DNA from: Pseudonocardia broussonetiae
Lineage (GTDB): Bacteria > Actinomycetota > Actinomycetes > Mycobacteriales > Pseudonocardiaceae
Assembly (NCBI RefSeq): GCF_013155125.1
Contig: NZ_CP053564.1
Location: 5,525,501 to 5,589,500, forward strand
DNA length: 64,000 bases
Direction: 5' to 3'
Shown: piece by piece, positions 1 through 64,000 of the stretch
Layout: every line of letters begins with the position of its first letter
How positions within the stretch are numbered: position 1 is the first letter of the stretch
Made by a program: the position numbers and the translations under genes
Notes under the pieces: generated by a model
Told to the model about the DNA's origin: nothing
The model's database searches: none
Seen by the model: only the letters and a program-made list of their open reading frames with translations

Positions 1-204
1 GTGCATGCGCTCGAGCAGCGTGAACCACACCCGCAGCTCCACGCGGTAGGCCGTCGCGGAGCCGTCGACGGTGCCGGAGACCCGCTGCACCTCGAACGAC
101 GTGATGCCCTCCAGGGACAGGCGCGCGCGGTCCAGCGCCTCGGTCACGGCGTCCTGGATCGTGTCGCCCGTACCGATCAGGTCGACCGCCTTCTGCACGC
201 TCAC
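1..204 (-). CDS. Dodecin (flavin-binding small protein), 3' end outside window
   Basis: Sixty-eight codons are present, starting at a GTG that overlaps the cydB stop (GTGA). The protein opens VSVQKAVDLIGTGDTIQDAV and continues through ITSFEVQRVSGTVDG to a final strand LRVWFTLLERMH. This is the dodecin pattern: a beta strand with (V/I)xLxGTS-like turn, one amphipathic helix, then two antiparallel strands. Dodecins are about 70 aa, so only a few residues are missing. Family knowledge: dodecamers that store or buffer flavins. Its coupling to cydAB is unusual and suggests co-expression with respiratory flavoproteins, which is inference. Confidence 0.8.
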   Translation of the reverse strand, partial: MSVQKAVDLIGTGDTIQDAVTEALDRARLSLEGITSFEVQRVSGTVDGSATAYRVELRVWFTLLERMH

Positions 205-1280
205 GAGCCCATCATCGGGCCGCTGCGCGCGACCGGGCCGCCGTTCCCGCTCGACGGAAGCGGACCGGGCCCGGCCGGGTCCCCGACGGACGAGGGGCGC
301 TGGAACAGCACGTAGAGGTAGACCAGCGACGGGACCAGCACCAGCGACCCGAGGACGAGCGACACGAGCATCGCCGTCAACGTGGCCTCGCCGCGGGCCG
401 CGTCGCCGATCGTGAGCGCGGGCGGCAGCACGTACGGGTACTGCGCCACGGCCCACCCGACGAGGATCGTCGCGACCGCCACCGAGGAGGCGATCCGCGC
501 CGGGACGTAGCTGCGCCGCAGCAGGAGCACGATCGCCGCGCCGCCGGCGAGCACCGAGACGACGACGACGGGCAGCGCGCGCCCGACGAGACCGTCGAAC
601 AGCAGGGGCGCGTCGGCCCGCAGGACGAACAGCCCGGCGAGTCCCACGAGCCCCGTCACGGCGGCGGTGACCAGCGCACGGGCGCGGAACTGCGACGCCA
701 GGTCGTCGTGGCCGTCGCGGCGGGCGTCGCCGCAGAGGAACACCGCGGCGAGGTAGCTGCACACCAGCACCGCGAGGACCCCGCCCAGCGTCGAGGTCGG
801 GTTGACCCAGCTGGTGACCACGTCGCCGGCGGCGATCCCCGGGGGCACCCGCCCGGACGCCACCCCGCCCACGGTCGCGCCGAGGAAGTACGGGGTGACC
901 AGGGACGACAGCGCGAAGGACGCGCCGAGGAAGCGGCGCAGGGGGAGGGTGGTGACGCTCTTGCGGAACGCGAACGCGGCACCGCGGGCGATCATCCCGA
1001 ACGCGGCGAGCGTCATCGGGACGTAGAGCGTCGTGGTGATCGCGACGAACGCGCCGGAGAACGCCGTCCACAGGACGACGAGCACGAAGATCAGCCAGAC
1101 GTGGTTCGCCTCCCAGACCGGCCCGATCGAGTGCTCGATCAGCTCGCGCTGCCGCCTGCCGCGCCGGGTGCCGCCGGCCAGCAGGTCCCAGACCCCCGCG
1201 CCGAAGTCGGCCCCGCCGAACAGGCCGTAGGCGATCAGCCCGACGAACATCACGCCGAGCACGACCTCGGGCAGCGTCAC
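201..1280 (-). CDS. cydB: Cytochrome bd-type quinol oxidase subunit II
   Basis: 359 aa. The GTG start (VTLPEVVLGVMFVGLIAYGL) overlaps the cydA stop as GTGA and has a GGAGG site upstream. The N-terminus carries GGADFGAGVWDLLAGG and IGPVWEANHVWLIF, the hallmark CydB regions, followed by about eight hydrophobic helices. It pairs with CydA in the membrane to oxidise quinol and reduce oxygen to water. The segment between the first helices is short. Downstream it overlaps the dodecin gene, so cydA-cydB-dodecin form one unit. A second, unlike cyd locus lies at the right end of the window. Confidence 0.92.
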   Translation of the reverse strand: MTLPEVVLGVMFVGLIAYGLFGGADFGAGVWDLLAGGTRRGRRQRELIEHSIGPVWEANHVWLIFVLVVLWTAFSGAFVAITTTLYVPMTLAAFGMIARGAAFAFRKSVTTLPLRRFLGASFALSSLVTPYFLGATVGGVASGRVPPGIAAGDVVTSWVNPTSTLGGVLAVLVCSYLAAVFLCGDARRDGHDDLASQFRARALVTAAVTGLVGLAGLFVLRADAPLLFDGLVGRALPVVVVSVLAGGAAIVLLLRRSYVPARIASSVAVATILVGWAVAQYPYVLPPALTIGDAARGEATLTAMLVSLVLGSLVLVPSLVYLYVLFQRPSSVGDPAGPGPLPSSGNGGPVARSGPMMGS

Positions 1281-2659
1281 CGGAACACCTCCTGCCGCTC
1301 CGGGGACCCCTCCTGCGGGGCGGGCGTGTCGTGCGAACCGGCCAGGCGGCGCAGCACGACGACCGTGAGCACCGTCAGCAGCACGTAGATCACGACGACC
1401 GCGTAGAAACCGAGGAACAGGCCCGGAGCGGGGCTGACGGCGTCGGCCGTCCGCAGGAGCCCGTAGACGATGTAGGGCTGGCGGCCGATCTCGGTGGTGA
1501 GCCAGCCCGCCTCCATCGCCACGACCGCCGCGACCCCGGAGACGGCGACGGCCCGCAGGAACCAGTCCGAGCGCGGTATCCGCCGGCGTCGCCACCACGA
1601 CCAGCCGAGCCACAGCGCGACCAGCACGAGCGCCGACGCGATGCCGACCATGGCGTTGTACGCCAGGTGCACGGCGTTGACCGGCGGCCGCTGCTCCGCC
1701 GGCACGCTGTCCAGCCCCACCACCTCGCCGTTCGGGTCGTGCGTCACGAGCAGCGAGAGCCCCCACGGCACCTCGAGGGCCCACCGGAGCTCGTCGTCGA
1801 CGTAGAGCCCGCCGAGCGAGAGCGGCACCGCCGTCCCCGTCTCGAAGTGGCCCTCCATCGCCGCCAGCTTCACGGGCTGGTTCTCCGCGACGACGTTGGC
1901 GATCCAGTCCCCCACCCCGAACTGGAAGGGAGTGGCGATCGCGGCCGCCGTCAACGGGATCAGGAGCCCGGAGCGGTGGTAGCGGTCGCGCCGCCCGCGC
2001 AGCATCGCCACGGCGAAGACCGACGCGACCGTGAAGCCGGTGACCATGTACGCCGCGATGAGCATGTGCGTGAACTGGGCCCACGTCGACGGGCCGAACA
2101 TCGCGCCGACCGGGTCGGCGTCGACGACCCGGCCCGTGGCGTCGACGGAGAAGCCGGTGGGGTTGTTCATCCAGCCGTTCGCGGCGATGACGAAGAAGGC
2201 TCCCGCCACCCCGGAGACGATCATCGGCAGCGCGCTGAGCATGTGCGCGCGCGGCGACATGCGGTCCCACCCGAACAGATAGATGCCGACGAAGATCGCC
2301 TCGATGAAGAACGCGAAGCCCTCCAGCACGAAGGGGAAGCCGACGACCTCGCCGTAGCGCTCGATCAGGCCCGGCCACAGGATGCCCATCTCGAAGGACA
2401 GCAGGGTGCCCGACACCGCCCCGGCCGCGAACAGCACGCCCATGGCCTTGGACCAGGTGCGGGCGAGGTTGCGCAGGTCGGCGTTGCCCCGCACGTGGGC
2501 GCGCCACTCGGTGAACACGACGATGGCCGGGAACGCCACGCCGAAGCACGAGAAGATGATGTGCCAGCCCAGTGACACGCCCATCTGCAGGCGTGCGGGG
2601 ACGACGTTGTCGGTCGCACCCGCGAGCGCCACCTCCGCGAACGCTGCGTACTGGTCCAC
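1277..2659 (-). CDS. cydA: Cytochrome bd-type quinol oxidase subunit I, short-Q-loop (CIO-like) form
   Basis: 460 aa. The start is GTG (VDQYAAFAEVAL) with GGAGG-like bases in front; a later Met would remove the first helix. His33 in RLQMGVSLGWHIIF corresponds to the high-spin haem ligand. The C-terminal third has GRQPYIVYGLLRTADAVSP. The periplasmic loop between helices 6 and 7 is short compared with the second CydA in this window, so this resembles the cyanide-insensitive subclass; that placement is my reading, not an alignment. Divergent from the next gene; the intervening ~120 bp holds a GCGGGA-GT-TCCCGC palindrome near 2721. Confidence 0.92.
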   Translation of the reverse strand: MDQYAAFAEVALAGATDNVVPARLQMGVSLGWHIIFSCFGVAFPAIVVFTEWRAHVRGNADLRNLARTWSKAMGVLFAAGAVSGTLLSFEMGILWPGLIERYGEVVGFPFVLEGFAFFIEAIFVGIYLFGWDRMSPRAHMLSALPMIVSGVAGAFFVIAANGWMNNPTGFSVDATGRVVDADPVGAMFGPSTWAQFTHMLIAAYMVTGFTVASVFAVAMLRGRRDRYHRSGLLIPLTAAAIATPFQFGVGDWIANVVAENQPVKLAAMEGHFETGTAVPLSLGGLYVDDELRWALEVPWGLSLLVTHDPNGEVVGLDSVPAEQRPPVNAVHLAYNAMVGIASALVLVALWLGWSWWRRRRIPRSDWFLRAVAVSGVAAVVAMEAGWLTTEIGRQPYIVYGLLRTADAVSPAPGLFLGFYAVVVIYVLLTVLTVVVLRRLAGSHDTPAPQEGSPERQEVFR

Positions 2660-2751
2660 CCCGGCCTCCGCTCCCGTCGCCGCCAGGATGGTGCGCCCGG
2701 TGCGGCGGCGCGCGGTCCGCGCGGGAGTTCCCGCACGACGGAAGCGATGTG

Positions 2752-2780
2752 GCGACAGGTGCGACCGGCGCGCCGATACT
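2752..2780 (+). promoter_or_regulatory. Predicted sigma-70-type promoter for a leaderless transcript
   Basis: GCGACA (2752-2757), a 17-bp spacer and GATACT (2775-2780). The GTG start codon lies only 3 bp beyond the -10, with no ribosome site, which fits leaderless translation. Both boxes match the consensus in 4 of 6 positions. Confidence 0.4.
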
Positions 2781-2783
2781 GCG

Positions 2784-3521
2784 GTGGTGGACGGAGACCC
2801 GTGGGCTGCCTGGCTCGATCCGAGCACCCTCCTGCGGGCCGGGGCGGCCCTGACGCCGGTGGGCGCGCTCGAGGCCCTGCTGCGGGCGGCGGGGCGCCGG
2901 CTCGTCGGCACGCGCGTGACGGTGCCGGGATCGGGAGGCGAGCTCTCCCTGCGGTTCGACTCCCTGTCGCTCGGCCCCGACCCCGTGGGCCTGGCCCTGG
3001 GCCAGCTCGACGACCTGCGACTGGTCGCCTCCGACGTCCGCTGGCGCGACCTGCGGTGCCACCGCCTGGTCCTGGTGTGCCGCAACGTGCACGTCCGGCC
3101 GTTCCCGGCACCCGTCGCCGTGGCCGCCCCGGTGACGCTGGAGGTGGCCGTGGACATCGCCGTCCTCGCCGGGATGCTGACTGCGGCCCGGCGCGACTGG
3201 CTGCTGGAGCCCGCCGGACCCGGGCTGGCCCGGTTGCGGTGGGCGCGCCGTCCGTCGTGGGGCCACGTGACCGTCACCGCCGAGGTGAGCGGCACCGCCC
3301 TCCTCGTCCGTCCCCGGGAGCTCGTCGTCGGACCGCGGCGCGTCCGCCTGCCGTCCTGGTGCCCCGGCCGACGGATCGCCCTGCCGGCACTCCCCCGCGG
3401 GCTGCGCCTGCGGGAGGTGGTGGTCGACGGCGAGGAGGTCGTGCTCCACCTCGCCGCCGACGAGTGGCGGGAGCAGGTGCCGACGGGACGGCTCGAGGGA
3501 CTCCTCAGGCGATTGACATAG
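2784..3521 (+). CDS. LmeA-like (DUF2993) lipid-binding protein candidate
   Basis: 245 aa from GTG 2784 (a second GTG follows directly). No signal peptide or membrane segment is evident. The body alternates short beta strands, for example LVGTRVTVPGSGGELSLRF, LDDLRLVASDVRW and VNVHVRPF-type segments, with an APVTLEVAVD stretch, as in DUF2993/LmeA tubular lipid-binding proteins. I base this on pattern only, so the family call is tentative. Stands alone between divergent cydA and the downstream phasin-like gene; the promoter of the next gene overlaps its last codons. Confidence 0.5.
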   Translation: MVDGDPWAAWLDPSTLLRAGAALTPVGALEALLRAAGRRLVGTRVTVPGSGGELSLRFDSLSLGPDPVGLALGQLDDLRLVASDVRWRDLRCHRLVLVCRNVHVRPFPAPVAVAAPVTLEVAVDIAVLAGMLTAARRDWLLEPAGPGLARLRWARRPSWGHVTVTAEVSGTALLVRPRELVVGPRRVRLPSWCPGRRIALPALPRGLRLREVVVDGEEVVLHLAADEWREQVPTGRLEGLLRRLT

Positions 3522-3541
3522 TTATCGGGGGTGCATAGTAT
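3513..3541 (+). promoter_or_regulatory. Strong predicted promoter of the phasin-like gene
   Basis: TTGACA (3513-3518), 17-bp spacer, TAGTAT (3536-3541). The -35 is a perfect consensus and overlaps the stop codon (TAG 3519-3521) of the preceding gene. The surrounding AT-rich patch stands out from its GC-rich setting. A start of transcription near 3548 would leave a leader of ~33 nt containing GGAGGA. Confidence 0.7.
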
Positions 3542-3580
3542 TTCAATCACGTGACGACAGGGCACCCCAGGAGGACCACC

Positions 3581-3958
3581 ATGACCGCACCGACCGACGA
3601 GTTCACCCGGATCGCCCGGGAGAGCCGGCGCACCTTCACGGCCGCCGCGCGCCACTGGGGCGAGGCGCTGCAGAACGCCGCCGGCTCCGTCACCCTCGAG
3701 CACCCCGTGCCGACCCGGGAGCACACCCTCGCGCTCGTCGACTCGTGGTTCGACATGGCCGCTCAGCTGCTCGCCGACCAGCGCACCGCCACCACCGCCC
3801 TGGTCACCCGCGGCCACGAGGCCGTGACCACGCTCTCCGAGCAGGCGGGCGCCGCCACCAGCACGCTCACCGAGAAGGTCGCCGCCACCGCGGGCGCCGC
3901 GGCCGAGACCCTCACCAAGGCCCGTGCCCCGCGCAACGGCGCGTCCCGCACCGCCTGA
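3581..3958 (+). CDS. Phasin-like helical protein
   Basis: 125 aa, starting at ATG 3581 because GGAGGA lies 6 bp upstream; the earlier in-frame GTG 3551 has no such site. The sequence is nearly all amphipathic helix (FTRIARESRRTFTAAARHW, then Ala/Thr-rich heptads ending in TLTKARAPRNG), like small phasins or other granule-surface proteins. Family knowledge: such proteins coat polyhydroxyalkanoate granules. No polymer synthase gene is in the window, so the role is unproven. Its promoter is one of the best in the region and a terminator follows. Confidence 0.55.
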   Translation: MTAPTDEFTRIARESRRTFTAAARHWGEALQNAAGSVTLEHPVPTREHTLALVDSWFDMAAQLLADQRTATTALVTRGHEAVTTLSEQAGAATSTLTEKVAATAGAAAETLTKARAPRNGASRTA

Positions 3959-3973
3959 TCGAGCTCGACCCCC

Positions 3974-4005
3974 GACGCCCCGCCCGGCCGCACCGGCGGG
4001 GCGTC
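3974..4005 (+). terminator. GC-rich hairpin terminator
   Basis: Perfect 11-bp stem, GACGCCCCGCC (3974-3984) and GGCGGGGCGTC (3995-4005), with a 10-nt loop, 16 bp after the phasin-like stop codon. There is no strong T-tract, as is usual in actinobacteria. Confidence 0.7.
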
Positions 4006-4118
4006 GCCGTCTTCCCGGTGCCCGCGTGCGCGCCCGGGACGCGGTCGCCCGAGCCGATCCCTCCCGGTCAGCGGGAGCGCGGCGGAACGGCCGGCCGGTC
4101 GGCCCGGTTGGACAGGAC

Positions 4119-4307
4119 GTGCACGAGGCATCTCGAACGACCGACCGGGCCACGCTCGACGACCAGGCCGAGGCGCTCTACCGGCGCTACGGGGCGCGGC
4201 CCTGGGCCCTGCTGCCCGAGCACACCCGCAGCCACTTCCGCTCCCTCGTGCAGGCCGGGATCGACGGCCGCGGTCGGCCCACCACCGGCGAACCCCCACT
4301 AGCGTGA
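4119..4307 (+). CDS. Small conserved-type hypothetical protein
   Basis: 62 aa from GTG 4119, preceded by ACAGGA. Sequence features: an acidic helix DDQAEALYRRYGARPW, then LLPEHTRSHFRSLVQAGIDG. No domain recognised. It ends 6 bp before the start of the next gene and may be co-transcribed with it. Start choice is uncertain because the frame is open upstream. Confidence 0.45.
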   Translation: MHEASRTTDRATLDDQAEALYRRYGARPWALLPEHTRSHFRSLVQAGIDGRGRPTTGEPPLA

Positions 4308-4313
4308 GGTCCC

Positions 4314-5087
4314 GTGAACCGCATCGCGCTGCACCAGTCGACCGTGCACCCGCTCGACCCGGTCGGCCTCGTCGGCCTGGCCGTCCGCGCAGGGATCCCG
4401 TCGATCGGACTGCGCATCGCCGCCGTGGACGAGGTCGAGCAGTGGTGGTCCAAGGGCATCGGGTCCGCCATGCTGCACGCACTGGTCCCGGCGCTGCTGG
4501 AGGCCCGGGTGACGGTGCTCGACGTCGGCCGCGTCCACCTCGGACCGGAGCTGCGCGTCCTCGACAGCAGCCACGCCTACACGCGCGTCCTGGAGCTGGG
4601 AGTGCGGCTGGGGGCCCAGTTCGTCACCGCCCGGGCCGTGCAGGACTCCGCCGACGACCCGGCCGAGCTGTTCGCCGTCCTCGCCGAGCTGGCGGCGCGC
4701 TACCGCCTCCGCCCGCTCATGACCGTCGTCCCCGGTTCGCCCGTCGCGACCCTGGACCGCGCCCTGGCGATCGTCGACGGCACCACCGGGGGCGTCGTGC
4801 TCGACGTCTCCCCCGGTTCGCAGGGTCCGGCCGACGTCGAGGAGCTGGTCGTCGAGCTCGGTGACGCGCTCGGCTACGTCCGGATCCCCGCTCGCGAGCT
4901 CGTCGACGGCGGCGTCCCCGGGTTGCTCGCCACCCTCCCGCCGCACGTCGCCGTCGCCATCGGCGGGGCACCGACCGGTGAGCCGGAAGCCCTCCACGGC
5001 GTCGACGCGGAGGTGAGCCGGGTGGCGGCGCTGCGCGAGGCGGTGGACGTCATGCTGCGCCACCCCCGTGCGGCCACCGGCCACTGA
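4314..5087 (+). CDS. TIM-barrel sugar isomerase/endonuclease-IV-like protein
   Basis: 257 aa from GTG 4314. The pattern of repeated strand-helix units (VGLAVRAGIPSIGLRIAAV, RVTVLDVGRVHL, GAQFVTARAVQD, LRPLMTVVPGSP, VVLDVSPGSQGPADVEEL) matches the xylose-isomerase-like TIM-barrel superfamily. The metal-binding Glu/His set normal for sugar-phosphate isomerases is not clearly intact, so substrate is unknown. Short spacing to the preceding small gene suggests a two-gene unit. Confidence 0.6.
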   Translation: MNRIALHQSTVHPLDPVGLVGLAVRAGIPSIGLRIAAVDEVEQWWSKGIGSAMLHALVPALLEARVTVLDVGRVHLGPELRVLDSSHAYTRVLELGVRLGAQFVTARAVQDSADDPAELFAVLAELAARYRLRPLMTVVPGSPVATLDRALAIVDGTTGGVVLDVSPGSQGPADVEELVVELGDALGYVRIPARELVDGGVPGLLATLPPHVAVAIGGAPTGEPEALHGVDAEVSRVAALREAVDVMLRHPRAATGH

Positions 5088-5187
5088 GCGTCCGCAGACC
5101 GCCGCCGACCGACGCGCGACCCCCTTCGGCGGCCCCGGGCCGCTCGCGTCCGAACACTGGACGGGACGTCAGCGCGGGGGAGGACGC

Positions 5188-5553
5188 ATGGACGAACGGC
5201 TCGGTGGGCCGCCGCCGGCGCCCGCAGGCGCGGCGGTGTCCGGTGTCGACGGGCTCGTCGTCGAGGTCGTCCACCCCCGATCCGGCATCCTGCTCGTGGT
5301 GGTGCGCGGCGAGCTGGTCGAGCAGACCGCGGCCCAGGCGGAACACCTCCTGGCCCGCGCTCTGCCGTCGGAGCCCCACGACCCCCGACACCGCGTCGCC
5401 GTCGACCTCTCCGGGGTCAGCGCCGTCACGGCCCCCGGGCTCGACGTCCTCCTGCGCCTGCAGGACAGGATCGACGCGGCGGGCGGGCACCTGGAACTGC
5501 TCGCGCCGTCGGCGCCGGTGATCCTCCTGCTCCACGAGGCGGTCTCGGGCTGA
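5188..5553 (+). CDS. STAS-domain protein (anti-sigma factor antagonist type)
   Basis: 121 aa from ATG 5188 with GGGGGAGGA upstream. Contains GILLVVVRGELVEQTAAQ, then HRVAVDLSGVSAVTAPGLDV, the STAS beta-alpha fold with the DLSGV.A(V/I)...GL region; the residue usually phosphorylated (Ser in DxSG) appears replaced by the DLSGVSAV context. Such proteins bind RsbW-like kinases to free sigma factors. No partner kinase is adjacent; a candidate lies at 30.6-31.1 kb. Confidence 0.7.
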   Translation: MDERLGGPPPAPAGAAVSGVDGLVVEVVHPRSGILLVVVRGELVEQTAAQAEHLLARALPSEPHDPRHRVAVDLSGVSAVTAPGLDVLLRLQDRIDAAGGHLELLAPSAPVILLLHEAVSG

Positions 5554-5650
5554 GCACAGCCTCCCGTCTCGCCGCGGTGCTCGTCGGGCGATCCCGGTTC
5601 GCCGGCCCGCGTCGACGCTCCGCGGGCTAGGGCTGCGCCGGGGAGACAGG

Positions 5651-6058
5651 TCATGTCGTCAGGCGTGCCTTCAGCTCGGTCAGCGCGGACGCGTAGATCC
5701 CCGAGATCGCCTCGGCGAGCCCGGGCTCCTCGTCGGGCGACTCGGCGGCGAAGTCGGCCGTCCACACCACCTCGGAGCCGTCGGCGTGCTCCTGCACCGC
5801 GAAGCGCGAGCGGTAGTGGGCGAGCGCCAGCGGGCCGGAGAGGTACTCGTAGACGTAGGCGCGGGCCGCATCGTCGCGCTCGACGATCCGCTCCTGCGCG
5901 TCGCCACCCCCGCCCGCGAACGTGGCGTGCCGGACGTCGCCCTCCAGGTGCGACTTCTCGATCGCCGGCACCCAGTCGGCGATGTTGCCCACGTCGCCGC
6001 CGACCCGCCAGACGGCGTCGGGACTCGCGGGGACGACGATCGACTCGCGGACGTTCAC
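5651..6058 (-). CDS. SRPBCC (START-like) family protein
   Basis: 135 aa from GTG 6058, overlapping the phosphatase stop as GTGA. Opens VNVRESIVVPASPDAVWRVG, typical of polyketide-cyclase/START-like helix-grip folds, with a C-terminal long helix (GLAEAISGIYASALTELKAR). Binds a hydrophobic ligand in the family. It is the last gene of the twelve-gene minus-strand operon. Confidence 0.75.
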   Translation of the reverse strand: MNVRESIVVPASPDAVWRVGGDVGNIADWVPAIEKSHLEGDVRHATFAGGGGDAQERIVERDDAARAYVYEYLSGPLALAHYRSRFAVQEHADGSEVVWTADFAAESPDEEPGLAEAISGIYASALTELKARLTT

Positions 6059-6822
6059 GGGTTCTCCTCTTCGACGGGACGTGCGGGTTCGACGAGCAGT
6101 GCGGACAGCCGGGACACAGCGTCGGGAGCGACGCCGTGGGTGGTGAGCAGCGCGGCGACGCCGCCGTGGCGCGCGTCGACCTCCGCCAGGAAGGCGCGCA
6201 TCACGTCCGGCGGCGCGGACCACGCGGCGCGGGGGTATACGTCCACGGCGTCGCCGTAGGTCGCCATCGAGCGCAGCCGCTCCATCGCCGGGGCGACGTC
6301 GGACTCCCCCGCCGCGTACTCGGCGACGACCTCCTCGCGCAGCACGCCGACCGCCTCGAGCAGCAGCGCGACGGCCACGCCGGTGCGGTCCTTGCCGACG
6401 GTGCAGTGCACGAGCGCCGGCAGCGCGCCGGGACGGGCCAGCTCGGCGATCACGCCGACGACCGCGGCGGCGTCGTCGCGCAGGTAGCCGAGGTAGGTCT
6501 CCAGCAGCGGGTCGTCGCCCGGCATCGGGGCCACCGACGAGCCCTCGGCGACGAGTGACCGGATCGTGAACGGGTGCGGCACGTGCCGGACGGGGAGGTC
6601 GGCGAGCGGGCCGCGGCCCTCCCGCTCCACCTCGTGGGGCAGGCGCAGGTCGACCGTGGTGCGGATGCCGGTGTCGGCCACGAGCGCCCGCGCGTCGGCC
6701 GGGGTCAGGAACTGGGGAGTGCCGCTGCGGTAGAGCAGTCCCGGCCGCACCCGCCCGCCCGACGCTGTGAGCAGCCCCCCGACCTCCCGAAAGCCGAGCA
6801 GGCCCGCGTAGGCAGCAGTCAC
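6055..6822 (-). CDS. Tyrosine-protein phosphatase, PtpB/Y_phosphatase3 type
   Basis: 255 aa from GTG 6822, overlapping the thiolase stop (GTGA). The active-site P-loop HCTVGKDRTG has Cys140 and Arg146; the N-terminus FREVGGLLTASGGRVRPGLLYRSG is characteristic of the MptpB-like atypical dual-specificity family. Family knowledge: dephosphorylates phosphoproteins or phosphoinositides. Inside an operon with an ATP-grasp phosphotransferase, action on a small phosphorylated metabolite is a possibility but is inference. Confidence 0.8.
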   Translation of the reverse strand: MTAAYAGLLGFREVGGLLTASGGRVRPGLLYRSGTPQFLTPADARALVADTGIRTTVDLRLPHEVEREGRGPLADLPVRHVPHPFTIRSLVAEGSSVAPMPGDDPLLETYLGYLRDDAAAVVGVIAELARPGALPALVHCTVGKDRTGVAVALLLEAVGVLREEVVAEYAAGESDVAPAMERLRSMATYGDAVDVYPRAAWSAPPDVMRAFLAEVDARHGGVAALLTTHGVAPDAVSRLSALLVEPARPVEEENP

Positions 6823-7958
6823 GGCTGCGTGGACAGGATCGTGACGACGCAGGCGTTGCCGTCCATGCCGGCCGCCCCGCCGCCCATCGTCTCCACGAGC
6901 CCGACGCCGTGCCGCGCGACCTGCCGCGGGCCGGCGCGGCCCCGCAACTGCCAGACGACCTCGGCGATCTGGGCGGTGCCGGTCGCTCCGAGCGGGTGCC
7001 CGCGCGAGAGCAGCCCGCCGCTGGGGTTCACCGGCTGCGCGCCGTCGCGGGTGGTGTGCCCGGCCGGCGCGAGCTCGGCGCCCTTCCCGCGCGGGGCGAT
7101 CCCGAGCGCCTCCAGCGTGAGGATCTCGCCGATGGTGAAGGCGTCGTGCACCTCCATGACGTCGATCTCGGACGGGGGGCGCCCGGCCTGCGCGAACGCC
7201 TTCTCCGCCGCGCGGGCGACGCTGGCGTAGCCCCAGACGTCGTCGCTGCGGTGGTCCCACAGCGCCCCGGACACCATCGCCGACGCCTCGACCAGTAGGT
7301 CATCGCGGTTCCCCCGGTCACCGCCGACGATCGCGGCCCCCGCCCCGTCGCTGGTCGGGCAGCACTGCAGCATCGTGAGCGGCTCGGCGATCATGCGGGA
7401 GGCGAGCACCTCCTCGGTGGTCGGCGCGCTGGTCCGCAGCTGCGCGCGCGGGTTGTCGAGGCCGTTGCGCTTGTTCTTCACGGCCACGGCGGCGAGCTGC
7501 TCGGGCGTCACGCCGAACTCGCCGACGTAGCGCTGCGCCGCGAGCGCGTAGAGGCCCGGCAGCGGCAGCGAGGACGCGCCCTCGGGATCGGTGGCCTCCG
7601 GCACGATGGCCCCGGAGAACAGCGTGGACATCTGGTCGACGCCGAGCACGAGCACGCACCCGAACCGTCCGAACCGCACCGCCTCCACCGCCTCGTGGAA
7701 AGCGCTCGTGCTGCTCGCGCAGGCGTTCTCCACCGTCCACACCGGCACGCCGGGGATGCCCAGCCCGCGCTGCACCCGCGTCGCGACGCCGGGCGGACCG
7801 AACACCGAGCCGACGACGATCGCGTCGATCTCTCCGGGGGTGATCCCGGCGTCGCGGACGGCCTCGGCGACGGCCTCCCAGGCCAGCGACTCCACCCGGC
7901 GCTCCGGGAACAGCCCGTAGTCCGACGTGCCGACGCCCCACACCATCGCTGTGCTCAT
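6819..7958 (-). CDS. SCP-x type thiolase (lipid-transfer/acetyl-CoA acetyltransferase family)
   Basis: 379 aa from ATG 7958, overlapping the DUF35 stop as ATGA. Nucleophile Cys80 lies in VENACASSTSAF; VMEVHDAFTIGE and NPSGGLLSRGHPLGATG supply the His regions. This is the non-decarboxylating SCP-x class seen with OB-fold partners in steroid and CoA-ester catabolism. Expected role: thiolytic cleavage of a 3-ketoacyl-CoA, the last step after CoA ligation by the ligase encoded further up the operon. Confidence 0.85.
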   Translation of the reverse strand: MSTAMVWGVGTSDYGLFPERRVESLAWEAVAEAVRDAGITPGEIDAIVVGSVFGPPGVATRVQRGLGIPGVPVWTVENACASSTSAFHEAVEAVRFGRFGCVLVLGVDQMSTLFSGAIVPEATDPEGASSLPLPGLYALAAQRYVGEFGVTPEQLAAVAVKNKRNGLDNPRAQLRTSAPTTEEVLASRMIAEPLTMLQCCPTSDGAGAAIVGGDRGNRDDLLVEASAMVSGALWDHRSDDVWGYASVARAAEKAFAQAGRPPSEIDVMEVHDAFTIGEILTLEALGIAPRGKGAELAPAGHTTRDGAQPVNPSGGLLSRGHPLGATGTAQIAEVVWQLRGRAGPRQVARHGVGLVETMGGGAAGMDGNACVVTILSTQP

Positions 7959-8374
7959 GCCGAAGCCACCAGGTCTCCGTCGTCCGTGCCGGTGATGCGC
8001 AGCCGCGTCCCGATCGGCACGACCGCGGGCTCGGCGAGGTGCACGAGCACCCGCGGGCCGTCGTCGAGGTCGAGGTACGCGAGCCCGAAGGGCGGGCGCC
8101 GCTGCCCCACCCGGATCGCGACGACCGTCGAGGACCACGCGGTGCCGGTCACCGCGAACCGCTCCGGCGCGACGGGCGCGTAGCAGGCCGGGCACCACGG
8201 GATGCCGGTCTGCGCGGCCGGGTAGCGGCAGGCGGTGCAGCGGACGCCGAGCACGGCGTCGCCCCCGTCGTCGGAACGGTCGAGGACCGGGCGGGAGTCG
8301 GCGACGGGCAGGCCGCCGACCGCCGCGCCCGGGCGGCGCTTCGTGGGGCGGCCCACCCCGAGCTCGGACGTCAT
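7955..8374 (-). CDS. DUF35 OB-fold / zinc-ribbon partner of the thiolase
   Basis: 139 aa. Rubredoxin-like zinc ribbon Cys46-x2-Cys49 and Cys61-x2-Cys64 (RCTACRYPAAQTG, PWCPAC) followed by an OB-fold (GTAWSSTVVAIRV, PFGLAYLDLDDG). Such proteins form complexes with SCP-x thiolases and related enzymes. ATG 8374 overlaps the stop of the carboxyltransferase gene by one base and its own stop overlaps the thiolase start. Confidence 0.85.
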   Translation of the reverse strand: MTSELGVGRPTKRRPGAAVGGLPVADSRPVLDRSDDGGDAVLGVRCTACRYPAAQTGIPWCPACYAPVAPERFAVTGTAWSSTVVAIRVGQRRPPFGLAYLDLDDGPRVLVHLAEPAVVPIGTRLRITGTDDGDLVASA

Positions 8375-9873
8375 CAGTGATCACCCTCCAGCGTCAGCGA
8401 GAAGTCCGCCGACTCGATGTGCAGGTACGCCCCGACGCTCGTCTCGACCAGCTCGCGGACGAACTGCATCTCCTTGGTCGTGGGCGCGAAGTCGCGGCTG
8501 CGGGCCGGGGTGGCGCGCATGGTGTCGATCTCGCTCTCGGGCACCAGCAGCCGCAGGATCAGCTCGTCGTCGGAGATGCCGCCGCCGAACCGCTCGCGCA
8601 GCTCCGTGAGACTCGGCTGCGGGGGCTGCCAGTCGGTGTAGGACGCGGCCTTGGGCGTCGCCATGATCGTGTCGAGCACGTTCTGGTCGAGCGGGGCGAC
8701 CGGGTCACCGTAGAAGCCGTGCGCGTAGATCAGCACCTCGTCCGGCACGACGGAGTAGCGCTTGCCGGTGACGACGTTGAGCACCGCCTGCGTGCCCACG
8801 AGCTGCGAGAACGGCGTCGCCATGACGGGGTAGCCGAGCTCCTCGCGCACGCGCGACATCTCGTCGAGGACCTCCTCGAACCGCTCCTCCATCCCCCGGG
8901 CGCGCAGCTGGTCCTTGAACGTGCCCGCCATCCCGCCGGGCAGCTGGTGGCGGTACTGGTACAGCGAGAACTCGGCGGGCTGCCCGACCGGCAGCGCCTC
9001 GTACTCCGCGACGCGCAGCAGGTGCTGCTCGACCGGGGACAGCCGGGACTCGTCCAGGTCGACGTCGAACCCGGCGTAGCGCAGGTTCGCGATCGTGTTC
9101 TCCGTCGACGGCAGCGACACCCCGGCGGCCAGCGGGCGGCTCGCGGTGTGCACGACGTCGGCGCCCGCCAGCAGGCCCTCCAGGTAGTTGATCGGGGCCA
9201 GCGCGTTGTTGGAGTGGAAGTGGATCTCGACGGGCAGCTCCCCCGCCGCGGCCTTGATCGCGGCCACGAGCGTGCGGGTGCGCTCGGGCGTCAGCAGGCC
9301 GGCGGCGTCCTCGAGCTCGATGCCGTCGGCGCCGAGCGCCACCAGCTCGCGGGTGCGGGCGGCGTAGTACTCGTCGGTGTGGAACGGGCTGTCGGCGTAG
9401 AGGATGCAGGGGATCGCGGCCGCGCCCTCGGCCTGCGCGGTCTTCACGAGCCGGCCGATCTTGTCGGTGTTGAACAGCCCGTCGTAGATCCAGAAGCTGC
9501 CGATGCCGTGCGCGCACAGGCGCTGCACCCACAGGTCCATGACGCTGTCGGCCGTCAGCCCGAAGGTCACGATGCCGTTGCTGCGGGCCCCGGCGCGGAC
9601 GGTCGTGCGCGGCATCGCCGACGACAGCGAGATCAGCTGGTCCCAGGGGTCCTCGCGGCAGTGGCGCACGAGCACCTCGAAGATCGAGCTGCCGACGAGG
9701 TCGATCGTGTGGAAGCCGGTGCGGTCGAGCTCGGCGGCCATCGGCAGGCCCATGTCCTTGCGCAGCCGCATGCCCCACCAGCTCTGCGGGCCGTCGCGCA
9801 GGGTCTGGTCGATGACGCCGACCTTCCGGCGGCTGCCGTCGGCGTTGCGGGGGGCGCGGTCGAGGTAGGTCAT
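8374..9873 (-). CDS. Biotin-dependent carboxyltransferase subunit (pyruvate carboxylase/oxaloacetate decarboxylase alpha-like)
   Basis: 499 aa from ATG 9873. The HMG-lyase-like TIM barrel begins with IDQTLRDGPQSWWGMRLR (about residues 21-38), a variant of the DTTLRDxxQS metal/substrate motif, and includes EIHFHSNNALAPINY and ELEDAAGLLTP. A PYC/OADA-type C-terminal domain follows (FKDQLRARG ... LGYPVMATPFSQLVGTQAV). It would transfer carboxyl from biotin to an enolisable substrate. The WWGMR variation at the active site suggests a substrate other than pyruvate; this is inference. Confidence 0.85.
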   Translation of the reverse strand: MTYLDRAPRNADGSRRKVGVIDQTLRDGPQSWWGMRLRKDMGLPMAAELDRTGFHTIDLVGSSIFEVLVRHCREDPWDQLISLSSAMPRTTVRAGARSNGIVTFGLTADSVMDLWVQRLCAHGIGSFWIYDGLFNTDKIGRLVKTAQAEGAAAIPCILYADSPFHTDEYYAARTRELVALGADGIELEDAAGLLTPERTRTLVAAIKAAAGELPVEIHFHSNNALAPINYLEGLLAGADVVHTASRPLAAGVSLPSTENTIANLRYAGFDVDLDESRLSPVEQHLLRVAEYEALPVGQPAEFSLYQYRHQLPGGMAGTFKDQLRARGMEERFEEVLDEMSRVREELGYPVMATPFSQLVGTQAVLNVVTGKRYSVVPDEVLIYAHGFYGDPVAPLDQNVLDTIMATPKAASYTDWQPPQPSLTELRERFGGGISDDELILRLLVPESEIDTMRATPARSRDFAPTTKEMQFVRELVETSVGAYLHIESADFSLTLEGDH

Positions 9874-11312
9874 GTCAGTCCCTGCTTCTCCAGGTGGTCG
9901 GGCAGGCCGCGGACGGCGATCCAGTCGGTGGTGACGTCGCCGGCGCGGAAGTCGGGGTGGTCGAGCGCGTCGCGGATGAAGGCGGCCGTGGTCGGCACGC
10001 CCTCGACGCGCAGGCTGCGCAGTGCGGCGCCGAGGCGGTCGGCGGCGGTGTCGCGGTCCGGCCCGTGGGCGACGATCTTGGCGAGCAGCGAGTCGTAGTA
10101 CGGGCTGACGACGTGGCCGGGCTCGCAGTGGGTGTCGACGCGGACGCCGTCGCCGGTGGGCGGAACCCACACGCCGACGGTGCCGGGGCGGGGCACGAAC
10201 CCCCGGGCCGGGTCCTCGGTGGTGATCCGGGCCTCGATCGCGTGGCCGGTGAGCACGACGTCGTCCTGGGTGATCCGCAGCGGCTCCCCCGCGGCGACGC
10301 GCAGCTGCTCGGCCACCAGGTCGACTCCGGTGACCATCTCGGTCACCGGGTGCTCGACCTGGATCCGCGCGTTGAACTCCAGGAAGGCGAACTCCCCGGT
10401 GTCGGAGTCGAGGATGAACTCGACCGTGCCTGCGCTGTCGAGCCCCAGCGCCCGCGCGAACGCGACGCCGCTCGCGCGGATCGCCTGGCGCACGGGCTCG
10501 GGCAGGTTCGGGGCGGGCGACTCCTCGACGACCTTCTGGTGGCGGCGCTGCAGCGTGCAGTCGCGCTCGCCGAGGTGGACGACGTGGCCGTGGCGGTCGC
10601 CGAGCACCTGCACCTCGATGTGGCGCGCCCGGCGTACGAAGTGCTCGACGTAGAGCCGCCCGTCACCGAAGGCCGACTGCGCCTCCGCGGCCGCCGCGGG
10701 GAACCGCGCGCGCATCCCCTCGTCGTCCTCGACGACCGACATGCCGCGCCCGCCACCGCCCGCCGCGGCCTTGACCAGCACCGGGTAGCCCAGCTCGCGT
10801 GCCGCCGCGACCGCGGCGTCGGTGGAGTCGAGGATCGGCGAGCCGTCGAGCACCGGGATCCCGGCGGCCCGGGCCAGCTCGCGGGCCCGCGCCTTGTCCC
10901 CGGCCTCCGCGACGGCGTCGGGCCGGGGCCCGACGAACACCAGTCCCGCGGCGACGCAGGCCGCCGCGAAGTCCGGGTTCTCCGACAGGAAGCCGTAGCC
11001 GGGGTGGAGCGCGTCGCACCCCGAGCCGAGCGCAGCACTGAGCACCGACGGGATCGCGAGGTAGCTCTGCGCCGCGGGGGCGGGGCCGATGCAGACGGCG
11101 CGGTCGGCCAGGCGCGCGGCGAGCGAGCCGCGGTCGGCGGTGGAGACGGCGACGACCGACTCCAGTCCCAGCGACCGGCACGCCCGTACCACCCGCACGG
11201 CGATCTCGCCGCGGTTGGCGATGAACACCCTGCGGATCGGGGTCGAGCGAGCGGCACCTCCACCCAACCCTGTTGGGCGAGGGTGCCGTTCGCGCAGGTC
11301 GGTGTCAGGCAT
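9870..11312 (-). CDS. Biotin carboxylase subunit
   Basis: 480 aa, ATG 11312. ATP-grasp fold with RVFIANRGEIAVRVVRAC at ~28-45, HPGYGFLSEN (103-112), the glycine loop KAAAGGGGRGM (181-191), ERDCTLQRRHQKVVEE and EFNARIQVEHPVTE. Full length for a stand-alone AccC-type subunit (~450 aa) with a short extra N-terminus. Carboxylates the biotin carried by the next subunit using ATP and bicarbonate. Overlaps both neighbours. Confidence 0.93.
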   Translation of the reverse strand: MPDTDLRERHPRPTGLGGGAARSTPIRRVFIANRGEIAVRVVRACRSLGLESVVAVSTADRGSLAARLADRAVCIGPAPAAQSYLAIPSVLSAALGSGCDALHPGYGFLSENPDFAAACVAAGLVFVGPRPDAVAEAGDKARARELARAAGIPVLDGSPILDSTDAAVAAARELGYPVLVKAAAGGGGRGMSVVEDDEGMRARFPAAAAEAQSAFGDGRLYVEHFVRRARHIEVQVLGDRHGHVVHLGERDCTLQRRHQKVVEESPAPNLPEPVRQAIRASGVAFARALGLDSAGTVEFILDSDTGEFAFLEFNARIQVEHPVTEMVTGVDLVAEQLRVAAGEPLRITQDDVVLTGHAIEARITTEDPARGFVPRPGTVGVWVPPTGDGVRVDTHCEPGHVVSPYYDSLLAKIVAHGPDRDTAADRLGAALRSLRVEGVPTTAAFIRDALDHPDFRAGDVTTDWIAVRGLPDHLEKQGLT

Positions 11313-11871
11313 CGCTCGGCCGGATCAGGAAGAGCACCTGGTCGTACTCCACCATCTCGGCGTTCGCGGCGAGTACCTGCACGACCACCCCGGCCCGCGG
11401 CGTGACCACGGGGTTCATCAGCTTCATGACCTCGACGATGGCGAGCTGCTCGTTCTCGCCGACGTTGCTGCCGACCTCGACGAACGGCGGCTCCCCCGGG
11501 CTCGGAGCGACCCAGAACGCCCCGACGGCGGGCGAGCGGACCTCGACGAGGCCGGTGGTGTCGACGGGTGGGCCCGGCGGGGCCGGGGCGGGGGGCGAGG
11601 GGGCTGCGGCGGGGCCCTCCGGAGTTGCAGGAAAGCCACTTTCCCGCACTCCGGTGGCAGGAACGTGGCTTTCCTGCAAGACGGGGGCGGGTGCGGCGGG
11701 CGCCGGAGCGGCGACGGCCGTGGGCGGCCCGTTCTTCCCCACCGTGATCGTCATGCCCCCGATCTCCAGGGTCATGGCGGTCCAGTCGGACGCCGCGAAG
11801 GTCCGCAGCACCTCCCGCACCCCGCGGTGGGTGACGCTGTCGGGCACGTCGGGCACGTCGGGCCCGCTCAT
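11305..11871 (-). CDS. Biotin carboxyl carrier protein
   Basis: 188 aa. C-terminal biotinyl domain with IVEVMKLMNPV; Lys150 is the biotin site (usual motif EAMKM, here EVMKLM). The N-terminal ~45 residues form a small helical/strand region, then a Pro/Ala-rich linker (51-105). The linker DNA contains a long perfect inverted repeat (separate entry), so part of the linker (about residues 65-83) looks like an inserted mobile-type palindrome kept in frame. Overlaps the genes on both sides. Confidence 0.9.
   Translation of the reverse strand: MSGPDVPDVPDSVTHRGVREVLRTFAASDWTAMTLEIGGMTITVGKNGPPTAVAAPAPAAPAPVLQESHVPATGVRESGFPATPEGPAAAPSPPAPAPPGPPVDTTGLVEVRSPAVGAFWVAPSPGEPPFVEVGSNVGENEQLAIVEVMKLMNPVVTPRAGVVVQVLAANAEMVEYDQVLFLIRPSDA
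11625..11679. repeat. 15-bp perfect inverted repeat inside the BCCP linker codons
   Basis: Arms TTGCAGGAAAGCCAC (11625-11639) and GTGGCTTTCCTGCAA (11665-11679) with a 25-bp centre that itself repeats GGAAAG/CTTTCC and GGCAGGAA elements. AT content is higher than in the flanks. It encodes about 18 linker residues without breaking the frame, resembling REP/RUP-type palindromic units that insert in coding linkers. Confidence 0.75.
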
Positions 11872-13628
11872 GCCGGTCTCCTCTCGTCGGCGCCGGACTG
11901 CGCGGCGGCGTGGGCGGCGGCCGCCAGCAGCACCGGGAGCCGGTGCGCCGCGACGATCACCTCGACGCCGCCGTCCAGGGCGTGGCGCACGCCGTCGGCG
12001 GTGGTGAACAGGGCCCCGCGGACGGTGCGGGTGCCGGGAGGGAGATCGGGCAGCCGCTCCCCCAGCTCCTCGGGCGCTGCGGCGTCGGCGTCGAACACCG
12101 GCGCGGGAACGTCGGCGCCGGGCGCGACAACGCGGACCGGGGCTGCGGCCTCGGCCCAGTCGCACAGGCGACGCAGGTCGTCGTCGCCGGTCTCGTCGAC
12201 GGCGGTGGTCGCCACCTCGCCTGCGTAGACCCGGCCCGCGGTGGCGTCGACGGTGACGGTCCGCCCGACGAGCGCGTCGACGGTGCCCGCGCCGCACCCG
12301 ACGACGCACGGGGTGTCGAGCGCCCGGCTGACGACAGCGGCGTGCGAGGTGGCCCCGCCCTGCTCGGTGACGACGGCGTCCGCGGCGATCATGCCCTGGA
12401 CGTCGTCGGGGCTGGTCGCCCGCCGGACGAGGACGGTGCCCGGCCGCGCCTCCTCGGGGGTGGCGACGGCGAGCCCCGTGGCGACGCCCGGGCTGGCCGC
12501 GGCGCCGGCGGCGAGCAGCTCGGCCACGTCTGCGGCCGCGGGGTCGATCGAGGGCCGCAGCAGCGTGCGGACCTGCTCGGCGGTGACCCGCCCGACGGCC
12601 TCGGCGGGCGTGATCGCGCCCTCGTCGACCAGCGCCACCGCGATCCGGACGGCGGCACGGGCGGTGCGCTTGGCCGGGCGCGACTGCAGCAGGTACAGCT
12701 CGCCGCCCTGCACCGTGAACTCGATGTCCTGGGCGTCGCGGCCCTCGGTGTCGAGGCACTCCGCGGCGGCGAGCAGCTCGGCGTGCACGTCGGGGTGCGA
12801 CGCGGCGAGGTGCGCCAGCGGCTCCGGGGTGACCCGGCCCGACACCACGTCCTCGCCCTGCGCCCGGGGCAGGTACTCGCCGTAGGGCTCGCGCGCGCCG
12901 TCGACGGGGCTGCGGGTGAACAGCACGCCGGTGCCGGAGTCGTCGTCGAGGTTGCCGAACACCATGGCCTGCACGGTGACGGCGGTGCCCAGATCGGGGA
13001 TGCCGTGGTGGTTCCGGTAGGCGACGGCGCGGCGCGAGCGGCTCGACGCGAACACCGCCGCGACGGCCGCGCGCAGCTGCTCCCGCGGGTCGGCGGGCAC
13101 CTCACCGGCGCCGTCCTGGGCGATCGCCGCCCGCACGGCCGCGGTGTCGGGCAGGTCGTCGAGCTCCTCGAGGCAGCCGAGCACGAGCCGCCCGTAGAAG
13201 CCGGTGAACCGGCGGTGCACCTCGGCCGCGAACGCCGGGTCGCCGCTCTCCGCGGCCAGCGCGGTCTCGACGGCGTCGGTGCAGCCCAGGTCGAGGATCG
13301 TGTCCATCATCCCGGGCATGCTGACCGCCGCCCCGGACCGGACCGACACCAGCAGCGGCCGCTCGGTCCCGCCGAAGGTGCGGCCCAGCGACCGCTCCAG
13401 CAGCCGGATGCCCGCCTCCAGCTCCTCGGCGAGCCCGTCGGGCAGCCCGCCCGAGGCCAGGTGCGCGGCGCACGCCTCGGTCGTGACGACGAACGCCGGT
13501 GGCACCCGCAGCCCGAGCGAGCGCATCCGCCACAGACTCCACGCCTTGCCGCCCACCAGGTCCCGGCTCGGCTCGACCGCCGGGTCGTCGGGGACGACGA
13601 TCCACCGGAACCCGGTCGTGGTGCTCAT
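11868..13628 (-). CDS. Pyruvate phosphate dikinase-like protein lacking the PEP/pyruvate barrel
   Basis: 586 aa. An ATP-grasp domain (VGGKAWSLWRMRSLGLRVPP, LVSVRSGAAVSMPGMMDTIL, GNLDDDSGTGVLFTRSP, DIEFTVQGGELYLLQSRPAK at ~301-320) is followed by a swivelling phosphohistidine domain with TEQGGATSHAAVVSR, His429. The usual C-terminal TIM barrel (~350 aa) is absent; only ~130 residues of other sequence follow. Such truncated enzymes (for example phenylphosphate synthase and antibiotic phosphotransferases) phosphorylate another acceptor. The acceptor site may be supplied by other operon proteins. Overlaps both neighbours (ATGA). Confidence 0.85.
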   Translation of the reverse strand: MSTTTGFRWIVVPDDPAVEPSRDLVGGKAWSLWRMRSLGLRVPPAFVVTTEACAAHLASGGLPDGLAEELEAGIRLLERSLGRTFGGTERPLLVSVRSGAAVSMPGMMDTILDLGCTDAVETALAAESGDPAFAAEVHRRFTGFYGRLVLGCLEELDDLPDTAAVRAAIAQDGAGEVPADPREQLRAAVAAVFASSRSRRAVAYRNHHGIPDLGTAVTVQAMVFGNLDDDSGTGVLFTRSPVDGAREPYGEYLPRAQGEDVVSGRVTPEPLAHLAASHPDVHAELLAAAECLDTEGRDAQDIEFTVQGGELYLLQSRPAKRTARAAVRIAVALVDEGAITPAEAVGRVTAEQVRTLLRPSIDPAAADVAELLAAGAAASPGVATGLAVATPEEARPGTVLVRRATSPDDVQGMIAADAVVTEQGGATSHAAVVSRALDTPCVVGCGAGTVDALVGRTVTVDATAGRVYAGEVATTAVDETGDDDLRRLCDWAEAAAPVRVVAPGADVPAPVFDADAAAPEELGERLPDLPPGTRTVRGALFTTADGVRHALDGGVEVIVAAHRLPVLLAAAAHAAAQSGADERRPA

Positions 13629-14227
13629 TCCTCCCGCTCCCGCCCGGTCAGCCGCAGCAGGTGCTCGTGCATCTGGAACCAGACGGTGTGGAACGAGTCG
13701 ACCCGCACCCCGCTGACGTAGTCGGTCTCGCCGCCCTCGGCGCGGGTGAGCGCGGTGCCCAGGCGCTCGACGAACCGCCCGACCAGCGGGTCCTCGACGG
13801 GCCCGAGGACCGCGGGCAGCTTGTCGAGGATCCGTCCGAGGCGGTCGAGGACCTTCGCGTCGTGGTCGGCGTCGGAGTGGTCGTTGGTGACGCGCTCCCC
13901 GCCGACCTCGACGGTCTGCCAGTCGGTGGTGACCTTGAGGACCTGCTTGTTGACGCCGCTCTCGAACGCGTCCATCGCCGCGGCGACGGCCGGGTCGGAC
14001 CGCAGCGCCCCGAACACCACCGGGTAGGCCGCGTCGAGCTGCTCCCGCCCGGCCGGGGTGATCATGAACTTGCCGCGGGCCGCCATCACCGCGCCGTCCG
14101 CGACCGCCTTCTCCAGCTCCGCCTCCACCTCGGTGGCGGGCTGCCCGGAGACTCCGGCCAGCTCCTCGGCCGTGGCGAGCTGCTTCATCGTGAGGGTGTG
14201 CAGGGTGAGCAGGTGGGGGTCGAGCAT
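13625..14227 (-). CDS. Helical protein with N-terminal winged-helix-like segment, unknown role
   Basis: 200 aa from ATG 14227. Residues 1-60 (LTLHTLTMKQLATAEELAGV ... AVADGAVMAARGKFMITPAG) read like a small winged-helix; the rest is helical and acidic (DAFESGVNKQVLKVTTDWQT, VLDRLGRILDKLPAVL, FVERLGTALTRA). I do not recognise the family. Its stop overlaps the start of the dikinase-like gene, so a subunit or assembly function with that enzyme is plausible. Confidence 0.6.
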   Translation of the reverse strand: MLDPHLLTLHTLTMKQLATAEELAGVSGQPATEVEAELEKAVADGAVMAARGKFMITPAGREQLDAAYPVVFGALRSDPAVAAAMDAFESGVNKQVLKVTTDWQTVEVGGERVTNDHSDADHDAKVLDRLGRILDKLPAVLGPVEDPLVGRFVERLGTALTRAEGGETDYVSGVRVDSFHTVWFQMHEHLLRLTGREREE

Positions 14228-14238
14228 CGCAGGTCCTC

Positions 14239-15741
14239 TCAGGGGGTGGTCGCGGCGGCGGTCATGCGGTCGCGCACCTCGCGGCGCAGCGACTTGCCGA
14301 CCGGGCTGGTGGGCAGGTCGGGCCAGATCTCGACGGCCCGGGGGCGCTTGAAGCCGGCGAGGCGCTCCGCGCAGTGGGCGACGATCTCGGCGGGCTCCAC
14401 GTCCGCCCGCAGGACGACGGCCGCGGCCACCCGCTCGCCCCACGTCTCGTCGGGGAGGCCGACGACGGCGGCCTGCGCCACCGCCGGGTGGCTGAGCAGC
14501 GCGTCCTCGACCTCGCGCGGGTACACGTTGAAGCCCCCGCTGATGATCACGTCGTGGCGCCGGTCGAGCAGGTGCAGGTAGCCCTCGCCGTCCCAGCGGC
14601 CGATGTCGCCGGTGTGCAGCCAGCCGTCGGGCTCGAGGGTCTCGGCCGTCGCCTCGGGCCGCCGCCAGTAGTGGTGCATGGTGTGCGGGCCGCGGGTGAG
14701 GATCTCGCCCACCTCGTCGGGGCCCAGGGACCGACCGGCGGCGTCGCGCACGTCGACCTCGACGAACGTGTACGGCTTGCCCGCCGAGGTCAGGCGCTCG
14801 GGGGTGTGCTCCCACGGCTGGAGGCAGGTGATCGCCAGCGGCGCCTCCGCCTGCCCGTAGAGCTGGGCGAACACCGGCCCGAGCACGTCGATCCCACGCT
14901 GCAGCACCGTCGTCGCGATGGGGGCGCCGCCGTAGCAGAGGCGCTCCAGGGCGAGCCCGCCCGACGACGCGAGCGCCGCGGTCGCCGGGTCCTCCAGCAG
15001 CATCGCGATCATCGTCGGCACCATGAACGTCGACGTGGCGCGGTGCCGCTGCGCCGCCTCGAGGAACGCGGCGGGCGAGAACTTCGTGACGAGGACGTTC
15101 GGCGCCCCCTTCACCAGGTGCGGCAGGAAGAACGCGCCGCTGCCGTGGGTGATCGGGGCGGCGTGCAGCATCACCGACGACGGCGTGAGGTTGGGCAGCA
15201 GGTCGACGAGGAAGTTCGCCACCTCGGCCAGTTCGCTGCGCGTCGTGAGCACGACCGCCTTCGGCCGGCCCGTGGTGCCGCCGGTGTAGGCCAGGCGCAG
15301 CGGGGCGTCCAGGTCGCGGCGCACGTCGCACGGCCCGTCGGGCGCGCCGGCGATCATGCCCGGCAGCTCGTCGGAGATGATCATGACCTCGACGGCGGCG
15401 GGCGGGTCGCCGGCGTGCACCAGCGCCCTGGCCTGCGAGTCCTCGATCTTGAACGCGTGCTCGTGGGGCGTCTCGCGGGTGTTGAGCGGCACGCGCACGA
15501 GCCCCGCCTTGGCCAGCGCGTAGTAGACGACGACGCCGTCGATCCCGTTGGGCAGCAGCACCGCCACCCGGTCCCCCGGCTCCAGCCCCCGGGCCAGCAG
15601 GGCGTGGCCGAGCCGGTCGGTGAGTGCGTCGAACTCGGCGAAGCTCACCGTCCGGGCCCCGCCGTCGTCATCCGGGTGGACCAGCGCGGGGGCGGCACCG
15701 AACTGCCGCCCCGCGCGCCGGATCAGGTCGCCGATCTGCAC
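14239..15741 (-). CDS. Acyl-CoA/carboxylic acid-CoA ligase (AMP-forming)
   Basis: 500 aa from GTG 15741, two bases after the preceding stop. Adenylation motifs: LAYTGGTTGRPKAVVL (P-loop), YGQAEAP, GWLHTGDIGRWDGEGYL, DRRHDVIISGGFNVYPREVE and the catalytic Lys in SPVGKSLRRE. ANL superfamily, medium length. It would activate the carboxylated product of the biotin enzymes as a CoA ester for the thiolase. Substrate specificity cannot be told. Confidence 0.88.
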   Translation of the reverse strand: MQIGDLIRRAGRQFGAAPALVHPDDDGGARTVSFAEFDALTDRLGHALLARGLEPGDRVAVLLPNGIDGVVVYYALAKAGLVRVPLNTRETPHEHAFKIEDSQARALVHAGDPPAAVEVMIISDELPGMIAGAPDGPCDVRRDLDAPLRLAYTGGTTGRPKAVVLTTRSELAEVANFLVDLLPNLTPSSVMLHAAPITHGSGAFFLPHLVKGAPNVLVTKFSPAAFLEAAQRHRATSTFMVPTMIAMLLEDPATAALASSGGLALERLCYGGAPIATTVLQRGIDVLGPVFAQLYGQAEAPLAITCLQPWEHTPERLTSAGKPYTFVEVDVRDAAGRSLGPDEVGEILTRGPHTMHHYWRRPEATAETLEPDGWLHTGDIGRWDGEGYLHLLDRRHDVIISGGFNVYPREVEDALLSHPAVAQAAVVGLPDETWGERVAAAVVLRADVEPAEIVAHCAERLAGFKRPRAVEIWPDLPTSPVGKSLRREVRDRMTAAATTP

Positions 15742-15743
15742 GG

Positions 15744-17291
15744 TCAGCCGTTCCCCTGCAGGTCGGCCCGGAGCAGCCCGGCCCCCTTGCCCTGCAGCGT
15801 CCGGCTGTCGCGCTGCGCCAGCTCGTAGAGCGCGTTCGCGCGGTCGGAGGTGTAGTGCCGCTTGACCCACTCCTCGTCGAGGTAGCGGAACTCCGGCGCC
15901 TGCGCGGACGGGGTGAAGCCACGGGCCCTGCGGTTGTACTCGTCGAGCTCCAGGCGCCCCGCGCTCGTCGTCCACAGCCCGGTCTTGGGGTCGAGGCTCG
16001 ACGAGCCGGACAGGCTGGAGCCGGCCGTCGGTGCGAAGTCGTCGTCGGTGAGCACCGAGTACGGCACGCCGGTGAGCATGTTCTGGTTGAGGCCGGAGTA
16101 GCGCGCCATCGTGTACTCGCTGGTCTTCTGGTGCGGGAAGCCCAGCAGGCCGACCATCTCGCCGAGGTCGTCGCGGCCGTACTCGTCGTTCATGAGCGGC
16201 TTGAACCGCTGCACGCGGTCGTCGAGCTGGAACCAGTCGTCCTGGCGGTAGGTCCCGGCGAGGTGCGCGAAGTCCTTGGCCACCGACGAGTAGACCAGGG
16301 CGCCGGCGTCGATCATCTGCTCGCGCGACCAGCCCGCGATGCGCTTCCACAGGTCGGCCGTGGCCGCGTTGAGGATCTCGCGGTAGGACTCCATCGTCTC
16401 CGCGAGCTTCTCCGCGTTCTCCATCCCGACGGGCTGGTAGCCGTCGGTGAGGGCGTCGGAGGTGTACATGCCGACGGCCGCGATGTTGGACGCGTCGTAG
16501 GACGGCTCCGCCTCGAACGAGGCCCAGTCGTCCATGAGGTTGAAGTTGGTGTCCTTGAAGACGATCGGGATCGTGAGGTTGCCGAACGGGAGCTGCGTGG
16601 CGATGCCGTCGAGCCAGGGATAGTCGCCCTCGGTGAGCTCGAAGAAGTCGCGGACGATGAGCTGGCGGTTGTCGCCGAAGTTGTACGGACCGCTGTTGTG
16701 CAGCCCGATCCGGCACTCGCAGTGCGCGAGGAACGCGTACTGCGACAGCTGCGCGACGAGCTTGGTGGCCGCGGTGTGCAGCCGGTCGCCGGGGACGACG
16801 CCGTGCAGGTCGGACTCGAACACCTGCAGCGTGCGCTCGGGCAGGAACTGGCTGCGGTCGCCGAACTCCTTGTTCGTCATGTGGCCGTCGTTGCGGTGGT
16901 AGGCCAGGTTGAAGCGGCGCGAGAAGTCGAGCACGTCGACGACGTCCTCGACGGCGTCGGCCGGGCCCAGCAGGCCCCAGTTCATGAGCATCTCGCGGCC
17001 GATGAGGTAGAAGGCCGGCATGCCCCAGGCGGCGTTGACGGTGTCGACCTTGAGGCTCACCTCGCGGGCCCGGTCGCCGAGCTCCTCGGCCGGCGTCGCG
17101 GCGTCGATCTCCCGGAGCTGCGTGGGCAGCCGGTAGAACGTGTTGAGGTAACTGAGCAGCATGTACGGGTTCATCGGGAACAACTTCGACTCCTGCACCG
17201 TGCGCGTGATGCACAGCCAGTAGGTCGTGTCGCTCAGCTGCCGGAGGTAGTTGTTGGTCTCCAGCAGGCTCTTGTAGCTCAGGTCCGCCAT
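15744..17291 (-). CDS. Partner protein of a swivelling-His domain, family not recognised (paralogue 1)
   Basis: 515 aa from ATG 17291 (a GTG lies one codon before). No signal peptide or membrane segment. Shared landmarks with two other window proteins: SKLFPMNPYMLLSYLNTFYR, ATPAEELGDR, FYLIGREMLMNW, FLAHCECRIGLHNSGPYNFG, IVRDFFELTEGDYPWLDGI and LPFGNL. Cys and His pairs in the HCECRIGLHNSGPY region are candidates for metal or catalytic residues. Directly follows the gene for a stand-alone swivelling domain (0-3 bp gap), a pairing repeated at 21.9-25.1 kb. It may supply the acceptor-substrate site missing from the truncated dikinase; inference only. Confidence 0.7.
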   Translation of the reverse strand: MADLSYKSLLETNNYLRQLSDTTYWLCITRTVQESKLFPMNPYMLLSYLNTFYRLPTQLREIDAATPAEELGDRAREVSLKVDTVNAAWGMPAFYLIGREMLMNWGLLGPADAVEDVVDVLDFSRRFNLAYHRNDGHMTNKEFGDRSQFLPERTLQVFESDLHGVVPGDRLHTAATKLVAQLSQYAFLAHCECRIGLHNSGPYNFGDNRQLIVRDFFELTEGDYPWLDGIATQLPFGNLTIPIVFKDTNFNLMDDWASFEAEPSYDASNIAAVGMYTSDALTDGYQPVGMENAEKLAETMESYREILNAATADLWKRIAGWSREQMIDAGALVYSSVAKDFAHLAGTYRQDDWFQLDDRVQRFKPLMNDEYGRDDLGEMVGLLGFPHQKTSEYTMARYSGLNQNMLTGVPYSVLTDDDFAPTAGSSLSGSSSLDPKTGLWTTSAGRLELDEYNRRARGFTPSAQAPEFRYLDEEWVKRHYTSDRANALYELAQRDSRTLQGKGAGLLRADLQGNG

Positions 17292-17294
17292 CAC

Positions 17295-18017
17295 TCAGCC
17301 CTCGATCTTCCAGATCCGGGCGTGCCCGGTGTTCCCGGTCTCGTACGCGTCGGCCGCCGGCGGCGCCGCCGTCACCTCGATCTCGACGACGTCGCCGTCG
17401 ACGAGGGTGTCGATCGTGCAGTTCATGAGCGTCGGCACGTCGTACTCGCGGGCGAGGATCCCGAGGTGCGAGCGCACGGAGCCGCCCAGGCAGATGACGC
17501 CCGCGAAGCCCTCGATGATCGGGGCGGTGAGCGTGCCGCCGGAGTCGTCGATGACGGCGATCGTGCCGTCCGGGACGCCGTCGGCGAGGAACCCCATGAC
17601 CTGCTCGATCTTGGAGATCAGCGCGACCGGGCCGGTCACCGACGCGGTCTTGCGGATGACGTTGTCGCCCACCCCGACCTGCCGGCGGCCGTCGGTGACG
17701 GCGCCGTCGGCGAACGCGGAGGCCACCTTCTCGGGCCGCTTGTACTTCTCGGGCTCGGACTCCAGCGACACCGTCGCCGAGAAGTCGAAGCGGTAGCCGG
17801 AGTCGAGCGCCTCCTGCTCGACGGCCTGCGCGTCGGCGAGGGAGAACAGGTCGTACTGCCGGTCGAACACCACGTCCTTCCAGGCGACACCGGTCGCGGC
17901 GAAGCGCTGCGCGGCCAGTTCCCGGACGGCGGAGTTGTAGCGGCCGGGCAGCGGCAGCATCTCCTTCGTGCCCCACTTCGGGGGTGTCAGGGCGGCCTCG
18001 GGGGCGGGATCGGACAT
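17295..18017 (-). CDS. Stand-alone PEP-utiliser swivelling (phosphohistidine) domain protein
   Basis: 240 aa from ATG 18017, with GGAGAGGTG upstream. The C-terminal half is a mobile domain: VALISKIEQVMGFLADG, GTIAVIDDSGGTLTAPI and CLGGSVRSHLGILAREYDVP, with candidate phosphohistidine His184 in RSHLGI (canonical TSHAAI). The N-terminal 100 residues (KEMLPLPGRYNSAVRELA, LFSLADAQAVEQEAL) have no match I know. No ATP-grasp domain is present, so phosphate must come from another protein, most simply the dikinase-like enzyme of the same operon. First gene of the operon. Confidence 0.8.
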   Translation of the reverse strand: MSDPAPEAALTPPKWGTKEMLPLPGRYNSAVRELAAQRFAATGVAWKDVVFDRQYDLFSLADAQAVEQEALDSGYRFDFSATVSLESEPEKYKRPEKVASAFADGAVTDGRRQVGVGDNVIRKTASVTGPVALISKIEQVMGFLADGVPDGTIAVIDDSGGTLTAPIIEGFAGVICLGGSVRSHLGILAREYDVPTLMNCTIDTLVDGDVVEIEVTAAPPAADAYETGNTGHARIWKIEG

Positions 18018-18121
18018 CGTCACCTCTCCGTGATCGGGTCGGCGGTTCGGCCACCGGCGTCGGATCCAGTGCCACGTCCGGAGGCCCGTAGGCCTCGTTC
18101 TGCGGCTGTTCACGAGGGTGA

Positions 18122-18171
18122 AAGGTAGGTACGTTGAGAGATGTGACCCAGTCCACGTTGGTGGACAGTCC
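18122..18171 (-). promoter_or_regulatory. Promoter/activator region of the carboxylase operon, shared with the 25.1-kb operon
   Basis: Read on the minus strand: ACTGTCCACCAACGTGGACT, then GGGTCACA, 14 bp, and TACCTT as -10. The same arrangement (ACTGTCC-CC-A-GTG-ACTGGGTCACA ... TACCGT) precedes the 24735-25106 gene. The element also covers the start of the divergent luxR gene, so that regulator is the likely binder and may autoregulate. Confidence 0.6.
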
Positions 18172-18970
18172 GGCGTCGACGACGACTGCCACGCCCTCCC
18201 GCCGGGCTCGTTCCTCACCACGCACCGCCCTGCGCAGGGCCGACTACGAGCGCGCCTTCGACGTGCTGGAGGATTGCGACGGGTCCCCTTCGCTGCCCGA
18301 TTTCCGGGAGCAGCTCGTCGAGGCCCTGCACCACCGCTTCGGGCTCAAGCACGTGTCGTTCTTCGTCGGCGCCACGTTCCACAACATCTTCGGCGACCTC
18401 GCCCCCGTCACCGAGGGCAACACCGCGAAGATGCTGCCGGAGTACCAGGAGCGGTGGTCGCGCTACGACGTGTTCGGCACGCCCGCCGCGATGCGCCAGC
18501 TCGTCTCCAGCGGCGTGTCCTCCCTGTCCGAGTTGCGCGCGCTCGGCGCCCTGCCGGCCTCGGCCAACGCTTACGTCCGCCACTTCCTCCAGGCGACCTG
18601 GGGGATGGAGTCGGCGGCGGCGATGCGCCTCGAGCTGCCCGGCGGCCACACCGCGCTTGTCGGCATGTTCGACACCGCCCCCGACCGCCTCTCCCCCCAG
18701 GACCTGGCCACGCTGCGCGCCCTGTCGCGCCAGCTCTCCGCCATCGCCCGCGGCCTGCCCGTCTCCCGCCCGAAGGCCGCCCTCGCCGGGCTCTCGGAGC
18801 GGCAGCGGCAGGTGGTGCAGCTCGTGGCCGACGGCCTGTCGAACGCCCAGATCGCCGAGACCCTGTCGTTGGCGGAAGACAGCGTGAAGAAGTACGTGAG
18901 CCGCATCCTGAGCGCCACCGGCTGCCAGAGCCGGATGGAGCTGGCGCTGCTGGCGCGGTCGCGGGGCTGA
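18143..18970 (+). CDS. LuxR-family transcriptional regulator
   Basis: 275 aa from GTG 18143; TTG 18134 is an alternative and the true start is unsure because the shared operator overlaps it. The C-terminal HTH reads LSERQRQVVQLVADGLSNAQ ... DSVKKYVSRILSATG, a GerE-type recognition unit. The ~170-residue N-terminal region (FREQLVEALHHRFGLKHVSF ... MRLELPGGHTALVGMFD) looks like a GAF/PAS-type sensor. Divergent from the twelve-gene operon; likely activates it and the related operon at 25.1 kb through the shared element. Confidence 0.85.
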   Translation: MTQSTLVDSPASTTTATPSRRARSSPRTALRRADYERAFDVLEDCDGSPSLPDFREQLVEALHHRFGLKHVSFFVGATFHNIFGDLAPVTEGNTAKMLPEYQERWSRYDVFGTPAAMRQLVSSGVSSLSELRALGALPASANAYVRHFLQATWGMESAAAMRLELPGGHTALVGMFDTAPDRLSPQDLATLRALSRQLSAIARGLPVSRPKAALAGLSERQRQVVQLVADGLSNAQIAETLSLAEDSVKKYVSRILSATGCQSRMELALLARSRG

Positions 18971-18983
18971 GCTCGCATCGTCT

Positions 18984-19005
18984 GCCAGCCGGCTCACCGG
19001 CTGGC
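18984..19005 (+). terminator. Hairpin terminator after luxR
   Basis: Perfect 9-bp stem GCCAGCCGG / CCGGCTGGC with loop CTCA, 14 bp after the stop. More GGCCGG/CCGGCC half-repeats follow up to 19055. Confidence 0.7.
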
Positions 19006-19055
19006 CTGCTCGGCCGGTTGACCGGCTCGGCCGGCTCACCGGGTGGCTGGGCCTG

Positions 19056-19426
19056 GGGCTCGCACACAGGGTGCGCGGCCGGCACACAGGGCCGGGCTTG
19101 TGTGCGGGCGGTCGGAGGTGTGTGCGAGCGGAGTGGTGGGCACCCCGGCCCCGGCTCGCGCTCGCACACAGGTTTCGGGCTCGCGCACAGGTTGCGGGCT
19201 CGCACGCAGGACGGGACGTGTGCGCGAGCCCGGAAGGTGTGCGAGCGGGAGTTGTCGCCTTGTGCCGACCCGGGGCGCGGCTGTTCCGGCACCGGCGGCT
19301 CTCCCCATGGCGTGCGAAGGCTTCGACGAACCGCGCTCGGACGCCAGCTCGCGCTCGCGCACAGGTCCGGGGTTCGCACACAGGTTGCGGGGCCGGCACA
19401 CAGGGCCGGAACTGTGTGCGAGCACG
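19056..19426. repeat. Three degenerate palindromic repeat units in a 530-bp gene-free gap
   Basis: Units at about 19056-19131, 19157-19249 and 19348-19426. Each has two or three direct copies of CTCGC(A/G)CACAGG followed by inverted TGTG(T/C)GCGAGC copies, so each can fold into a long hairpin. Units 1 and 3 share GGCCGGCACACAGGGCCGG exactly. Between units 2 and 3 (19250-19347) I see no gene. No spacer/repeat regularity of a CRISPR array exists. These look like multicopy REP-type intergenic elements. Confidence 0.75.
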
Positions 19427-19455
19427 AAAAAGTGCGCGACGGCGTCCAGATCAAG

Positions 19456-19471
19456 TCGAACACATGTTCGA
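19456..19471. promoter_or_regulatory. LexA (SOS) box
   Basis: TCGAACACATGTTCGA is a perfect match to the actinobacterial LexA consensus TCGAAC-N4-GTTCGA. It lies 31 bp ahead of the DUF222-HNH start and overlaps the likely -35 region, so DNA damage should de-repress that gene. Confidence 0.85.
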
Positions 19472-19496
19472 CTCGAGCCACAATTCCTGGTATTGT
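19467..19496 (+). promoter_or_regulatory. Predicted promoter of the HNH gene, leaderless
   Basis: TTCGAC (19467-19472) and TATTGT (19491-19496) with an 18-bp spacer; the ATG start at 19503 is six bases after the -10, fitting a leaderless transcript. The -35 lies inside the LexA box. Confidence 0.5.
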
Positions 19497-19502
19497 CGGT
19501 CC

Positions 19503-20716
19503 ATGTCAGCGACCCGTTCCGGCACGCCTTCCGAGGCGTTGCTCGTCGAACGGATCGCACGGCTCGAGGAACGGAAAGCGGCGATCGCGGCCGAGCAGTC
19601 GGACGCGATCCTGGAGTTCGCGCGGGCAGACGCGGAATCGCAGACGGCCGGTGGCCCGTCGACCCGGAAGCGCTCGAACGCAGCATCGCCGCTCAGGTCG
19701 CGCTCGCGTGCCGGGTGTCACCCACCGAGGGCCGGCGGCGCGTTCGGACCGCCCGGGACCTGCACGCCGGACACACCCGGGTCCGTGAGCTGTTCTCCGC
19801 CGGGCTGCTGAGCGAGTACAAGACCGCGACCGTCATCGCCGCCACCGCGCACCTCTCCCCCGCCGAGCGGGCGCAGGTCGACCAGGAACTGGCCGAGCAG
19901 CGGGTGGAGACCCTCGGCGTCCGACGGATCCACGACCTGGCCCGGACGCTGGCTGCGCAGGTGGCGCCGGAGAAGTTCACGGCCCGGTGCCGCGCCGCCC
20001 GGTCGGGCCGGCGGGTGTCGGTCCGTCCCTCGGCCGACGGGATGGCCGATCTCACCGCCCACCTGCCGGTCGAGGAGGCCGTGGCCTGCTACGCCGCCCT
20101 CGCCGCCGCGGTCAACGAGGTCGCGGTCCAACCGGAACCGGTCACGCGCGGCCGGGGGCAGATCATGGCCGACACCCTCGTCGAACGGCTCACCGGACAA
20201 GCCACCGCCCGCGACGTCGCCGTCGAGATCCAGATCCTGGTTCCCGTCGAGGCGCTCGTCGACCGCGACAGCCCGCTGCCCGCGGAGATCCCCGGTCACG
20301 GTCCCGTCCCGGTCGAACTCCTCACCTGCGGAGCCGGCCGGAAGACGTGGAGACGGTTGATCACCCGAGACGGCACCGTCATCGGCGGCGACTCCCGCAG
20401 CCGCTTCTTCACCGGCCGACTTGCCGCACTGATCCGTGCGAGGGACGGCCACCGCTGCCGCGAGCCCTACTGCGACGCACCGATCCGCCACATCGACCAC
20501 ATCCGCCGCTGGTCCGAACTCGGCCGCACCGAGTTCGACAACGGCCGCGGATTGTGCGCATTCCACAACCACGTCCGGGAAACAGTCGGGTGGCGGGCCG
20601 AGGTCACCTCCGGAACGGTCAGGACGACGACACCCACCGGCGCTGAGTATGTTTCCGAACTGCTTCCGTTGAGCAATCCTGCGACCGGTGAGAAGAGCCG
20701 ATCCGGCGCGGCCTGA
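19503..20716 (+). pseudogene. DUF222/HNH endonuclease-like gene with a one-base frameshift
   Basis: Frame 1 starts MSATRSGTPSEALLVERIAR and runs through AIAAEQSDAILEFARADAES, a normal DUF222 N-terminus. Near 19635-19650 the homology moves to another frame (IADGRWPVDPEALERSIAAQ) and continues to the end, including RDGHRCREPYCDAPIRHIDH and GRGLCAFHNH, the HNH zinc/catalytic motif. One missing base near 19640 explains it; no homopolymer is there. With the base restored it would be about 405 aa. Family knowledge: 13E12-like multicopy proteins, often SOS controlled, function unclear. If real, the first frame ends early at 19811. Confidence 0.8.
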
Positions 20717-20779
20717 TCTCCTTGTTCGAGCTGCCCGTCCATCGCCCGAACCAGCCCGCAGCCGGGCAGACGACGGCGT

Positions 20780-21925
20780 CTACAGGAACGACGACTCCCT
20801 CGTCAGTCCGTACCTCGGGTGCTCGCCGATCACCATCGACTCGAAGATCCCGTACCCCACCGCGTCCCCCTCCCGCACCCGGATGACGCAGTCGCGGAGC
20901 TGGTGGATCTCCCGCACCGTCTCCGGGGACGAGGCGTCGGCGAACCGCTCGCCGTCGACGAACTTCTCCCCGTGCCACTGGCCGTGGCGCTGGCCGCGGA
21001 AGCCGAAGTACTTGGCTGTGCCCAGGTGGAAGCCCGTGTCGCTCGCCGCCTCGATCTCGACGGTGCGGGTCTCGCCCCAGCCGGCGTCGAAGGTCATCTT
21101 GCCGCCGAGCAGGCGCCGGTTGACGGGGTCGAACTTGAGCTCGTCGCGCACGGCGTGCAGGTCGCGCTGCGAACCGTCCGCCTCGTTGACGAAGCCGGAG
21201 AAGTACGTGGTCTCGTGGTCGACCTGCTGCTGGTAGTGGTGGATCTCGTAGGACGAGCCGTCCGGGCGGCGCATCCACATCGGGCTCCAGGTGAGCAGGA
21301 AGTCCTGGTCGAGCCGCTGTGGCTTGAAGACGTCCGGAGCGGGGTCGCCCACGTCCATCCGCACGCCCCACGAGTGGTCGCGGAACCCGAACCACTCCTC
21401 GTCGTGCACGTCGATCCGCTGCCCGTCGATGTGGATCGTGCCGCGAACGGTCGAGGCCTGGTGGTAGCGCAGCAGGTCGGACTGGATCCGGAAGCCGTGC
21501 GGCTCGCGCTGCTCGTCCTTGCGCTCCAGGAAGGGCGGGAGGACGCCGGTCACGACGAGGTCGAAGCGGATCGGCAGGACATGGTTCTCCCGCAGGGTGA
21601 ACCGCACCGACTTCAGCGGCTCGATCACCTCGTAGTCCAGTGGCCCGACGCCGACGCGCTCCGGGTCGGCGTCGAGGCGGCGCGTGGAGCGAACCGTCAG
21701 CTGCTCCGTGCCGCGGGAGATGCCGCCGAAGCCGTCCATGACGTTGCGGTTGTGGTACTTGCCGAACCCGACGTCGACCTGCAGCGAGCCGTCGCGCGCG
21801 AACAGCGACCCCCACAGCTTCTCGGTCCAGGAGATGTCGGCGTGGCCGATCGTGGCGAAGGTCTGCGGCGTCTGGTGGCAGAGCAGCTCGTCGGCGTGGG
21901 TGAGGATCTGCTGGGCTTGGCGCAC
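20780..21925 (-). CDS. CrtC/AttH-like lipocalin-fold protein
   Basis: 381 aa from GTG 21925 with AGGAGA upstream. Beta-rich throughout: NRNVMDGFGGISRGTEQLTV, VRGTIHIDGQRIDVHDEEWF, HDEEWFGFRDHSWGVR, LLTWSPMWMRRPDGSSYEIH. The GFRDHSWG element and tandem beta sandwiches resemble hydroxyneurosporene-synthase (CrtC)/AttH-like proteins often found in steroid or terpene loci. No catalytic assignment. Last gene of the four-gene operon; 10 bp after the fusion gene's stop. Confidence 0.6.
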   Translation of the reverse strand: MRQAQQILTHADELLCHQTPQTFATIGHADISWTEKLWGSLFARDGSLQVDVGFGKYHNRNVMDGFGGISRGTEQLTVRSTRRLDADPERVGVGPLDYEVIEPLKSVRFTLRENHVLPIRFDLVVTGVLPPFLERKDEQREPHGFRIQSDLLRYHQASTVRGTIHIDGQRIDVHDEEWFGFRDHSWGVRMDVGDPAPDVFKPQRLDQDFLLTWSPMWMRRPDGSSYEIHHYQQQVDHETTYFSGFVNEADGSQRDLHAVRDELKFDPVNRRLLGGKMTFDAGWGETRTVEIEAASDTGFHLGTAKYFGFRGQRHGQWHGEKFVDGERFADASSPETVREIHQLRDCVIRVREGDAVGYGIFESMVIGEHPRYGLTRESSFL

Positions 21926-21935
21926 GAGTCGTCTC

Positions 21936-23561
21936 CTATCGGGTCGGCGAGAACGACCCGGGCAGGTCGTTGGCCACGACGGCGGTCCCGAAGACGGTCG
22001 CGGCCGCGGTGTCGTCGTCGAACGGGTCCGGGTAGAGCGCCGTCGTGTCGGGCGAGAACGCCCAGTCGATCTGGTCGGTCACCCCGGCGAGCGCGGCGAA
22101 CGGGCGCAGCCCCGAGGTGTACATCCTGGTCGCCGCGAAGATCCGCTCTTCGCGCCCCATGTCCGCGAACCCCTGGTAGAGCTCCATGTGGGCGCGGCTG
22201 GTGTCGGCGAGCACCTCGGCCCAGCGCTCCGGCCCGAGCACCTCCGACGAGCCGTCGGCGCGCCGCCCGACCACGGTGGCCTCGGTGACGGCCGACAGCA
22301 GCTGGTCGGGCTCGGTGAACGTCGTGCCCCAGTCGTTGATCTCGAACTCGGTGAACGCGGCGGGGTCGAACGTGAGCGCGAGCGTCAGCCCGCCGTAGGG
22401 CGGCGTCAGCGCCTCGGCCCACGGGTAGGCCCAGGCGCTCGGGCCCAGGGACAGGTAGTCACGGACGATCGTGTGCCGCCCGTCCCGGCGGGGGTAGGGC
22501 CCGGAGTCGCAGATGCCGACGCGGGAGTCGCAGAAGTAGAGGAACGAGTAGCCCGACACGGTGGCGTTGAGCCGCTTGAGCGCCTTGGACGACGCCGCGT
22601 CCACCGTGCTCCCCTGCGCGACCAGGTCGTCGACGACGTCGGCGGGCAGGTAGCGGTTGGTGAACCCGGCGTCCTTGTAGTCGAGTGTGCCGTCGCCGCG
22701 GTGGGCGAGGGTGAGCCGTCGCCAGAAGTCGACGACCGTGCGCACCTCCTCGATCCGCTCGTCGCGCCGCAGCTTCCCCATCTGGATGAGGCACTCGCGC
22801 CCGGTCAGGTAGTGGTAGCCGACCATCCAGATCCACAGCGGGCTCACCATCCCGGGCTGCCCGCGAAGCCGCTTCCCGATCTCCTGCGCGGGCATCGCCG
22901 CGTCGATCACGGCGACGCGCTCGGCGTAGGTGTGGAAGTCGTCGATCACCGACAGCGTCATGTACGGCAGCATCGGGAACAGCTCGGAGGTGAAGCCCGA
23001 GCGCCGCGTGATCTCCGGCTTGAAGGCGCGGCCCATGTGCTGGACGAGGTCGTCCAGGCGGTCGTCCGTGAGCTCCTCGGCGAGGAGCCGGTCGAGCGCC
23101 TCCGGCCCGACGGTGACGTCGAACGGCTTCACCGCGATCTCGTCGCCGACGCGGCGGACGTAGGCCCACCACGCCGCGGAGACGTCCTCGTCGGGCGTCG
23201 CGGCCGCGGGGGCGTCGGCGCCGGTGCGGACGACACCGGCACCGTCGACGATGTCCAGGGTGACCTCGGTGCCGTCGGCAAGCTCCTCGGTCAGGTCGGC
23301 CCCGACCAGACAGGGCACCTCGAACTCGCGCGAGGCGATAGCGAGATGGCTGCGCAGCGTGCCGTCACGGGCGACGATGCCGCCCAGGCGCCCGAGGATC
23401 GGCGACAGGAACGTCGTGCCGCCGGAGGAGACGACGGCGATCGTCGCCTCGAGGTCGGAGTCGATGGACGCGATGACGTCCTGCGGCGACCGGAAGTGCC
23501 GGACGGCACCCGTGACCCGGCCGAAGGTGTACGAGGGGACGCCCTTGCCGATGACGGCCAC
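21936..23561 (-). CDS. Fusion of swivelling-His domain and unknown partner domain (paralogue 2)
   Basis: 541 aa from GTG 23561, one base after the preceding stop. Residues ~20-115 are the swivelling domain: EATIAVVSSGGTTFLSPILG, ARDGTLRSHLAIASRE with His72. From ~125 on it is homologous to the 515-aa protein at 15.7 kb: SELFPMLPYMTLSVIDDF, YHYLTGRECLIQMG, YFCDSRVGICDSGPYPRRDG, IVRDYLSLGPSAWAYPW. The natural fusion says the two separate proteins of the other operon act as one complex. Confidence 0.75.
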   Translation of the reverse strand: MAVIGKGVPSYTFGRVTGAVRHFRSPQDVIASIDSDLEATIAVVSSGGTTFLSPILGRLGGIVARDGTLRSHLAIASREFEVPCLVGADLTEELADGTEVTLDIVDGAGVVRTGADAPAAATPDEDVSAAWWAYVRRVGDEIAVKPFDVTVGPEALDRLLAEELTDDRLDDLVQHMGRAFKPEITRRSGFTSELFPMLPYMTLSVIDDFHTYAERVAVIDAAMPAQEIGKRLRGQPGMVSPLWIWMVGYHYLTGRECLIQMGKLRRDERIEEVRTVVDFWRRLTLAHRGDGTLDYKDAGFTNRYLPADVVDDLVAQGSTVDAASSKALKRLNATVSGYSFLYFCDSRVGICDSGPYPRRDGRHTIVRDYLSLGPSAWAYPWAEALTPPYGGLTLALTFDPAAFTEFEINDWGTTFTEPDQLLSAVTEATVVGRRADGSSEVLGPERWAEVLADTSRAHMELYQGFADMGREERIFAATRMYTSGLRPFAALAGVTDQIDWAFSPDTTALYPDPFDDDTAAATVFGTAVVANDLPGSFSPTR

Positions 23562-23562
23562 G

Positions 23563-24738
23563 TCATCCTCCGATCGGCCGGAAGCAGCTGTCCCGGTCCT
23601 GTGGCACGAAGATCCCGCCGATGAGCGAGAGCGCGAGGTCCGGGTCCTGGAACTTCTCGTACGACTGCTGGATGGAGTCCGACACGGTCCAGTCGATCTC
23701 GTCGTAACACCCTGCCAGCCGCGCCCACGCCTTGAGCTTCCAGGCGTACATCGACGTGGCGTAGAGGTTGCGCACCTGCGGGTCGGTCTCGGCCAGGCGC
23801 TGGTAGAGCGCGCGGTGCGCCTTGCGGATCGCCGCCGTGGCCTCGGCCAGCTCGGCGAGGTCGAGCGGGCGCAGCACGCCGCCGTCGGTGGTGAACACGC
23901 GGGTCTCGATGATGTCGGCCTGGTAGTCGCTGGGCGTGAACCAGGCGGTGCCCCACACGTTGTTGTCCATCTTCACCGACGCCGGGAGGCGGTGGGCGAT
24001 GACGAAGTGGTGGAACGGCAGTGTCTCGCGGATCCCGTCGAGCCACGGGAAGTCGCCGTCGCCGTCGGCGCAGGTCTCGCGCAGCGCGAGGAACGAGCCG
24101 TCCTCGAGCTGGTAGGGGCCGGTGTCGCAGACCGCGGTGCGGGCGTCGCAGTTCTCCAGGAACGCGTACGCCGTGAGCCGGGCGCCGAACTTCCGGATGG
24201 CCGACTTGTGCTCGTCGTCGGCAGGCAGCAGGTGGCCGCGGATCTCGACCAGCAGCTCGTCGGACACGACGTGCGAGCTGTTGGGCGGGTCGGCGTCCAT
24301 GTTGTAGAGCACGCCGTCGGTGCGCATCGCGATCGTCGCCTCGCGCCAGAACTCGAGCACCGTCAGCTGGTCCTCGAGCCCGTCGGCCAGGGAGTTCTCG
24401 CCCAGGTCGACGTAGAGCTCGCGGCCGGTCATGTAGTGCAGCGGCATCGCGGCGAGGTTGATGAAGCTGCGCTTGTTCCCGATCGGCAGCGCGCGGCGCA
24501 CCAGCTCGGCCGGCGTCGCGTGGCTCAGGATCGTGCGGATCCGGTCGGGGACGCGGAGGTAGTCCTCCATCATCGACATGAGGATGTAGGTGTTCATGCC
24601 GAACAGCTCGGACTCGAACACCGTCCGCGACGTCAGCTCCGACTTGTAGGCCGCGCCGCCCTCGTGGACGAGGTGGTTCCACTCGTCGAGCGTGGGCTCG
24701 TAGGAGGCGTCGGTGTGCAGCGCCTTGAGGTCGCTCAT
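23563..24738 (-). CDS. Partner protein of a swivelling-His domain (paralogue 3)
   Basis: 391 aa from ATG 24738, overlapping the preceding stop as ATGA. Same landmarks: SELFGMNTYILMSMMEDYLR, ATPAELVRRALP, LHYMTGRELYVDLG, FLENCDARTAVCDTGPYQLE, ADGDGDFPWLDGIRETLPFH. The third paralogue is shortest; it lacks the C-terminal ~100 residues of paralogue 1. Conserved across the three: the S(E/K)LF-M-Y start, GRE, C-x-(A/S)R, (S/T)GPY and PW. Not a family I can name. Confidence 0.7.
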   Translation of the reverse strand: MSDLKALHTDASYEPTLDEWNHLVHEGGAAYKSELTSRTVFESELFGMNTYILMSMMEDYLRVPDRIRTILSHATPAELVRRALPIGNKRSFINLAAMPLHYMTGRELYVDLGENSLADGLEDQLTVLEFWREATIAMRTDGVLYNMDADPPNSSHVVSDELLVEIRGHLLPADDEHKSAIRKFGARLTAYAFLENCDARTAVCDTGPYQLEDGSFLALRETCADGDGDFPWLDGIRETLPFHHFVIAHRLPASVKMDNNVWGTAWFTPSDYQADIIETRVFTTDGGVLRPLDLAELAEATAAIRKAHRALYQRLAETDPQVRNLYATSMYAWKLKAWARLAGCYDEIDWTVSDSIQQSYEKFQDPDLALSLIGGIFVPQDRDSCFRPIGG

Positions 24739-25106
24739 GCCGACACCCCGGCGGCGACGGAGATCCGGGCCGTCTCGGCGTCGGACAGGTCGAGCACGAC
24801 GGCGTCGCCGTCGGTGACAGTGCCGGTCAGCTCGGCGGCCAGCACGCACGGCACGTCCGACTCGCGGGACAGGATCGCGAGGTGCGACTCCCGGCTCCCG
24901 GCCGTGCAGACGATGCCGCGCAGGTCGGGAAGGATCGGCGACAGGAACGTCATGCCGCCCTTGCTGACGAACGCGATGGTGTCCTCGAGATCGTCGTCGT
25001 CGATGGACAGGACGTCGGAGGTGTCGTTGAACCACCGCGCCGTGCCGCGCACCTCCCCCGCCGTGAACAGGTTCGTGCCGGTGCCGACCTCGTTCTGATC
25101 ACTCAT
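24735..25106 (-). CDS. Minimal swivelling phosphohistidine domain protein
   Basis: 123 aa from ATG 25106. Nearly only the mobile domain: DDLEDTIAFVSKGGMTFLSP, DLRGIVCTAGSRESHLAILS with His75, then VPCVLAAELTG. The usual glycine pair before SHAAI is replaced by GSRESHLAI, a variant shared in spirit by all three copies here (RSHLGI, RSHLAI, ESHLAI). First gene of a four-gene operon. It has no ATP-binding domain of its own. Confidence 0.8.
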   Translation of the reverse strand: MSDQNEVGTGTNLFTAGEVRGTARWFNDTSDVLSIDDDDLEDTIAFVSKGGMTFLSPILPDLRGIVCTAGSRESHLAILSRESDVPCVLAAELTGTVTDGDAVVLDLSDAETARISVAAGVSA

Positions 25107-25142
25107 GACAGCTCCGTCCGCTCGCCCAGATGCGCAGGTGGG

Positions 25143-25194
25143 ACGGTAGGAGCCGGGCGCAGGTGTGACCCAGTGCACTTAGGGGGACAGTGCC
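25143..25194 (-). promoter_or_regulatory. Promoter/activator region of the second swivelling-domain operon
   Basis: On the minus strand: ACTGTCCCCCTAAGTGCACT, GGGTCACA, then TACCGT as -10 (25143-25148). Compared with the element at 18122-18171, 22 of the first 27 positions agree and the distance to the -10 differs by one base. GTGCACTGGGTCAC is an imperfect palindrome. Confidence 0.6.
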
Positions 25195-25262
25195 CTCCTG
25201 GCCGTAGGCACTCCGGTAGTCATTCGTGGACTCCCTTCGCACGCCGGATGCCGACCGGTCCG

Positions 25263-25298
25263 GCGCGGATAGTCGGCCGGGAAGTGCGGTCCTACCGT
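25263..25298 (+). promoter_or_regulatory. Aldehyde dehydrogenase promoter, AraC-type element
   Basis: GCGCGGATAGT (25263-25273), exactly 19 bp, then TACCGT (25293-25298). The same layout precedes the LLM monooxygenase and araC1 genes, with no recognisable -35, as expected for activator-dependent promoters. Confidence 0.6.
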
Positions 25299-25334
25299 CG
25301 AGGTCCCCCCGGAATTGACGTGGAAGAGGACGGT

Positions 25335-26810
25335 ATGGCTGATCTCGAGCAGTTCCGGATGACCATCGCAGGGAAGCCGGTCGACGCGGTGTCGGGCCGG
25401 TCCTTCGAGTCGACGAACCCGTTCACGGGTGAAACCTGGTCCCGGATCCCCGACGGCGGGGTGGAGGACGTCGACGCGGCGGTGGGAGCGGCGCGCGCCG
25501 CCCTCGAGGGTGAGTGGGGCGCGATGACGGGATTCGCCCGGGCGGCCCTGCTGCGCAGGCTCGGCGATGTGATCGGCGAGAACGCCGAGCGCCTCGCCAC
25601 GCTGGAGGTCAACGACTCGGGGAAGCTCTACCGGGAGATGATCGGCCAGACGACAGGTCTGGGCGGGTGGTACCACTACTACGCGGGCCTCGCCGACAAG
25701 CTGGAGGGCCGGCAGATCCCCACCCCGAACCCGAACTACCTGGTCTACACGCGCCAGGAACCGGTAGGGGTGGTTGCGGCGATCACGCCGTGGAACTCGC
25801 CGCTGCTGCTGATGTCGTGGAAGCTCGCGCCGGCGCTCGCGGCCGGCTGCACCGTCGTCATCAAGCCGTCCGAGCACTCGTCGGCCTCCACCCTGTTCTT
25901 CGCCGAGCTGGTGGGTCGGGCGGGTTTCCCGCCCGGGGTGGTGAACGTCGTGACCGGGCTGTCCCGGGAGATCGGCGCGCACCTGGCCGGGCACCCCGGC
26001 GTGGACAAGGTGGCCTTCACCGGCTCGACCGCGACCGGCCGCGCCGTCGCGCACGCCGCGGCCGAGAACCTGAACCCGGCGACGCTGGAGCTGGGCGGCA
26101 AGTCCCCCCAGGTGGTGTTCCCCGACGCCGACCTGGCGGCGGCGGCCAACGGCGTGATCGCCGGGGTGTTCGCGGCCACGGGGCAGACGTGCATGGCGGG
26201 TTCCCGGTTGATCGTGCACGCCGACGTGCACGACGAGCTCGTCCGGCTCGTGGCCGAGCGCGCGTCGCGGATCCGGCTCGGCGACCCGAACGACCCGGAC
26301 ACGGAGATGGGACCGGTCGCGAACCGGCAGCAGTACGAGAAGGTCGTGGGCTACCTGGAGTCGGCGCGGGCGGAGGGCGGCGTCTTCGCGACGGGCGGCG
26401 GACCCGACACCGAGCGCGGTGGCCTGTTCGTGCGGCCGACGGTGGTGACAGGGGTGACCGCGGACAGCACGATCGTCCGTGAGGAGGTGTTCGGTCCGGT
26501 CCTCGCGGCCTACACCTTCACCGACGAGGACGAGGCGATCACGCTGGCCAACGACACCCCGTTCGGGCTGGCCGGAGCGGTGTGGACCAAGGACGTCCAT
26601 CGCGCGCACCGGGTCGCCGCGAGGATCAGGGCGGGGACGGTCTGGATCAACGCCTACCGGGTCGTGTCCCCCAGCGTCCCGTTCGGCGGGTTCAAGTCCT
26701 CGGGTCTCGGACGGGAGAACGGGATCGACGCCGTGCGGGCCTACACCGAGGACAAGTCGGTCTGGGTGGAGCTGAGCGGCGACACCCGGGATCCCTTCAC
26801 CCTGGGTTGA
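25335..26810 (+). CDS. NAD(P)+-dependent aldehyde dehydrogenase
   Basis: 491 aa from ATG 25335 (GGAAGAGGA upstream). Full-length ALDH: VAAITPWNSPLLLMSWKLAP, FTGSTATGRAVA (nucleotide loop), catalytic Glu252 in LELGGKSPQV and Cys286 in GQTCMAGSR, PFGGFKSSGLGRENG near the end. Oxidises an aldehyde to the acid. The 3' end overlaps the convergent araC gene by 14 bp. The shared promoter motif links it to the LLM monooxygenase downstream. Confidence 0.93.
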   Translation: MADLEQFRMTIAGKPVDAVSGRSFESTNPFTGETWSRIPDGGVEDVDAAVGAARAALEGEWGAMTGFARAALLRRLGDVIGENAERLATLEVNDSGKLYREMIGQTTGLGGWYHYYAGLADKLEGRQIPTPNPNYLVYTRQEPVGVVAAITPWNSPLLLMSWKLAPALAAGCTVVIKPSEHSSASTLFFAELVGRAGFPPGVVNVVTGLSREIGAHLAGHPGVDKVAFTGSTATGRAVAHAAAENLNPATLELGGKSPQVVFPDADLAAAANGVIAGVFAATGQTCMAGSRLIVHADVHDELVRLVAERASRIRLGDPNDPDTEMGPVANRQQYEKVVGYLESARAEGGVFATGGGPDTERGGLFVRPTVVTGVTADSTIVREEVFGPVLAAYTFTDEDEAITLANDTPFGLAGAVWTKDVHRAHRVAARIRAGTVWINAYRVVSPSVPFGGFKSSGLGRENGIDAVRAYTEDKSVWVELSGDTRDPFTLG

Positions 26811-27762
26811 CCGCCGGCGCGCCGTCGAGGTCTGCACCGTACTGCACCCGGTAGGCGGCCCGCAGGTCCGCGGCACCCCGGAACCCCCACCGAGCCGCCA
26901 ACGACGCCACCTCGACGGCGCGATCCCGTGCACCCCGCACCTCCGCGTGGACACGGGTGAGCCGCACACCCCGCACGAACTCCTCGACCGTGAGCCCGAG
27001 CTCGTTCTCGAAGGCGGCCGCGAGAGCGGTCGCGGTGGTACCGACCACGTCGGCGAGCTCGGCCGTGCCGAGGACCCGCTCGGGGTAGGACTCGACGTAG
27101 TCGACGGCCTCCTCGAAGGCGAGCCGTCCGGCCGGACCGACGTGGTCCGCCAGGCGCCCGCTGTAGGAGTGTCCGGTACCGAGGAGCAGTTGCGTGAGCA
27201 GGTACGACTCGGTCTCACGACGGACGAGGTCGTCGAGAGGTGCTCCCCCGCCGAGCTGCCGCGCGAGGAAGCGGGCGGCCGGCAGGATCCCGGCACCGGC
27301 CCCGGTGAGGTCGACGTGCGGGTCGAAGACCGGTGCGACGTCGACGGCGTCGTGCAGGAGCGCCGAGGTCTGCTCGACCATCGCCGACACGGGGATCTTC
27401 ACGGCGAACTGCGCGGCGTCGCCGGACCAGAACAGGGTGCTCGGGAGGCCCGGGGAGAGCACCGCACCGCTGCGCCCGGCCGCGGTCGTCACGGACGTCC
27501 CGCCGTGCCGGACCTCGGTGCAGCCGCCCAGGGTGATGTTCACGTGGTAGCAGCTGCCCATGGGCGGCACGTCGAGGACGGCCTCGCCCCCGTAGGTCAG
27601 GTACCCGAACGTCAGCCGCGCCGACTCGACGAGGTCCAGGCGGACGTCGAGGGAACGCCGTGCGCGCAACCGGTGCGGGACGTAGACCGCGGAGACGACG
27701 TGCTCCGCCTCGGCGACGTCGGAGGTCCGCAGGACCGTGCTGCCGTACGGCTGTTCCCTCAT
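26797..27762 (-). CDS. AraC-family transcriptional regulator 1
   Basis: 321 aa from ATG 27762. N-terminal AraC-binding-like domain (VPPMGSCYHVNITLGGCTEV, LSPGLPSTLFWSGDAAQFAV) and C-terminal double HTH (LGTAELADVVGTTATALAAA, VRLTRVHAEVRGA, ASLAARWGFRGAADLRAAYR). Same architecture as the AraC at 29.2 kb and clearly paralogous. Likely activates the ALDH and LLM genes between and beside the two regulators. Confidence 0.85.
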   Translation of the reverse strand: MREQPYGSTVLRTSDVAEAEHVVSAVYVPHRLRARRSLDVRLDLVESARLTFGYLTYGGEAVLDVPPMGSCYHVNITLGGCTEVRHGGTSVTTAAGRSGAVLSPGLPSTLFWSGDAAQFAVKIPVSAMVEQTSALLHDAVDVAPVFDPHVDLTGAGAGILPAARFLARQLGGGAPLDDLVRRETESYLLTQLLLGTGHSYSGRLADHVGPAGRLAFEEAVDYVESYPERVLGTAELADVVGTTATALAAAFENELGLTVEEFVRGVRLTRVHAEVRGARDRAVEVASLAARWGFRGAADLRAAYRVQYGADLDGAPAVNPG

Positions 27763-27801
27763 CGCTGCCCGCTCCTCCCGAGACCGGTCCGAGTGCGTCC
27801 G

Positions 27802-27836
27802 ACGCTAGGCGACGGCTGTTCCGGCAGCTATCCGCG
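27802..27836 (-). promoter_or_regulatory. araC1 promoter with the shared AraC element
   Basis: On the minus strand CGCGGATAGC, 19 bp, TAGCGT (27802-27807): the third copy of the layout, suggesting autoregulation. Confidence 0.5.
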
Positions 27837-27891
27837 ATGCGACGGCGCCGCGCCCTCCTGAGGCGTCCGTCCGCGGACACCGACCGTCGCC

Positions 27892-27927
27892 GCGCGGATA
27901 GTGCCTGCTCAGGGACGTTCCTATCGT
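27892..27927 (+). promoter_or_regulatory. LLM monooxygenase promoter, AraC-type element
   Basis: GCGCGGATAGT (27892-27902), exactly 19 bp, TATCGT (27922-27927). The 11-base element is identical to that before the ALDH gene. Confidence 0.6.
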
Positions 27928-28007
27928 CCTGATCACAGCGTTCGCGCAGGACCGTCGACGGCCGCGCCTCTCCTGTCGCTGCATCCCCTCAACGATGGAG
28001 GACCCCC

Positions 28008-29147
28008 GTGACCTATCCGATGCACCTCGAGGACGGACTGCTCGGCCACACCAAGCCGCTGACGGCCAACCCGGTCTTCAACGACCAGAAGCTGAAGCTC
28101 GGCATCTTCTCGTCCAACTGCAGCGGCGGCGTGATCATGAGCCACGAGCCCACCGACTTCCGGGTCACCTGGGACCAGCAGCTGGAGATCGCGCGGACCG
28201 CCGACGAGCTCGGCATGGAGGCGATGGTCCCGGTCGGGCGCTGGACCGGCTTCGGCGGGGAGACCAACTTCAACGGCGTCTGCTTCGAGACCTACACCTG
28301 GGCCGCCGGCCTCGCGCAGGCCACCGAGAACATCGGCATCTTCACCACGACGCACGTGCCGACGGTGCACCCCATCGTCGCCGCCAAGATGGCCACCACC
28401 ATCGACCACATCTCCGGCGGCCGGTTCGGGATGAACCTGGTCATGGGCTGGTTCACCCCCGAGATGGAGATGTTCGGCCGCAAGCAGCTCGAGCACGACG
28501 AGCGCTACGCCTACGGCCAGGACTGGCTCGAGTTCGCGATGAAGCTGTGGAACGAGGAGGAGGGCTTCGACTACGACGGGCCCTACTTCCAGTCCACGGG
28601 AGCGCACGCCTACCCGAAGCCCGTGCAGGACGACCGCCCGGCGCTGCTCAACGCCGGCGCTTCTCCGGCCGGCCAGGACTTCTCCGCGCGCAACGTCGAC
28701 ATCAACCTCATCGCGCTGCCGACCGAGGAGGTGCCCGGCTACGTGAAGGGCATCAAGCAGCTCGCCAACGACGAGTACGAGCGCAACATCGACGTGTGGA
28801 CCTACTGCCTGGTGATCTGCCGGGAGACCGAGAAGGAGGCCAGGGCCGCGCAGCAGGCCATCATCGGCAAGGGCGACTGGCCGGGCGCGCAGATCATCAT
28901 GGACGTCCTGGGCATCCAGAGCCAGTCCTTCGGCACCCAGATCACGCAGTTCCAGGAGCGGTTCATCGCCGGATGGGGCGGCCCCAACCTGGTCGGCACC
29001 CCCGAGCAGGTGTGCGAGCAGTTCTCCGAGCTCAGTGACGCCGGCATGGCGGGCGCCGTCTTCGGGTTCCACGACTACGCCAGGGAGCTCAAGGAGTTCG
29101 GCGCCGAGGTCATGCCGCTCATGCGCAAGCACGGTCTGCGCCACTGA
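28008..29147 (+). CDS. LLM-class flavin-dependent monooxygenase
   Basis: 379 aa from GTG 28008 with ATGGAGGAC upstream. Luciferase-like TIM barrel: KLGIFSSNCSGGVIMSHEPT, MVPVGRWTGFGGETNFNG, TWAAGLAQATENIGIFTTTH, HISGGRFGMNLVMGWF, and LLNAGASPAGQDFSARN. This set resembles the RutA/dimethylsulfone-monooxygenase/alkanesulfonate group, which uses reduced FMN from a separate reductase and cleaves C-S or C-N bonds. No reductase is adjacent. Substrate unknown; regulation is apparently shared with the aldehyde dehydrogenase. Confidence 0.88.
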   Translation: MTYPMHLEDGLLGHTKPLTANPVFNDQKLKLGIFSSNCSGGVIMSHEPTDFRVTWDQQLEIARTADELGMEAMVPVGRWTGFGGETNFNGVCFETYTWAAGLAQATENIGIFTTTHVPTVHPIVAAKMATTIDHISGGRFGMNLVMGWFTPEMEMFGRKQLEHDERYAYGQDWLEFAMKLWNEEEGFDYDGPYFQSTGAHAYPKPVQDDRPALLNAGASPAGQDFSARNVDINLIALPTEEVPGYVKGIKQLANDEYERNIDVWTYCLVICRETEKEARAAQQAIIGKGDWPGAQIIMDVLGIQSQSFGTQITQFQERFIAGWGGPNLVGTPEQVCEQFSELSDAGMAGAVFGFHDYARELKEFGAEVMPLMRKHGLRH

Positions 29148-29160
29148 CCGCACCACCCGT

Positions 29161-29212
29161 GCGACACCGCCGGCTCCGCCCACGAGGGCGGAGCCGGCGT
29201 CGTCGTGTCGCG
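29161..29212. terminator. Bidirectional terminator between LLM gene and araC2
   Basis: Perfect 13-bp stem GCCGGCTCCGCCC (29169-29181) / GGGCGGAGCCGGC (29186-29198), loop ACGA, with outer arms GCGACAC and GTGTCGC. It sits between the convergent stop codons. Confidence 0.8.
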
Positions 29213-29215
29213 GGG

Positions 29216-30223
29216 TCAGGCGCCGTGCCGCAGGACGCGGCGGACGGTCTCCGACGGCAGGACCCCGAAGCGGTCGCGGTACTGCTGGGCGAACCGGCCG
29301 AGGTGGAAGAAGCCCCACCGCATGGCGACGTCGGTGACCGGAACGGTTCCTGCACCCGCGACGAGGTCGGCGTGGACCCGGTCGAGCCGGACGGCGCGGA
29401 CGTAGGCGGTCGGCGACATCCCCACGACCTCCCTGAACCCCCGCTGCAGGGCCCGGGCGGTCACGCCGGACGCTGCGGCCAGATCGCTCAGGGTCAGGCT
29501 GGAGTTCGGATCCGCCTCGATCATCTCGATGACGCGGCGCACGGTCGTGCGCTGGGCCGGACGGTCCGGAGTGTGCAGCAGGTCGGTGTAGGAGTGCGGG
29601 ATCGTCAGCAGCAGCTGGGTCAGGACCAGCGATTCCAGCTGGTCACGCGCCATCGGCAGCGTGCTGATCCCACCGGGGCGGCTGAGCTCGGCCCGGAGGA
29701 ACGTCACCGCGGACAGCAGGGCCTGTCCCGTGGGGTGGTCCAGGTCGAACCCCAGGTCGAACTGGATCGGCTGCTCGATCGGCCGGTTGAGGAGCCTGCC
29801 GAGGTGGGACTCGATCGAGCGACGGGGCAGCTTCACCGCGTACTGCACCGCCTCCGGGCTCCACCGCACGGTGAACGGGTCGGTCGGGGAGAACAGCACG
29901 CCGCTGCGGCCGCCGTCGGTGGCGGCCCTGCGGCCCTTCTGGCTGACCATCGTCTCGCCCGACAACGTCAGGTTCATGTGGTAGCAGTCGAGCATCGGCG
30001 GGACGAGGAGCTCGGCGTCCGCCCCGTAGACCAGGTGCCCGACGGTGAGCCGCTCCGAGGCGAGGTAGCGCAGCTTGAAGTCCAGCACCCGGCCGTCGCG
30101 CGTCTCGAGATCGTGGGGGATGTAGACGTCGGTGATGAACTGGTGGGCCTCGTCGAGGTCGGCGGTGACCAGCAGCGGCAGCCCGGGGCCCTCGAGGTCG
30201 CCACCGTCGCCGTCGTGCGTCAT
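29216..30223 (-). CDS. AraC-family transcriptional regulator 2
   Basis: 335 aa from ATG 30223 (GGAGGG upstream). N-terminal sensor (VPPMLDCYHMNLTLSGETMV, LFSPTDPFTVRWSPEAVQYA) and HTH pair (LTLSDLAAASGVTARALQRG, VAMRWGFFHLGRFAQQYRDR). Paralogue of the regulator at 26.8-27.8 kb: both have a VPPM-CYH-N-TL segment. Homologues of this subclass often control aromatic or alkene/amine catabolic genes. Confidence 0.85.
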   Translation of the reverse strand: MTHDGDGGDLEGPGLPLLVTADLDEAHQFITDVYIPHDLETRDGRVLDFKLRYLASERLTVGHLVYGADAELLVPPMLDCYHMNLTLSGETMVSQKGRRAATDGGRSGVLFSPTDPFTVRWSPEAVQYAVKLPRRSIESHLGRLLNRPIEQPIQFDLGFDLDHPTGQALLSAVTFLRAELSRPGGISTLPMARDQLESLVLTQLLLTIPHSYTDLLHTPDRPAQRTTVRRVIEMIEADPNSSLTLSDLAAASGVTARALQRGFREVVGMSPTAYVRAVRLDRVHADLVAGAGTVPVTDVAMRWGFFHLGRFAQQYRDRFGVLPSETVRRVLRHGA

Positions 30224-30567
30224 CGCACCCTCCACGGTTCGTCCGACCGCTCCTGTCCGCTGGACGGTAGACGGGGAGCGACCGGTGCCACCATCCGCCG
30301 GACGACGACGACGTCCGCGATGCGACCCGGGCGGGTGGACTCCGCGGGAGCTGCGGCACAGCCCGACGCCGCCGAATGTTCCGCAGGTCAGACGCGACGC
30401 GGGCGGCTCCTCCCTGGACACGCCCTTGCCCGCACCTGCACCGACCGAGCGACGTCGACCACGGCCACGACACGCGGGACGGATCCGTGGTGCAGTGTGG
30501 TCGCACCGTGGCCGGCCCCGTCCCGACCCACTCACCGGGGGCTGCATCCGGGTGAGCGGGGGTCGGC
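30224..30567. other. 344-bp gene-free gap
   Basis: Near the araC2 side it holds a variant of the shared promoter on the minus strand: GGCGGATGGT, 20 bp, TACCGT (30264-30269). The rest, to the end of the RsbW-like gene, has no convincing coding pattern. Confidence 0.5.
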
Positions 30568-31062
30568 TCAGCGGACCGGACTGGGCTGGCTGCGGATGCT
30601 CAGGGTGGTACCGGCCGGCCGGCCGTCGATCGACAGGTCGGCCGCGACGGACCGGATGATGTACAGGCCGTGTCCGGGTTGCATCCTTGCCGCGGGTTCG
30701 CGCCACCGGCCGTCGTCGGAGACGACGAGGTCGACGTGGCGGAAGCCCGGTCCACCGGCCACGATCCGCGCTCGGACCCGCACGACGCCCGGATGGTCGT
30801 AGATCTCCGGACCGACGCCGTAGCCGTGCTCGATGCTGTTGGAGACGGCTTCGCTGATCACCAGGACCAGCTCGATGGTGTGCGCCGGCGGCCAGGCGTG
30901 GGCGTCGAGCCAGGCACTCAGCTCGTCCCGCGCGATCGACGCCGACACCATGTCCGCACGCAGCTCCAGATCCAGCTCGGCGGGACCGTGCGCTGCGAAG
31001 CCGTCGGCGTCGGGACTGCGGCGGCCGGCGGCCTGTTCGTCCCGGTCAGAGGGCGGAACCAT
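30568..31062 (-). CDS. RsbW-like serine kinase / anti-sigma ATPase
   Basis: 164 aa from ATG 31062. HATPase_c of the SpoIIAB/RsbW class: TIELVLVISEAVSNSIEHGY (N-box), DLVVSDDGRWREPA (G1) and RMQPGHGLYIIRSVA (G2). N-terminal ~35 residues are a variable tail. It would phosphorylate a STAS antagonist and bind a sigma factor. A STAS gene lies 55 bp upstream on the same strand, an expected partner. Confidence 0.8.
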   Translation of the reverse strand: MVPPSDRDEQAAGRRSPDADGFAAHGPAELDLELRADMVSASIARDELSAWLDAHAWPPAHTIELVLVISEAVSNSIEHGYGVGPEIYDHPGVVRVRARIVAGGPGFRHVDLVVSDDGRWREPAARMQPGHGLYIIRSVAADLSIDGRPAGTTLSIRSQPSPVR

Positions 31063-31117
31063 GGAGCCTGATCACCTCGATCCTCGGAGCCCGACCCCCA
31101 CGTGGTCCCGTGGTCGG

Positions 31118-31540
31118 TCACCCATGGTCGCGCAGAGCGGCTTCCACGTCCTGGTAGAGGTCCAGGACCCCGTCGAGGCCGACGATCTCGATCGGCCGGA
31201 TGACCGGGCGGCTGTGGTCCACGATGATCCGCAGGGGCCGCAGCCCGTGGTGGTCGACCGCCTCGCGGGCGCTGTCGGCCAGAGCACGCAGGCCCGGGGA
31301 GCCGAGGAACCGCACCTCGGTGAGGTCGACGACCAGCACGCGACCGGCCAGCTCGTCGAACGCGTGGCGCAGTGCCTCACGCAGCCGCGGCGCGGTCAGC
31401 GCATCGACGGCGCCCACGACCGTCACCACGGTGGTCGCGTCGTGGTCCTGGACAGCGACGGTCATCAACTGCTCGCTCACCGGCCGGACGGACGCCGAGC
31501 CGCCGCCGTCGGGCGTGCGTTCATCACCGGCAGGAATCAT
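31118..31540 (-). CDS. STAS-domain anti-sigma factor antagonist
   Basis: 140 aa from ATG 31540; GTG or ATG codons 20-26 residues later are alternative starts. TTVVTVVGAVDALTAPRLRE, RVLVVDLTEVRFLGSPGLRA with the phosphorylatable Ser in LGSPGL. Together with the downstream RsbW-like gene it makes a partner-switching pair. No sigma factor gene is in the window. Confidence 0.8.
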   Translation of the reverse strand: MIPAGDERTPDGGGSASVRPVSEQLMTVAVQDHDATTVVTVVGAVDALTAPRLREALRHAFDELAGRVLVVDLTEVRFLGSPGLRALADSAREAVDHHGLRPLRIIVDHSRPVIRPIEIVGLDGVLDLYQDVEAALRDHG

Positions 31541-31608
31541 GGAACCGGACGATACCGGGCGCCGCATCCGCTTCTGGTGATCCGCACTTCCTCAGGTGGA
31601 CGGTGCTG

Positions 31609-31833
31609 TCATGCTGCGCGGTCACCGTCGTCGGGACGACGGGGGATCGCCCGGAGCTCGACCTTCGCCGGCACGTCGGCCGGGACGGCGGGGTCCGTGA
31701 CCTTCCTCCCGTCGACCAGGACCCAGCCGCCCCGGATGTGCTCGACCGCGCGGTCCTCGGCGATCCCGGACTGCACCAGCCGGTCCAGCACGGTCCGGTG
31801 CGCGACGGCGGTGTTGCTGCGTGACGTTGTCAT
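31609..31833 (-). CDS. Small S4-like protein
   Basis: 74 aa from ATG 31833. VLDRLVQSGIAEDRAVEHIR then GGWVLVDGRKVTDPAVPADV resembles the S4 RNA-binding loop (…G.V.VNG..V..P…). A weak DosR-like palindrome (AGGCCGAAGGACCT, 31902-31915) lies ~70 bp upstream. S4 assignment is by eye. Confidence 0.5.
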   Translation of the reverse strand: MTTSRSNTAVAHRTVLDRLVQSGIAEDRAVEHIRGGWVLVDGRKVTDPAVPADVPAKVELRAIPRRPDDGDRAA

Positions 31834-32063
31834 CGGTGGTCCACCTCGGTGCGTAGGGCTGTTACCGGCACACCCTCGCAGCAGCACCGGCACCTCGTCA
31901 GAGGCCGAAGGACCTGCTCCCAGCCACCGGGCGACCTGTCGACGGCACCCGCCCGACCGTGGCCCGCGGGCCGCCCTGCGCAGGATCGAGCGCACCAGGA
32001 GCTCTCCGATCGCATGAGGTGGGACGCGGCGCGCGTTGAGCTCGGAGTCCGTCCCACGTCCCG

Positions 32064-32741
32064 TCACCGGTACTCCTCCGTCGCACCCGCGGTGAGCCGG
32101 AGTGCCGCCGGCAGGGTCAGGAGGGCGACCGTCACCGCCATCACCAGCGCCGCGAGCACGCCGATCGCAACGGTGAGCGCGAAGGACCGTCCCGGCTGCC
32201 ACAGGGGTGTCGAGACGGCGAGGAACGCGCCGAGCCCGACCGCCCACGCCGCAGCGGTGGCCGGTATCCAGAACACCGAACCCGGCACGGCCCGCCGCAG
32301 GACGAGCCACTGCGCCGTGCCGATGGCTGCGAGCAGCACCGCGCCCAGCACCGCGCCGCCGACGACCTGCACCGGCACCGGGAGCGACGCCACGTCGCCA
32401 CCGAGCACGACGGGCACCATCGCGACGGCGTAGGCCGTGGCGGCCGCGAGCGCCGTGGCCGCGACGAACCACCCGGTGCGCAGCACAGGCAGCGACCGGT
32501 GCAGTACCGACGCCTGCGCCGCGCCGAGCACCGCACCCTCGACCAGCCCCGCGGCGACGAGCGCGGGCACCTCGACAGCGGCCGGCGCCGTCGCGAGCGC
32601 AGCCCCGACGACGGCGGGCGCGGTGAACCCGAGGACCTCACCCGCGCTCACCCGGGCCACCCAGCGCCGCCGGAACTCCGCGCGATCGGAGGTGCCGCTG
32701 CGGGTCCGGTGACCGCGACCGGCGGGCGCGAGAGGGGTCAC
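32064..32741 (-). CDS. Multi-pass membrane protein, unknown function
   Basis: 225 aa from GTG 32741, overlapping the flavodoxin stop as GTGA. Six or so Ala/Val-rich helices (VVGAALATAPAAVEVPALVA, LVLRRAVPGSVFWIPATAAA). No conserved catalytic residues seen. Coupled translation with the flavodoxin-domain gene suggests a common process. Confidence 0.7.
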   Translation of the reverse strand: MTPLAPAGRGHRTRSGTSDRAEFRRRWVARVSAGEVLGFTAPAVVGAALATAPAAVEVPALVAAGLVEGAVLGAAQASVLHRSLPVLRTGWFVAATALAAATAYAVAMVPVVLGGDVASLPVPVQVVGGAVLGAVLLAAIGTAQWLVLRRAVPGSVFWIPATAAAWAVGLGAFLAVSTPLWQPGRSFALTVAIGVLAALVMAVTVALLTLPAALRLTAGATEEYR

Positions 32742-33274
32742 CGGGTCCGGTCCGCCGTCCGCAGGGTGATCCGTGGGAGCAGGTTGTGGCCCCAGACCCG
32801 GGCCCGCTCCACCTCGGCGGGCAGCAACGGCCCCGGCGTCCCGCTCACCCAGAACGTCTCCGGCCGCGCGACGACGTCGAACCCGAGACGCCGCAGCCGC
32901 CGGGCCGCGCCCGCCGCCGCCGACCCCGGCAGCCTCGGCCGGCCGACCCGTGTGTCGAACGCGGCGGCGTGCAGGCCGGGCGCCGCCGGCGTCAGCGTGG
33001 CGAGCCACTCCCGCAGGCCGAGCTCGGCGGCGACGGCGCCCCCTCCGGCCTGCTCGGCCGCCGAGGCGCGGGTGGCCGGACGGCTCATGCCGAAGGCGTG
33101 CGTCGGCCCGGCGACGACGAGCAGGTCGACCCCCTCGAGCAGGTCGGGCGTGCGGGCCGCGTCCACGACGTCGAGGACGCGGGCGTCGGCACGCGGTGCC
33201 AGCCCCTCGGCCACGGCCTCGGCGATCCTGCGGGTGTTGCCGAACACCGATTCGACCACCACGAGTGCCTTCAT
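32738..33274 (-). CDS. Flavodoxin-domain protein
   Basis: 178 aa from ATG 33274 with GGAGGAC. MKALVVVESVFGNTRRIAEA is the FMN phosphate loop (VxSxFGNTR); VVAGPTHAFGMSRPATR is the second FMN loop. Long-chain flavodoxin-like/menaquinone-dependent reductase group. Two imperfect DosR-type palindromes lie upstream (33361-33397). Family role: electron transfer under low oxygen. Confidence 0.85.
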   Translation of the reverse strand: MKALVVVESVFGNTRRIAEAVAEGLAPRADARVLDVVDAARTPDLLEGVDLLVVAGPTHAFGMSRPATRASAAEQAGGGAVAAELGLREWLATLTPAAPGLHAAAFDTRVGRPRLPGSAAAGAARRLRRLGFDVVARPETFWVSGTPGPLLPAEVERARVWGHNLLPRITLRTADRTR

Positions 33275-33360
33275 GTCGTCCTCCTGCAGTTGACCTGTGC
33301 GTCGCTCGATCCTGCGCCGCCGGGCCGTCGGCGCGGCACGGCCGGAGCTCCCTCCTCCGC

Positions 33361-33397
33361 GGGACCTCCGGCTCCCGCCACGCGGACCCGAGGTCCC
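33361..33397. promoter_or_regulatory. Two imperfect DosR-type boxes before the flavodoxin gene
   Basis: GGGACCTCCGGCTC (33361-33374) and GGACCCGAGGTCCC (33384-33397), each one mismatch from GGGNC-N4-GNCCC, 23 bp centre to centre, i.e. roughly two helical turns. Confidence 0.6.
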
Positions 33398-33413
33398 GGC
33401 CCCTGAGTCACGG

Positions 33414-34388
33414 TCACGTCCCCGTCCCCGGGGCGGCCACCTGCACCCTCCTCGCGGCCGGCTGCCGGCCCGCACGAGCGGCCGCGAGAGGTCCGACGAC
33501 CGTCACCGGGCAGCCGGCGTGGTGCACGAGGAGCGTGCTCACCGAGCCGAGCACCAGTCCGGCGAGCTCGCCGCGCCCGCGCGACCCGACCACCACCAGC
33601 TGCGCGCGAGCGGCCTCGGCGAGCAGCACCTCGGCCGCCCGACCGCGGCCGGCGACCATCCGGACTGCAACGTCGTGTCCGGCAGTCCTCGCCGTCACCT
33701 GCTCGGTGGCCACCCGCTGCTCGACCTCGTCGAGCACGGCACGCGCGACGGCCGGCGCCACGAGGAGGTCCGCGTCCGGCCCGCCGACCGGTTCCGGGGT
33801 CGTGTGCACGACGACCAGCTCGACACCGCGCGCCGCGGCGGCGTCGAGCGCGACGTCGAGGGCGGTCGCCGCGGCCGGCGTCGCGTCGAACCCGACGACG
33901 ACCGGACGCCCCGCCTCGTGCGCCGGGTCCCGCTCGGGACCGCGCACGACGACCACGGGGCACGCTGCGCGGCGCAGCAGCGCGACCGCGACCGACCCCG
34001 CCAGCACGCCCTCGAGCCGGCTCGTACCGCGGTCGCCGACCACGAGCAGCCGCGCCGCACGGGACTCATCCACCAACACCGTCGACGGGACACCGCGGCG
34101 CACCTGCGTCTGCACGGCGCCCGCTCCCGTGTCGTTCATCATGGCCTCCGCGGCCACCCGGGCACGCGCCAGCATCGCCTCCAGCGCCCGGTGGCGCCCG
34201 GCCCGGCCCGGCAGGTGCTCCCCGGGCGGCCCGGTCGCCCCCACCAGCCGCAGCGGCACATCGAGGCGGGCCGCCTCGGCCGCCGCCCAGCGCACCGCCC
34301 GCAGCGCGTGCGGTGCGTCGTCGACCCCGACCACGACCGGCCCGGTCACCGCCGCCGCCCCGGCCCGATCCCTGCCCTGCGCGTCCAT
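33414..34388 (-). CDS. Tandem universal stress protein (Usp) A
   Basis: 324 aa from ATG 34388. Two Usp domains: VTGPVVVGVDDAPHALRAVR ... LLVVGDRGTSRLEGVLAGSV, and PVVVGFDATPAAATALDVAL ... LVVVGSRGRGELAGLVLGSV. Both keep the G-x2-G-x9-G(S/T) ATP-binding signature. Tandem Usps are abundant in the mycobacterial DosR regulon. Shares an upstream box (34461-34474) with the divergent CBS gene. Confidence 0.9.
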   Translation of the reverse strand: MDAQGRDRAGAAAVTGPVVVGVDDAPHALRAVRWAAAEAARLDVPLRLVGATGPPGEHLPGRAGRHRALEAMLARARVAAEAMMNDTGAGAVQTQVRRGVPSTVLVDESRAARLLVVGDRGTSRLEGVLAGSVAVALLRRAACPVVVVRGPERDPAHEAGRPVVVGFDATPAAATALDVALDAAAARGVELVVVHTTPEPVGGPDADLLVAPAVARAVLDEVEQRVATEQVTARTAGHDVAVRMVAGRGRAAEVLLAEAARAQLVVVGSRGRGELAGLVLGSVSTLLVHHAGCPVTVVGPLAAARAGRQPAARRVQVAAPGTGT

Positions 34389-34460
34389 CACGCCTCCTCC
34401 CGCCACCGAGCGTCGACCCGCGACGGTCCGGGCGGGAGGGGCCGGGAGGCCGCAGCAGCA

Positions 34461-34474
34461 GGGTCGTCCGACCC
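34461..34474. promoter_or_regulatory. DosR-type box, divergent Usp A / CBS
   Basis: GGGTCGTCCGACCC: perfect fit to GGGNC-N4-GNCCC, with outer symmetry AGGGTC/GACCCT. Lies 73 bp from the Usp A start and 65 bp from the CBS start. Confidence 0.75.
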
Positions 34475-34539
34475 TGCCCCACGTGTCGCCCGCGCGACAC
34501 GCTGACACCGACACACGCACCGCACACCGGAGGCGCACC

Positions 34540-34977
34540 ATGTCCACCCGACTGCACGACGGGCGCGTCGCCCCGCCCGAGACCCTCGACGACGACCCGC
34601 GGATCGCGGCGCTGATGACCGCCCGCGTCGTCGCGATCACGCCCGACGCGCCGCTGCACACGGCGCTGCGCCTCATGGCCGCCGAGCAGCTGCGCCACCT
34701 TCCCGTCGTCGACGGGGAGTGCTGCCTCGGGATGGTGGGTGAGACCGACCTCGTGCACGCCGTCGCCGTGGGCGGACCACCACTGGTCGGCACGCTCGCG
34801 CGCCCGGTGCCGGCCCTGCCGTCGACCGCCCACCGGTCCACCGCGGCGCGGACGATGGTGGCGGCGGGCACCGACGCCGTGCTCGTCATGGAGCACGAGC
34901 GGCTGGTCGGGATCCTCACCGCGACCGACCTGGTGGTCTCCCTCGCCGACGCGGCCGGTCCCGCGGGCGCCCGGTGA
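34540..34977 (+). CDS. CBS-domain pair protein
   Basis: 145 aa from ATG 34540, CGGAGGCG upstream. Two CBS motifs: LMTARVVAITPDAPLHTALR ... LRHLPVVDGECCLGMVGETD, and ALPSTAHRSTAARTMVAAG ... VLVMEHERLVGILTATDL. Small Bateman modules bind adenosine nucleotides. Overlaps the kinase start as GTGA. Confidence 0.88.
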   Translation: MSTRLHDGRVAPPETLDDDPRIAALMTARVVAITPDAPLHTALRLMAAEQLRHLPVVDGECCLGMVGETDLVHAVAVGGPPLVGTLARPVPALPSTAHRSTAARTMVAAGTDAVLVMEHERLVGILTATDLVVSLADAAGPAGAR

Positions 34978-36433
34978 CCCCACCGGCCGCGGACCGCGAG
35001 ACGCACGTCGGGGTCGTCGTGCTCGTCGGTGACCGGGCGTACAAGGCGAAGAAGCCCCTGCGCACGGCGTTCCTCGACTTCAGCACCCCCCGCCGCCGGC
35101 TCGACGCGCTGCAGCGCGAGCTCGACCTCAACCGGCGCGTCGCCCCCGACGTGTACCTGGGCATCGCCCGGCTCACCGGACCGGGCCCCGCCGAGCGGAC
35201 TGCGGACGGCGGCGAGCCCGTGCTCGTGATGCGCCGGATGCCCGACGAACGCCGGCTGGCCGAGCGGGTGCGCTCCGGCGCCGACGTCGGAGGCGACCTC
35301 CGGGCCGTGGCCCGGCTGCTCGCCGCGTTCCACGCCCGCGCCGAGCGCAGCGCCGCCATCGACGCCGACGGCGGTGCCGCGGCGCTCACCACCCGGTGGA
35401 CGGCCAACCTGGCCGAGCTGGTCCCCTACCGCGGCCGGGTGCTCACCCCGGAGGTCGTCGACGGCATCGGGGAGCGGGTGCACCGCTTCCTCGCCGGCCG
35501 CGGGCCGCTGCTCGCCGACCGGGTCGCACAGCACCGCATCGTCGACGGGCACGGCGACCTCATCGCCGATGACGTGTTCTGCCTCGACGACGGCCCGCGG
35601 GTGCTGGACTGCCTGGAGTTCGACGACCGGCTGCGGCACGTCGACGGGCTCGACGACGCCGCGTTCCTCGCCATGGACCTGGAGCACCTCGGCCGCCCGG
35701 ACCTCGCCGCGGTCTTCCTCGACGACTACGCCGAGTTCTCCGGTGACCCGGCGCCCACTGCGCTGCGCCACCACTACGTGGCCTACCGGGCCGTCGTGCG
35801 GGCCAAGGTCGCCTGCCTGCGCCACGACCAGGGCGACCCCGGCGCCGCGACGGACGCGGTCGCGCACGCCGCGCTGGCGCTCCACCGTCTCCGCACGGGC
35901 GAGGTGCGGCTCGTGCTGGTGGGCGGGCTGCCGGGCACCGGGAAGACCACCCTGGCGCACGGGCTCGCCGACCGGTTCGGCGCCGTGGTGCTCTCCAGCG
36001 ACCGCATCCGCAAGGAGCTCGCCGGCCTGGATCCGGAGAGTCCGGCGGCGGCGGCGTTCGGGGGCGGGCTCTACCGCGCCGAGCACACGGACCGGGTCTA
36101 CGCCGAGCTGCTGCGCCGGGCGCAGGCCCTGCTCGCGCGCGGCGAGTCGGTGGTGCTCGACGCCTCGTGGACCGCGGCGCGCCACCGCGACCGGGCCGAC
36201 GCCGTGGCCCGGCGCGCCGCCGCCCCGCTGATCGCCCTGCTGTGCAGCGCGCAGCAGGTGCTGGCCCGCCGGCGCATCCTCGAGCGGACCGGTGGTCCGT
36301 CCGACGCCACTCCGCGGTCGCCGACGCGATGGCCGCGGTCGCCGACCCCTGGCCCGACGCGGTGGTGGTGCCGACCTCGTCCGGGCCGGCCGCCGCGCTG
36401 GACCGGGCGAGTTCGGCCTGGCAGGAGCGCTGA
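34974..36433 (+). pseudogene. Rv2004c-type APH/ATPase fusion protein, frameshifted near the C-terminus
   Basis: GTG 34974 opens VTPPAADRETHVGVVVLVGDRAYKAK-type sequence. N-terminal aminoglycoside-phosphotransferase-like domain (IVDGHGDLIADDVFCL, LDCLEFDDRLRHVDGLDDAA) and C-terminal P-loop ATPase (LVLVGGLPGTGKTTLAHGL, VVLSSDRIRKELAGL). At about 36309-36316 (GCCACTCC^GCGGTC) the homologous reading continues in another frame, AVADAMAAVADPWPDAVVV ... SAWQER, stop 36431-36433. One lost base explains it; otherwise the frame runs on with nonsense to 36509, over the dosR start. Rv2004c is a known DosR regulon member in M. tuberculosis. Confidence 0.8.
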
Positions 36434-36434
36434 C

Positions 36435-36448
36435 GGGCCGAAGGTCCC
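36435..36448. promoter_or_regulatory. DosR-type box upstream of dosR
   Basis: GGGCCGAAGGTCCC, perfect to pattern, reverse complement GGGACCTTCGGCCC identical to the box at 45900. A half-site GGGACGGGCC follows at 36452. Implies autoregulation. Confidence 0.8.
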
Positions 36449-36493
36449 GGCGGGACGGGCCGCACGGCGCTGCGCCGACCGCGGTTGCGACGC

Positions 36494-36499
36494 TACCGT
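36494..36499 (+). promoter_or_regulatory. dosR -10 element
   Basis: TACCGT six bases before the GTG start, no ribosome site, thus probably a leaderless transcript; the box above lies about 45 bp further up. Confidence 0.45.
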
Positions 36500-36505
36500 C
36501 GAGCC

Positions 36506-37156
36506 GTGACCATCAGCGTGTTCCTGCTCGACGACCACGAGATCGTCCGTCGCGGCATCGCCGGGCTGCTGGAGGGCGAGGACGACATCGTCGTCGTCGG
36601 CGAGGCCGGCACGGCCGCGCAGGCCATGGCCCGGATCCCGGCGCTGCGGCCCGACGTCGCGATCCTCGACGTGCGCCTGCCCGACGGGGAGGGCGTCTCG
36701 GTCTGCCGCGACGTCCGCGCCGCCGTCGACCCGCCGCCCGCGTGCCTGATGCTCACCTCCTACTCCGACGACGAGGCGCTCTTCGGCGCGATCATGGCCG
36801 GGGCGTCGGGCTACCTGCTCAAGCAGGTCGCCGGCATCGACCTGGTCGGGGCGGTGCGCACCGTCGCCGCGGGCGGGTCGCTGCTCGACCCCCGCGCCAC
36901 CTCGGTGGTGCTCGACCGGCTGCGCAAGGGCGAGGAGCCCGAGGACCCGCGCTACGCCTCGCTGAGCCCGCAGGAGCAGCGCATCCTCGCCCTCATCGCC
37001 GACGGCATGACCAACCGCCAGATCGGCGCCGAGCTGTTCCTCGCCGAGAAGACGGTCAAGAACTACGTCTCCTCCCTGCTGCACAAGCTCGGGTTCGCCC
37101 GGCGCACCGAGGCCGCGGTGTACGCCGCGGAGCACCGGCGGGAGCGCGGCCGGTAG
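36506..37156 (+). CDS. dosR: DosR/DevR-type NarL-family response regulator
   Basis: 216 aa, the same length as mycobacterial DosR. Receiver: VFLLDDHEIVRRGIAGLL (acidic pair Asp9/Asp10), phospho-acceptor Asp55 in AILDVRLPDGEG, LMLTSYSDDEA, and GYLLKQ. C-terminal HTH: LSPQEQRILALIADGMTNRQ ... EKTVKNYVSSLLHKLG, then ARRTEAAVYA, where the Thr matches the DosR Thr involved in activation. Controls the hypoxia regulon and should bind GGGNC-N4-GNCCC. Stop is 34 bp from the convergent dosS stop. Confidence 0.93.
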   Translation: MTISVFLLDDHEIVRRGIAGLLEGEDDIVVVGEAGTAAQAMARIPALRPDVAILDVRLPDGEGVSVCRDVRAAVDPPPACLMLTSYSDDEALFGAIMAGASGYLLKQVAGIDLVGAVRTVAAGGSLLDPRATSVVLDRLRKGEEPEDPRYASLSPQEQRILALIADGMTNRQIGAELFLAEKTVKNYVSSLLHKLGFARRTEAAVYAAEHRRERGR

Positions 37157-37190
37157 TGGCGGGCGGCCCCGGGTTCACGGCGGCGCGGGA

Positions 37191-40112
<2,922 letters not shown>

Positions 40113-40199
40113 TGCTCACGTGCGGGCGACGACCACCGAGGGGCCGACCGGACGGACGCTCCTGCCCCGGCGCCGGCTCGGCCGGTCCGACCTGCGGGT

Positions 40200-40630
40200 G
40201 TGAACGTGCGGCCCCGTGGGGGGCGCACACGACATCCCCCCGACGCGGATCCCGATGATGCCTCCCCCACCGCCCGGCCCGCCGACGGGCTGACCGCCGA
40301 ACAGGCGCGCGCTCGGCTCGCCGCAGACGGACCGGTTCTTCGCGCTCCTGGTGTGGGTCGCCGCGCCGGGCCGGCCGGGCTCGGTGGGATGCCCCGGCTG
40401 GGCATCGCCATCGCCGTGGTCGTCGTCGTGAACGGGGCGTTCGCCTTCCTGCAGGAGTACCGGGGCCGACCGGGCCGGGCAGCGACTGCGGGAGCTGCTG
40501 CCGCTGCGGGTGACGGTGCTGCGCGACGGTGAGCGCTGCGAGGTGGCGGCCGCCGAGCTGGTCCGCAACGACCTCGTGCTGCTGACCGCGGGCGACCGCA
40601 TCTGCGCCGACCACCGGCTTGAGCACGTCG
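40200..40630 (+). pseudogene. Remnant of a cation-transporting P-type ATPase
   Basis: Homology is spread over frames: ADGLTAEQARARLAADGP, then FFALLVWVA in another frame, LGIAIAVVVVVNGAFAFLQE, then LRELLPLRVTVLRDGERCEV and LVLLTAGDRICADHRLEHVD. These are the N-terminal ~200 residues of a P2-type ATPase; the phosphorylation (DKTGT) and nucleotide domains are gone. The sequence joins directly to a headless Usp gene at about 40630. In M. tuberculosis the DosR regulon includes ctpF, a likely functional counterpart. Confidence 0.75.
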
Positions 40631-41437
40631 ACGCCCTCGCGGCAGGCGGTGGGGTGGGCGGCCGCGGAGGCGCGCGTGCGCGGGGCGGGGCTGCGGATCG
40701 TGCACGCCGCCCCCTACGCCTCGACCCGGCCCGGGCAGCAGCGCGCCGCGGCGATCCTCGGCCGCGCGTTCACCGTCGCCCGACAGCACGAGCCGCACGT
40801 GCGGACCGTCACCGCACGCAGCGACCAGGACGCCGTGACCGCACTGGCCGAGGCCTCGCGAGGTGCCGACCTGCTGGTCGTGGGTCGGCTCTCCGGGCAC
40901 ACCGGCGACACCGTCGTGCCGTCGCTGGCCCCGGCCATCGCGGTGGCGGCGCACTGCCCGGTCACCGTCGTGCGCACCGGGCCGGGCCCCGTGCACGCCG
41001 TGGACCGGCCCGTGGTGGCCGGTGTGCAGCAGGCCGAGGAGGACGCCCCGGTGCTGGAGGAGGCGTTCGCCGACGCAGGGCGCCACGGGTGCCCGCTGGT
41101 CGTGCTGCACGCGCGCGGCCCCGTCGGTGGCGGTGACACCCCGGCCGCCCTGGACCGCGCTCTGGACCCCTGGCGGCAGCGGTACCCGGACGTGCCGGTG
41201 CAGGTCCGCACCGGCGACGGCGGGGCCGCGGCGGAGCTGCTGCACCTCTCCGTCGGCGCGCGGACGGTGGTGGTGGGCACCCGGGGCCGCGGCGCGGCGG
41301 CCGCCGCGGTGCTCGGGTCCACGAGCCGCACGCTCCTCCAGCACGCCGACTGCCCGGTGACGGTCGTCCACCGGACGGGGACCGATCGGGCGACGGCGCC
41401 GCGGGACCGGGCCGCGAGCGGCACGGGAACGGTGTGA
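40619..41437 (+). CDS. Tandem Usp protein lacking its first strand, joined to the ATPase remnant
   Basis: 272 codons from TTG 40619, without a ribosome site. The recognisable protein starts at RQAVGWAAAEARVRGAGLRI; the expected VVVGVDGS first strand is missing, replaced by ATPase-derived DNA. Domain 1 ADLLVVGRLSGHTGDTVVPS is atypical; domain 2 ARTVVVGTRGRGAAAAAVLG keeps the nucleotide motif. Probably a deletion joint that removed the ATPase 3' part and the Usp 5' end. Expression uncertain; may be a pseudogene. Confidence 0.6.
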   Translation: MSTSTPSRQAVGWAAAEARVRGAGLRIVHAAPYASTRPGQQRAAAILGRAFTVARQHEPHVRTVTARSDQDAVTALAEASRGADLLVVGRLSGHTGDTVVPSLAPAIAVAAHCPVTVVRTGPGPVHAVDRPVVAGVQQAEEDAPVLEEAFADAGRHGCPLVVLHARGPVGGGDTPAALDRALDPWRQRYPDVPVQVRTGDGGAAAELLHLSVGARTVVVGTRGRGAAAAAVLGSTSRTLLQHADCPVTVVHRTGTDRATAPRDRAASGTGTV

Positions 41438-41775
41438 TGGCTCGCGCAGCGGCGCACGGACGGGCGGCTGGTCGCCGGCGACACCGGGGGGAGGGGCGCC
41501 ACGGCGACCTGCTCGTCGTCCCGCCCTGGTCCCACCGCCTGCCGGTCGGCGGATCGACGAGGCGGCGCTGCTGCGGGCGGTCCGCCCGCGGGGCTGGCGC
41601 GGGCGCATGCGCCGCCGGGTGGTCGAACGAGAACGGAGCGGCGGCACGCTCCCGTCGAATGAGAAACGCCGCACCGGTGTTCCCGTGCACCGGAACAGCC
41701 GATTGACCCTGCGGGTCGACCGGCGGACGGTCGGCGCTGCTCCGCCCCCGTGCGTTCACCCCGTGAGGAGAGGCC
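41438..41775. other. 338-bp gap before the amine oxidase gene
   Basis: Short stretches on the plus strand look coding but in different frames (GDLLVVPPWSHRLP; DEAALLRAVRPRGWRGRMRR), so another eroded gene is possible. Near the right end GACCCTGCGGGTC is palindromic and CACCGG is repeated. No clear promoter for the oxidase. Confidence 0.4.
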
Positions 41776-43734
41776 ATGACCACGTTGGAAGCCCGGCCGG
41801 GGACCACCCACCCGCTGGAGATGACCACCACCGCCGAGGTCGACCGCGTCCGCGAGGCGCTGGCCGCGGCGGGCCTGCTGGGCGAGACCGTCCGCTTCGC
41901 GTTCTTCGCGCCGGAGGAGCCGCCCAAGGACGCCGTGCTGGCCCACCGCGACGGCCAGGAGGTCGACCGTCGGTTCCGCGCCGTCCTGCTCGACCTGGCC
42001 ACCGGCCGCTCGTGGGACACCGTGGTGTCGGCGACGCGCGGCGAGGTCGACTCCTCCCGCGAGCTCGACCCGCCCCGTGACGGCCAGCCCCCGATCATCG
42101 ACGCCGAGTTCGAGGTGATCGAGGACGTCCTCAACGCCGACGAGCGCTGGCTCGAGGCGCTGCGCCGCCGCGGAATCGAGCCCGCGGAGGTGCGGGCGGT
42201 ACCGCTCTCGGCGGGCGTCTACGACCACCCCGAGGAGGTCGGCCGCCGCATCGTGCGCGCGTTCGGCTTCCACCAGGCCCACGAGAAGCAGAACCCGTGG
42301 GCGCACCCCATCGACGGGATCGTCGCCTACATCGACCTCACCGACCGGAAGGTCACGCGGCTGGTCGACGTCGCGGACATGCCCGTCCCCGCGGCGCAGG
42401 GCGACTTCGACGACCCCGCCGTGCAGGGCCCTCCGATGGACCTCAAGCCCATCGAGATCACCCAGCCCGAGGGCCGCAGCTTCACCGTCGAGGGCAACCG
42501 CGTCCGCTGGGGCAAGTGGGACCTGCGCTACGGGTTCAACGAGCGCGAGGGCCTGACCCTGCACCAGATCGCCTTCGACGGCCGCCCGATCGTCTACCGC
42601 GCCTCGGTCGCCGAGATGGTCGTGCCCTACGCCGACCCGTCGCCGGTCCGCTTCTGGCAGAACTACTTCGACTGCGGCGAGTACATGTTCGCCCGCTACG
42701 CCGACTCCCTGGAACTGGGCTGCGACTGCCTCGGCGACATCCACTACACCGACGCCGTCATCGCCGACGACCTCGGCCGCCCCAAGACGATCCGCAACGC
42801 CATCTGCATGCACGAGGAGGACTACGGCGTCCTCTGGAAGCACTCCGACCTGTTCACCAACAGCCGCGAGGTGCGCCGCCAGCGCCGCCTGGTCATCTCG
42901 TTCTTCACCCCGATCGGCAACTACGACTACGGCTTCTACTGGTACCTCTACCTCGACGGCACCATCCAGCTCGAGGTCAAGGCCACCGGCCTGGTGTTCA
43001 CCGCCGCCTACCCCGAGGGCGGCAACGAGTACGCCACGGAGGTCGCGCCCGGTCTCGGCGCCCCGTTCCACCAGCACCTGTTCTCCGCCCGGCTGGACAT
43101 GACCGTCGACGGCGTGCGCAACGCCGTGGACGAGGTCCAGGCCGAGCGGGTGCCGATGGGCGAGGGCAACCCCTACGGCAACGCCTTCCGCAAGCGCACC
43201 ACCCGGCTCACCACCGAGTCGTCCGCGCAGCGCAAGGCGGACGGGTCGGTCGTGCGGACCTGGCACATCGTGAACCCGGAGCGGACCAACGCGATGGGCC
43301 AGAACGTCGGCTACGCGCTGATCCCGGAGTCGAAGGCGACGCTGTTCGCCGACGAGGCGTCCTCGATCCACGCCCGCGCCACGTTCGCGACGAACCACCT
43401 CTGGGTGACCCGCTACGACCCCGCCGAGCGCTACCCGGCGGGCGACTTCGTCAACCAGAACGCGGGCGGCGCCGGACTCCCGGCCTGGGTGCAGGCCGAC
43501 CGCGCCGTCGACGGCGAGGACGTCGTCGTCTGGCACACCTTCGGGACCACGCACTTCCCGCGGCCCGAGGACTTCCCGGTGATGCCGGTCGACTACACCG
43601 GGTTCACCCTCAAGCCGGTCGGCTTCTTCGACCGCAACCCCGCGCTCGACGTGCCCGCGACCGGCGGCGCGCACTGCTCGTCGCACGTCGAGGTGCACGG
43701 TCCCGCCAAGGAGGGCACCACCGATGGCCACTGA
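41776..43734 (+). CDS. Copper/topaquinone primary amine oxidase
   Basis: 652 aa from ATG 41776, GAGGAGAG upstream. Catalytic base Asp299 in QNYFDCGEYM, cofactor precursor Tyr383 in TPIGNYDYGF, copper ligands His432 and His434 in PFHQHLFSARLDM, third His in TTHFPRPEDFPVMP. Numbering agrees almost residue for residue with the Arthrobacter globiformis enzyme family. Oxidises primary amines to aldehydes with hydrogen peroxide and ammonia release. Overlaps the permease gene by 11 bp, so uptake and oxidation of an amine are coupled. Confidence 0.95.
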   Translation: MTTLEARPGTTHPLEMTTTAEVDRVREALAAAGLLGETVRFAFFAPEEPPKDAVLAHRDGQEVDRRFRAVLLDLATGRSWDTVVSATRGEVDSSRELDPPRDGQPPIIDAEFEVIEDVLNADERWLEALRRRGIEPAEVRAVPLSAGVYDHPEEVGRRIVRAFGFHQAHEKQNPWAHPIDGIVAYIDLTDRKVTRLVDVADMPVPAAQGDFDDPAVQGPPMDLKPIEITQPEGRSFTVEGNRVRWGKWDLRYGFNEREGLTLHQIAFDGRPIVYRASVAEMVVPYADPSPVRFWQNYFDCGEYMFARYADSLELGCDCLGDIHYTDAVIADDLGRPKTIRNAICMHEEDYGVLWKHSDLFTNSREVRRQRRLVISFFTPIGNYDYGFYWYLYLDGTIQLEVKATGLVFTAAYPEGGNEYATEVAPGLGAPFHQHLFSARLDMTVDGVRNAVDEVQAERVPMGEGNPYGNAFRKRTTRLTTESSAQRKADGSVVRTWHIVNPERTNAMGQNVGYALIPESKATLFADEASSIHARATFATNHLWVTRYDPAERYPAGDFVNQNAGGAGLPAWVQADRAVDGEDVVVWHTFGTTHFPRPEDFPVMPVDYTGFTLKPVGFFDRNPALDVPATGGAHCSSHVEVHGPAKEGTTDGH

Positions 43735-45274
43735 CGCCTCGTCCGCCGCGACCGGCAGCGGCGGCAGCTCAGCCCCCGGCTCGGGCGGCTTCCACCGCAC
43801 GCTCGGCCTGCCCGACGTCATCGCCCAGGGCCTGTCGGTCATCGCCCCGGCGATGTCGGGGGCCTTCCTCACCTACCTGGCCTCCACGAAGGCGGGCGGC
43901 GCGACGCCGCTGGCGTACCTGCTCGGCACACTCGCGATGCTCGCCGTCGGCGGCACCGTGGCGATGTTCGCGCGCTCGCTGTCCTCGGCCGGGTCGATGT
44001 ACACCTACATCACCCGCGGCGCCAACCACGGCCTCGGCTTCCTCGGCGGCTGGTGCTACGCGGCGGCGTTCCTCGTGCTCGGCGGCGCCGTCCTGTGCGG
44101 CTTCGGGTTCTTCACCGCGAGCTTCGTCGAGCTGCTCACCGGCGCGGACCCGGACTGGTACTGGTTCTCGCTGGTCGGGCTCGTCGTCATCGCGCTGATG
44201 AGCATGTTCGACATCCAGGCCTCCACCCGCACCCAGCTCGTCATCCTCGCGCTGACGATGGCGGCGCTGGTCGTGACGGCCGTGGTCGTGATCGGCATCG
44301 GGTCGCCGGCGACGAGCGTCATCGACGGGACCACGCCGGTGGAGTCGGCCGGGCGGAGCTTCGACCTGTCGGCGTTCTGGCCGAGCGCGGCCGGGGTGAG
44401 CTGGACCGGCGTGCTGTTCGGCCTGTCCTTCGCGATGCTGTCGTTCACCGGCGCCGAGGCGAGCGCGGTGCTGTCGGAGGAGACCCGCGACCCGCGCCGC
44501 GCCGTCCCGCGCGCCGTCATCGGCTCGATCGTCGTGGCCGGCCTGTTCTACCTCGTCATCACCTACGCGACGGCCATCGGCTTCGGGGTGCAGCAGGCGA
44601 CGACGGACTGGCCCGCCTCGGTCGCCGGGCTGGCCGCCGTCGCGCCGAACGAGGCGTTCGCCGCGGTGGTGCTCGCCAGCGCCGCCCTGGCCAGCCTCTT
44701 CTGCGCGCTGGGCGTGCACATCGCGGTGTCCCGGGTGCTGTTCGCGATGGGCCGCGAGCGGGTGCTGCCCGCCCGCCTGGGCACCCTGCACCCCCGCTGG
44801 GGCACCCCGTGGCGGGCGATCGGCCTCGTGCTCACCGTGTGGGTGGTGCTGGCCGCGCTGTCGCTGCTGCTGACCAGCCGCGAGGGCCAGGTCGCACTCG
44901 CCGGCGGGGTGGACAACGGCCAGACCGGCGGGATCTTCCTGTTCACCTTCCTCGCCGGGATCGGCACGCCGCTGGTGATGGGCGTCTACCTGCTGCTCGG
45001 GGTCGCCGGCGTGATGCAGGGCAGGCGGACGGGCCGTCCGGCGTTCCAGGTGGTGGGCGCGCTCGCCGCCCTGGTCGGGGCGCTGGCCGTGTTCGGCGGC
45101 CTGTACTACTCGTTCGTGCCCGCCGCGCCCGGCGCCGAGATCCCCGTGCAGTACGCGATGGTGCCGTGGGTGTGCCTGGGCATCGTCGCCGTCGGCGCGG
45201 CCGTCGCGGTCTGGACGCGCCGCAGCCGGCAGGCGGTCTGGCAGGACATGGGACGGGTGTTCGACGAGGTGTAG
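43724..45274 (+). CDS. APC-superfamily amino acid/amine permease
   Basis: 516 aa from ATG 43724. Twelve or more hydrophobic helices; GLPDVIAQGLSVIAPAMSGA, SSAGSMYTYITRGANHGLGF and SFTGAEASAVLSEETRDPRR are typical APC regions. Likely imports the amine used by the oxidase, with which it is translationally coupled. A hairpin follows. Confidence 0.88.
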   Translation: MATDASSAATGSGGSSAPGSGGFHRTLGLPDVIAQGLSVIAPAMSGAFLTYLASTKAGGATPLAYLLGTLAMLAVGGTVAMFARSLSSAGSMYTYITRGANHGLGFLGGWCYAAAFLVLGGAVLCGFGFFTASFVELLTGADPDWYWFSLVGLVVIALMSMFDIQASTRTQLVILALTMAALVVTAVVVIGIGSPATSVIDGTTPVESAGRSFDLSAFWPSAAGVSWTGVLFGLSFAMLSFTGAEASAVLSEETRDPRRAVPRAVIGSIVVAGLFYLVITYATAIGFGVQQATTDWPASVAGLAAVAPNEAFAAVVLASAALASLFCALGVHIAVSRVLFAMGRERVLPARLGTLHPRWGTPWRAIGLVLTVWVVLAALSLLLTSREGQVALAGGVDNGQTGGIFLFTFLAGIGTPLVMGVYLLLGVAGVMQGRRTGRPAFQVVGALAALVGALAVFGGLYYSFVPAAPGAEIPVQYAMVPWVCLGIVAVGAAVAVWTRRSRQAVWQDMGRVFDEV

Positions 45275-45279
45275 GGCGG

Positions 45280-45303
45280 ACCGGGGCGCCCCTGCACCCC
45301 GGT
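45280..45303. terminator. Short hairpin between convergent genes
   Basis: ACCGGGG (45280-45286) and CCCCGGT (45297-45303), 10-nt loop, between permease and the convergent PPOX-fold gene. Confidence 0.5.
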
Positions 45304-45785
45304 CACCCCTCGGCCTCGGCCAGCCGACGGAGCGGAACCGCCGGGATGCGCACCAGCTCGCGTCCCGTGAGGACCTGGAGGGGGACGCACACGACGTGGT
45401 TGGACGCCAGCGGCGCCCAGGTGTCCAGGCCCAGACCGGACACCTGGGCGAGCCGTTGCGGGTCGACCACCTCGTAGGCCTCGCCGACACCGAGGACGCT
45501 CCAGCCGGTACGCGCCGCCGGGTCGATGTCGTCGACCTGGAACGCGACGACGGCACCCCGTGTCGCGGCGGCCACCTTGCCTGCGCTGGCCGTGCGGAAC
45601 AGCACCTCCTCGCCGTCGAGGACGTAGTTCACGGGCTGGGCCGCCGGTAGCGCGCCGTCGGTGAAGACGACGCGGCCGACGATGCCCCCGCGCAGCCGGC
45701 GCAGACAGGAGTGGCGGTCGAGCGTCCGGTACCCGGCGGCATCCGAACCCTCGGGAGGCACGTCCTGAGGCATGTCGTGACGCAT
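45303..45785 (-). CDS. Pyridoxamine 5'-phosphate oxidase-fold flavin/F420 protein
   Basis: 160 aa from ATG 45785. GGIVGRVVFTDGALPAAQPV, NYVLDGEEVLFRTASAGK, VVAFQVDDIDPAARTGWSVL: split-barrel PPOX family with an N-terminal helix SCLRRLRGG. Similar proteins occur in DosR regulons. An imperfect box (45822-45835) and a perfect box (45900-45913) lie upstream. Confidence 0.85.
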   Translation of the reverse strand: MRHDMPQDVPPEGSDAAGYRTLDRHSCLRRLRGGIVGRVVFTDGALPAAQPVNYVLDGEEVLFRTASAGKVAAATRGAVVAFQVDDIDPAARTGWSVLGVGEAYEVVDPQRLAQVSGLGLDTWAPLASNHVVCVPLQVLTGRELVRIPAVPLRRLAEAEG

Positions 45786-45821
45786 GCCACCAGCCTCGAC
45801 GCGACGGGCCGGGACGGAACA

Positions 45822-45835
45822 GGGCCGGAAGCCCT
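45822..45835. promoter_or_regulatory. Imperfect DosR-type box
   Basis: GGGCCGGAAGCCCT, one mismatch, 37 bp before the PPOX-fold start. Confidence 0.55.
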
Positions 45836-45899
45836 CTTGCGACGTCCGACGGTCCCGGACCGCCGCATCCCGGACACGCGTCGCACGAGGCGCCACCGC

Positions 45900-45913
45900 G
45901 GGACCTTCGGCCC
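45900..45913. promoter_or_regulatory. DosR-type box, divergent PPOX / helical-bundle gene
   Basis: GGGACCTTCGGCCC, perfect, followed by T as in the mycobacterial GGGACTTNNGNCCCT. 38 bp before the 75-aa gene on the plus strand. Confidence 0.8.
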
Positions 45914-45950
45914 TGCCGCCCCGCCCGGCGCGCGGGCAGGGTGGGGGGGC

Positions 45951-46178
45951 ATGCAGGACCGCGACACCTCACAGCTCCCCGACAGCGCCGGCCCGGTCAC
46001 CGGTGCCGTGCGGCGCCTGGCCGACGAGTTCGACGGCCGGGTACACCCCCGCACCCTGCGCCGGACCGTGCAGCGCGCCCGTCGCGACCTCGCCGGCGTG
46101 CCCGAGGGCGCGCTCCCCGAGCTGGTGGAGCGGCTGGCCCGGGAGCGCCTGCGCTCGGCACCCGCCGATCGCCGGTAG
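45951..46178 (+). CDS. Three-helix-bundle dimerisation-domain protein
   Basis: 75 aa from ATG 45951. VTGAVRRLADEFDGRVHPRT, VQRARRDLAGVPEGALPELV, ERLARERLRS: three amphipathic helices, as in small proteins so named in actinobacteria. No catalytic function expected. Directly behind a perfect box. Confidence 0.65.
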   Translation: MQDRDTSQLPDSAGPVTGAVRRLADEFDGRVHPRTLRRTVQRARRDLAGVPEGALPELVERLARERLRSAPADRR

Positions 46179-46277
46179 AGGTCTGGCCCGACGGCCCGGA
46201 GGAGGGCGGGACCGGCATCGTCGAGACGCGCGGTCACGATTCATCCTGGAGATCACCTGGCGGACGCGGACGGCTGC

Positions 46278-46859
46278 TCACCGCCCGCGCCCGCTCCACC
46301 CCGGCTCGACCTGCTCCCACTCCTGCTCCCACAGCGCCGCGTCGACCCGCCCGGTCGCGATCCGCACACCGGCCCAGCACCCTCCGAGCACCAGGCCGCC
46401 GAGGAACACCACGCCCGTCGCCGCGATGCCGCCGGCGATCACGGCCTCGGCCTCCCCCGCGGGCCGGGGGACGGCACGCCCGTCGTGGTCGAGCCAGATG
46501 GTCACCGTGCTGCCCGCCCGCAGGGCCGGCGCCGCCTCGACCAGCCCGCTGCGCGGCGTCCCGTCGGGGTCCGCCCAGCTCGCCCGGGCGTGGACGAGGC
46601 TCGGAGCGGTCCCCCTGGCCCCGCTGACCACCGGCGTGTCCTCGAGGAGGACCGCCCGGACCGGCGTGCGCGCGGCCCGCTCGACCAGGCCCCGCTCGAC
46701 GGTGCTCCCGAAGGCGGCGGAGCCCGCCAGGATCGCCGCCAGCAGCACGAGCAGCCCCATCGAGGTGAGCACCCACGCCGCGACGTCCTCGACGACGTCC
46801 GTGGACCGCCGGCGGCCCCGGTCGTCCCGCGGCTCGGCGGACTGCCGCCGCCGGGTCAT
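46278..46859 (-). CDS. Rv1733c-like two-helix membrane protein
   Basis: 193 aa from ATG 46859. One helix near residues 30-50 (AAWVLTSMGLLVLLAAILAG), a soluble middle with TPRSGLVEAAPALRAGSTVT and IWLDHDGRAVPRPAGEAEAV, a second helix, then WEQEWEQVEPGW. The RSG-V-A-PG-x-G-V-IW(V/L)D pattern is that of Rv1733c, a DosR-regulated membrane antigen of unknown function. 49 bp after the Usp B stop, same strand. Confidence 0.75.
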   Translation of the reverse strand: MTRRRQSAEPRDDRGRRRSTDVVEDVAAWVLTSMGLLVLLAAILAGSAAFGSTVERGLVERAARTPVRAVLLEDTPVVSGARGTAPSLVHARASWADPDGTPRSGLVEAAPALRAGSTVTIWLDHDGRAVPRPAGEAEAVIAGGIAATGVVFLGGLVLGGCWAGVRIATGRVDAALWEQEWEQVEPGWSGRGR

Positions 46860-46908
46860 CGCGGGACGCGGGACGACGGGCACCCGGGACGACGGGGAAG
46901 CACGCCGG

Positions 46909-47805
46909 TCATCCTCGCGCTCCAGGCTCCTCGGGGCGGACCACGGCGACCGGGCAGGGGCTGCGGTGCAGGACCGCGTGGCCGACCGATCCGAGCAGCA
47001 GCCCCCGGAAGCCACCGCGACCGCGCGAACCCACGACCACGAGCTGGGCCCCCGCCGCCTCGGTCAGCAGCGCGTGCGTCGGCCCGTCGCGCGTGACGAC
47101 CCGCCGGACCGGGACGTCCGGGTACTTCCGGGCCCAGCCCGCGAGGCGCTCCCCCAGCACGGCCTGCTCCTCGGCCTCGATGGCGTCCCAGTCCATCAGC
47201 AGCCCGACCGCCGGGTCGGCCACCAGGTCGAGCCAGGTGTGCACCGCCACCAGCGGGGCGCCGCGCAGCGCCGCCTCGTCGTAGGCGAACGCCAGCGCCC
47301 GCTCGCTCACCGGCGACCCGTCGATCCCGACGACCACCGGTGCCGACGCGGGCAGCTCCTTCTCGGCGCCGCGGGCCACCACCACCGGGCACTCCCCGTG
47401 CGACGCCAGCGCGATCGCGACCGAACCCAGCAGCAGTCCGCCGATCCGCCCGAGCCCTCGGTCACCGATGACCAGCAGCTCCGCGCGGCGGGACTCCGCC
47501 ACCAGGACCGCGATCGGGTGGCCGACGACGAGCTCCTGCTCGACGAGGACCTCCGGCGCGCGTTCGGCGGCGGCCGCAGCGGCAGCGGCCAGGTGGCGGC
47601 GGGCGTGGTCGAGCAGCACGTCGCGACGCTGCTCACCGAGGCCGGGATGGCCGACGAGGAGCTCGGTGGTCCAGCCGAACGCGTGCACCAGCCGGATCCG
47701 CGAGCGGCGCCGGGCCGCCTCGTCCGCCGCCCACCGCGCCGTCTCCAGCGCGCTGTCCGACCCGTCGATGCCCACGACCACGGTCCTGGCCTGCTGAGTG
47801 CTCAT
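46909..47805 (-). CDS. Tandem universal stress protein B
   Basis: 298 aa from ATG 47805. Domains TVVVGIDGSDSALETARWAA ... LLVIGDRGLGRIGGLLLGSV and PVVVGIDGSPVSERALAFAY ... LVVVGSRGRGGFRGLLLGSV, both with intact ATP motif. Closest in form to Rv2623/Rv1996. A perfect box is 92 bp upstream. Confidence 0.92.
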   Translation of the reverse strand: MSTQQARTVVVGIDGSDSALETARWAADEAARRRSRIRLVHAFGWTTELLVGHPGLGEQRRDVLLDHARRHLAAAAAAAAERAPEVLVEQELVVGHPIAVLVAESRRAELLVIGDRGLGRIGGLLLGSVAIALASHGECPVVVARGAEKELPASAPVVVGIDGSPVSERALAFAYDEAALRGAPLVAVHTWLDLVADPAVGLLMDWDAIEAEEQAVLGERLAGWARKYPDVPVRRVVTRDGPTHALLTEAAGAQLVVVGSRGRGGFRGLLLGSVGHAVLHRSPCPVAVVRPEEPGARG

Positions 47806-47896
47806 GACTGGCCTCTCCTCGATCTCGATGACGGCCCTCCTCCGCAGCCTGCTTCCGCGCGGTGGGCGACGTCAGCGGCGAACGCCCCGACCGGAG

Positions 47897-47910
47897 GGGC
47901 CTTCGGTCCC
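47897..47910. promoter_or_regulatory. DosR-type box before Usp B
   Basis: GGGCCTTCGGTCCC, perfect to pattern. Further GGGACC and GGCCCC half-sites at 47920-47940. Confidence 0.7.
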
Positions 47911-47939
47911 CCGCCGCGCGGGACCTCAGGAGCGGCCCC

Positions 47940-48629
47940 TCAGAAGCGCGGCAGCACGGTGGCGTCGGCGAGCCGCTCGTCCACCCGGTAGCGCAGCAGG
48001 TCCACGACCGACACCACTCCCTCGACGCGCTCGACGAGGCGCGTCGCGAGCTCGGTCTCGGCCCGGGTGTCCAGCTCCCCGGTCAGCGTCACGACCCCGT
48101 CGGCGACGCTCACCGTGATCCGCACCGGTTCCACCAGCAGCGCGCGACCGAGCACCTCGTCCACCACCTCCGCCCGGATCGCGGAGTCGTCCCGGTGGAA
48201 CACGGCGAGCAGGTCGGACCGGCCCAGGACGCCCACGACCCGTCCGTCCTCCACGACGGGCAACCACGACACGCCGTGCTCGCGCATCGTGCGGGCGGCC
48301 GCGGCGACGGAGTCGCCAGGTGCGGCCGTCCTCACCCGGGCAGTCATCAGCGCCGCCGCGGTCGCCGCCCCGGCCTTGACGGTGGAGGGGCCGCGGTGCA
48401 CGTGGCGGGGGCGCCACCACTGGCGGCGTGCCTCGGTCCCGGCTCGCTCCAGCGTGACGAGCAGGTCGGCCTCGGACACCACGCCCAGCAGGCTGCGGTC
48501 GGTGTCCAGCACGGGCACCGCCCGGACGGCCGCCCGGGCGAACACGTCCGCCACCTCGGCGAACGTGGCGTCCGGGGGCACCCACCGGACGTCGGTCGTC
48601 ATCACGTCGGCCACGGTGCTGCGTCTCAT
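47940..48629 (-). CDS. CBS-CBS-BON protein 1
   Basis: 229 aa from ATG 48629 (GGAGGACC upstream). CBS1 TVADVMTTDVRWVPPDATFA, CBS2 LMTARVRTAAPGDSVAAAAR ... VSWLPVVEDGRVVGVLGRSD, BON at the end (VRITVSVADGVVTLTGELDT). Paralogue of the protein at 50.0 kb, both opening MR-STVADVMT. Third gene of a minus-strand set DUF1918-Usp-CBS. Confidence 0.9.
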   Translation of the reverse strand: MRRSTVADVMTTDVRWVPPDATFAEVADVFARAAVRAVPVLDTDRSLLGVVSEADLLVTLERAGTEARRQWWRPRHVHRGPSTVKAGAATAAALMTARVRTAAPGDSVAAAARTMREHGVSWLPVVEDGRVVGVLGRSDLLAVFHRDDSAIRAEVVDEVLGRALLVEPVRITVSVADGVVTLTGELDTRAETELATRLVERVEGVVSVVDLLRYRVDERLADATVLPRF

Positions 48630-48639
48630 CGGGTCCTCC

Positions 48640-49152
48640 TCATCCTCCACCAGCGGTAGCCGGCACCGCCATCGCGGTGACCGGGTCGAGCTCCGGTCCG
48701 GGCACCGGGACGGGGCGCACCACCGTCACCGGACAGTGCGCGTGCAGCACGCACCCCAGCCCGACCGAACCGAGCAGCGCGCTCGCGACGACTCCCCGGC
48801 CGCGGTGGCCCACCACCAGGTGGTCCGCCGTGTCGGCGGCGTCGAGCAGGAGGTGCACGGGCGAGCCGGACGCCGCGACGACCTCCACGGCCACGTCCTC
48901 GGGGACGGAGAGCCCCAGCCGCGTCGCCGCCTCGTCGACCCACGCCCGCGCGGCCGCCGTGATCTCGTCGAGCAGCCGGGGAGAGGCGGGTACCGGGATC
49001 GGCCCGTAGACCGTGGGCCAGACCTCCGGGGGCGCCACCGCGGTCACGACCCGCAGCCGCGCTCCGCGACGGGCCGCGTCCCCCAGGGCGAAGTCCAGGG
49101 CCGCGACGGCGCCGGGCGAGCCGTCCACCCCGACCACCACCAGACCCCTCAC
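48640..49152 (-). CDS. Single-domain universal stress protein
   Basis: 170 aa from GTG 49152, overlapping the DUF1918 stop as GTGA. VRGLVVVGVDGSPGAVAALD ... DHLVVGHRGRGVVASALLGS; ATP motif present. Ends 10 bp before the CBS-BON start, so transcribed together. Confidence 0.88.
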   Translation of the reverse strand: MRGLVVVGVDGSPGAVAALDFALGDAARRGARLRVVTAVAPPEVWPTVYGPIPVPASPRLLDEITAAARAWVDEAATRLGLSVPEDVAVEVVAASGSPVHLLLDAADTADHLVVGHRGRGVVASALLGSVGLGCVLHAHCPVTVVRPVPVPGPELDPVTAMAVPATAGGG

Positions 49153-49448
49153 GGCATCTGCTCCGGTGCGTCGGGACGGTCGTTCCCGTGCTCCTCGGGG
49201 TGGGGCCACAGACCGATCGCGCTCGACGGCGGCGTCGGCCACCGGCCCGCGCTCTCGATGCGGTACCCGGCCGGCGGGACGACCACCGAGTCACGGTCGT
49301 TGCCCACCCAGCGCACCCGGAACCGGGCCGGTCCGGGCCCGTCGAGCTGCTCGACGATGCGCCCCCAGCGCCAGCCCCGCTCCAGCGCCGGAACGGGCAC
49401 CACCAGCCAGTCCCCCGCCGGTGCACGCGATGTCGTCCCTGTGGTCAT
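49149..49448 (-). CDS. DUF1918 protein
   Basis: 99 aa from ATG 49448 with GGAGGTGAC. Core GDWLVVPVPALERGWRWGRI, RFRVRWVGNDRDSVVVPPAG matches the ~60-aa DUF1918 SH3-like domain (GD.L.V…R.G.I.E…PP..VRW..G…..P). The C-terminal 30 residues are not conserved. Perfect box 72 bp upstream. Confidence 0.85.
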   Translation of the reverse strand: MTTGTTSRAPAGDWLVVPVPALERGWRWGRIVEQLDGPGPARFRVRWVGNDRDSVVVPPAGYRIESAGRWPTPPSSAIGLWPHPEEHGNDRPDAPEQMP

Positions 49449-49519
49449 GAGGTCACCTCCGGGGTCCACGCTGCCCCGGCAGCACGACGCTGCGGCAGCG
49501 GCGCAGGTCCCCCTGCCGC

Positions 49520-49533
49520 GGGCCGGAAGTCCC
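49520..49533. promoter_or_regulatory. DosR-type box before DUF1918-Usp-CBS
   Basis: GGGCCGGAAGTCCC (reverse complement GGGACTTCCGGCCC), perfect fit, including the ACTT of the mycobacterial core. Confidence 0.8.
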
Positions 49534-49925
49534 CGGTCCCGCTCGCCCGGCCCCGCTCGCGGCGAGGAACACCAGACGGTCCCCCGGGATGCAGCTCGCG
49601 CACCTCCCGTCGTGGTGGCGGCGACGCTCGTCGTGCAGGTGCTGCGGGAGACGGTCCGGCGAACCAGGTGTCCGCAGCCGGCCGTCGCGGGCGGTCGACG
49701 GCCGAGCGCCCGGAGGCGGGTGAGTAGCCGTGGGCGGAGGTCGCCGGCGACGGAGGGGCCGCGAGCACTGCTCCCCAGCACGCTCGCGGCCCCCGCCACG
49801 AGGTGGGGCTCCTGCGCCGTCCGTCACGGCGGGGATCCGCTCCCTCGTGCGCCGGCTCCCTCCCGGCCGCTCCCAGCATCGTCGACGCACACCTCCGTGG
49901 TCAGGGGCCATCGGACGGACGAGCC

Positions 49926-49939
49926 GGGCCGGAGGTCCC
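49926..49939. promoter_or_regulatory. DosR-type box before CBS-BON 2
   Basis: GGGCCGGAGGTCCC, perfect fit, 88 bp before the ATG at 50027. Confidence 0.8.
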
Positions 49940-50026
49940 GTCCTCGGCCCCCGCGGGACCACCGACCCGGTCGGGACCGGACCGACGACCCTGTCCCGGT
50001 CCGCTGCACCGATCGACGATGGAGCG

Positions 50027-50755
50027 ATGAGGAACTCGACCGTGGCGGACGTCATGACGCGCCGCCCGCTGACCGCCCGGCCCGCCATGCCGCTCAAGGA
50101 GCTCGCCAGGGTCCTCACCGAGCACGGCATCAGCGCCCTGCCCGTGCTCGACCGCGACGACCGCGTCGTCGGCATCGTCTCCGAGCGCGACCTGCTGTCC
50201 GAGCAGGCCGAGCCGAGCCCCCGGCGTGCGCGCTGGTGGCAGCGGCGCCGCACCAGGCAGGAGATCCGCCGCAGCCCCGGGGGCACCGTCGGTCACGTCA
50301 TGACCGAGGATCCGGTCACCGTCTCCCCGCGGGCGACGCTGGCCGAGGCGGCCGGTCGGATGATCGAGCACGAGGTGAAGCACCTGCCGGTGGTCGACGA
50401 GCACGGGGCGCTCGTCGGGATGGTCAGCCGGGGCGACCTGGTGCGGAGGTTCGTGCGCAGCGACGACGAGATCCGCGCGGACGTGATCGACGACGTGCTC
50501 CTGCACGTGCTCTGGATCGACGCCACTCAGGTCGAGGTCACGGTGACCGACGGCATCGTCACGCTCGCCGGGACCGTGGACCTGCGCAGCACGGCCCAGA
50601 TCGCCGAGCGCCTGGTCCACCGCCTCGACGGCGTCGTCGACGTCGTCTCCGCACTCACCTACCTCACCGACGACGGCGGCCTCGAGGGCCGGCCGCCGCA
50701 CACCCCCCAACCCGCGGCCACACCCACGACGGACCGGACGGGGATCACGACGTGA
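50027..50755 (+). CDS. CBS-CBS-BON protein 2
   Basis: 242 aa from ATG 50027 (GATGGAGCG). CBS1 STVADVMTRRPLTARPAMPL ... ALPVLDRDDRVVGIVSERDL, CBS2 HVMTEDPVTVSPRATLAEAA ... LPVVDEHGALVGMVSRGDLV, BON VEVTVTDGIVTLAGTVDLRS. Pairs with the BON protein at 48 kb. The stop overlaps the start of the DUF1876 remnant. Confidence 0.9.
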   Translation: MRNSTVADVMTRRPLTARPAMPLKELARVLTEHGISALPVLDRDDRVVGIVSERDLLSEQAEPSPRRARWWQRRRTRQEIRRSPGGTVGHVMTEDPVTVSPRATLAEAAGRMIEHEVKHLPVVDEHGALVGMVSRGDLVRRFVRSDDEIRADVIDDVLLHVLWIDATQVEVTVTDGIVTLAGTVDLRSTAQIAERLVHRLDGVVDVVSALTYLTDDGGLEGRPPHTPQPAATPTTDRTGITT

Positions 50756-50943
50756 TCGAGGCCAAGCACTGGAACGTCGGCATCGTCATCGGCATCGGCA
50801 TCGACGAGCACGACGCGCACACCCGCGCCACCGCCCGGCTGCGCACGCGTGACGGCGACCGGTGGGTCGGCCCGGGCGTTGGCGGATCTGGCCCAGCACC
50901 TGGTCGCGGCCACTGCCGCGGACGTCGGCGAGAACACTCGTGA
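50752..50943 (+). pseudogene. Truncated DUF1876 (Rv1738-like) gene
   Basis: GTG 50752 starts VIEAKHWNVGIVIGIGIDEH and DAHTRATARLRTRDGDRW, the DUF1876 N-terminus with a duplicated GI-GI strand. The middle (normally GxGxAxLxPxDxxxPxIGDEL) is deleted; the end ARALADLAQHLVAATAADV appears in another frame at ~50873-50940. Rv1738 is among the most strongly DosR-induced genes and folds like a hibernation factor. A 63-aa product is still possible. Confidence 0.75.
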
Positions 50944-50949
50944 CCACGG

Positions 50950-51110
50950 CGGGCGGGCCGGGTCGCAGGCGCGCCCTTCCGTCACGAGACCGAGGAGACG
51001 ATCCTGCTCGTCCACGACCGGCAGCGCGGTGAAGCCGCGCCTGAGCACCAGCTCCACCGCACGGGCGCCAGTGGGCCCGCGCCGACAGCACCGGCGTCGT
51101 CGTGACGTCA
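50950..51110 (-). pseudogene. CBS-domain fragment
   Basis: Minus-strand reading GARAVELVLRRGFTALPVVD followed by EQDRLLGLVTEGRA is the second half of a CBS domain; no start, second motif or remainder is present. Confidence 0.6.
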
Positions 51111-51131
51111 CGCGCCTGCACGGCCCTCGCG

Positions 51132-51353
51132 TCATCCGGGATCGCCGCGCAGCACGGCGGTGCGGCGCCGGTACTCCTCCTCGTCGATCTCCCCGCGCGC
51201 GAACCGCTCGGCGAGCACGTCGTGCGCCGACCCGGCCTCGTCGTCCCCCCGACCGGCGACCGCGACCGACGCGCCCACGACCAGCAGCACCACGACGACC
51301 GCGGCCGCGAACCACCAGAACACCATCCCACCGGCCATCCAGGGCATCACCAT
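51132..51353 (-). CDS. Small SHOCT-domain membrane protein
   Basis: 73 aa from ATG 51353; a later ATG at 51347 is possible. One membrane helix (MVFWWFAAAVVVVLLVVGAS) and a C-terminal SHOCT motif DVLAERFARGEIDEEEYRRR. An upstream ATG at 51445 with GGAGGAGG would read a 31-aa peptide whose stop overlaps this start, so a coupled leader peptide is possible. Confidence 0.75.
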   Translation of the reverse strand: MVMPWMAGGMVFWWFAAAVVVVLLVVGASVAVAGRGDDEAGSAHDVLAERFARGEIDEEEYRRRTAVLRGDPG

Positions 51354-51539
51354 CCCCACCGCCCCCCGTGCACGCGGGGAGTGGCACCCCTGCCGCCACG
51401 GCGGTGGCCGGCCCCCCGCCTCCGATCCGGGCTGGGTCCGGTCATGGTGTCCTCCTCCGACAGAACGCGGCATCGACGGCTCGCCCCGAGCGTGAGCGTC
51501 CGTCGCGCCCGCCACCAGGGCCACAACTCTCCGTTCCGC

Positions 51540-51553
51540 GGGACTTCCTACCC
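51540..51553. promoter_or_regulatory. DosR-type box, one mismatch
   Basis: GGGACTTCCTACCC; core GGGACTT exactly as in mycobacteria, right half T for G. In the 407-bp gap (51354-51760) between the SHOCT and STAS-like genes. Confidence 0.6.
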
Positions 51554-51666
51554 CGCCTGCCGTCCGAACCGGTCGTGGCCGCAGGCCGGATCGGACGACT
51601 CGTCCGGAAGGCCCGTACGGGCGCCCACGCACCGCGGAACCACGGGCCGGGCGGCCCACCCACGCA

Positions 51667-51680
51667 GGGCCCTCCGTCCC
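51667..51680. promoter_or_regulatory. DosR-type box before the SpoIIAA-like gene
   Basis: GGGCCCTCCGTCCC, perfect fit, 81 bp before the ATG at 51761. GGGACCTGGCCGGCCC lies 19 bp further on. Confidence 0.7.
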
Positions 51681-51760
51681 GGTCCGAGGTGCCGTTGGGA
51701 CCTGGCCGGCCCGCCCTGCCGCGCGCACTCTCGAGCCCGATCGCCCGACAGGAGGACCAC

Positions 51761-52519
51761 ATGATCGAGGACGTGCCAGACCTGCCCGCCGGGATCGTCG
51801 GGCTGCGCGCCACCGGGACGATCTCGCGGGAGGACTACGAGACGGTCGTCGCGCCGCTCGTCGACGGCGCGGCGAGGTCGCGGGACCGGCTGCGCGTCCT
51901 GTGCGTCCTGGACGAGGGGTTCGCCGGGGTCGCGCCGGACGCCATCGGCGAGGACGTGCGCCTCGGCCTGCGGGCGGTCCGCCTGATGGCCGGGTGCGCC
52001 GTCGTCACCGACGACGAGCGCCTCCGGACGGCCTGCCACATCGCCGGCGCCCTGCTGCCCTACCCCCTGCGCGCCTACCCCGCCCCGGAGCGCGACGAGG
52101 CGGTGGCGTGGTTGGGTGGGCTGCCTGTCAGCGGGTTCGCGGTCGAGGTGCGACCCGAGGACGGGGTCGCCGTCGTGCACCTCGACCGGCCGCTGCGCGC
52201 CGGGGACGTGGAGGTGCTCAGCCGCGAGATCGACCGCTGGCTCACCACGCACGCCGACCTCACGGGCCTGGTGGTCGTCGCGCCGGTCTTCCCCGGGTGG
52301 GACAGCCTGCAGGCGCTGCGCCGGCACGCCGGGTTCGTCCTGCGCCACCACCGCCGCATCGAGCGCGTCGCCGTCGTCGCCGACGGTCTGCTCCCCGCTC
52401 TCGCGCCGCCCCTCGCCGGCACCCTGCTGCACCCCCGGGTGCGGCACTTCCGCTTCGACGAGGAGTCGGCGGCGATCGCGTGGGCCGGCGCCGGCCGCAC
52501 TGCCGCCGCACGGGCATGA
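51761..52519 (+). CDS. SpoIIAA/STAS-like double-domain protein
   Basis: 252 aa from ATG 51761 with AGGAGGAC. Two repeats: GIVGLRATGTISREDYETVV ... RLRVLCVLDEGFAGVAPDA, and GVAVVHLDRPLRAGDVEVLS ... DLTGLVVVAPVFPGWDSLQA. Each resembles the lipid/metabolite-binding SpoIIAA-like fold with its lid helices. Role unknown; in the DosR-box set. Confidence 0.75.
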   Translation: MIEDVPDLPAGIVGLRATGTISREDYETVVAPLVDGAARSRDRLRVLCVLDEGFAGVAPDAIGEDVRLGLRAVRLMAGCAVVTDDERLRTACHIAGALLPYPLRAYPAPERDEAVAWLGGLPVSGFAVEVRPEDGVAVVHLDRPLRAGDVEVLSREIDRWLTTHADLTGLVVVAPVFPGWDSLQALRRHAGFVLRHHRRIERVAVVADGLLPALAPPLAGTLLHPRVRHFRFDEESAAIAWAGAGRTAAARA

Positions 52520-52584
52520 GCCACACCCACCTGGGCGTCCCGTGGACGCACGGCGGGCAACCACCGGAGCACCCCGTCGTCGCC

Positions 52585-52760
52585 CGCTGACGGTCGTCGT
52601 CTCACTGGAGGCGATCTTCCTCTCGGCGTTCGTCATGATCGGGCAGAACAGGCAGGCCGCGTTCGCCCAGGCCGAGGCCGACCACGACGACGCCGCCGAG
52701 ACCCTGGAAATCCGCCGCAACACCGAGCTGACCCGTGAGGTCCACCGCCTCACCGTCGGG
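52585..52760 (+). pseudogene. DUF1003 C-terminal fragment
   Basis: LTVVVSLEAIFLSAFVMIGQ, NRQAAFAQAEADHDDAAETL, then LEIRRNTELTREVHRLT: the second helix and tail of DUF1003 membrane proteins. The first helix and N-terminus are missing and no stop follows at the usual place. The rest of 52520-52829 shows nothing else. Confidence 0.8.
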
Positions 52761-52829
52761 GTGCCCGGCGGGTGGTCGACGGCCCGCCCGGGTGAACCGG
52801 GAGCCCCCCGCCGCGACGCGCCGCGCCGC

Positions 52830-53705
52830 TCACCCGGGCGGTGGGCCGTCCGCCCGCGACCCGGGAGTGGCCGGTGCTCGGGTGCCGTCCCCCGCGACCG
52901 CGACGTCGCTCCACCCGCCGGACGTCACGCCCGGTCCGACGACCGCGACGGGGCAGGCCGCGCCGTGCACGAGCACCGCACTCACCGAGCCGTGGACGAG
53001 CCCGCCGAGCTCACCGAACCCCCGCGACCCCACGACGACGAGCTGGGCCCCGCGGGACTCGGCCAGCAGGCGCTCCCCGGGGTCCCCCTCGGTGACGACG
53101 ACCCGCACGGGCACCTGCGGGTGACTGCGGCCCAGGACCTGCAGCCGCGCCCCGACGGGCGAACCCTCGGCCTCGGCGTGCACGGCGACGAGGGGGACCC
53201 CGCGTGCGGCCGCGGCCCGCAGTGCGAACGCCGCGGCGACGCCGGAGACAGGCGTGGCGTCGACCCCGACGACGACCGGCAGCCCGTCCGTCACCGATCC
53301 CCGCACGATCACCACCGGGCACGTCGCCGCGCGGACCAGCGGCGCGGCGACCGAGCCGGCCAGCGCGGCCTCCAACCGTCCCGCTCCGCGGTCGCCGATC
53401 ACGACCACCGCAGCACGGTGCGACTGCGCGACCAGCGCCGGTCCGGGCTCCCCCGGCACGACCACCTCCACCGCGTCCACACCCGCCGGCACAGCCGCCC
53501 GTGCCTCGTGCAGCACCTCCTCCACGGCGCATCGGCGGCCGGCCCGCCCGGGCAGGTGGTCGCCCACCAGACCGCTCGCGGCGACCAGCCTCAGTCCCGT
53601 CCGCCGGCGCGCGGCCTCTGCCCCGGCCCACCGCACGGCGTGCAGCGCGTGAGCCGACGCGTCGACCCCGACCACCACCGGTCGGTCATGGTGCTCGTTC
53701 TCCAT
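52830..53705 (-). CDS. Tandem universal stress protein C
   Basis: 291 aa from ATG 53705. PVVVGVDASAHALHAVRWAG ... VVVIGDRGAGRLEAALAGSV and PVVVGVDATPVSGVAAAFAL ... LVVVGSRGFGELGGLVHGSV. C-terminal 30 residues are a low-complexity Gly/Pro tail. Very similar in its N-terminal domain (GLVGDHLPGRAGRRCAVEEV) to Usp A (GEHLPGRAGRHRALEAM), a recent duplicate. Confidence 0.9.
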   Translation of the reverse strand: MENEHHDRPVVVGVDASAHALHAVRWAGAEAARRRTGLRLVAASGLVGDHLPGRAGRRCAVEEVLHEARAAVPAGVDAVEVVVPGEPGPALVAQSHRAAVVVIGDRGAGRLEAALAGSVAAPLVRAATCPVVIVRGSVTDGLPVVVGVDATPVSGVAAAFALRAAAARGVPLVAVHAEAEGSPVGARLQVLGRSHPQVPVRVVVTEGDPGERLLAESRGAQLVVVGSRGFGELGGLVHGSVSAVLVHGAACPVAVVGPGVTSGGWSDVAVAGDGTRAPATPGSRADGPPPG

Positions 53706-54096
53706 GCCTCCACCGTCGCTGCTGCGTCCCGGCACCGCTGCGGCCGGGAGGCCCCTTGCGAACGGGCCGGACGGTGCCGCGGACGGGACCGACGGCCCTC
53801 CCCCGCAGCCGACGCCGGCGACGGCCGCCACGACCTCGCCGTCGTCGACACCCGGCGCAGCCGACCCCGACCGCCGGCACAGTGACGGCCACGTCCGTGA
53901 CGGCCGCTCGGGCGAGGTCGAGGTCCGGCCCGCAGGCGTGGTGACCGGTGGCGGGGTTCGGGGTGTCGATGGGCGTCCTCCTCGCCGGAGGACCGGGCAT
54001 CGCTCCCGGCGGCTTCGCCCGGGTCGGGAACAGCGGCACGCCGCCGGCTCGCGGGACCGGCGGCACGCCGCAGCACCACGGGCGGCTGCACGCTCG
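53706..54096. other. 391-bp gap with a DosR-type box
   Basis: The box is GGGACCGACGGCCC at 53785-53798, perfect to pattern, 80 bp before Usp C. GGGAGGCCCC and AACGGGCC half-sites are nearby. No coding pattern seen in 53800-54096. Confidence 0.65.
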
Positions 54097-54951
54097 TCAC
54101 GGCAGCGCGGCCAGCCATCCGAGCAGGTGCCGGGCCAGCTCGTCGGGTACCGAGAGCTGGGGCAGGTGACCGGCACCTGCCAGCTCGACGTAGCACCAGT
54201 GCGGGTGGCGGCGGGCGAGGCCGCGGGACGCGTCGACGGGAACGAGCCGGTCGCGGTCGCCGTGCACGAGCAGCACCGGCACCCGGACCGCGGCCAGCGC
54301 GGCGCGGTAGGGGCGCGCGTGCACCAGGGCCCACGCCAGCGACCGCGAGGCGGACAGGAACGCCCGGTCCATCCCGGCGACGTCGGACTGGCGCGCGACC
54401 AGCCCGACCGCACGCTCGACGAGGTCGGCGGGAAGCCGGTCCGGGTCCACACCGCCGAGCAGCAGCGTCTCCCGCAGGGTGGCCGCCGCCCCGATCCGCT
54501 CGCGGCGCCGGCGCCGCAGCCGTTCCCCGACGCCCGGCAGCGCGTGCAGCGCCAGCACAGCGCCCGACCGCGGCGAACCCAGCACCCGGGCGGGTGCGGG
54601 CAGCGCCGGGGCGACGAGGACCAGTGCCCGGACGAGCTCCGGTGACCGGGCGGTGACGAGCGCGCCGACCAGCCCGCCCATCGAGTTGCCGACGAGCACC
54701 AGCGGCGGGTCCGCCACCCGCCGGACGAACCGGGTGAGCGCCTCGACGTTGCGCCGGACCGTGGCGGGCCGTCGCGACGGGGCGCTGAGCCCGAACCCCG
54801 GCAGGTCGACGGCCAGCACGCGGGCGCGCGCGACGAGGGCGGGCGCCAGGAGGTCCCAGTTGAGGTGCGAGCCGCCCAGACCGTGCACGAGGACGAGGGT
54901 GCCGAGCTCCGCGGCGCCGCCGAAGTCGACGTGGTGGAGCTCGTCGGTCAT
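54097..54951 (-). CDS. Alpha/beta hydrolase
   Basis: 284 aa from ATG 54951. Oxyanion strand LVLVHGLGGSHLNWDLLAPA, nucleophile elbow LVGNSMGGLVGA (Ser), acid in VLLVHGDRDRLVPV, His in LAGAGHLPQLS. Esterase/lipase-like, substrate unknown. Overlaps the acyltransferase stop (ATGA); the pair could act on one lipid or polymer. Confidence 0.88.
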   Translation of the reverse strand: MTDELHHVDFGGAAELGTLVLVHGLGGSHLNWDLLAPALVARARVLAVDLPGFGLSAPSRRPATVRRNVEALTRFVRRVADPPLVLVGNSMGGLVGALVTARSPELVRALVLVAPALPAPARVLGSPRSGAVLALHALPGVGERLRRRRRERIGAAATLRETLLLGGVDPDRLPADLVERAVGLVARQSDVAGMDRAFLSASRSLAWALVHARPYRAALAAVRVPVLLVHGDRDRLVPVDASRGLARRHPHWCYVELAGAGHLPQLSVPDELARHLLGWLAALP

Positions 54952-56195
54952 CGCGCACCCGGTCGCCCGGCCGGGGTCCCGCCCCGCGCGGCGGGCGCCC
55001 GACGCGGGGCGATCCGCAGGTGCCCGCCGATCCAGAAGCAGGCGACGATCGCGGCGGCCGCCAGCAGTGGCCCCTTCACCTCCGCGGGCGCCGGGACCGG
55101 CCGGGCCGCGGTGGCCAGCACCATCAGCACCGGCCCCTGCACCACGAAGGCCGTGAACGCGGCCGCGACCCACCGCCGCGTCCGCCGTCCGGTGACCGGG
55201 AACCGGTGCTCGGCCGCGCCGACCAGCCACACCGACCCGGCCACGACGAGGATCCCCTCGACGGTCGCGGTCGCCAGCGCCTCGGCGTTCCACCCTCCGA
55301 GGAAGGGCGTGACATCGCGGGCGAGGTCGCGCACGCCGACGGCCAGCGCCAGGACGGGCAGCAGCACCAGGGTCACGGCGGTCGCGGCACTGCAGGCACG
55401 GCGCACGCCGTCCGGTACGTGCTCGGCCCAGCCGTGCCGTGCCACGACCACCCCGAGCGCGAACATGCCGAGGCACTGCGGCCACTGCCACAGGTGCAGG
55501 TCCAGGACCTGGCCGCTCCGCGCGGGGAAGGCGAGCCGCACCGCGAAGGACGCCACGGCGACGGCTGCGGCGGCGACGGCGACGTGCGCGAGCCCGAGCG
55601 GTCGGACCGGGGGGTGCGGGGCACGGCGGACGACGAGGCGCCAGAGCACCAGCCCGACCGAGTAGAGGAGCAGGACCAGCGCGAACCACAGCGACCCGGA
55701 GTCCAGCAGCGGGTCACGGCCGCGGAGCACGTCCCAGAAGGTGACGTCGCGACCGGCCGCGGCATGGGCCAGCCACACCGACGCCGGCCACACCAGCAGC
55801 GCGGACACCAGCCACGGCAGCCCCAGACGCAGCACCCGGTCGCGCAGGTAGCGGCGCGGGCCGCGGCGGGCCAGGGACCGCTCGGTGACCAGGCCCGCGA
55901 CGAAGAAGAACACCCCGATCACGAACAGGCCCGACGGGCCGAGCAGCGCCACCAGCACCAGCTCCGAGGCGGGGTTGAAGGTGACCTCGTTGACCTCGTC
56001 GTAGGCCCACCCGCCGACCGCGGAGTAGCCGAGCAGCGCGTGCCCGCCGATCACCCAGGCGACGAGGATGGTCCGCAGGACGTCGAGGTGCGGGGAGCGC
56101 CCCCCGGCCACGCCGGGCCGGGACCGCGCCGCCACCCGGTGGCGGACCGACCGGTGGAGTGCGGACGCCCGGGCGGGCGGTCGCTTCATGGCCAC
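54948..56195 (-). CDS. Acyltransferase-3 family membrane protein
   Basis: 415 aa from GTG 56195 with GGGAGG five bases ahead; ATG 56189 is the alternative. RSPHLDVLRTILVAWVIGGH is the acyltransferase-3 start with the catalytic His in GGHALLG; then about ten helices including SGLFVIGVFFFVAGLVTERS and LWQWPQCLGMFALGVVVARH. Transfers acyl groups to surface glycans or other membrane targets in the family. Confidence 0.85.
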   Translation of the reverse strand: MAMKRPPARASALHRSVRHRVAARSRPGVAGGRSPHLDVLRTILVAWVIGGHALLGYSAVGGWAYDEVNEVTFNPASELVLVALLGPSGLFVIGVFFFVAGLVTERSLARRGPRRYLRDRVLRLGLPWLVSALLVWPASVWLAHAAAGRDVTFWDVLRGRDPLLDSGSLWFALVLLLYSVGLVLWRLVVRRAPHPPVRPLGLAHVAVAAAAVAVASFAVRLAFPARSGQVLDLHLWQWPQCLGMFALGVVVARHGWAEHVPDGVRRACSAATAVTLVLLPVLALAVGVRDLARDVTPFLGGWNAEALATATVEGILVVAGSVWLVGAAEHRFPVTGRRTRRWVAAAFTAFVVQGPVLMVLATAARPVPAPAEVKGPLLAAAAIVACFWIGGHLRIAPRRAPAARGGTPAGRPGAR

Positions 56196-56282
56196 GGGAC
56201 CTCCCTGGACGGTGGCGGTGCGCAGCTCCGATCCTCGGGCGGCAGCGGTCGGCGCGGCAGAGGCGATGCGACCGACCCGGGC

Positions 56283-56296
56283 GGGCCCTTCGGCCG
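56283..56296. promoter_or_regulatory. Imperfect DosR-type box
   Basis: GGGCCCTTCGGCCG, one mismatch, 88 bp before the acyltransferase start and 252 bp before nitroreductase 2. Confidence 0.5.
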
Positions 56297-56299
56297 GGG

Positions 56300-56450
56300 T
56301 CACGGCCGCCCAGCTCCTCCGCCCGGACGAGCGACTCCTCGACGTCGTCCACACCGACGGAGAAGGTCACCCAGGGCGTCACCCCGGGCGGCACCGCCGT
56401 GATCCCCCGCCGATCTCGACGTGCACGACCGGGCCACCCCGAAGGCCCTG
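56300..56450 (-). pseudogene. VOC/glyoxalase-family gene remnant
   Basis: Minus-strand reading GGPVVHVEIGGG (the VOC start) is followed after a deletion by GITAVPPGVTPWVTFSVGVD and DVEESLVRAEELGG, the typical second half-module. Too short for a fold; middle and C-terminus gone. Confidence 0.7.
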
Positions 56451-56547
56451 GCAGCCAGGGCCGGACGGACCTGGCGGCCGGCCGGTTCGGCGGCACACGC
56501 TGTCGGCGCCGCCGCCGGGCGGTACCCGGACCGAGGAGGAGGTCGCC

Positions 56548-57522
56548 GTGCCACCGTTCCTGACGGCCGCCGTCGAGCAGGCCCTGCGGGCCCCGTCGGT
56601 GCACAACACCCAGCCCTGGCGGTGGCGGATCGGGGCGGACGCCGTCGAGCTGCACGCCGACCCCGACCGGCACCTGCCGGTGACCGACCCCGACCGCCGC
56701 GACCTGCTCCTGAGCTGCGGGGCGGTCCTGCACCACCTGACCGTCGCCCTCGCCGCAGCCGGCGCCGCCGCCGTCGTCGACCGCCTCCCCGACCCCGAGG
56801 ACTCCACGCACCTCGCGACCGTGTCCGTGGGCCCGGGACCGGCCACCGGCGCCGAGCTGTACCCGGCGATCGCGCAGCGCCGCACCGAGCGCAGGCGGAT
56901 GAGCCACCGCCCGATCCCCCAGGAGCTCCTGGCCGGTCTCGCCGCACGCGCCGCCGCGACGGGGGCGGTCCTGCTCCCGGTCACCGGGCCCGAGGCCCGC
57001 GCCCGGCTCGTCGAGACGTTCCGGCGCGCGGGTCAGCTGCAGCGCTGCGCCCCCGGCTACCCGGCCGAGCTGCGGCTGTGGACCCACCGCCTCCCCGGCG
57101 CCCGGGACGGCGTGCCCGCCGCCGCGCTCACCCGGGCCGGGCCCCGCGCCGCAGCGGCGGCTCCGCTGCGCGCGTTCCCGGACGGGCAGCTGCGGCAGGG
57201 AGCCCAGCAGAAGGGGCACGACGGCCCCGACGACGGAGCGGAGTACCTCGTCGTGGCCACGACCGGCGACACCGTCCTCGACCGGCTCCGGGCCGGCGAG
57301 GCCACGAGCGCCGTGCTGCTGGCGGCGACCCTCGCCGGCCTCGCGACCACACCGCTCAGCCAGGCGACGGAGGTCCCCGCCGTCCGGCAGGCCCTGGGGA
57401 GCAGCGTGCTGCGGGTGCCCGAGCAACCCCAGCTCGTCCTGCGCATCGGCTGGCCGGCCACCCACGCCGACCCGCTCCCCTCCACGCCACGCCGTCCGCT
57501 GCCCACGGTGCTCCTGGCCTGA
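56548..57522 (+). CDS. Acg-family nitroreductase-like protein 2
   Basis: 324 aa from GTG 56548, GAGGAGGTC upstream. AVEQALRAPSVHNTQPWRWR, LLSCGAVLHHLTVALAAAGA, AIAQRRTERRRMSHRPIP, ATLAGLATTPLSQATEV and LRIGWPATHADPLPSTPRR. Same family as the 39.1-kb protein, rather diverged. Confidence 0.9.
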   Translation: MPPFLTAAVEQALRAPSVHNTQPWRWRIGADAVELHADPDRHLPVTDPDRRDLLLSCGAVLHHLTVALAAAGAAAVVDRLPDPEDSTHLATVSVGPGPATGAELYPAIAQRRTERRRMSHRPIPQELLAGLAARAAATGAVLLPVTGPEARARLVETFRRAGQLQRCAPGYPAELRLWTHRLPGARDGVPAAALTRAGPRAAAAAPLRAFPDGQLRQGAQQKGHDGPDDGAEYLVVATTGDTVLDRLRAGEATSAVLLAATLAGLATTPLSQATEVPAVRQALGSSVLRVPEQPQLVLRIGWPATHADPLPSTPRRPLPTVLLA

Positions 57523-57682
57523 GCACGTCCGGGCGGGGAGCCGCCGCCGTCAGCGGCGAACGGCCCTGCTGCCACCGCCCTCCGACCCTGCGGGCGCACC
57601 CCGCTCGGCCGTGGCCGTCCGTGGCCGGTCCCGGCGATGATCCGCATGGACGGGTTTCCTGCAACCGGGATGAGGTGGCGCG

Positions 57683-58150
57683 GTGCACGTCGACCCTCTG
57701 CTCGGCTCCGGGATCCGGGTCCACCTCCCCACGCTCGCCCTGTCGGTGGCGGTGCTGACCGTCCTCGTGCTCGTCGGCGCGTTCCTCCCGCGGCTGCCGG
57801 GTCCCCTGCTCGCGGTGCTGCTCGCCACGGCGGCGAGCGTCGTGCTCGACCTGCCGGGCCACGGGGTGTCGGTGGTCGGTGCGGTGCGCCACCGGGACTC
57901 CCGTCGTTCGCCCTCCCGGCGGTGGGCGCGGCGGAGCTCGCCGCCCTGCTGCTGCCCGCGCTCGGCGTCGCCCTGGTCGTGCGACGAGCTGCGGAGCCGG
58001 GGCGTCCCCGTCGCACTGGCCCGCGCCGAGCACGAGCTGCTCGAGGACCTCGGGCGCCTCGGGCTGCGGGAGCGCACCGGCGAGGACCGGATCTTCCCCA
58101 CCCTCCCCACCGCGGTGGAGGCCTACCGACGGGAGTCGGCGTGTCCGTGA
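57683..58150 (+). pseudogene. SulP-type anion transporter remnant
   Basis: LGSGIRVHLPTLALSVAVLT and LLAVLLATAASVVLDLPGHG (frame 1), GLPSFALPAVGAAELAALLL (shifted frame), then back to frame 1 with RSRGVPVALARAEHELLEDL and RTGEDRIFPTLPTAVEAYR. These are a mid-transporter piece joined to the C-terminal STAS domain; the N-terminal helices and the segment between are deleted. A degenerate box (CCGCCCTCCGACCC, 57575-57588) is upstream. Confidence 0.75.
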
Positions 58151-58626
58151 CGGTACCGACCCGCACCGAGCACTACCGGGATGCCGACGCACCACCGGCC
58201 ACCGTCGTGGTGCCGCTCGTGTACGCGGTGGTCCGCGACGCGGCCGCCCGGCTCCTCCTGGTCCGCCGCGTCGACACCGGTGACTGGGAGCTCCCCGGTG
58301 GCCGCGTCGATCCCGGGGAGTCGGCCGTGACGGCGCTCGTCCGTGAGGTGGCCGAGGAGAGCGGCCTGGTGGTCGACGTGCAGGGCGTGTCGGGCCTGTA
58401 CTCCGACCCCGGTCACGTCGTGGAGCAGGCCGGGGTCGTCCGGCAGCCGTTCGCCGTCTGCTTCCACGCGACCGCGCAGCCTGGCGCTCCCCGGCCCGAC
58501 GGGTGCGAGACGAGCGAGGCGCAATGGTGGGACGTCGCCGACGTCGGCGGGTTGCCGATGCACCCCGCCGTGCGGCGGCGGGTGCGCGACGCGATCGGGC
58601 GGCCCGACCGGATGCACCTGGGGTGA
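58141..58626 (+). CDS. NUDIX hydrolase
   Basis: 161 aa from GTG 58141, overlapping the SulP remnant's end. Nudix box LPGGRVDPGESAVTALVREV followed by AEESGL (G-x5-E-x7-REUxEE-x-GU). Preceded by LLLVRRVDTGDWE. Hydrolyses nucleoside diphosphate-linked compounds; specificity unknown. Confidence 0.9.
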   Translation: MSVTVPTRTEHYRDADAPPATVVVPLVYAVVRDAAARLLLVRRVDTGDWELPGGRVDPGESAVTALVREVAEESGLVVDVQGVSGLYSDPGHVVEQAGVVRQPFAVCFHATAQPGAPRPDGCETSEAQWWDVADVGGLPMHPAVRRRVRDAIGRPDRMHLG

Positions 58627-58650
58627 GGAGCGTTCAGGTCCCCGGCGCGG

Positions 58651-59553
58651 TCAGGTCCCCGACAGCAGGTCGGCGGGCGGCGCGGCCGCCATCGCAGGTC
58701 CGACCACGACGACCGGGCACTCCGCGAACTCGACGAGGCCCCGGCTGGTGGACCCCAGCAGCATCCCGGCGGCGCCGGGTGCGGACGCGGGCAGCCGCCG
58801 GTGCCCCACGACGATCATCCGGGCCGTGCCCGCGCGGTCGAGCAGCGCCCGCAGCGGCGAGTCCTCGTCGACGTCGCGCTGCACCTCGATCCCCGGGTGC
58901 GTGGCGGTGACCCGGGCGAGCTCGGCCTCGAGCAGGTCGCGGGCCTCGGCCTCCAGCACGGGCCAGTCCTCGGTCCGGCGGTGGGCCGCCCCGTCGCTCG
59001 CGGCGACGACGTCCGACCAGACCCGCACGGCCATCAGGCGCGCACCCATCGCCCCGGCCAGCCCGGCTGCGACGTCGAGGGCCGCACGACCGGCCGGGGA
59101 TCCGTCGACGCCCACCACGACGGGGCCGCCGCGGGGCGGCGGCACGCGCGGCGAAGCGCCCCGCACCACCGCGACCGGGCACCGGACGCGCTCCAGGAGC
59201 GCGAGCGCGACCGAGCCCGCGAGCATGCCGGACCACGCGCCGTCCCCGTAGCTGCCGAGCACGAGCATCGCGGCACCGTCGGCGCAAGCGGTGAGGACGC
59301 CGACGGGCTCGCCGGGTCGCACCTCGGCGACGCAGTCGCGCACGCCCAGTCGCCGTGCGGTGGCGCGCAGCTCCGCCAGCCACACGGGCAGCACAGCGAT
59401 CGGCGCGTCCTGGTAGGAGCCCGGCACCACGTGCACCAGGTGCAGCGGCTCGCCCTGCCCGGAGGCGAGGTCGGCAGCCCACTCGGCAGCCTCACGGGCG
59501 GAGTCCGAGGCGTTCACCCCGACCACGATCGTCCCGTCCCTGCTCGCGTCCAT
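58651..59553 (-). CDS. Tandem universal stress protein D
   Basis: 300 aa from ATG 59553, GGAGGAGC upstream. Domain 1 TIVVGVNASDSAREAAEWAA ... MLVLGSYGDGAWSGMLAGSV; domain 2 PVVVGVDGSPAGRAALDVAA ... MIVVGHRRLPASAPGAAGML, where the first glycine motif is altered (GHRRL for GxRG), so ATP binding may be lost in domain 2. Box 88 bp upstream. Confidence 0.9.
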   Translation of the reverse strand: MDASRDGTIVVGVNASDSAREAAEWAADLASGQGEPLHLVHVVPGSYQDAPIAVLPVWLAELRATARRLGVRDCVAEVRPGEPVGVLTACADGAAMLVLGSYGDGAWSGMLAGSVALALLERVRCPVAVVRGASPRVPPPRGGPVVVGVDGSPAGRAALDVAAGLAGAMGARLMAVRVWSDVVAASDGAAHRRTEDWPVLEAEARDLLEAELARVTATHPGIEVQRDVDEDSPLRALLDRAGTARMIVVGHRRLPASAPGAAGMLLGSTSRGLVEFAECPVVVVGPAMAAAPPADLLSGT

Positions 59554-59640
59554 CTCGATGCTCCTCCGTCGGTCGTCCTGCGTGCGACCAGCGTCACCAC
59601 GTCGAGCGGGACGGCACAGGGGCGGCGGACCGCGGTCCTC

Positions 59641-59654
59641 GGGACCAAGGACCC
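59641..59654. promoter_or_regulatory. DosR-type box before Usp D
   Basis: GGGACCAAGGACCC, perfect to pattern, reverse complement GGGTCCTTGGTCCC. Confidence 0.7.
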
Positions 59655-59669
59655 GGACCTCGCCCCCTC

Positions 59670-59903
59670 CGTGTCGCCCTCGCCACCGCGCACCTCGCCG
59701 CGCACGTCCGCCGGCTGCCGACACCGAGGGACCGCGGACACCTGGCGACCGTGCGGGTCGTCGACGGGCCGCCCGAGAGGGGACTCGCGGAGCTCGGCCG
59801 GTACGTCGAGGAGCGCCGGACCGGGGTCGGGCACCCGGGGCCGGACCCGGGCCGGATCGAGCCGACACCGCGCCGGACGCTCGACGAGGTCCTGCTGCGC
59901 TGA
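59670..59903 (+). pseudogene. Acg-type nitroreductase remnant
   Basis: LRVALATAHLAAHVRRLPTP, RDRGHLATVRVVDGPPERGL and AELGRYVEERRT match residues ~70-120 of the nitroreductases; the following VGHPGPDPGRIEPTPRRTLD plus EVLLR match their last 25 residues. About 200 central residues and the N-terminus are gone. The two ends are joined in frame. Confidence 0.7.
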
Positions 59904-59948
59904 CGCGCTGCGCACCGGCGTGGCTCGGGACCCGCGACCGCAGCCGAC

Positions 59949-59962
59949 GGGCCGTTCGGCCC
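59949..59962. promoter_or_regulatory. DosR-type box before the second cyd operon
   Basis: GGGCCGTTCGGCCC, perfect fit, 73 bp before the cydA start. Links terminal oxidase expression to DosR. Confidence 0.75.
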
Positions 59963-60034
59963 TGCCGGCGTGTGGGCGGTGCGGGTGAAGGTCATCTCGA
60001 GCCGGATCACCGGCACCGAACGCTCGGAGGAGCG

Positions 60035-61432
60035 ATGACCCTCGACCTCGCACGGTGGCAGTTCGCGATCACCACCGTGTACCACTTCCTGTTCGTCCCG
60101 TTGACGATCGGGCTGTCCCTGCTCGTCGCCGGCATGCAGACCGCCTGGTACCGCACCGACGACGAGCGCTACCTGCGCATGACGAAGTTCTGGGGCAAGC
60201 TGCTGCTGATCAACTTCGCCATGGGCGTCGTGACCGGCATCGTCCAGGAGTTCCAGTTCGGCATGAGCTGGAGCGACTACAGCCGCTATGTCGGCGACGT
60301 CTTCGGCGCCCCGCTGGCCATCGAGGGCCTGCTCGCGTTCTTCCTGGAGTCCACGTTCCTCGGACTGTGGATCTTCGGCTGGGACCGCCTCCCGAAGCGG
60401 CTGCACCTGGCCTGCATCTGGCTCGCCTCGATCGGCACCGTCCTGTCGGCCTACTTCATCCTCGCCGCGAACTCGTGGATGCAGCACCCGGTCGGCTCGG
60501 TCGTCAACGACGAGCGGGGACGCGCCGAGCTGGTCGACTTCGGTGCCGTGCTCACCAACTCCACGGCAGTCGGAGCGTTCCTGCACACGATCACCGCGTG
60601 CTTCGTCACCGGCGGGATGTTCGTGATCGCGATCAGCGCCTGGCACCTCGGCCGCGGCCGGCACCCCGAGGTCTTCCGGCCCTCGATGCGCCTCGGACTG
60701 GTCACCGTGCTGATCGCGAGCCTGGGCGTCGTCGTCACCGGCGACCTGCAGGCGCGCCTGATGACCGAACAGCAGCCGATGAAGATGGCCGCGGCCGAGG
60801 CGCTCTACGACACCGTGGCGCCCGCGTCGTTCTCGCTGGTCACCGTCGGCTCGCTCGACGGGTCGCAGGAGCTGTTCAGCGTGCGTGTGCCGCGCATCCT
60901 GTCGTTCATGGCCACCGGGTCTTTCGACGGCGAGGTCGAGGGCATCAACCAGCTCCAGGCGGCCGCCGAGCGGGCCTACGGTCCCGGCGACTACACGCCG
61001 AACATCCCCGTGACGTACTGGACCTTCCGGCTCATGATCGGTTTCGGGATGCTGGCAGGCCTGATCTCCGTCGTCGGGCTGTGGCTGACCCGGCGCCGCG
61101 CCCGCCGTCCGGTGCCGCGCTGGTTCTACGTCGCCGGGGTTGCCGGGCTGGTGCTGCCGTTCGCGGCCAACAGCGTCGGTTGGATCTTCACCGAGATGGG
61201 GCGGCAGCCCTGGGCGGTCTACGGGATGCTGCGCACCGCCGACGGCGTCTCCCCCTCGGTCGGCACGCCGATGGCGCTCACCTCCCTGATCGTCCTCACG
61301 CTGCTCTACGGCGCGCTCGCGGTCGTCGACGGCTACCTGATGGTCCGCTACGCCGAGGCGGGGCCCCCGCCCGTCGCCCCGGAGTCCCCCGCCGACACCG
61401 ACGAGCCGCGGCCGCTGGCCGTGGCCTACTGA
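60035..61432 (+). CDS. cydA: Cytochrome bd oxidase subunit I, canonical form
   Basis: 465 aa from ATG 60035 with CGGAGGAG. His17 (LARWQFAITTVYHFLF) is the b595/d ligand position; GRQPWAVYGMLRTADGVSP near the end. The Q-loop region (FSLVTVGSLDGSQELFSVRV ... FDGEVEGINQLQAAAERAYG) is longer than in the first CydA. The first gene of cydA-cydB-cydD, the standard actinobacterial order, under a DosR-type box. Confidence 0.95.
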   Translation: MTLDLARWQFAITTVYHFLFVPLTIGLSLLVAGMQTAWYRTDDERYLRMTKFWGKLLLINFAMGVVTGIVQEFQFGMSWSDYSRYVGDVFGAPLAIEGLLAFFLESTFLGLWIFGWDRLPKRLHLACIWLASIGTVLSAYFILAANSWMQHPVGSVVNDERGRAELVDFGAVLTNSTAVGAFLHTITACFVTGGMFVIAISAWHLGRGRHPEVFRPSMRLGLVTVLIASLGVVVTGDLQARLMTEQQPMKMAAAEALYDTVAPASFSLVTVGSLDGSQELFSVRVPRILSFMATGSFDGEVEGINQLQAAAERAYGPGDYTPNIPVTYWTFRLMIGFGMLAGLISVVGLWLTRRRARRPVPRWFYVAGVAGLVLPFAANSVGWIFTEMGRQPWAVYGMLRTADGVSPSVGTPMALTSLIVLTLLYGALAVVDGYLMVRYAEAGPPPVAPESPADTDEPRPLAVAY

Positions 61433-61442
61433 AGGACCCGCC

Positions 61443-62481
<1,039 letters not shown>

Positions 62482-62485
<4 letters not shown>

Positions 62486-64000
62486 AGCCACTGGACCCGC
62501 GGCTGCTGCGGCACGCCTCGGCCGCGCGTCGCTACGTCGTGCTGGCCGCCGCGCTCGCCGTGGCGACCGCGGGCCTGGTGCTCGTCGCGGCCGAACTGCT
62601 CGCCCGCGCCGTCGACGCCGCCTTCCTCGGCGGCGCCGGCCTCGACGTGCTGGTCCCGCTGCTGGTGGGCCTGCTCGTCACCGTCACCGCCCGTGCGGTG
62701 CTCGCCTGGGCGGGCGAGGTGGCCGCGCACCGGGCCTCCACCGACGTCGTCCGGCAGCTGCGGTCGCGGCTCGTGGCGCACGTGCTGGCGCTCGGGCCGC
62801 GGCACCGCGACCTGCCGCCCACCGGCGAGCTGGCCACCCTGGCCGCCCGCGGGCTGGACGGGATGGAGGGCTACTTCAGCCGCTACCTGCCGACCCTGCT
62901 CGTCGCAGCCACCGTGCCGGCCGCCGTCGCCGGGCGCATCCTGTTCGCCGACCCGCTGTCGGGGCTGATCGTGGGGCTGACGGTCCCGCTCATCCCGATC
63001 TTCATGATCCTCGTCGGGCTGCACACCGAGCGCTCCACCCGCCGGCAGTGGCGCACCCTCGCCGTGCTCGGCCACCACTTCCTCGACCTCGTCGCCGGGA
63101 TGGACGTGCTCGTGGCCTTCGGTCGGGCCCGCCGCCAGTCCGGGCGGCTGCACGCGCTCGCCGACTCCTACCGGCAGGCCACGATGCGCACCCTGCGGGT
63201 CGCGTTCCTGTCCGCCCTCGTGCTCGAGCTGCTCGCTACGCTCTCGGTCGCGCTCGTCGCGGTGTCGGTCGGGCTGCGGCTCGTCGACGGCCGGCTCGAC
63301 CTCGTCACCGCGCTCGTCGTGCTGATCCTCGTGCCGGAGGTCTACCTCCCGCTGCGCGCCGTCGGCGCCCGCTTCCACGACTCCGCCGAGGGTCTCGCCG
63401 CTGCCGCGGAGGTGTTCGCCGTCCTGGAGGTGCCCGTCACCGGGACCGGCCGACGGATCCCGGCTCCGGACCCGTCGCGGCTCCCCGTGCACCTGGAGGC
63501 GGTCACCGTGGACGGCCGGGGCGGTCGCGTCCTCGACGGGTTCGACCTCGTCGTGGAGCCCGGCGCCGTGCTCGGGGTGCGGGGTCCGAGCGGGTCCGGC
63601 AAGTCCACCCTGGTCGACCTGCTGCTCGGGCTGCGCCGTCCCGACGACGGCCGCGTCACCGTCGGTGGCGTCGACCTCGCCGTCGTCGACCGCGACGCCT
63701 GGTCGCGCCGCGTCGCCTGGGTGCCCCAGCGGCCGGTGCTCGTGCGCGGCACCGTGACCGACAACATCCGCCTCGCCGCTCCCGACGCCTCCGACGAGCG
63801 GGTGGCGGCCGCCGCGGACGCCGCCGCGCTCGACGTGCCGCTCGACCGGAGTGTCGGTGAGGACGGCGTGGGCCTGTCCACCGGGCAGCAGCGCCGCGTC
63901 GCGCTCGCCCGCGCCGTGCTCGCCGACCGTCCGCTCCTGCTGCTCGACGAACCCACCGAGGGCGTCGACGCCGGCACCGAGGCCGCGATCGTCAGGGCGC
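62482..64000 (+). CDS. cydD: CydD-type ABC transporter (thiol exporter for bd assembly), 3' end outside window
   Basis: 506 codons present from ATG 62482, overlapping cydB (ATGA). N-terminal six-helix exporter domain (LRHASAARRYVVLAAALAVA ... LVVLILVPEVYLPLRAVGAR) and ABC domain: Walker A VRGPSGSGKSTLVDLLLG, Q-loop RVAWVPQRP, signature LSTGQQRRVALARAVL, Walker B PLLLLDEPTEGVD. Exports glutathione/cysteine-like thiols with CydC in the family; needed for bd assembly. The partner cydC would lie beyond the window or be fused. Confidence 0.92.

Follow-up and report, generated by a model that had tools for sequence, protein, structure and literature searches.

A putative multi-component catabolic dikinase with three phosphocarrier-partner sets in Pseudonocardia broussonetiae

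Three phosphocarrier-partner pairs occur in one operon region of Pseudonocardia broussonetiae, together with a carboxylation pathway and a donor that uses ATP, and most likely represent a new design of small-molecule phosphorylating enzyme that precedes degradation. The window analyzed (64,000 nucleotides of contig NZ_CP053564.1, positions 5,525,501 to 5,589,500) contains three sets of a swivel phosphohistidine domain (S) and a partner protein (P), a 200-aa helper (H) and a PPDK-type ATP-grasp protein (A), which probably constitute a multi-component small-molecule dikinase of catabolism, with one A/H unit for the three S-P sets of the region. This reading is based on homology, pairing, fusion, co-divergence, conserved residues and gene content.

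All the genes described here lie on the reverse strand. The first set consists of the stand-alone domain S1 (17295-18017, His184) and P1 (15744-17294, 515 aa), the second of a single protein of 541 aa, S2-P2 (21936-23561), whose swivel domain (His72) is fused to its partner, and the third of P3 (23563-24738, 391 aa) and the stand-alone S3 (24735-25106, His75), with His positions taken from the translations. The three swivel domains pass the gathering score of PF00391 (31.1, 38.7 and 38.8 bits for S1, S2 and S3, respectively). Open reading frames and coordinates agree with a preliminary description of this DNA, in which three swivel domains were reported as adjacent or fused to three partners; its claim that no set carries an ATP-grasp domain also stands, and A (11868-13628) combines PPDK_N with a swivel domain of its own (GGATSHAAVV) and gives no match to the PEP barrel in Pfam. 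That description overlooked H (13625-14227), a part of the system that is fused to S-P in some relatives and adjoins A in others, as well as a fourth copy of S-P that the genome carries at another site. An Rv3169-family gene (20780-21925; NF053593, 369.9 bits) follows S2-P2, and a similar gene occupies the same place in loci L106 (77%) and L108 (64%).

The partners are homologous to each other in pairwise comparisons (P1-P2, 35% identity, E 2e-43; P1-P3, 31%, E 2e-37; P2-P3, 30%, E 1e-45), with 28-30% identity in a common alignment, and P1 shares 88-92% with the P1 of three other operon regions. Most of the sequence landmarks previously proposed for them hold, since S(K/E)LF..M..Y, GRE, (S/T)GPY and PW occur in P1, P2 and P3, whereas C-x-(A/S)R reads CECR in P1 and RD reads RE in P3. 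Four residues are kept almost without exception (R106 in 100/100, R200 and W232 in 99/99 each, and R220 in 98/99, in P3 numbering), and this pattern of invariant Arg and Trp suggests a ligand site. Predicted models were obtained for S2-P2 (pLDDT 85.6, pTM 0.87) and P3 (pLDDT 90.2, pTM 0.90). A known enzyme family was considered for P and rejected: neither P1-P3 nor the 43 P proteins of alignment A9 (best E 0.017 among these 43) gave a Pfam match over the cut-off, and NCBIfam likewise returned nothing over the cut-off, the only trace in P2 being a 33-residue adenine phosphoribosyltransferase stretch (E 0.033) far under it. The earlier view of P as an unrecognised protein is therefore upheld in both databases. 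In sequence searches of the PDB, the best E of the P profile was 0.69, and P1 and the P of locus L008 found no match. To our knowledge, P bears no recognised catalytic signature.

The pairing of S and P is real, as indicated by their adjacency and their joint divergence. Among the best 80 of 119 loci, a sample skewed to one subclass through the search patterns, S lies within 1.2 kb of P on the same strand in 83 of 84 P matches, so that the co-occurrence anticipated across genomes is near-universal in the loci seen. Where P has room around it in these best 80 of 119 loci (71 cases), S is found in 70, H within 2.5 kb in 64, and A, co-directional and no more than 6 kb away, in 60, with A absent from the locus in 8/71 and H in 5/71. 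When fused, as in S2-P2 and in nine fusions of the best 80 of 119 loci, S is N-terminal to P, and otherwise it is a separate protein; in 7/84 P matches of the same best 80 of 119 loci, S-P-H is one single fused protein, and five of these seven fusions have A in the locus. With each P paired with its upstream S, the distances of S and P correlate over 19 pairs (r 0.90, a value reached in 0/5000 shuffles). Because P proteins from the same locus have their A in common in this test, which lowers the A-P correlation, the comparison with A used a single P from each of 44 loci and gave 0.95 for S-P versus 0.50 for A-P. The swivel His of S, whose conservation in homologues the preliminary description had put forward as a critical point, is indeed kept in 86/87 by motif, the 87th match stopping at SH.

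On the side of the presumed donor, A reaches 710 bits against NF004531 (cut-off 456), a truncated PPDK family with PPDK_N and a swivel domain bearing the catalytic His, and matches PPDK chains at E 8.6e-109. Its own swivel His is kept in 65/65 aligned A proteins, and an LSH variant of the motif occurs among A proteins. The helper H has no Pfam or NCBIfam match, and its motif S.H..WF..HE..L...G..R is invariant across 14 aligned sequences. In four operon regions of different hosts, three S-P sets are accompanied in each case by a single H and a single A, which accords with the suggestion that a single ATP-grasp component serves several pairs; however, the genome encodes no fewer than two additional A proteins (L005, L175), and the statement is consequently valid for the operon region only. 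Moreover, some A-H pairs occur where S-P is missing, which indicates that A has other work besides S-P. By its shared architecture and the NCBI family, A is probably a close homologue of VadK (Rv1127c). VadK autophosphorylates at the swivel His422, is described as a regulatory histidine kinase interacting with methylcitrate cycle enzymes, and gains solubility when co-expressed with its operon partner (PMC13400623). Judging from gene order, this neighbour, Rv1126c, would be an H homologue.

The proposed reaction would start with A, a PPDK descendant devoid of the PEP/pyruvate barrel, which would transfer a phosphate of ATP to its own swivel His while H remains with it as a putative docking or scaffold part. 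The dedicated phosphocarrier S would then receive the phosphate on its His and pass it on to a small molecule bound in the matched P, one A/H unit presumably serving the three S-P sets of the region. In the case of set 1, the acceptor would most likely be a ketone or a phenolic ketone. The gene run around this set comprises an acyl-CoA ligase (14239-15741; PF00501, 241 bits), a biotin carboxyl carrier (BCCP, 11305-11871; PF00364, 58.6 bits), a biotin carboxylase (BC, 9870-11312; closest NCBIfam model NF009471, with 592.6 bits where the cut-off is 686), a carboxyltransferase of the PYC/OADA type (CT, 8374-9873; PF02436, 97.7 bits, and PF00682, 44.5 bits, with NF006761 at 337 bits, short of the 402 set as cut-off), a thiolase (6819-7958) with an OB-fold partner (7955-8374; PF22691 and PF01796 for the pair), a Y_phosphatase3 phosphatase (6055-6822; PF13350, 166.5 bits) as presumed remover of the phosphate, and, as final gene, an SRPBCC protein (5651-6058; PF10604, 86.1 bits). 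Phosphorylation would most likely be followed by carboxylation (BCCP, BC, CT), dephosphorylation by Y_phosphatase3, CoA activation and thiolysis, along a course that parallels the Hpe pathway. It is plausible, if somewhat short of probable, that the whole works as a branched metabolic phosphorelay, in which ATP would charge the swivel His of the PPDK-derived A (with H), and A would feed several swivel carriers from His to His, each of them dedicated to an acceptor enzyme that co-evolved with it and belongs to a family not yet described, with the cassette also present in bacterial microcompartment loci. Our literature search found no biochemistry on an S-P-H-A system of any kind and, among work on microcompartments with dikinase and on Methylibium with PEP-utilizing genes, no paper on one; no word beginning with 'kinase' or 'dikinase' stands in the main text of the BMC catalogue, and the literature on Rhodococcus oxybenzonivorans and R. 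pyridinivorans P23 offered no substrate link. Also weighing against the dikinase reading are the A-H pairs devoid of S-P, the description of VadK as a regulatory kinase, the loci that lack A (8/71) or H (5/71), the 8 kb that separate S from P on a Novosphingobium plasmid, and the 21/80 loci (best 80 of 119) in which no phosphatase was seen.

The same kinase could also operate with no His-to-His step, with S docking straight into the ATP-grasp site of A and the A swivel serving other acceptors. The swivel of the Hpe system lies in HpeH, and HpeI is an ATP-grasp protein (PMC12167813) with which HpeH presumably docks in this way; the occurrence of A without S-P would also fit such a scheme, but the strict conservation of the His of A and the autophosphorylation of VadK at that residue (PMC13400623) speak against it, leaving direct docking a possible but doubtful route. 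On the other hand, the three S-P sets might form one hetero-oligomeric enzyme with one substrate instead of three channels, as could be expected from their joint retention in four regions of different hosts. A Novosphingobium plasmid, whose single P resembles that of set 1 (P 55%, S 58%) and is accompanied by H, A, a ligase, a thiolase and the carboxylase, makes this arrangement unlikely and favours the catabolic dikinase; the low identity among the P proteins of the window argues in the same direction.

It is rather improbable that A phosphorylates S within a regulatory relay in which P, acting in signalling or as a scaffold, controls neighbouring enzymes and is not a small-molecule kinase, even though VadK, of the A family, is described as regulatory (PMC13400623). 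A phosphatase accompanies the cassettes in 59/80 loci (best 80 of 119), the invariant Arg and Trp of P would rather suit a ligand, and three matched S-P sets per region seem more appropriate for substrates than for regulators. If the catabolic dikinase holds, phosphohistidine chemistry would gain in P a new family of acceptors, present among soil bacteria and pollutant degraders from several phyla, and proteins annotated as 'hypothetical' or 'PEP-utilizing enzyme' would become the first enzymes of degradation pathways. The reason why bacteria phosphorylate small molecules and then carboxylate them would become testable, a route from a central-metabolism enzyme (PPDK) to a shared phosphate donor would be shown, and a biochemical frame for VadK may follow.

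A last question is how this system relates to those already known, as the preliminary claim that no described system has this composition was too strong: HpeHI, CreHI and PpsAB, all two-component aromatic dikinases, together with the Hpe pathway, to which HpeCBA, HpeD, HpeE and HpeF belong (PMC12167813, PMC9618137), are close functional analogues, and PMC13400623 describes the A family as VadK. Like S-P-H-A, these dikinases join an ATP-grasp component to a swivel-bearing acceptor component, and by this analogy S-P-H-A would most likely work like HpeHI. In HpeH, however, one chain holds the substrate domain and then a C-terminal swivel (PMC12167813), whereas here the order is swivel, P and H, often in separate genes. 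HpeI, for its part, consists of ATP-grasp alone and bears a PEP-synthase-like motif (PMC12167813), whereas A adds its own swivel to a PPDK-type ATP-grasp, that is, an extra phosphohistidine. The Hpe kinase-then-carboxylase pathway acts in the order HpeHI, HpeCBA and HpeD (PMC9618137), and its kinase genes stand, as in set 1, alongside biotin carboxylase, phosphatase and acyl-CoA synthetase; the set 1 run holds the Hpe-type gene set of kinase, biotin carboxylase, phosphatase, CoA ligase and cleavage enzyme, although its phosphatase (PF13350) and its thiolase, the cleavage enzyme, seem to come from families different from those of the NagD-like HpeD and the CouO-like HpeF (PMC9618137). When set against three chains selected as HpeH-like for their architecture, of which two are alike in the part shown and none is a true HpeH, the P profile gave an HHalign value of 0.1, and this chain set itself matches rifampin phosphotransferase (RPH) weakly (7.0). 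Against the RPH acceptor region, the HHalign probability of the P profile was also 0.1, versus 99.7 for another group with a C-terminal swivel, in a comparison at the level of sequence profiles, and by fold P might still prove related to the rifampin-binding domain; RPH, which with related small-molecule dikinases belongs to the closest known systems, is moreover one chain, and S-P-H-A has multiple components. VadK, with its operon partner Rv1126c, resembles the present system in that A is of the truncated PPDK kind (ATP-grasp and swivel) and A-H gene pairs recur, with no S-P set described alongside VadK in the available part of PMC13400623. The proposed step from A to S has a counterpart in the contact between two phosphohistidine proteins of another system. 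In the PTS, the swivel His of enzyme I hands its phosphate to a His on a second protein, HPr, as A would do with S; in contrast to the PTS, the receiver here is a swivel domain instead of HPr, and the donor is ATP through a PPDK-type grasp instead of PEP.

The swivelling phosphohistidine domains (S) and their partner proteins (P, the presumed acceptor modules) of the window belong to two gene runs, both on the minus strand throughout. The first starts with S1 (18017-17295) and continues through P1, an acyl-CoA ligase, a 200-aa helper protein (H), a PPDK-type ATP-grasp protein with a swivel of its own (A, the presumed phosphate donor), a biotin carboxyl carrier (BCCP), a biotin carboxylase (BC) and a carboxyltransferase (CT), followed by an OB-fold protein, a thiolase, a Y_phosphatase3 protein and an SRPBCC protein, down to 5651. 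The second, headed by S3 (25106-24735), comprises P3, the fused S2-P2 and an Rv3169-family protein, down to 20780. The runs are separated by a plus-strand LuxR-type regulator gene (18134-18970) and one more plus-strand ORF. Between them, at 18988-20716, are GC-rich tandem repeats, short and degenerate, together with an ORF with a terminal stretch read as HNH-like, which has no counterpart at the corresponding place in the gene list of a Rhodococcus oxybenzonivorans plasmid, pRB98. Rv3169-family or DUF7064/DUF7065 proteins repeatedly adjoin S-P cassettes (window 20780-21925; L005:5474-6460, elsewhere in the same genome), and a protein of the L005 type occurs in 54 of the best 80 of 119 loci of relatives.

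The three S-P sets of the preliminary description are confirmed. P1, P2 and P3 are mutually homologous, and a whole-genome search revealed a fourth copy. A scan of 84,980 species genomes found 119 P relatives, and the best 80 loci, biased to one subclass because the search patterns derived from that subclass, contained 84 P matches. The pairing is real: in 83 of these 84, S lies on the same strand within 1.2 kb, and the single P without a near S is the second piece of a split gene whose first piece has one (L089). Among the 71 P of these best 80 of 119 loci with enough flanking sequence, S accompanies 70, H lies within 2.5 kb of 64 (66 anywhere in the locus) and A within 6 kb on the same strand of 60 (63 anywhere), leaving eight P in loci without A and five in loci without H. 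S and P are fused in 9/84 matches, and S, P and H form a single chain in 7/84 (same 80 of 119 loci); A is present in the locus for five of these seven chains and absent from L098 and L105. The P family is rare, matching 5/100 genomes of the host's family and 6/396 of its phylum, host included in both.

Three S-P sets, accompanied in the sequence read by a single H and a single A, were found in the window, in a genome from another genus of the host's family (L184), and in two Rhodococcus plasmids, pRB98 (L106) and pA of R. pyridinivorans P23 (L108), so that two of the four regions are plasmid-borne. Identities of the window to the other three are 88-92% for P1, 62-79% for P2 and 80-82% for P3. 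In the case of Novosphingobium resinovorum pSA1, the only P match in the record belongs by type to set 1 (P 55% and S 58% identical), with BCCP, BC, CT, ligase, thiolase, H and A in its neighbourhood and S about 8 kb from P, adjoining H and A; set 1 is therefore the carboxylase-linked set. Other loci have two S-P-H chains and one A (L101), two sets and one A (L104), or two sets and no A (L098). The suggestion that a single ATP-grasp component serves several S-P pairs agrees with the one A of the three-set region, but the genome has further A proteins at L005 and L175, and the claim is consequently restricted to the operon region of the window.

The swivel histidine of S, on which the preliminary description depended, is conserved, its motif being found in 86/87 S matches, with the 87th (L089) ending at SH; that of A is present in all 65 aligned A proteins, one of 66 (L062) having been excluded before the count. 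In P (P3 numbering, 100 matches), R106 is conserved in 100/100, R200, Y51, W232, G207 and P208 in 99/99 each with one gap, and R220 in 98/99, while position 198 carries D in 94 matches and E in five. S and P diverge together. Among 97 pairs, with the P of L107 left out for want of a near S, the 19 with P identity below 70% gave an S-P distance correlation of 0.90, reached by 0/5000 shuffles, as compared to 0.26 for A-P (243/5000; 12 of the 19 pairs with A in the locus, several P sharing one A). When each locus contributed a single P, 44 loci below 90% identity gave 0.95 for S-P, 0.50 for A-P and 0.58 for A-S (each 0/5000), and eight loci below 70% gave 0.93 for S-P (2/5000) and 0.22 for A-P (785/5000). 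Shuffling leaves shared host history in the S-P correlation; this history is measured by A-P, and S-P is clearly tighter.

In the favoured reading, phosphate would pass from ATP to the histidine of A, then to that of S, and finally to a small molecule bound by P, while H would serve as a docking part along this path. Together with the set-1 run, S-P-H-A would parallel the Hpe pathway. According to published work (PMC9618137, PMC12167813), acetovanillone and 4-hydroxyacetophenone are substrates of the two-component aromatic dikinase HpeHI, HpeCBA accepts the ketone for carboxylation only in its phosphorylated form, and HpeD removes the phosphate, as was demonstrated there; activation and cleavage are the steps proposed for HpeE and HpeF, respectively. 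By gene content, the set-1 run offers one candidate per step: S1-P1-H-A as putative kinase, BCCP/BC/CT as carboxylase, Y_phosphatase3 for dephosphorylation, the ligase for activation, and thiolase plus OB-fold protein for cleavage. By tblastn, a HAD or Y_phosphatase3 phosphatase occurs in 59 of the best 80 of 119 loci and was not found in the stretches of the other 21, 12 of which span more than 15 kb.

The A of the window is a member of NF004531, with a score of 710 bits, and is far closer to PPDK chains (E 8.6e-109) than to PEP synthase (E 1.5e-25). H is present in 13/60 genomes of the host's family, host included, and seven of the nine regions fetched around it (L175, L177-L181, L183) have adjacent H and A without P, on opposite strands in L179; of the remaining two, L182 has S-P-A besides H, and in L176 the sole A signal is a tblastn match 6 kb from H. 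Two of the seven pairs have a nearby C-terminal-swivel protein of the wider rifampin phosphotransferase (RPH) type: that of L175, about 7 kb off, scores 95.3 in HHalign to another C-terminal-swivel group (Oth) and 45.7 to RPH, and that of L177, about 3.5 kb off, 100 and 96.6. Since H-A pairs occur without P, two of them near such proteins, H-A may be a general donor. A report on Rv1127c (VadK; PMC13400623) describes autophosphorylation at His422 with Mg-ATP, increased solubility on co-expression with its operon partner Rv1126c, and separation of the two using 2 M NaCl; from architecture and gene order, we infer that A is of the VadK family and that Rv1126c corresponds to H.

Other neighbourhoods deserve mention. 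An S-P-H-A cassette of the same genome lies within a bacterial microcompartment locus (L005:1-13905; G000:C1:5881000-5894904) with BMC and EutN/CcmL shell genes, an acetylating-type aldehyde dehydrogenase, a malate/lactate dehydrogenase, DUF7064, a HAD phosphatase and a gene read as EutJ-like, a setting shared by 51 of the best 80 of 119 loci. The main text of the BMC catalogue mentions no kinase, and this is possibly a not yet described microcompartment pathway beginning with phosphorylation. In the Methylibium petroleiphilum PM1 plasmid (L111:8402-20845), a DUF7064-like gene, P, S and H follow one another in this order, and no A was found in the 21 kb. Downstream of them, beyond two regulator-like genes, come cobalamin-binding, AMP-binding, MeaB and mutase genes, a neighbourhood that we take to be that of the 2-hydroxyisobutyrate pathway of fuel-ether degradation. 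Rhodococcus opacus B4 pROB02 (L110:11485-13866) encodes a fused S-P-H annotated as 'PEP-utilizing enzyme', with P450, ferredoxin and tyrosine phosphatase neighbours and A on the opposite strand.

A last question is whether S-P-H-A belongs to a known family. The P profile scored 0.1 in HHalign both to the RPH acceptor region and to three HpeH-like chains, picked by architecture and not true HpeH; control pairs gave 99.7 (Oth-RPH), 59.7 (HpeH-like-Oth) and only 7.0 (HpeH-like-RPH), and because of this last value the HpeH-like negative carries limited weight. The host genome also has a match above the NCBIfam cut-off to the rifamycin-inactivating phosphotransferase model (G000:C1:1405466-1408042, 1494.6 bits). 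No publication on S-P-H-A was found in a single open-access library. MarK, with one component, and AcvAB are other kinases heading similar pathways (PMC13101465). In plasmids of Sphingobium yanoikuyae YC-JY1 (L112:4866-10251) and Pseudomonas putida YC-AE1 (L113:4874-10356), a Tm-1-like ATP-binding protein, perhaps a MarK-type single-component kinase, precedes BCCP, BC, CT and a HAD hydrolase. The interpretation given in the preliminary description is supported in part. S-P-H-A would work like known swivel dikinases but differs from the HpeHI group in domain order and in having no ATP-grasp-only subunit, and there is a fair chance that it represents a hitherto undescribed kind of branched phosphorelay.
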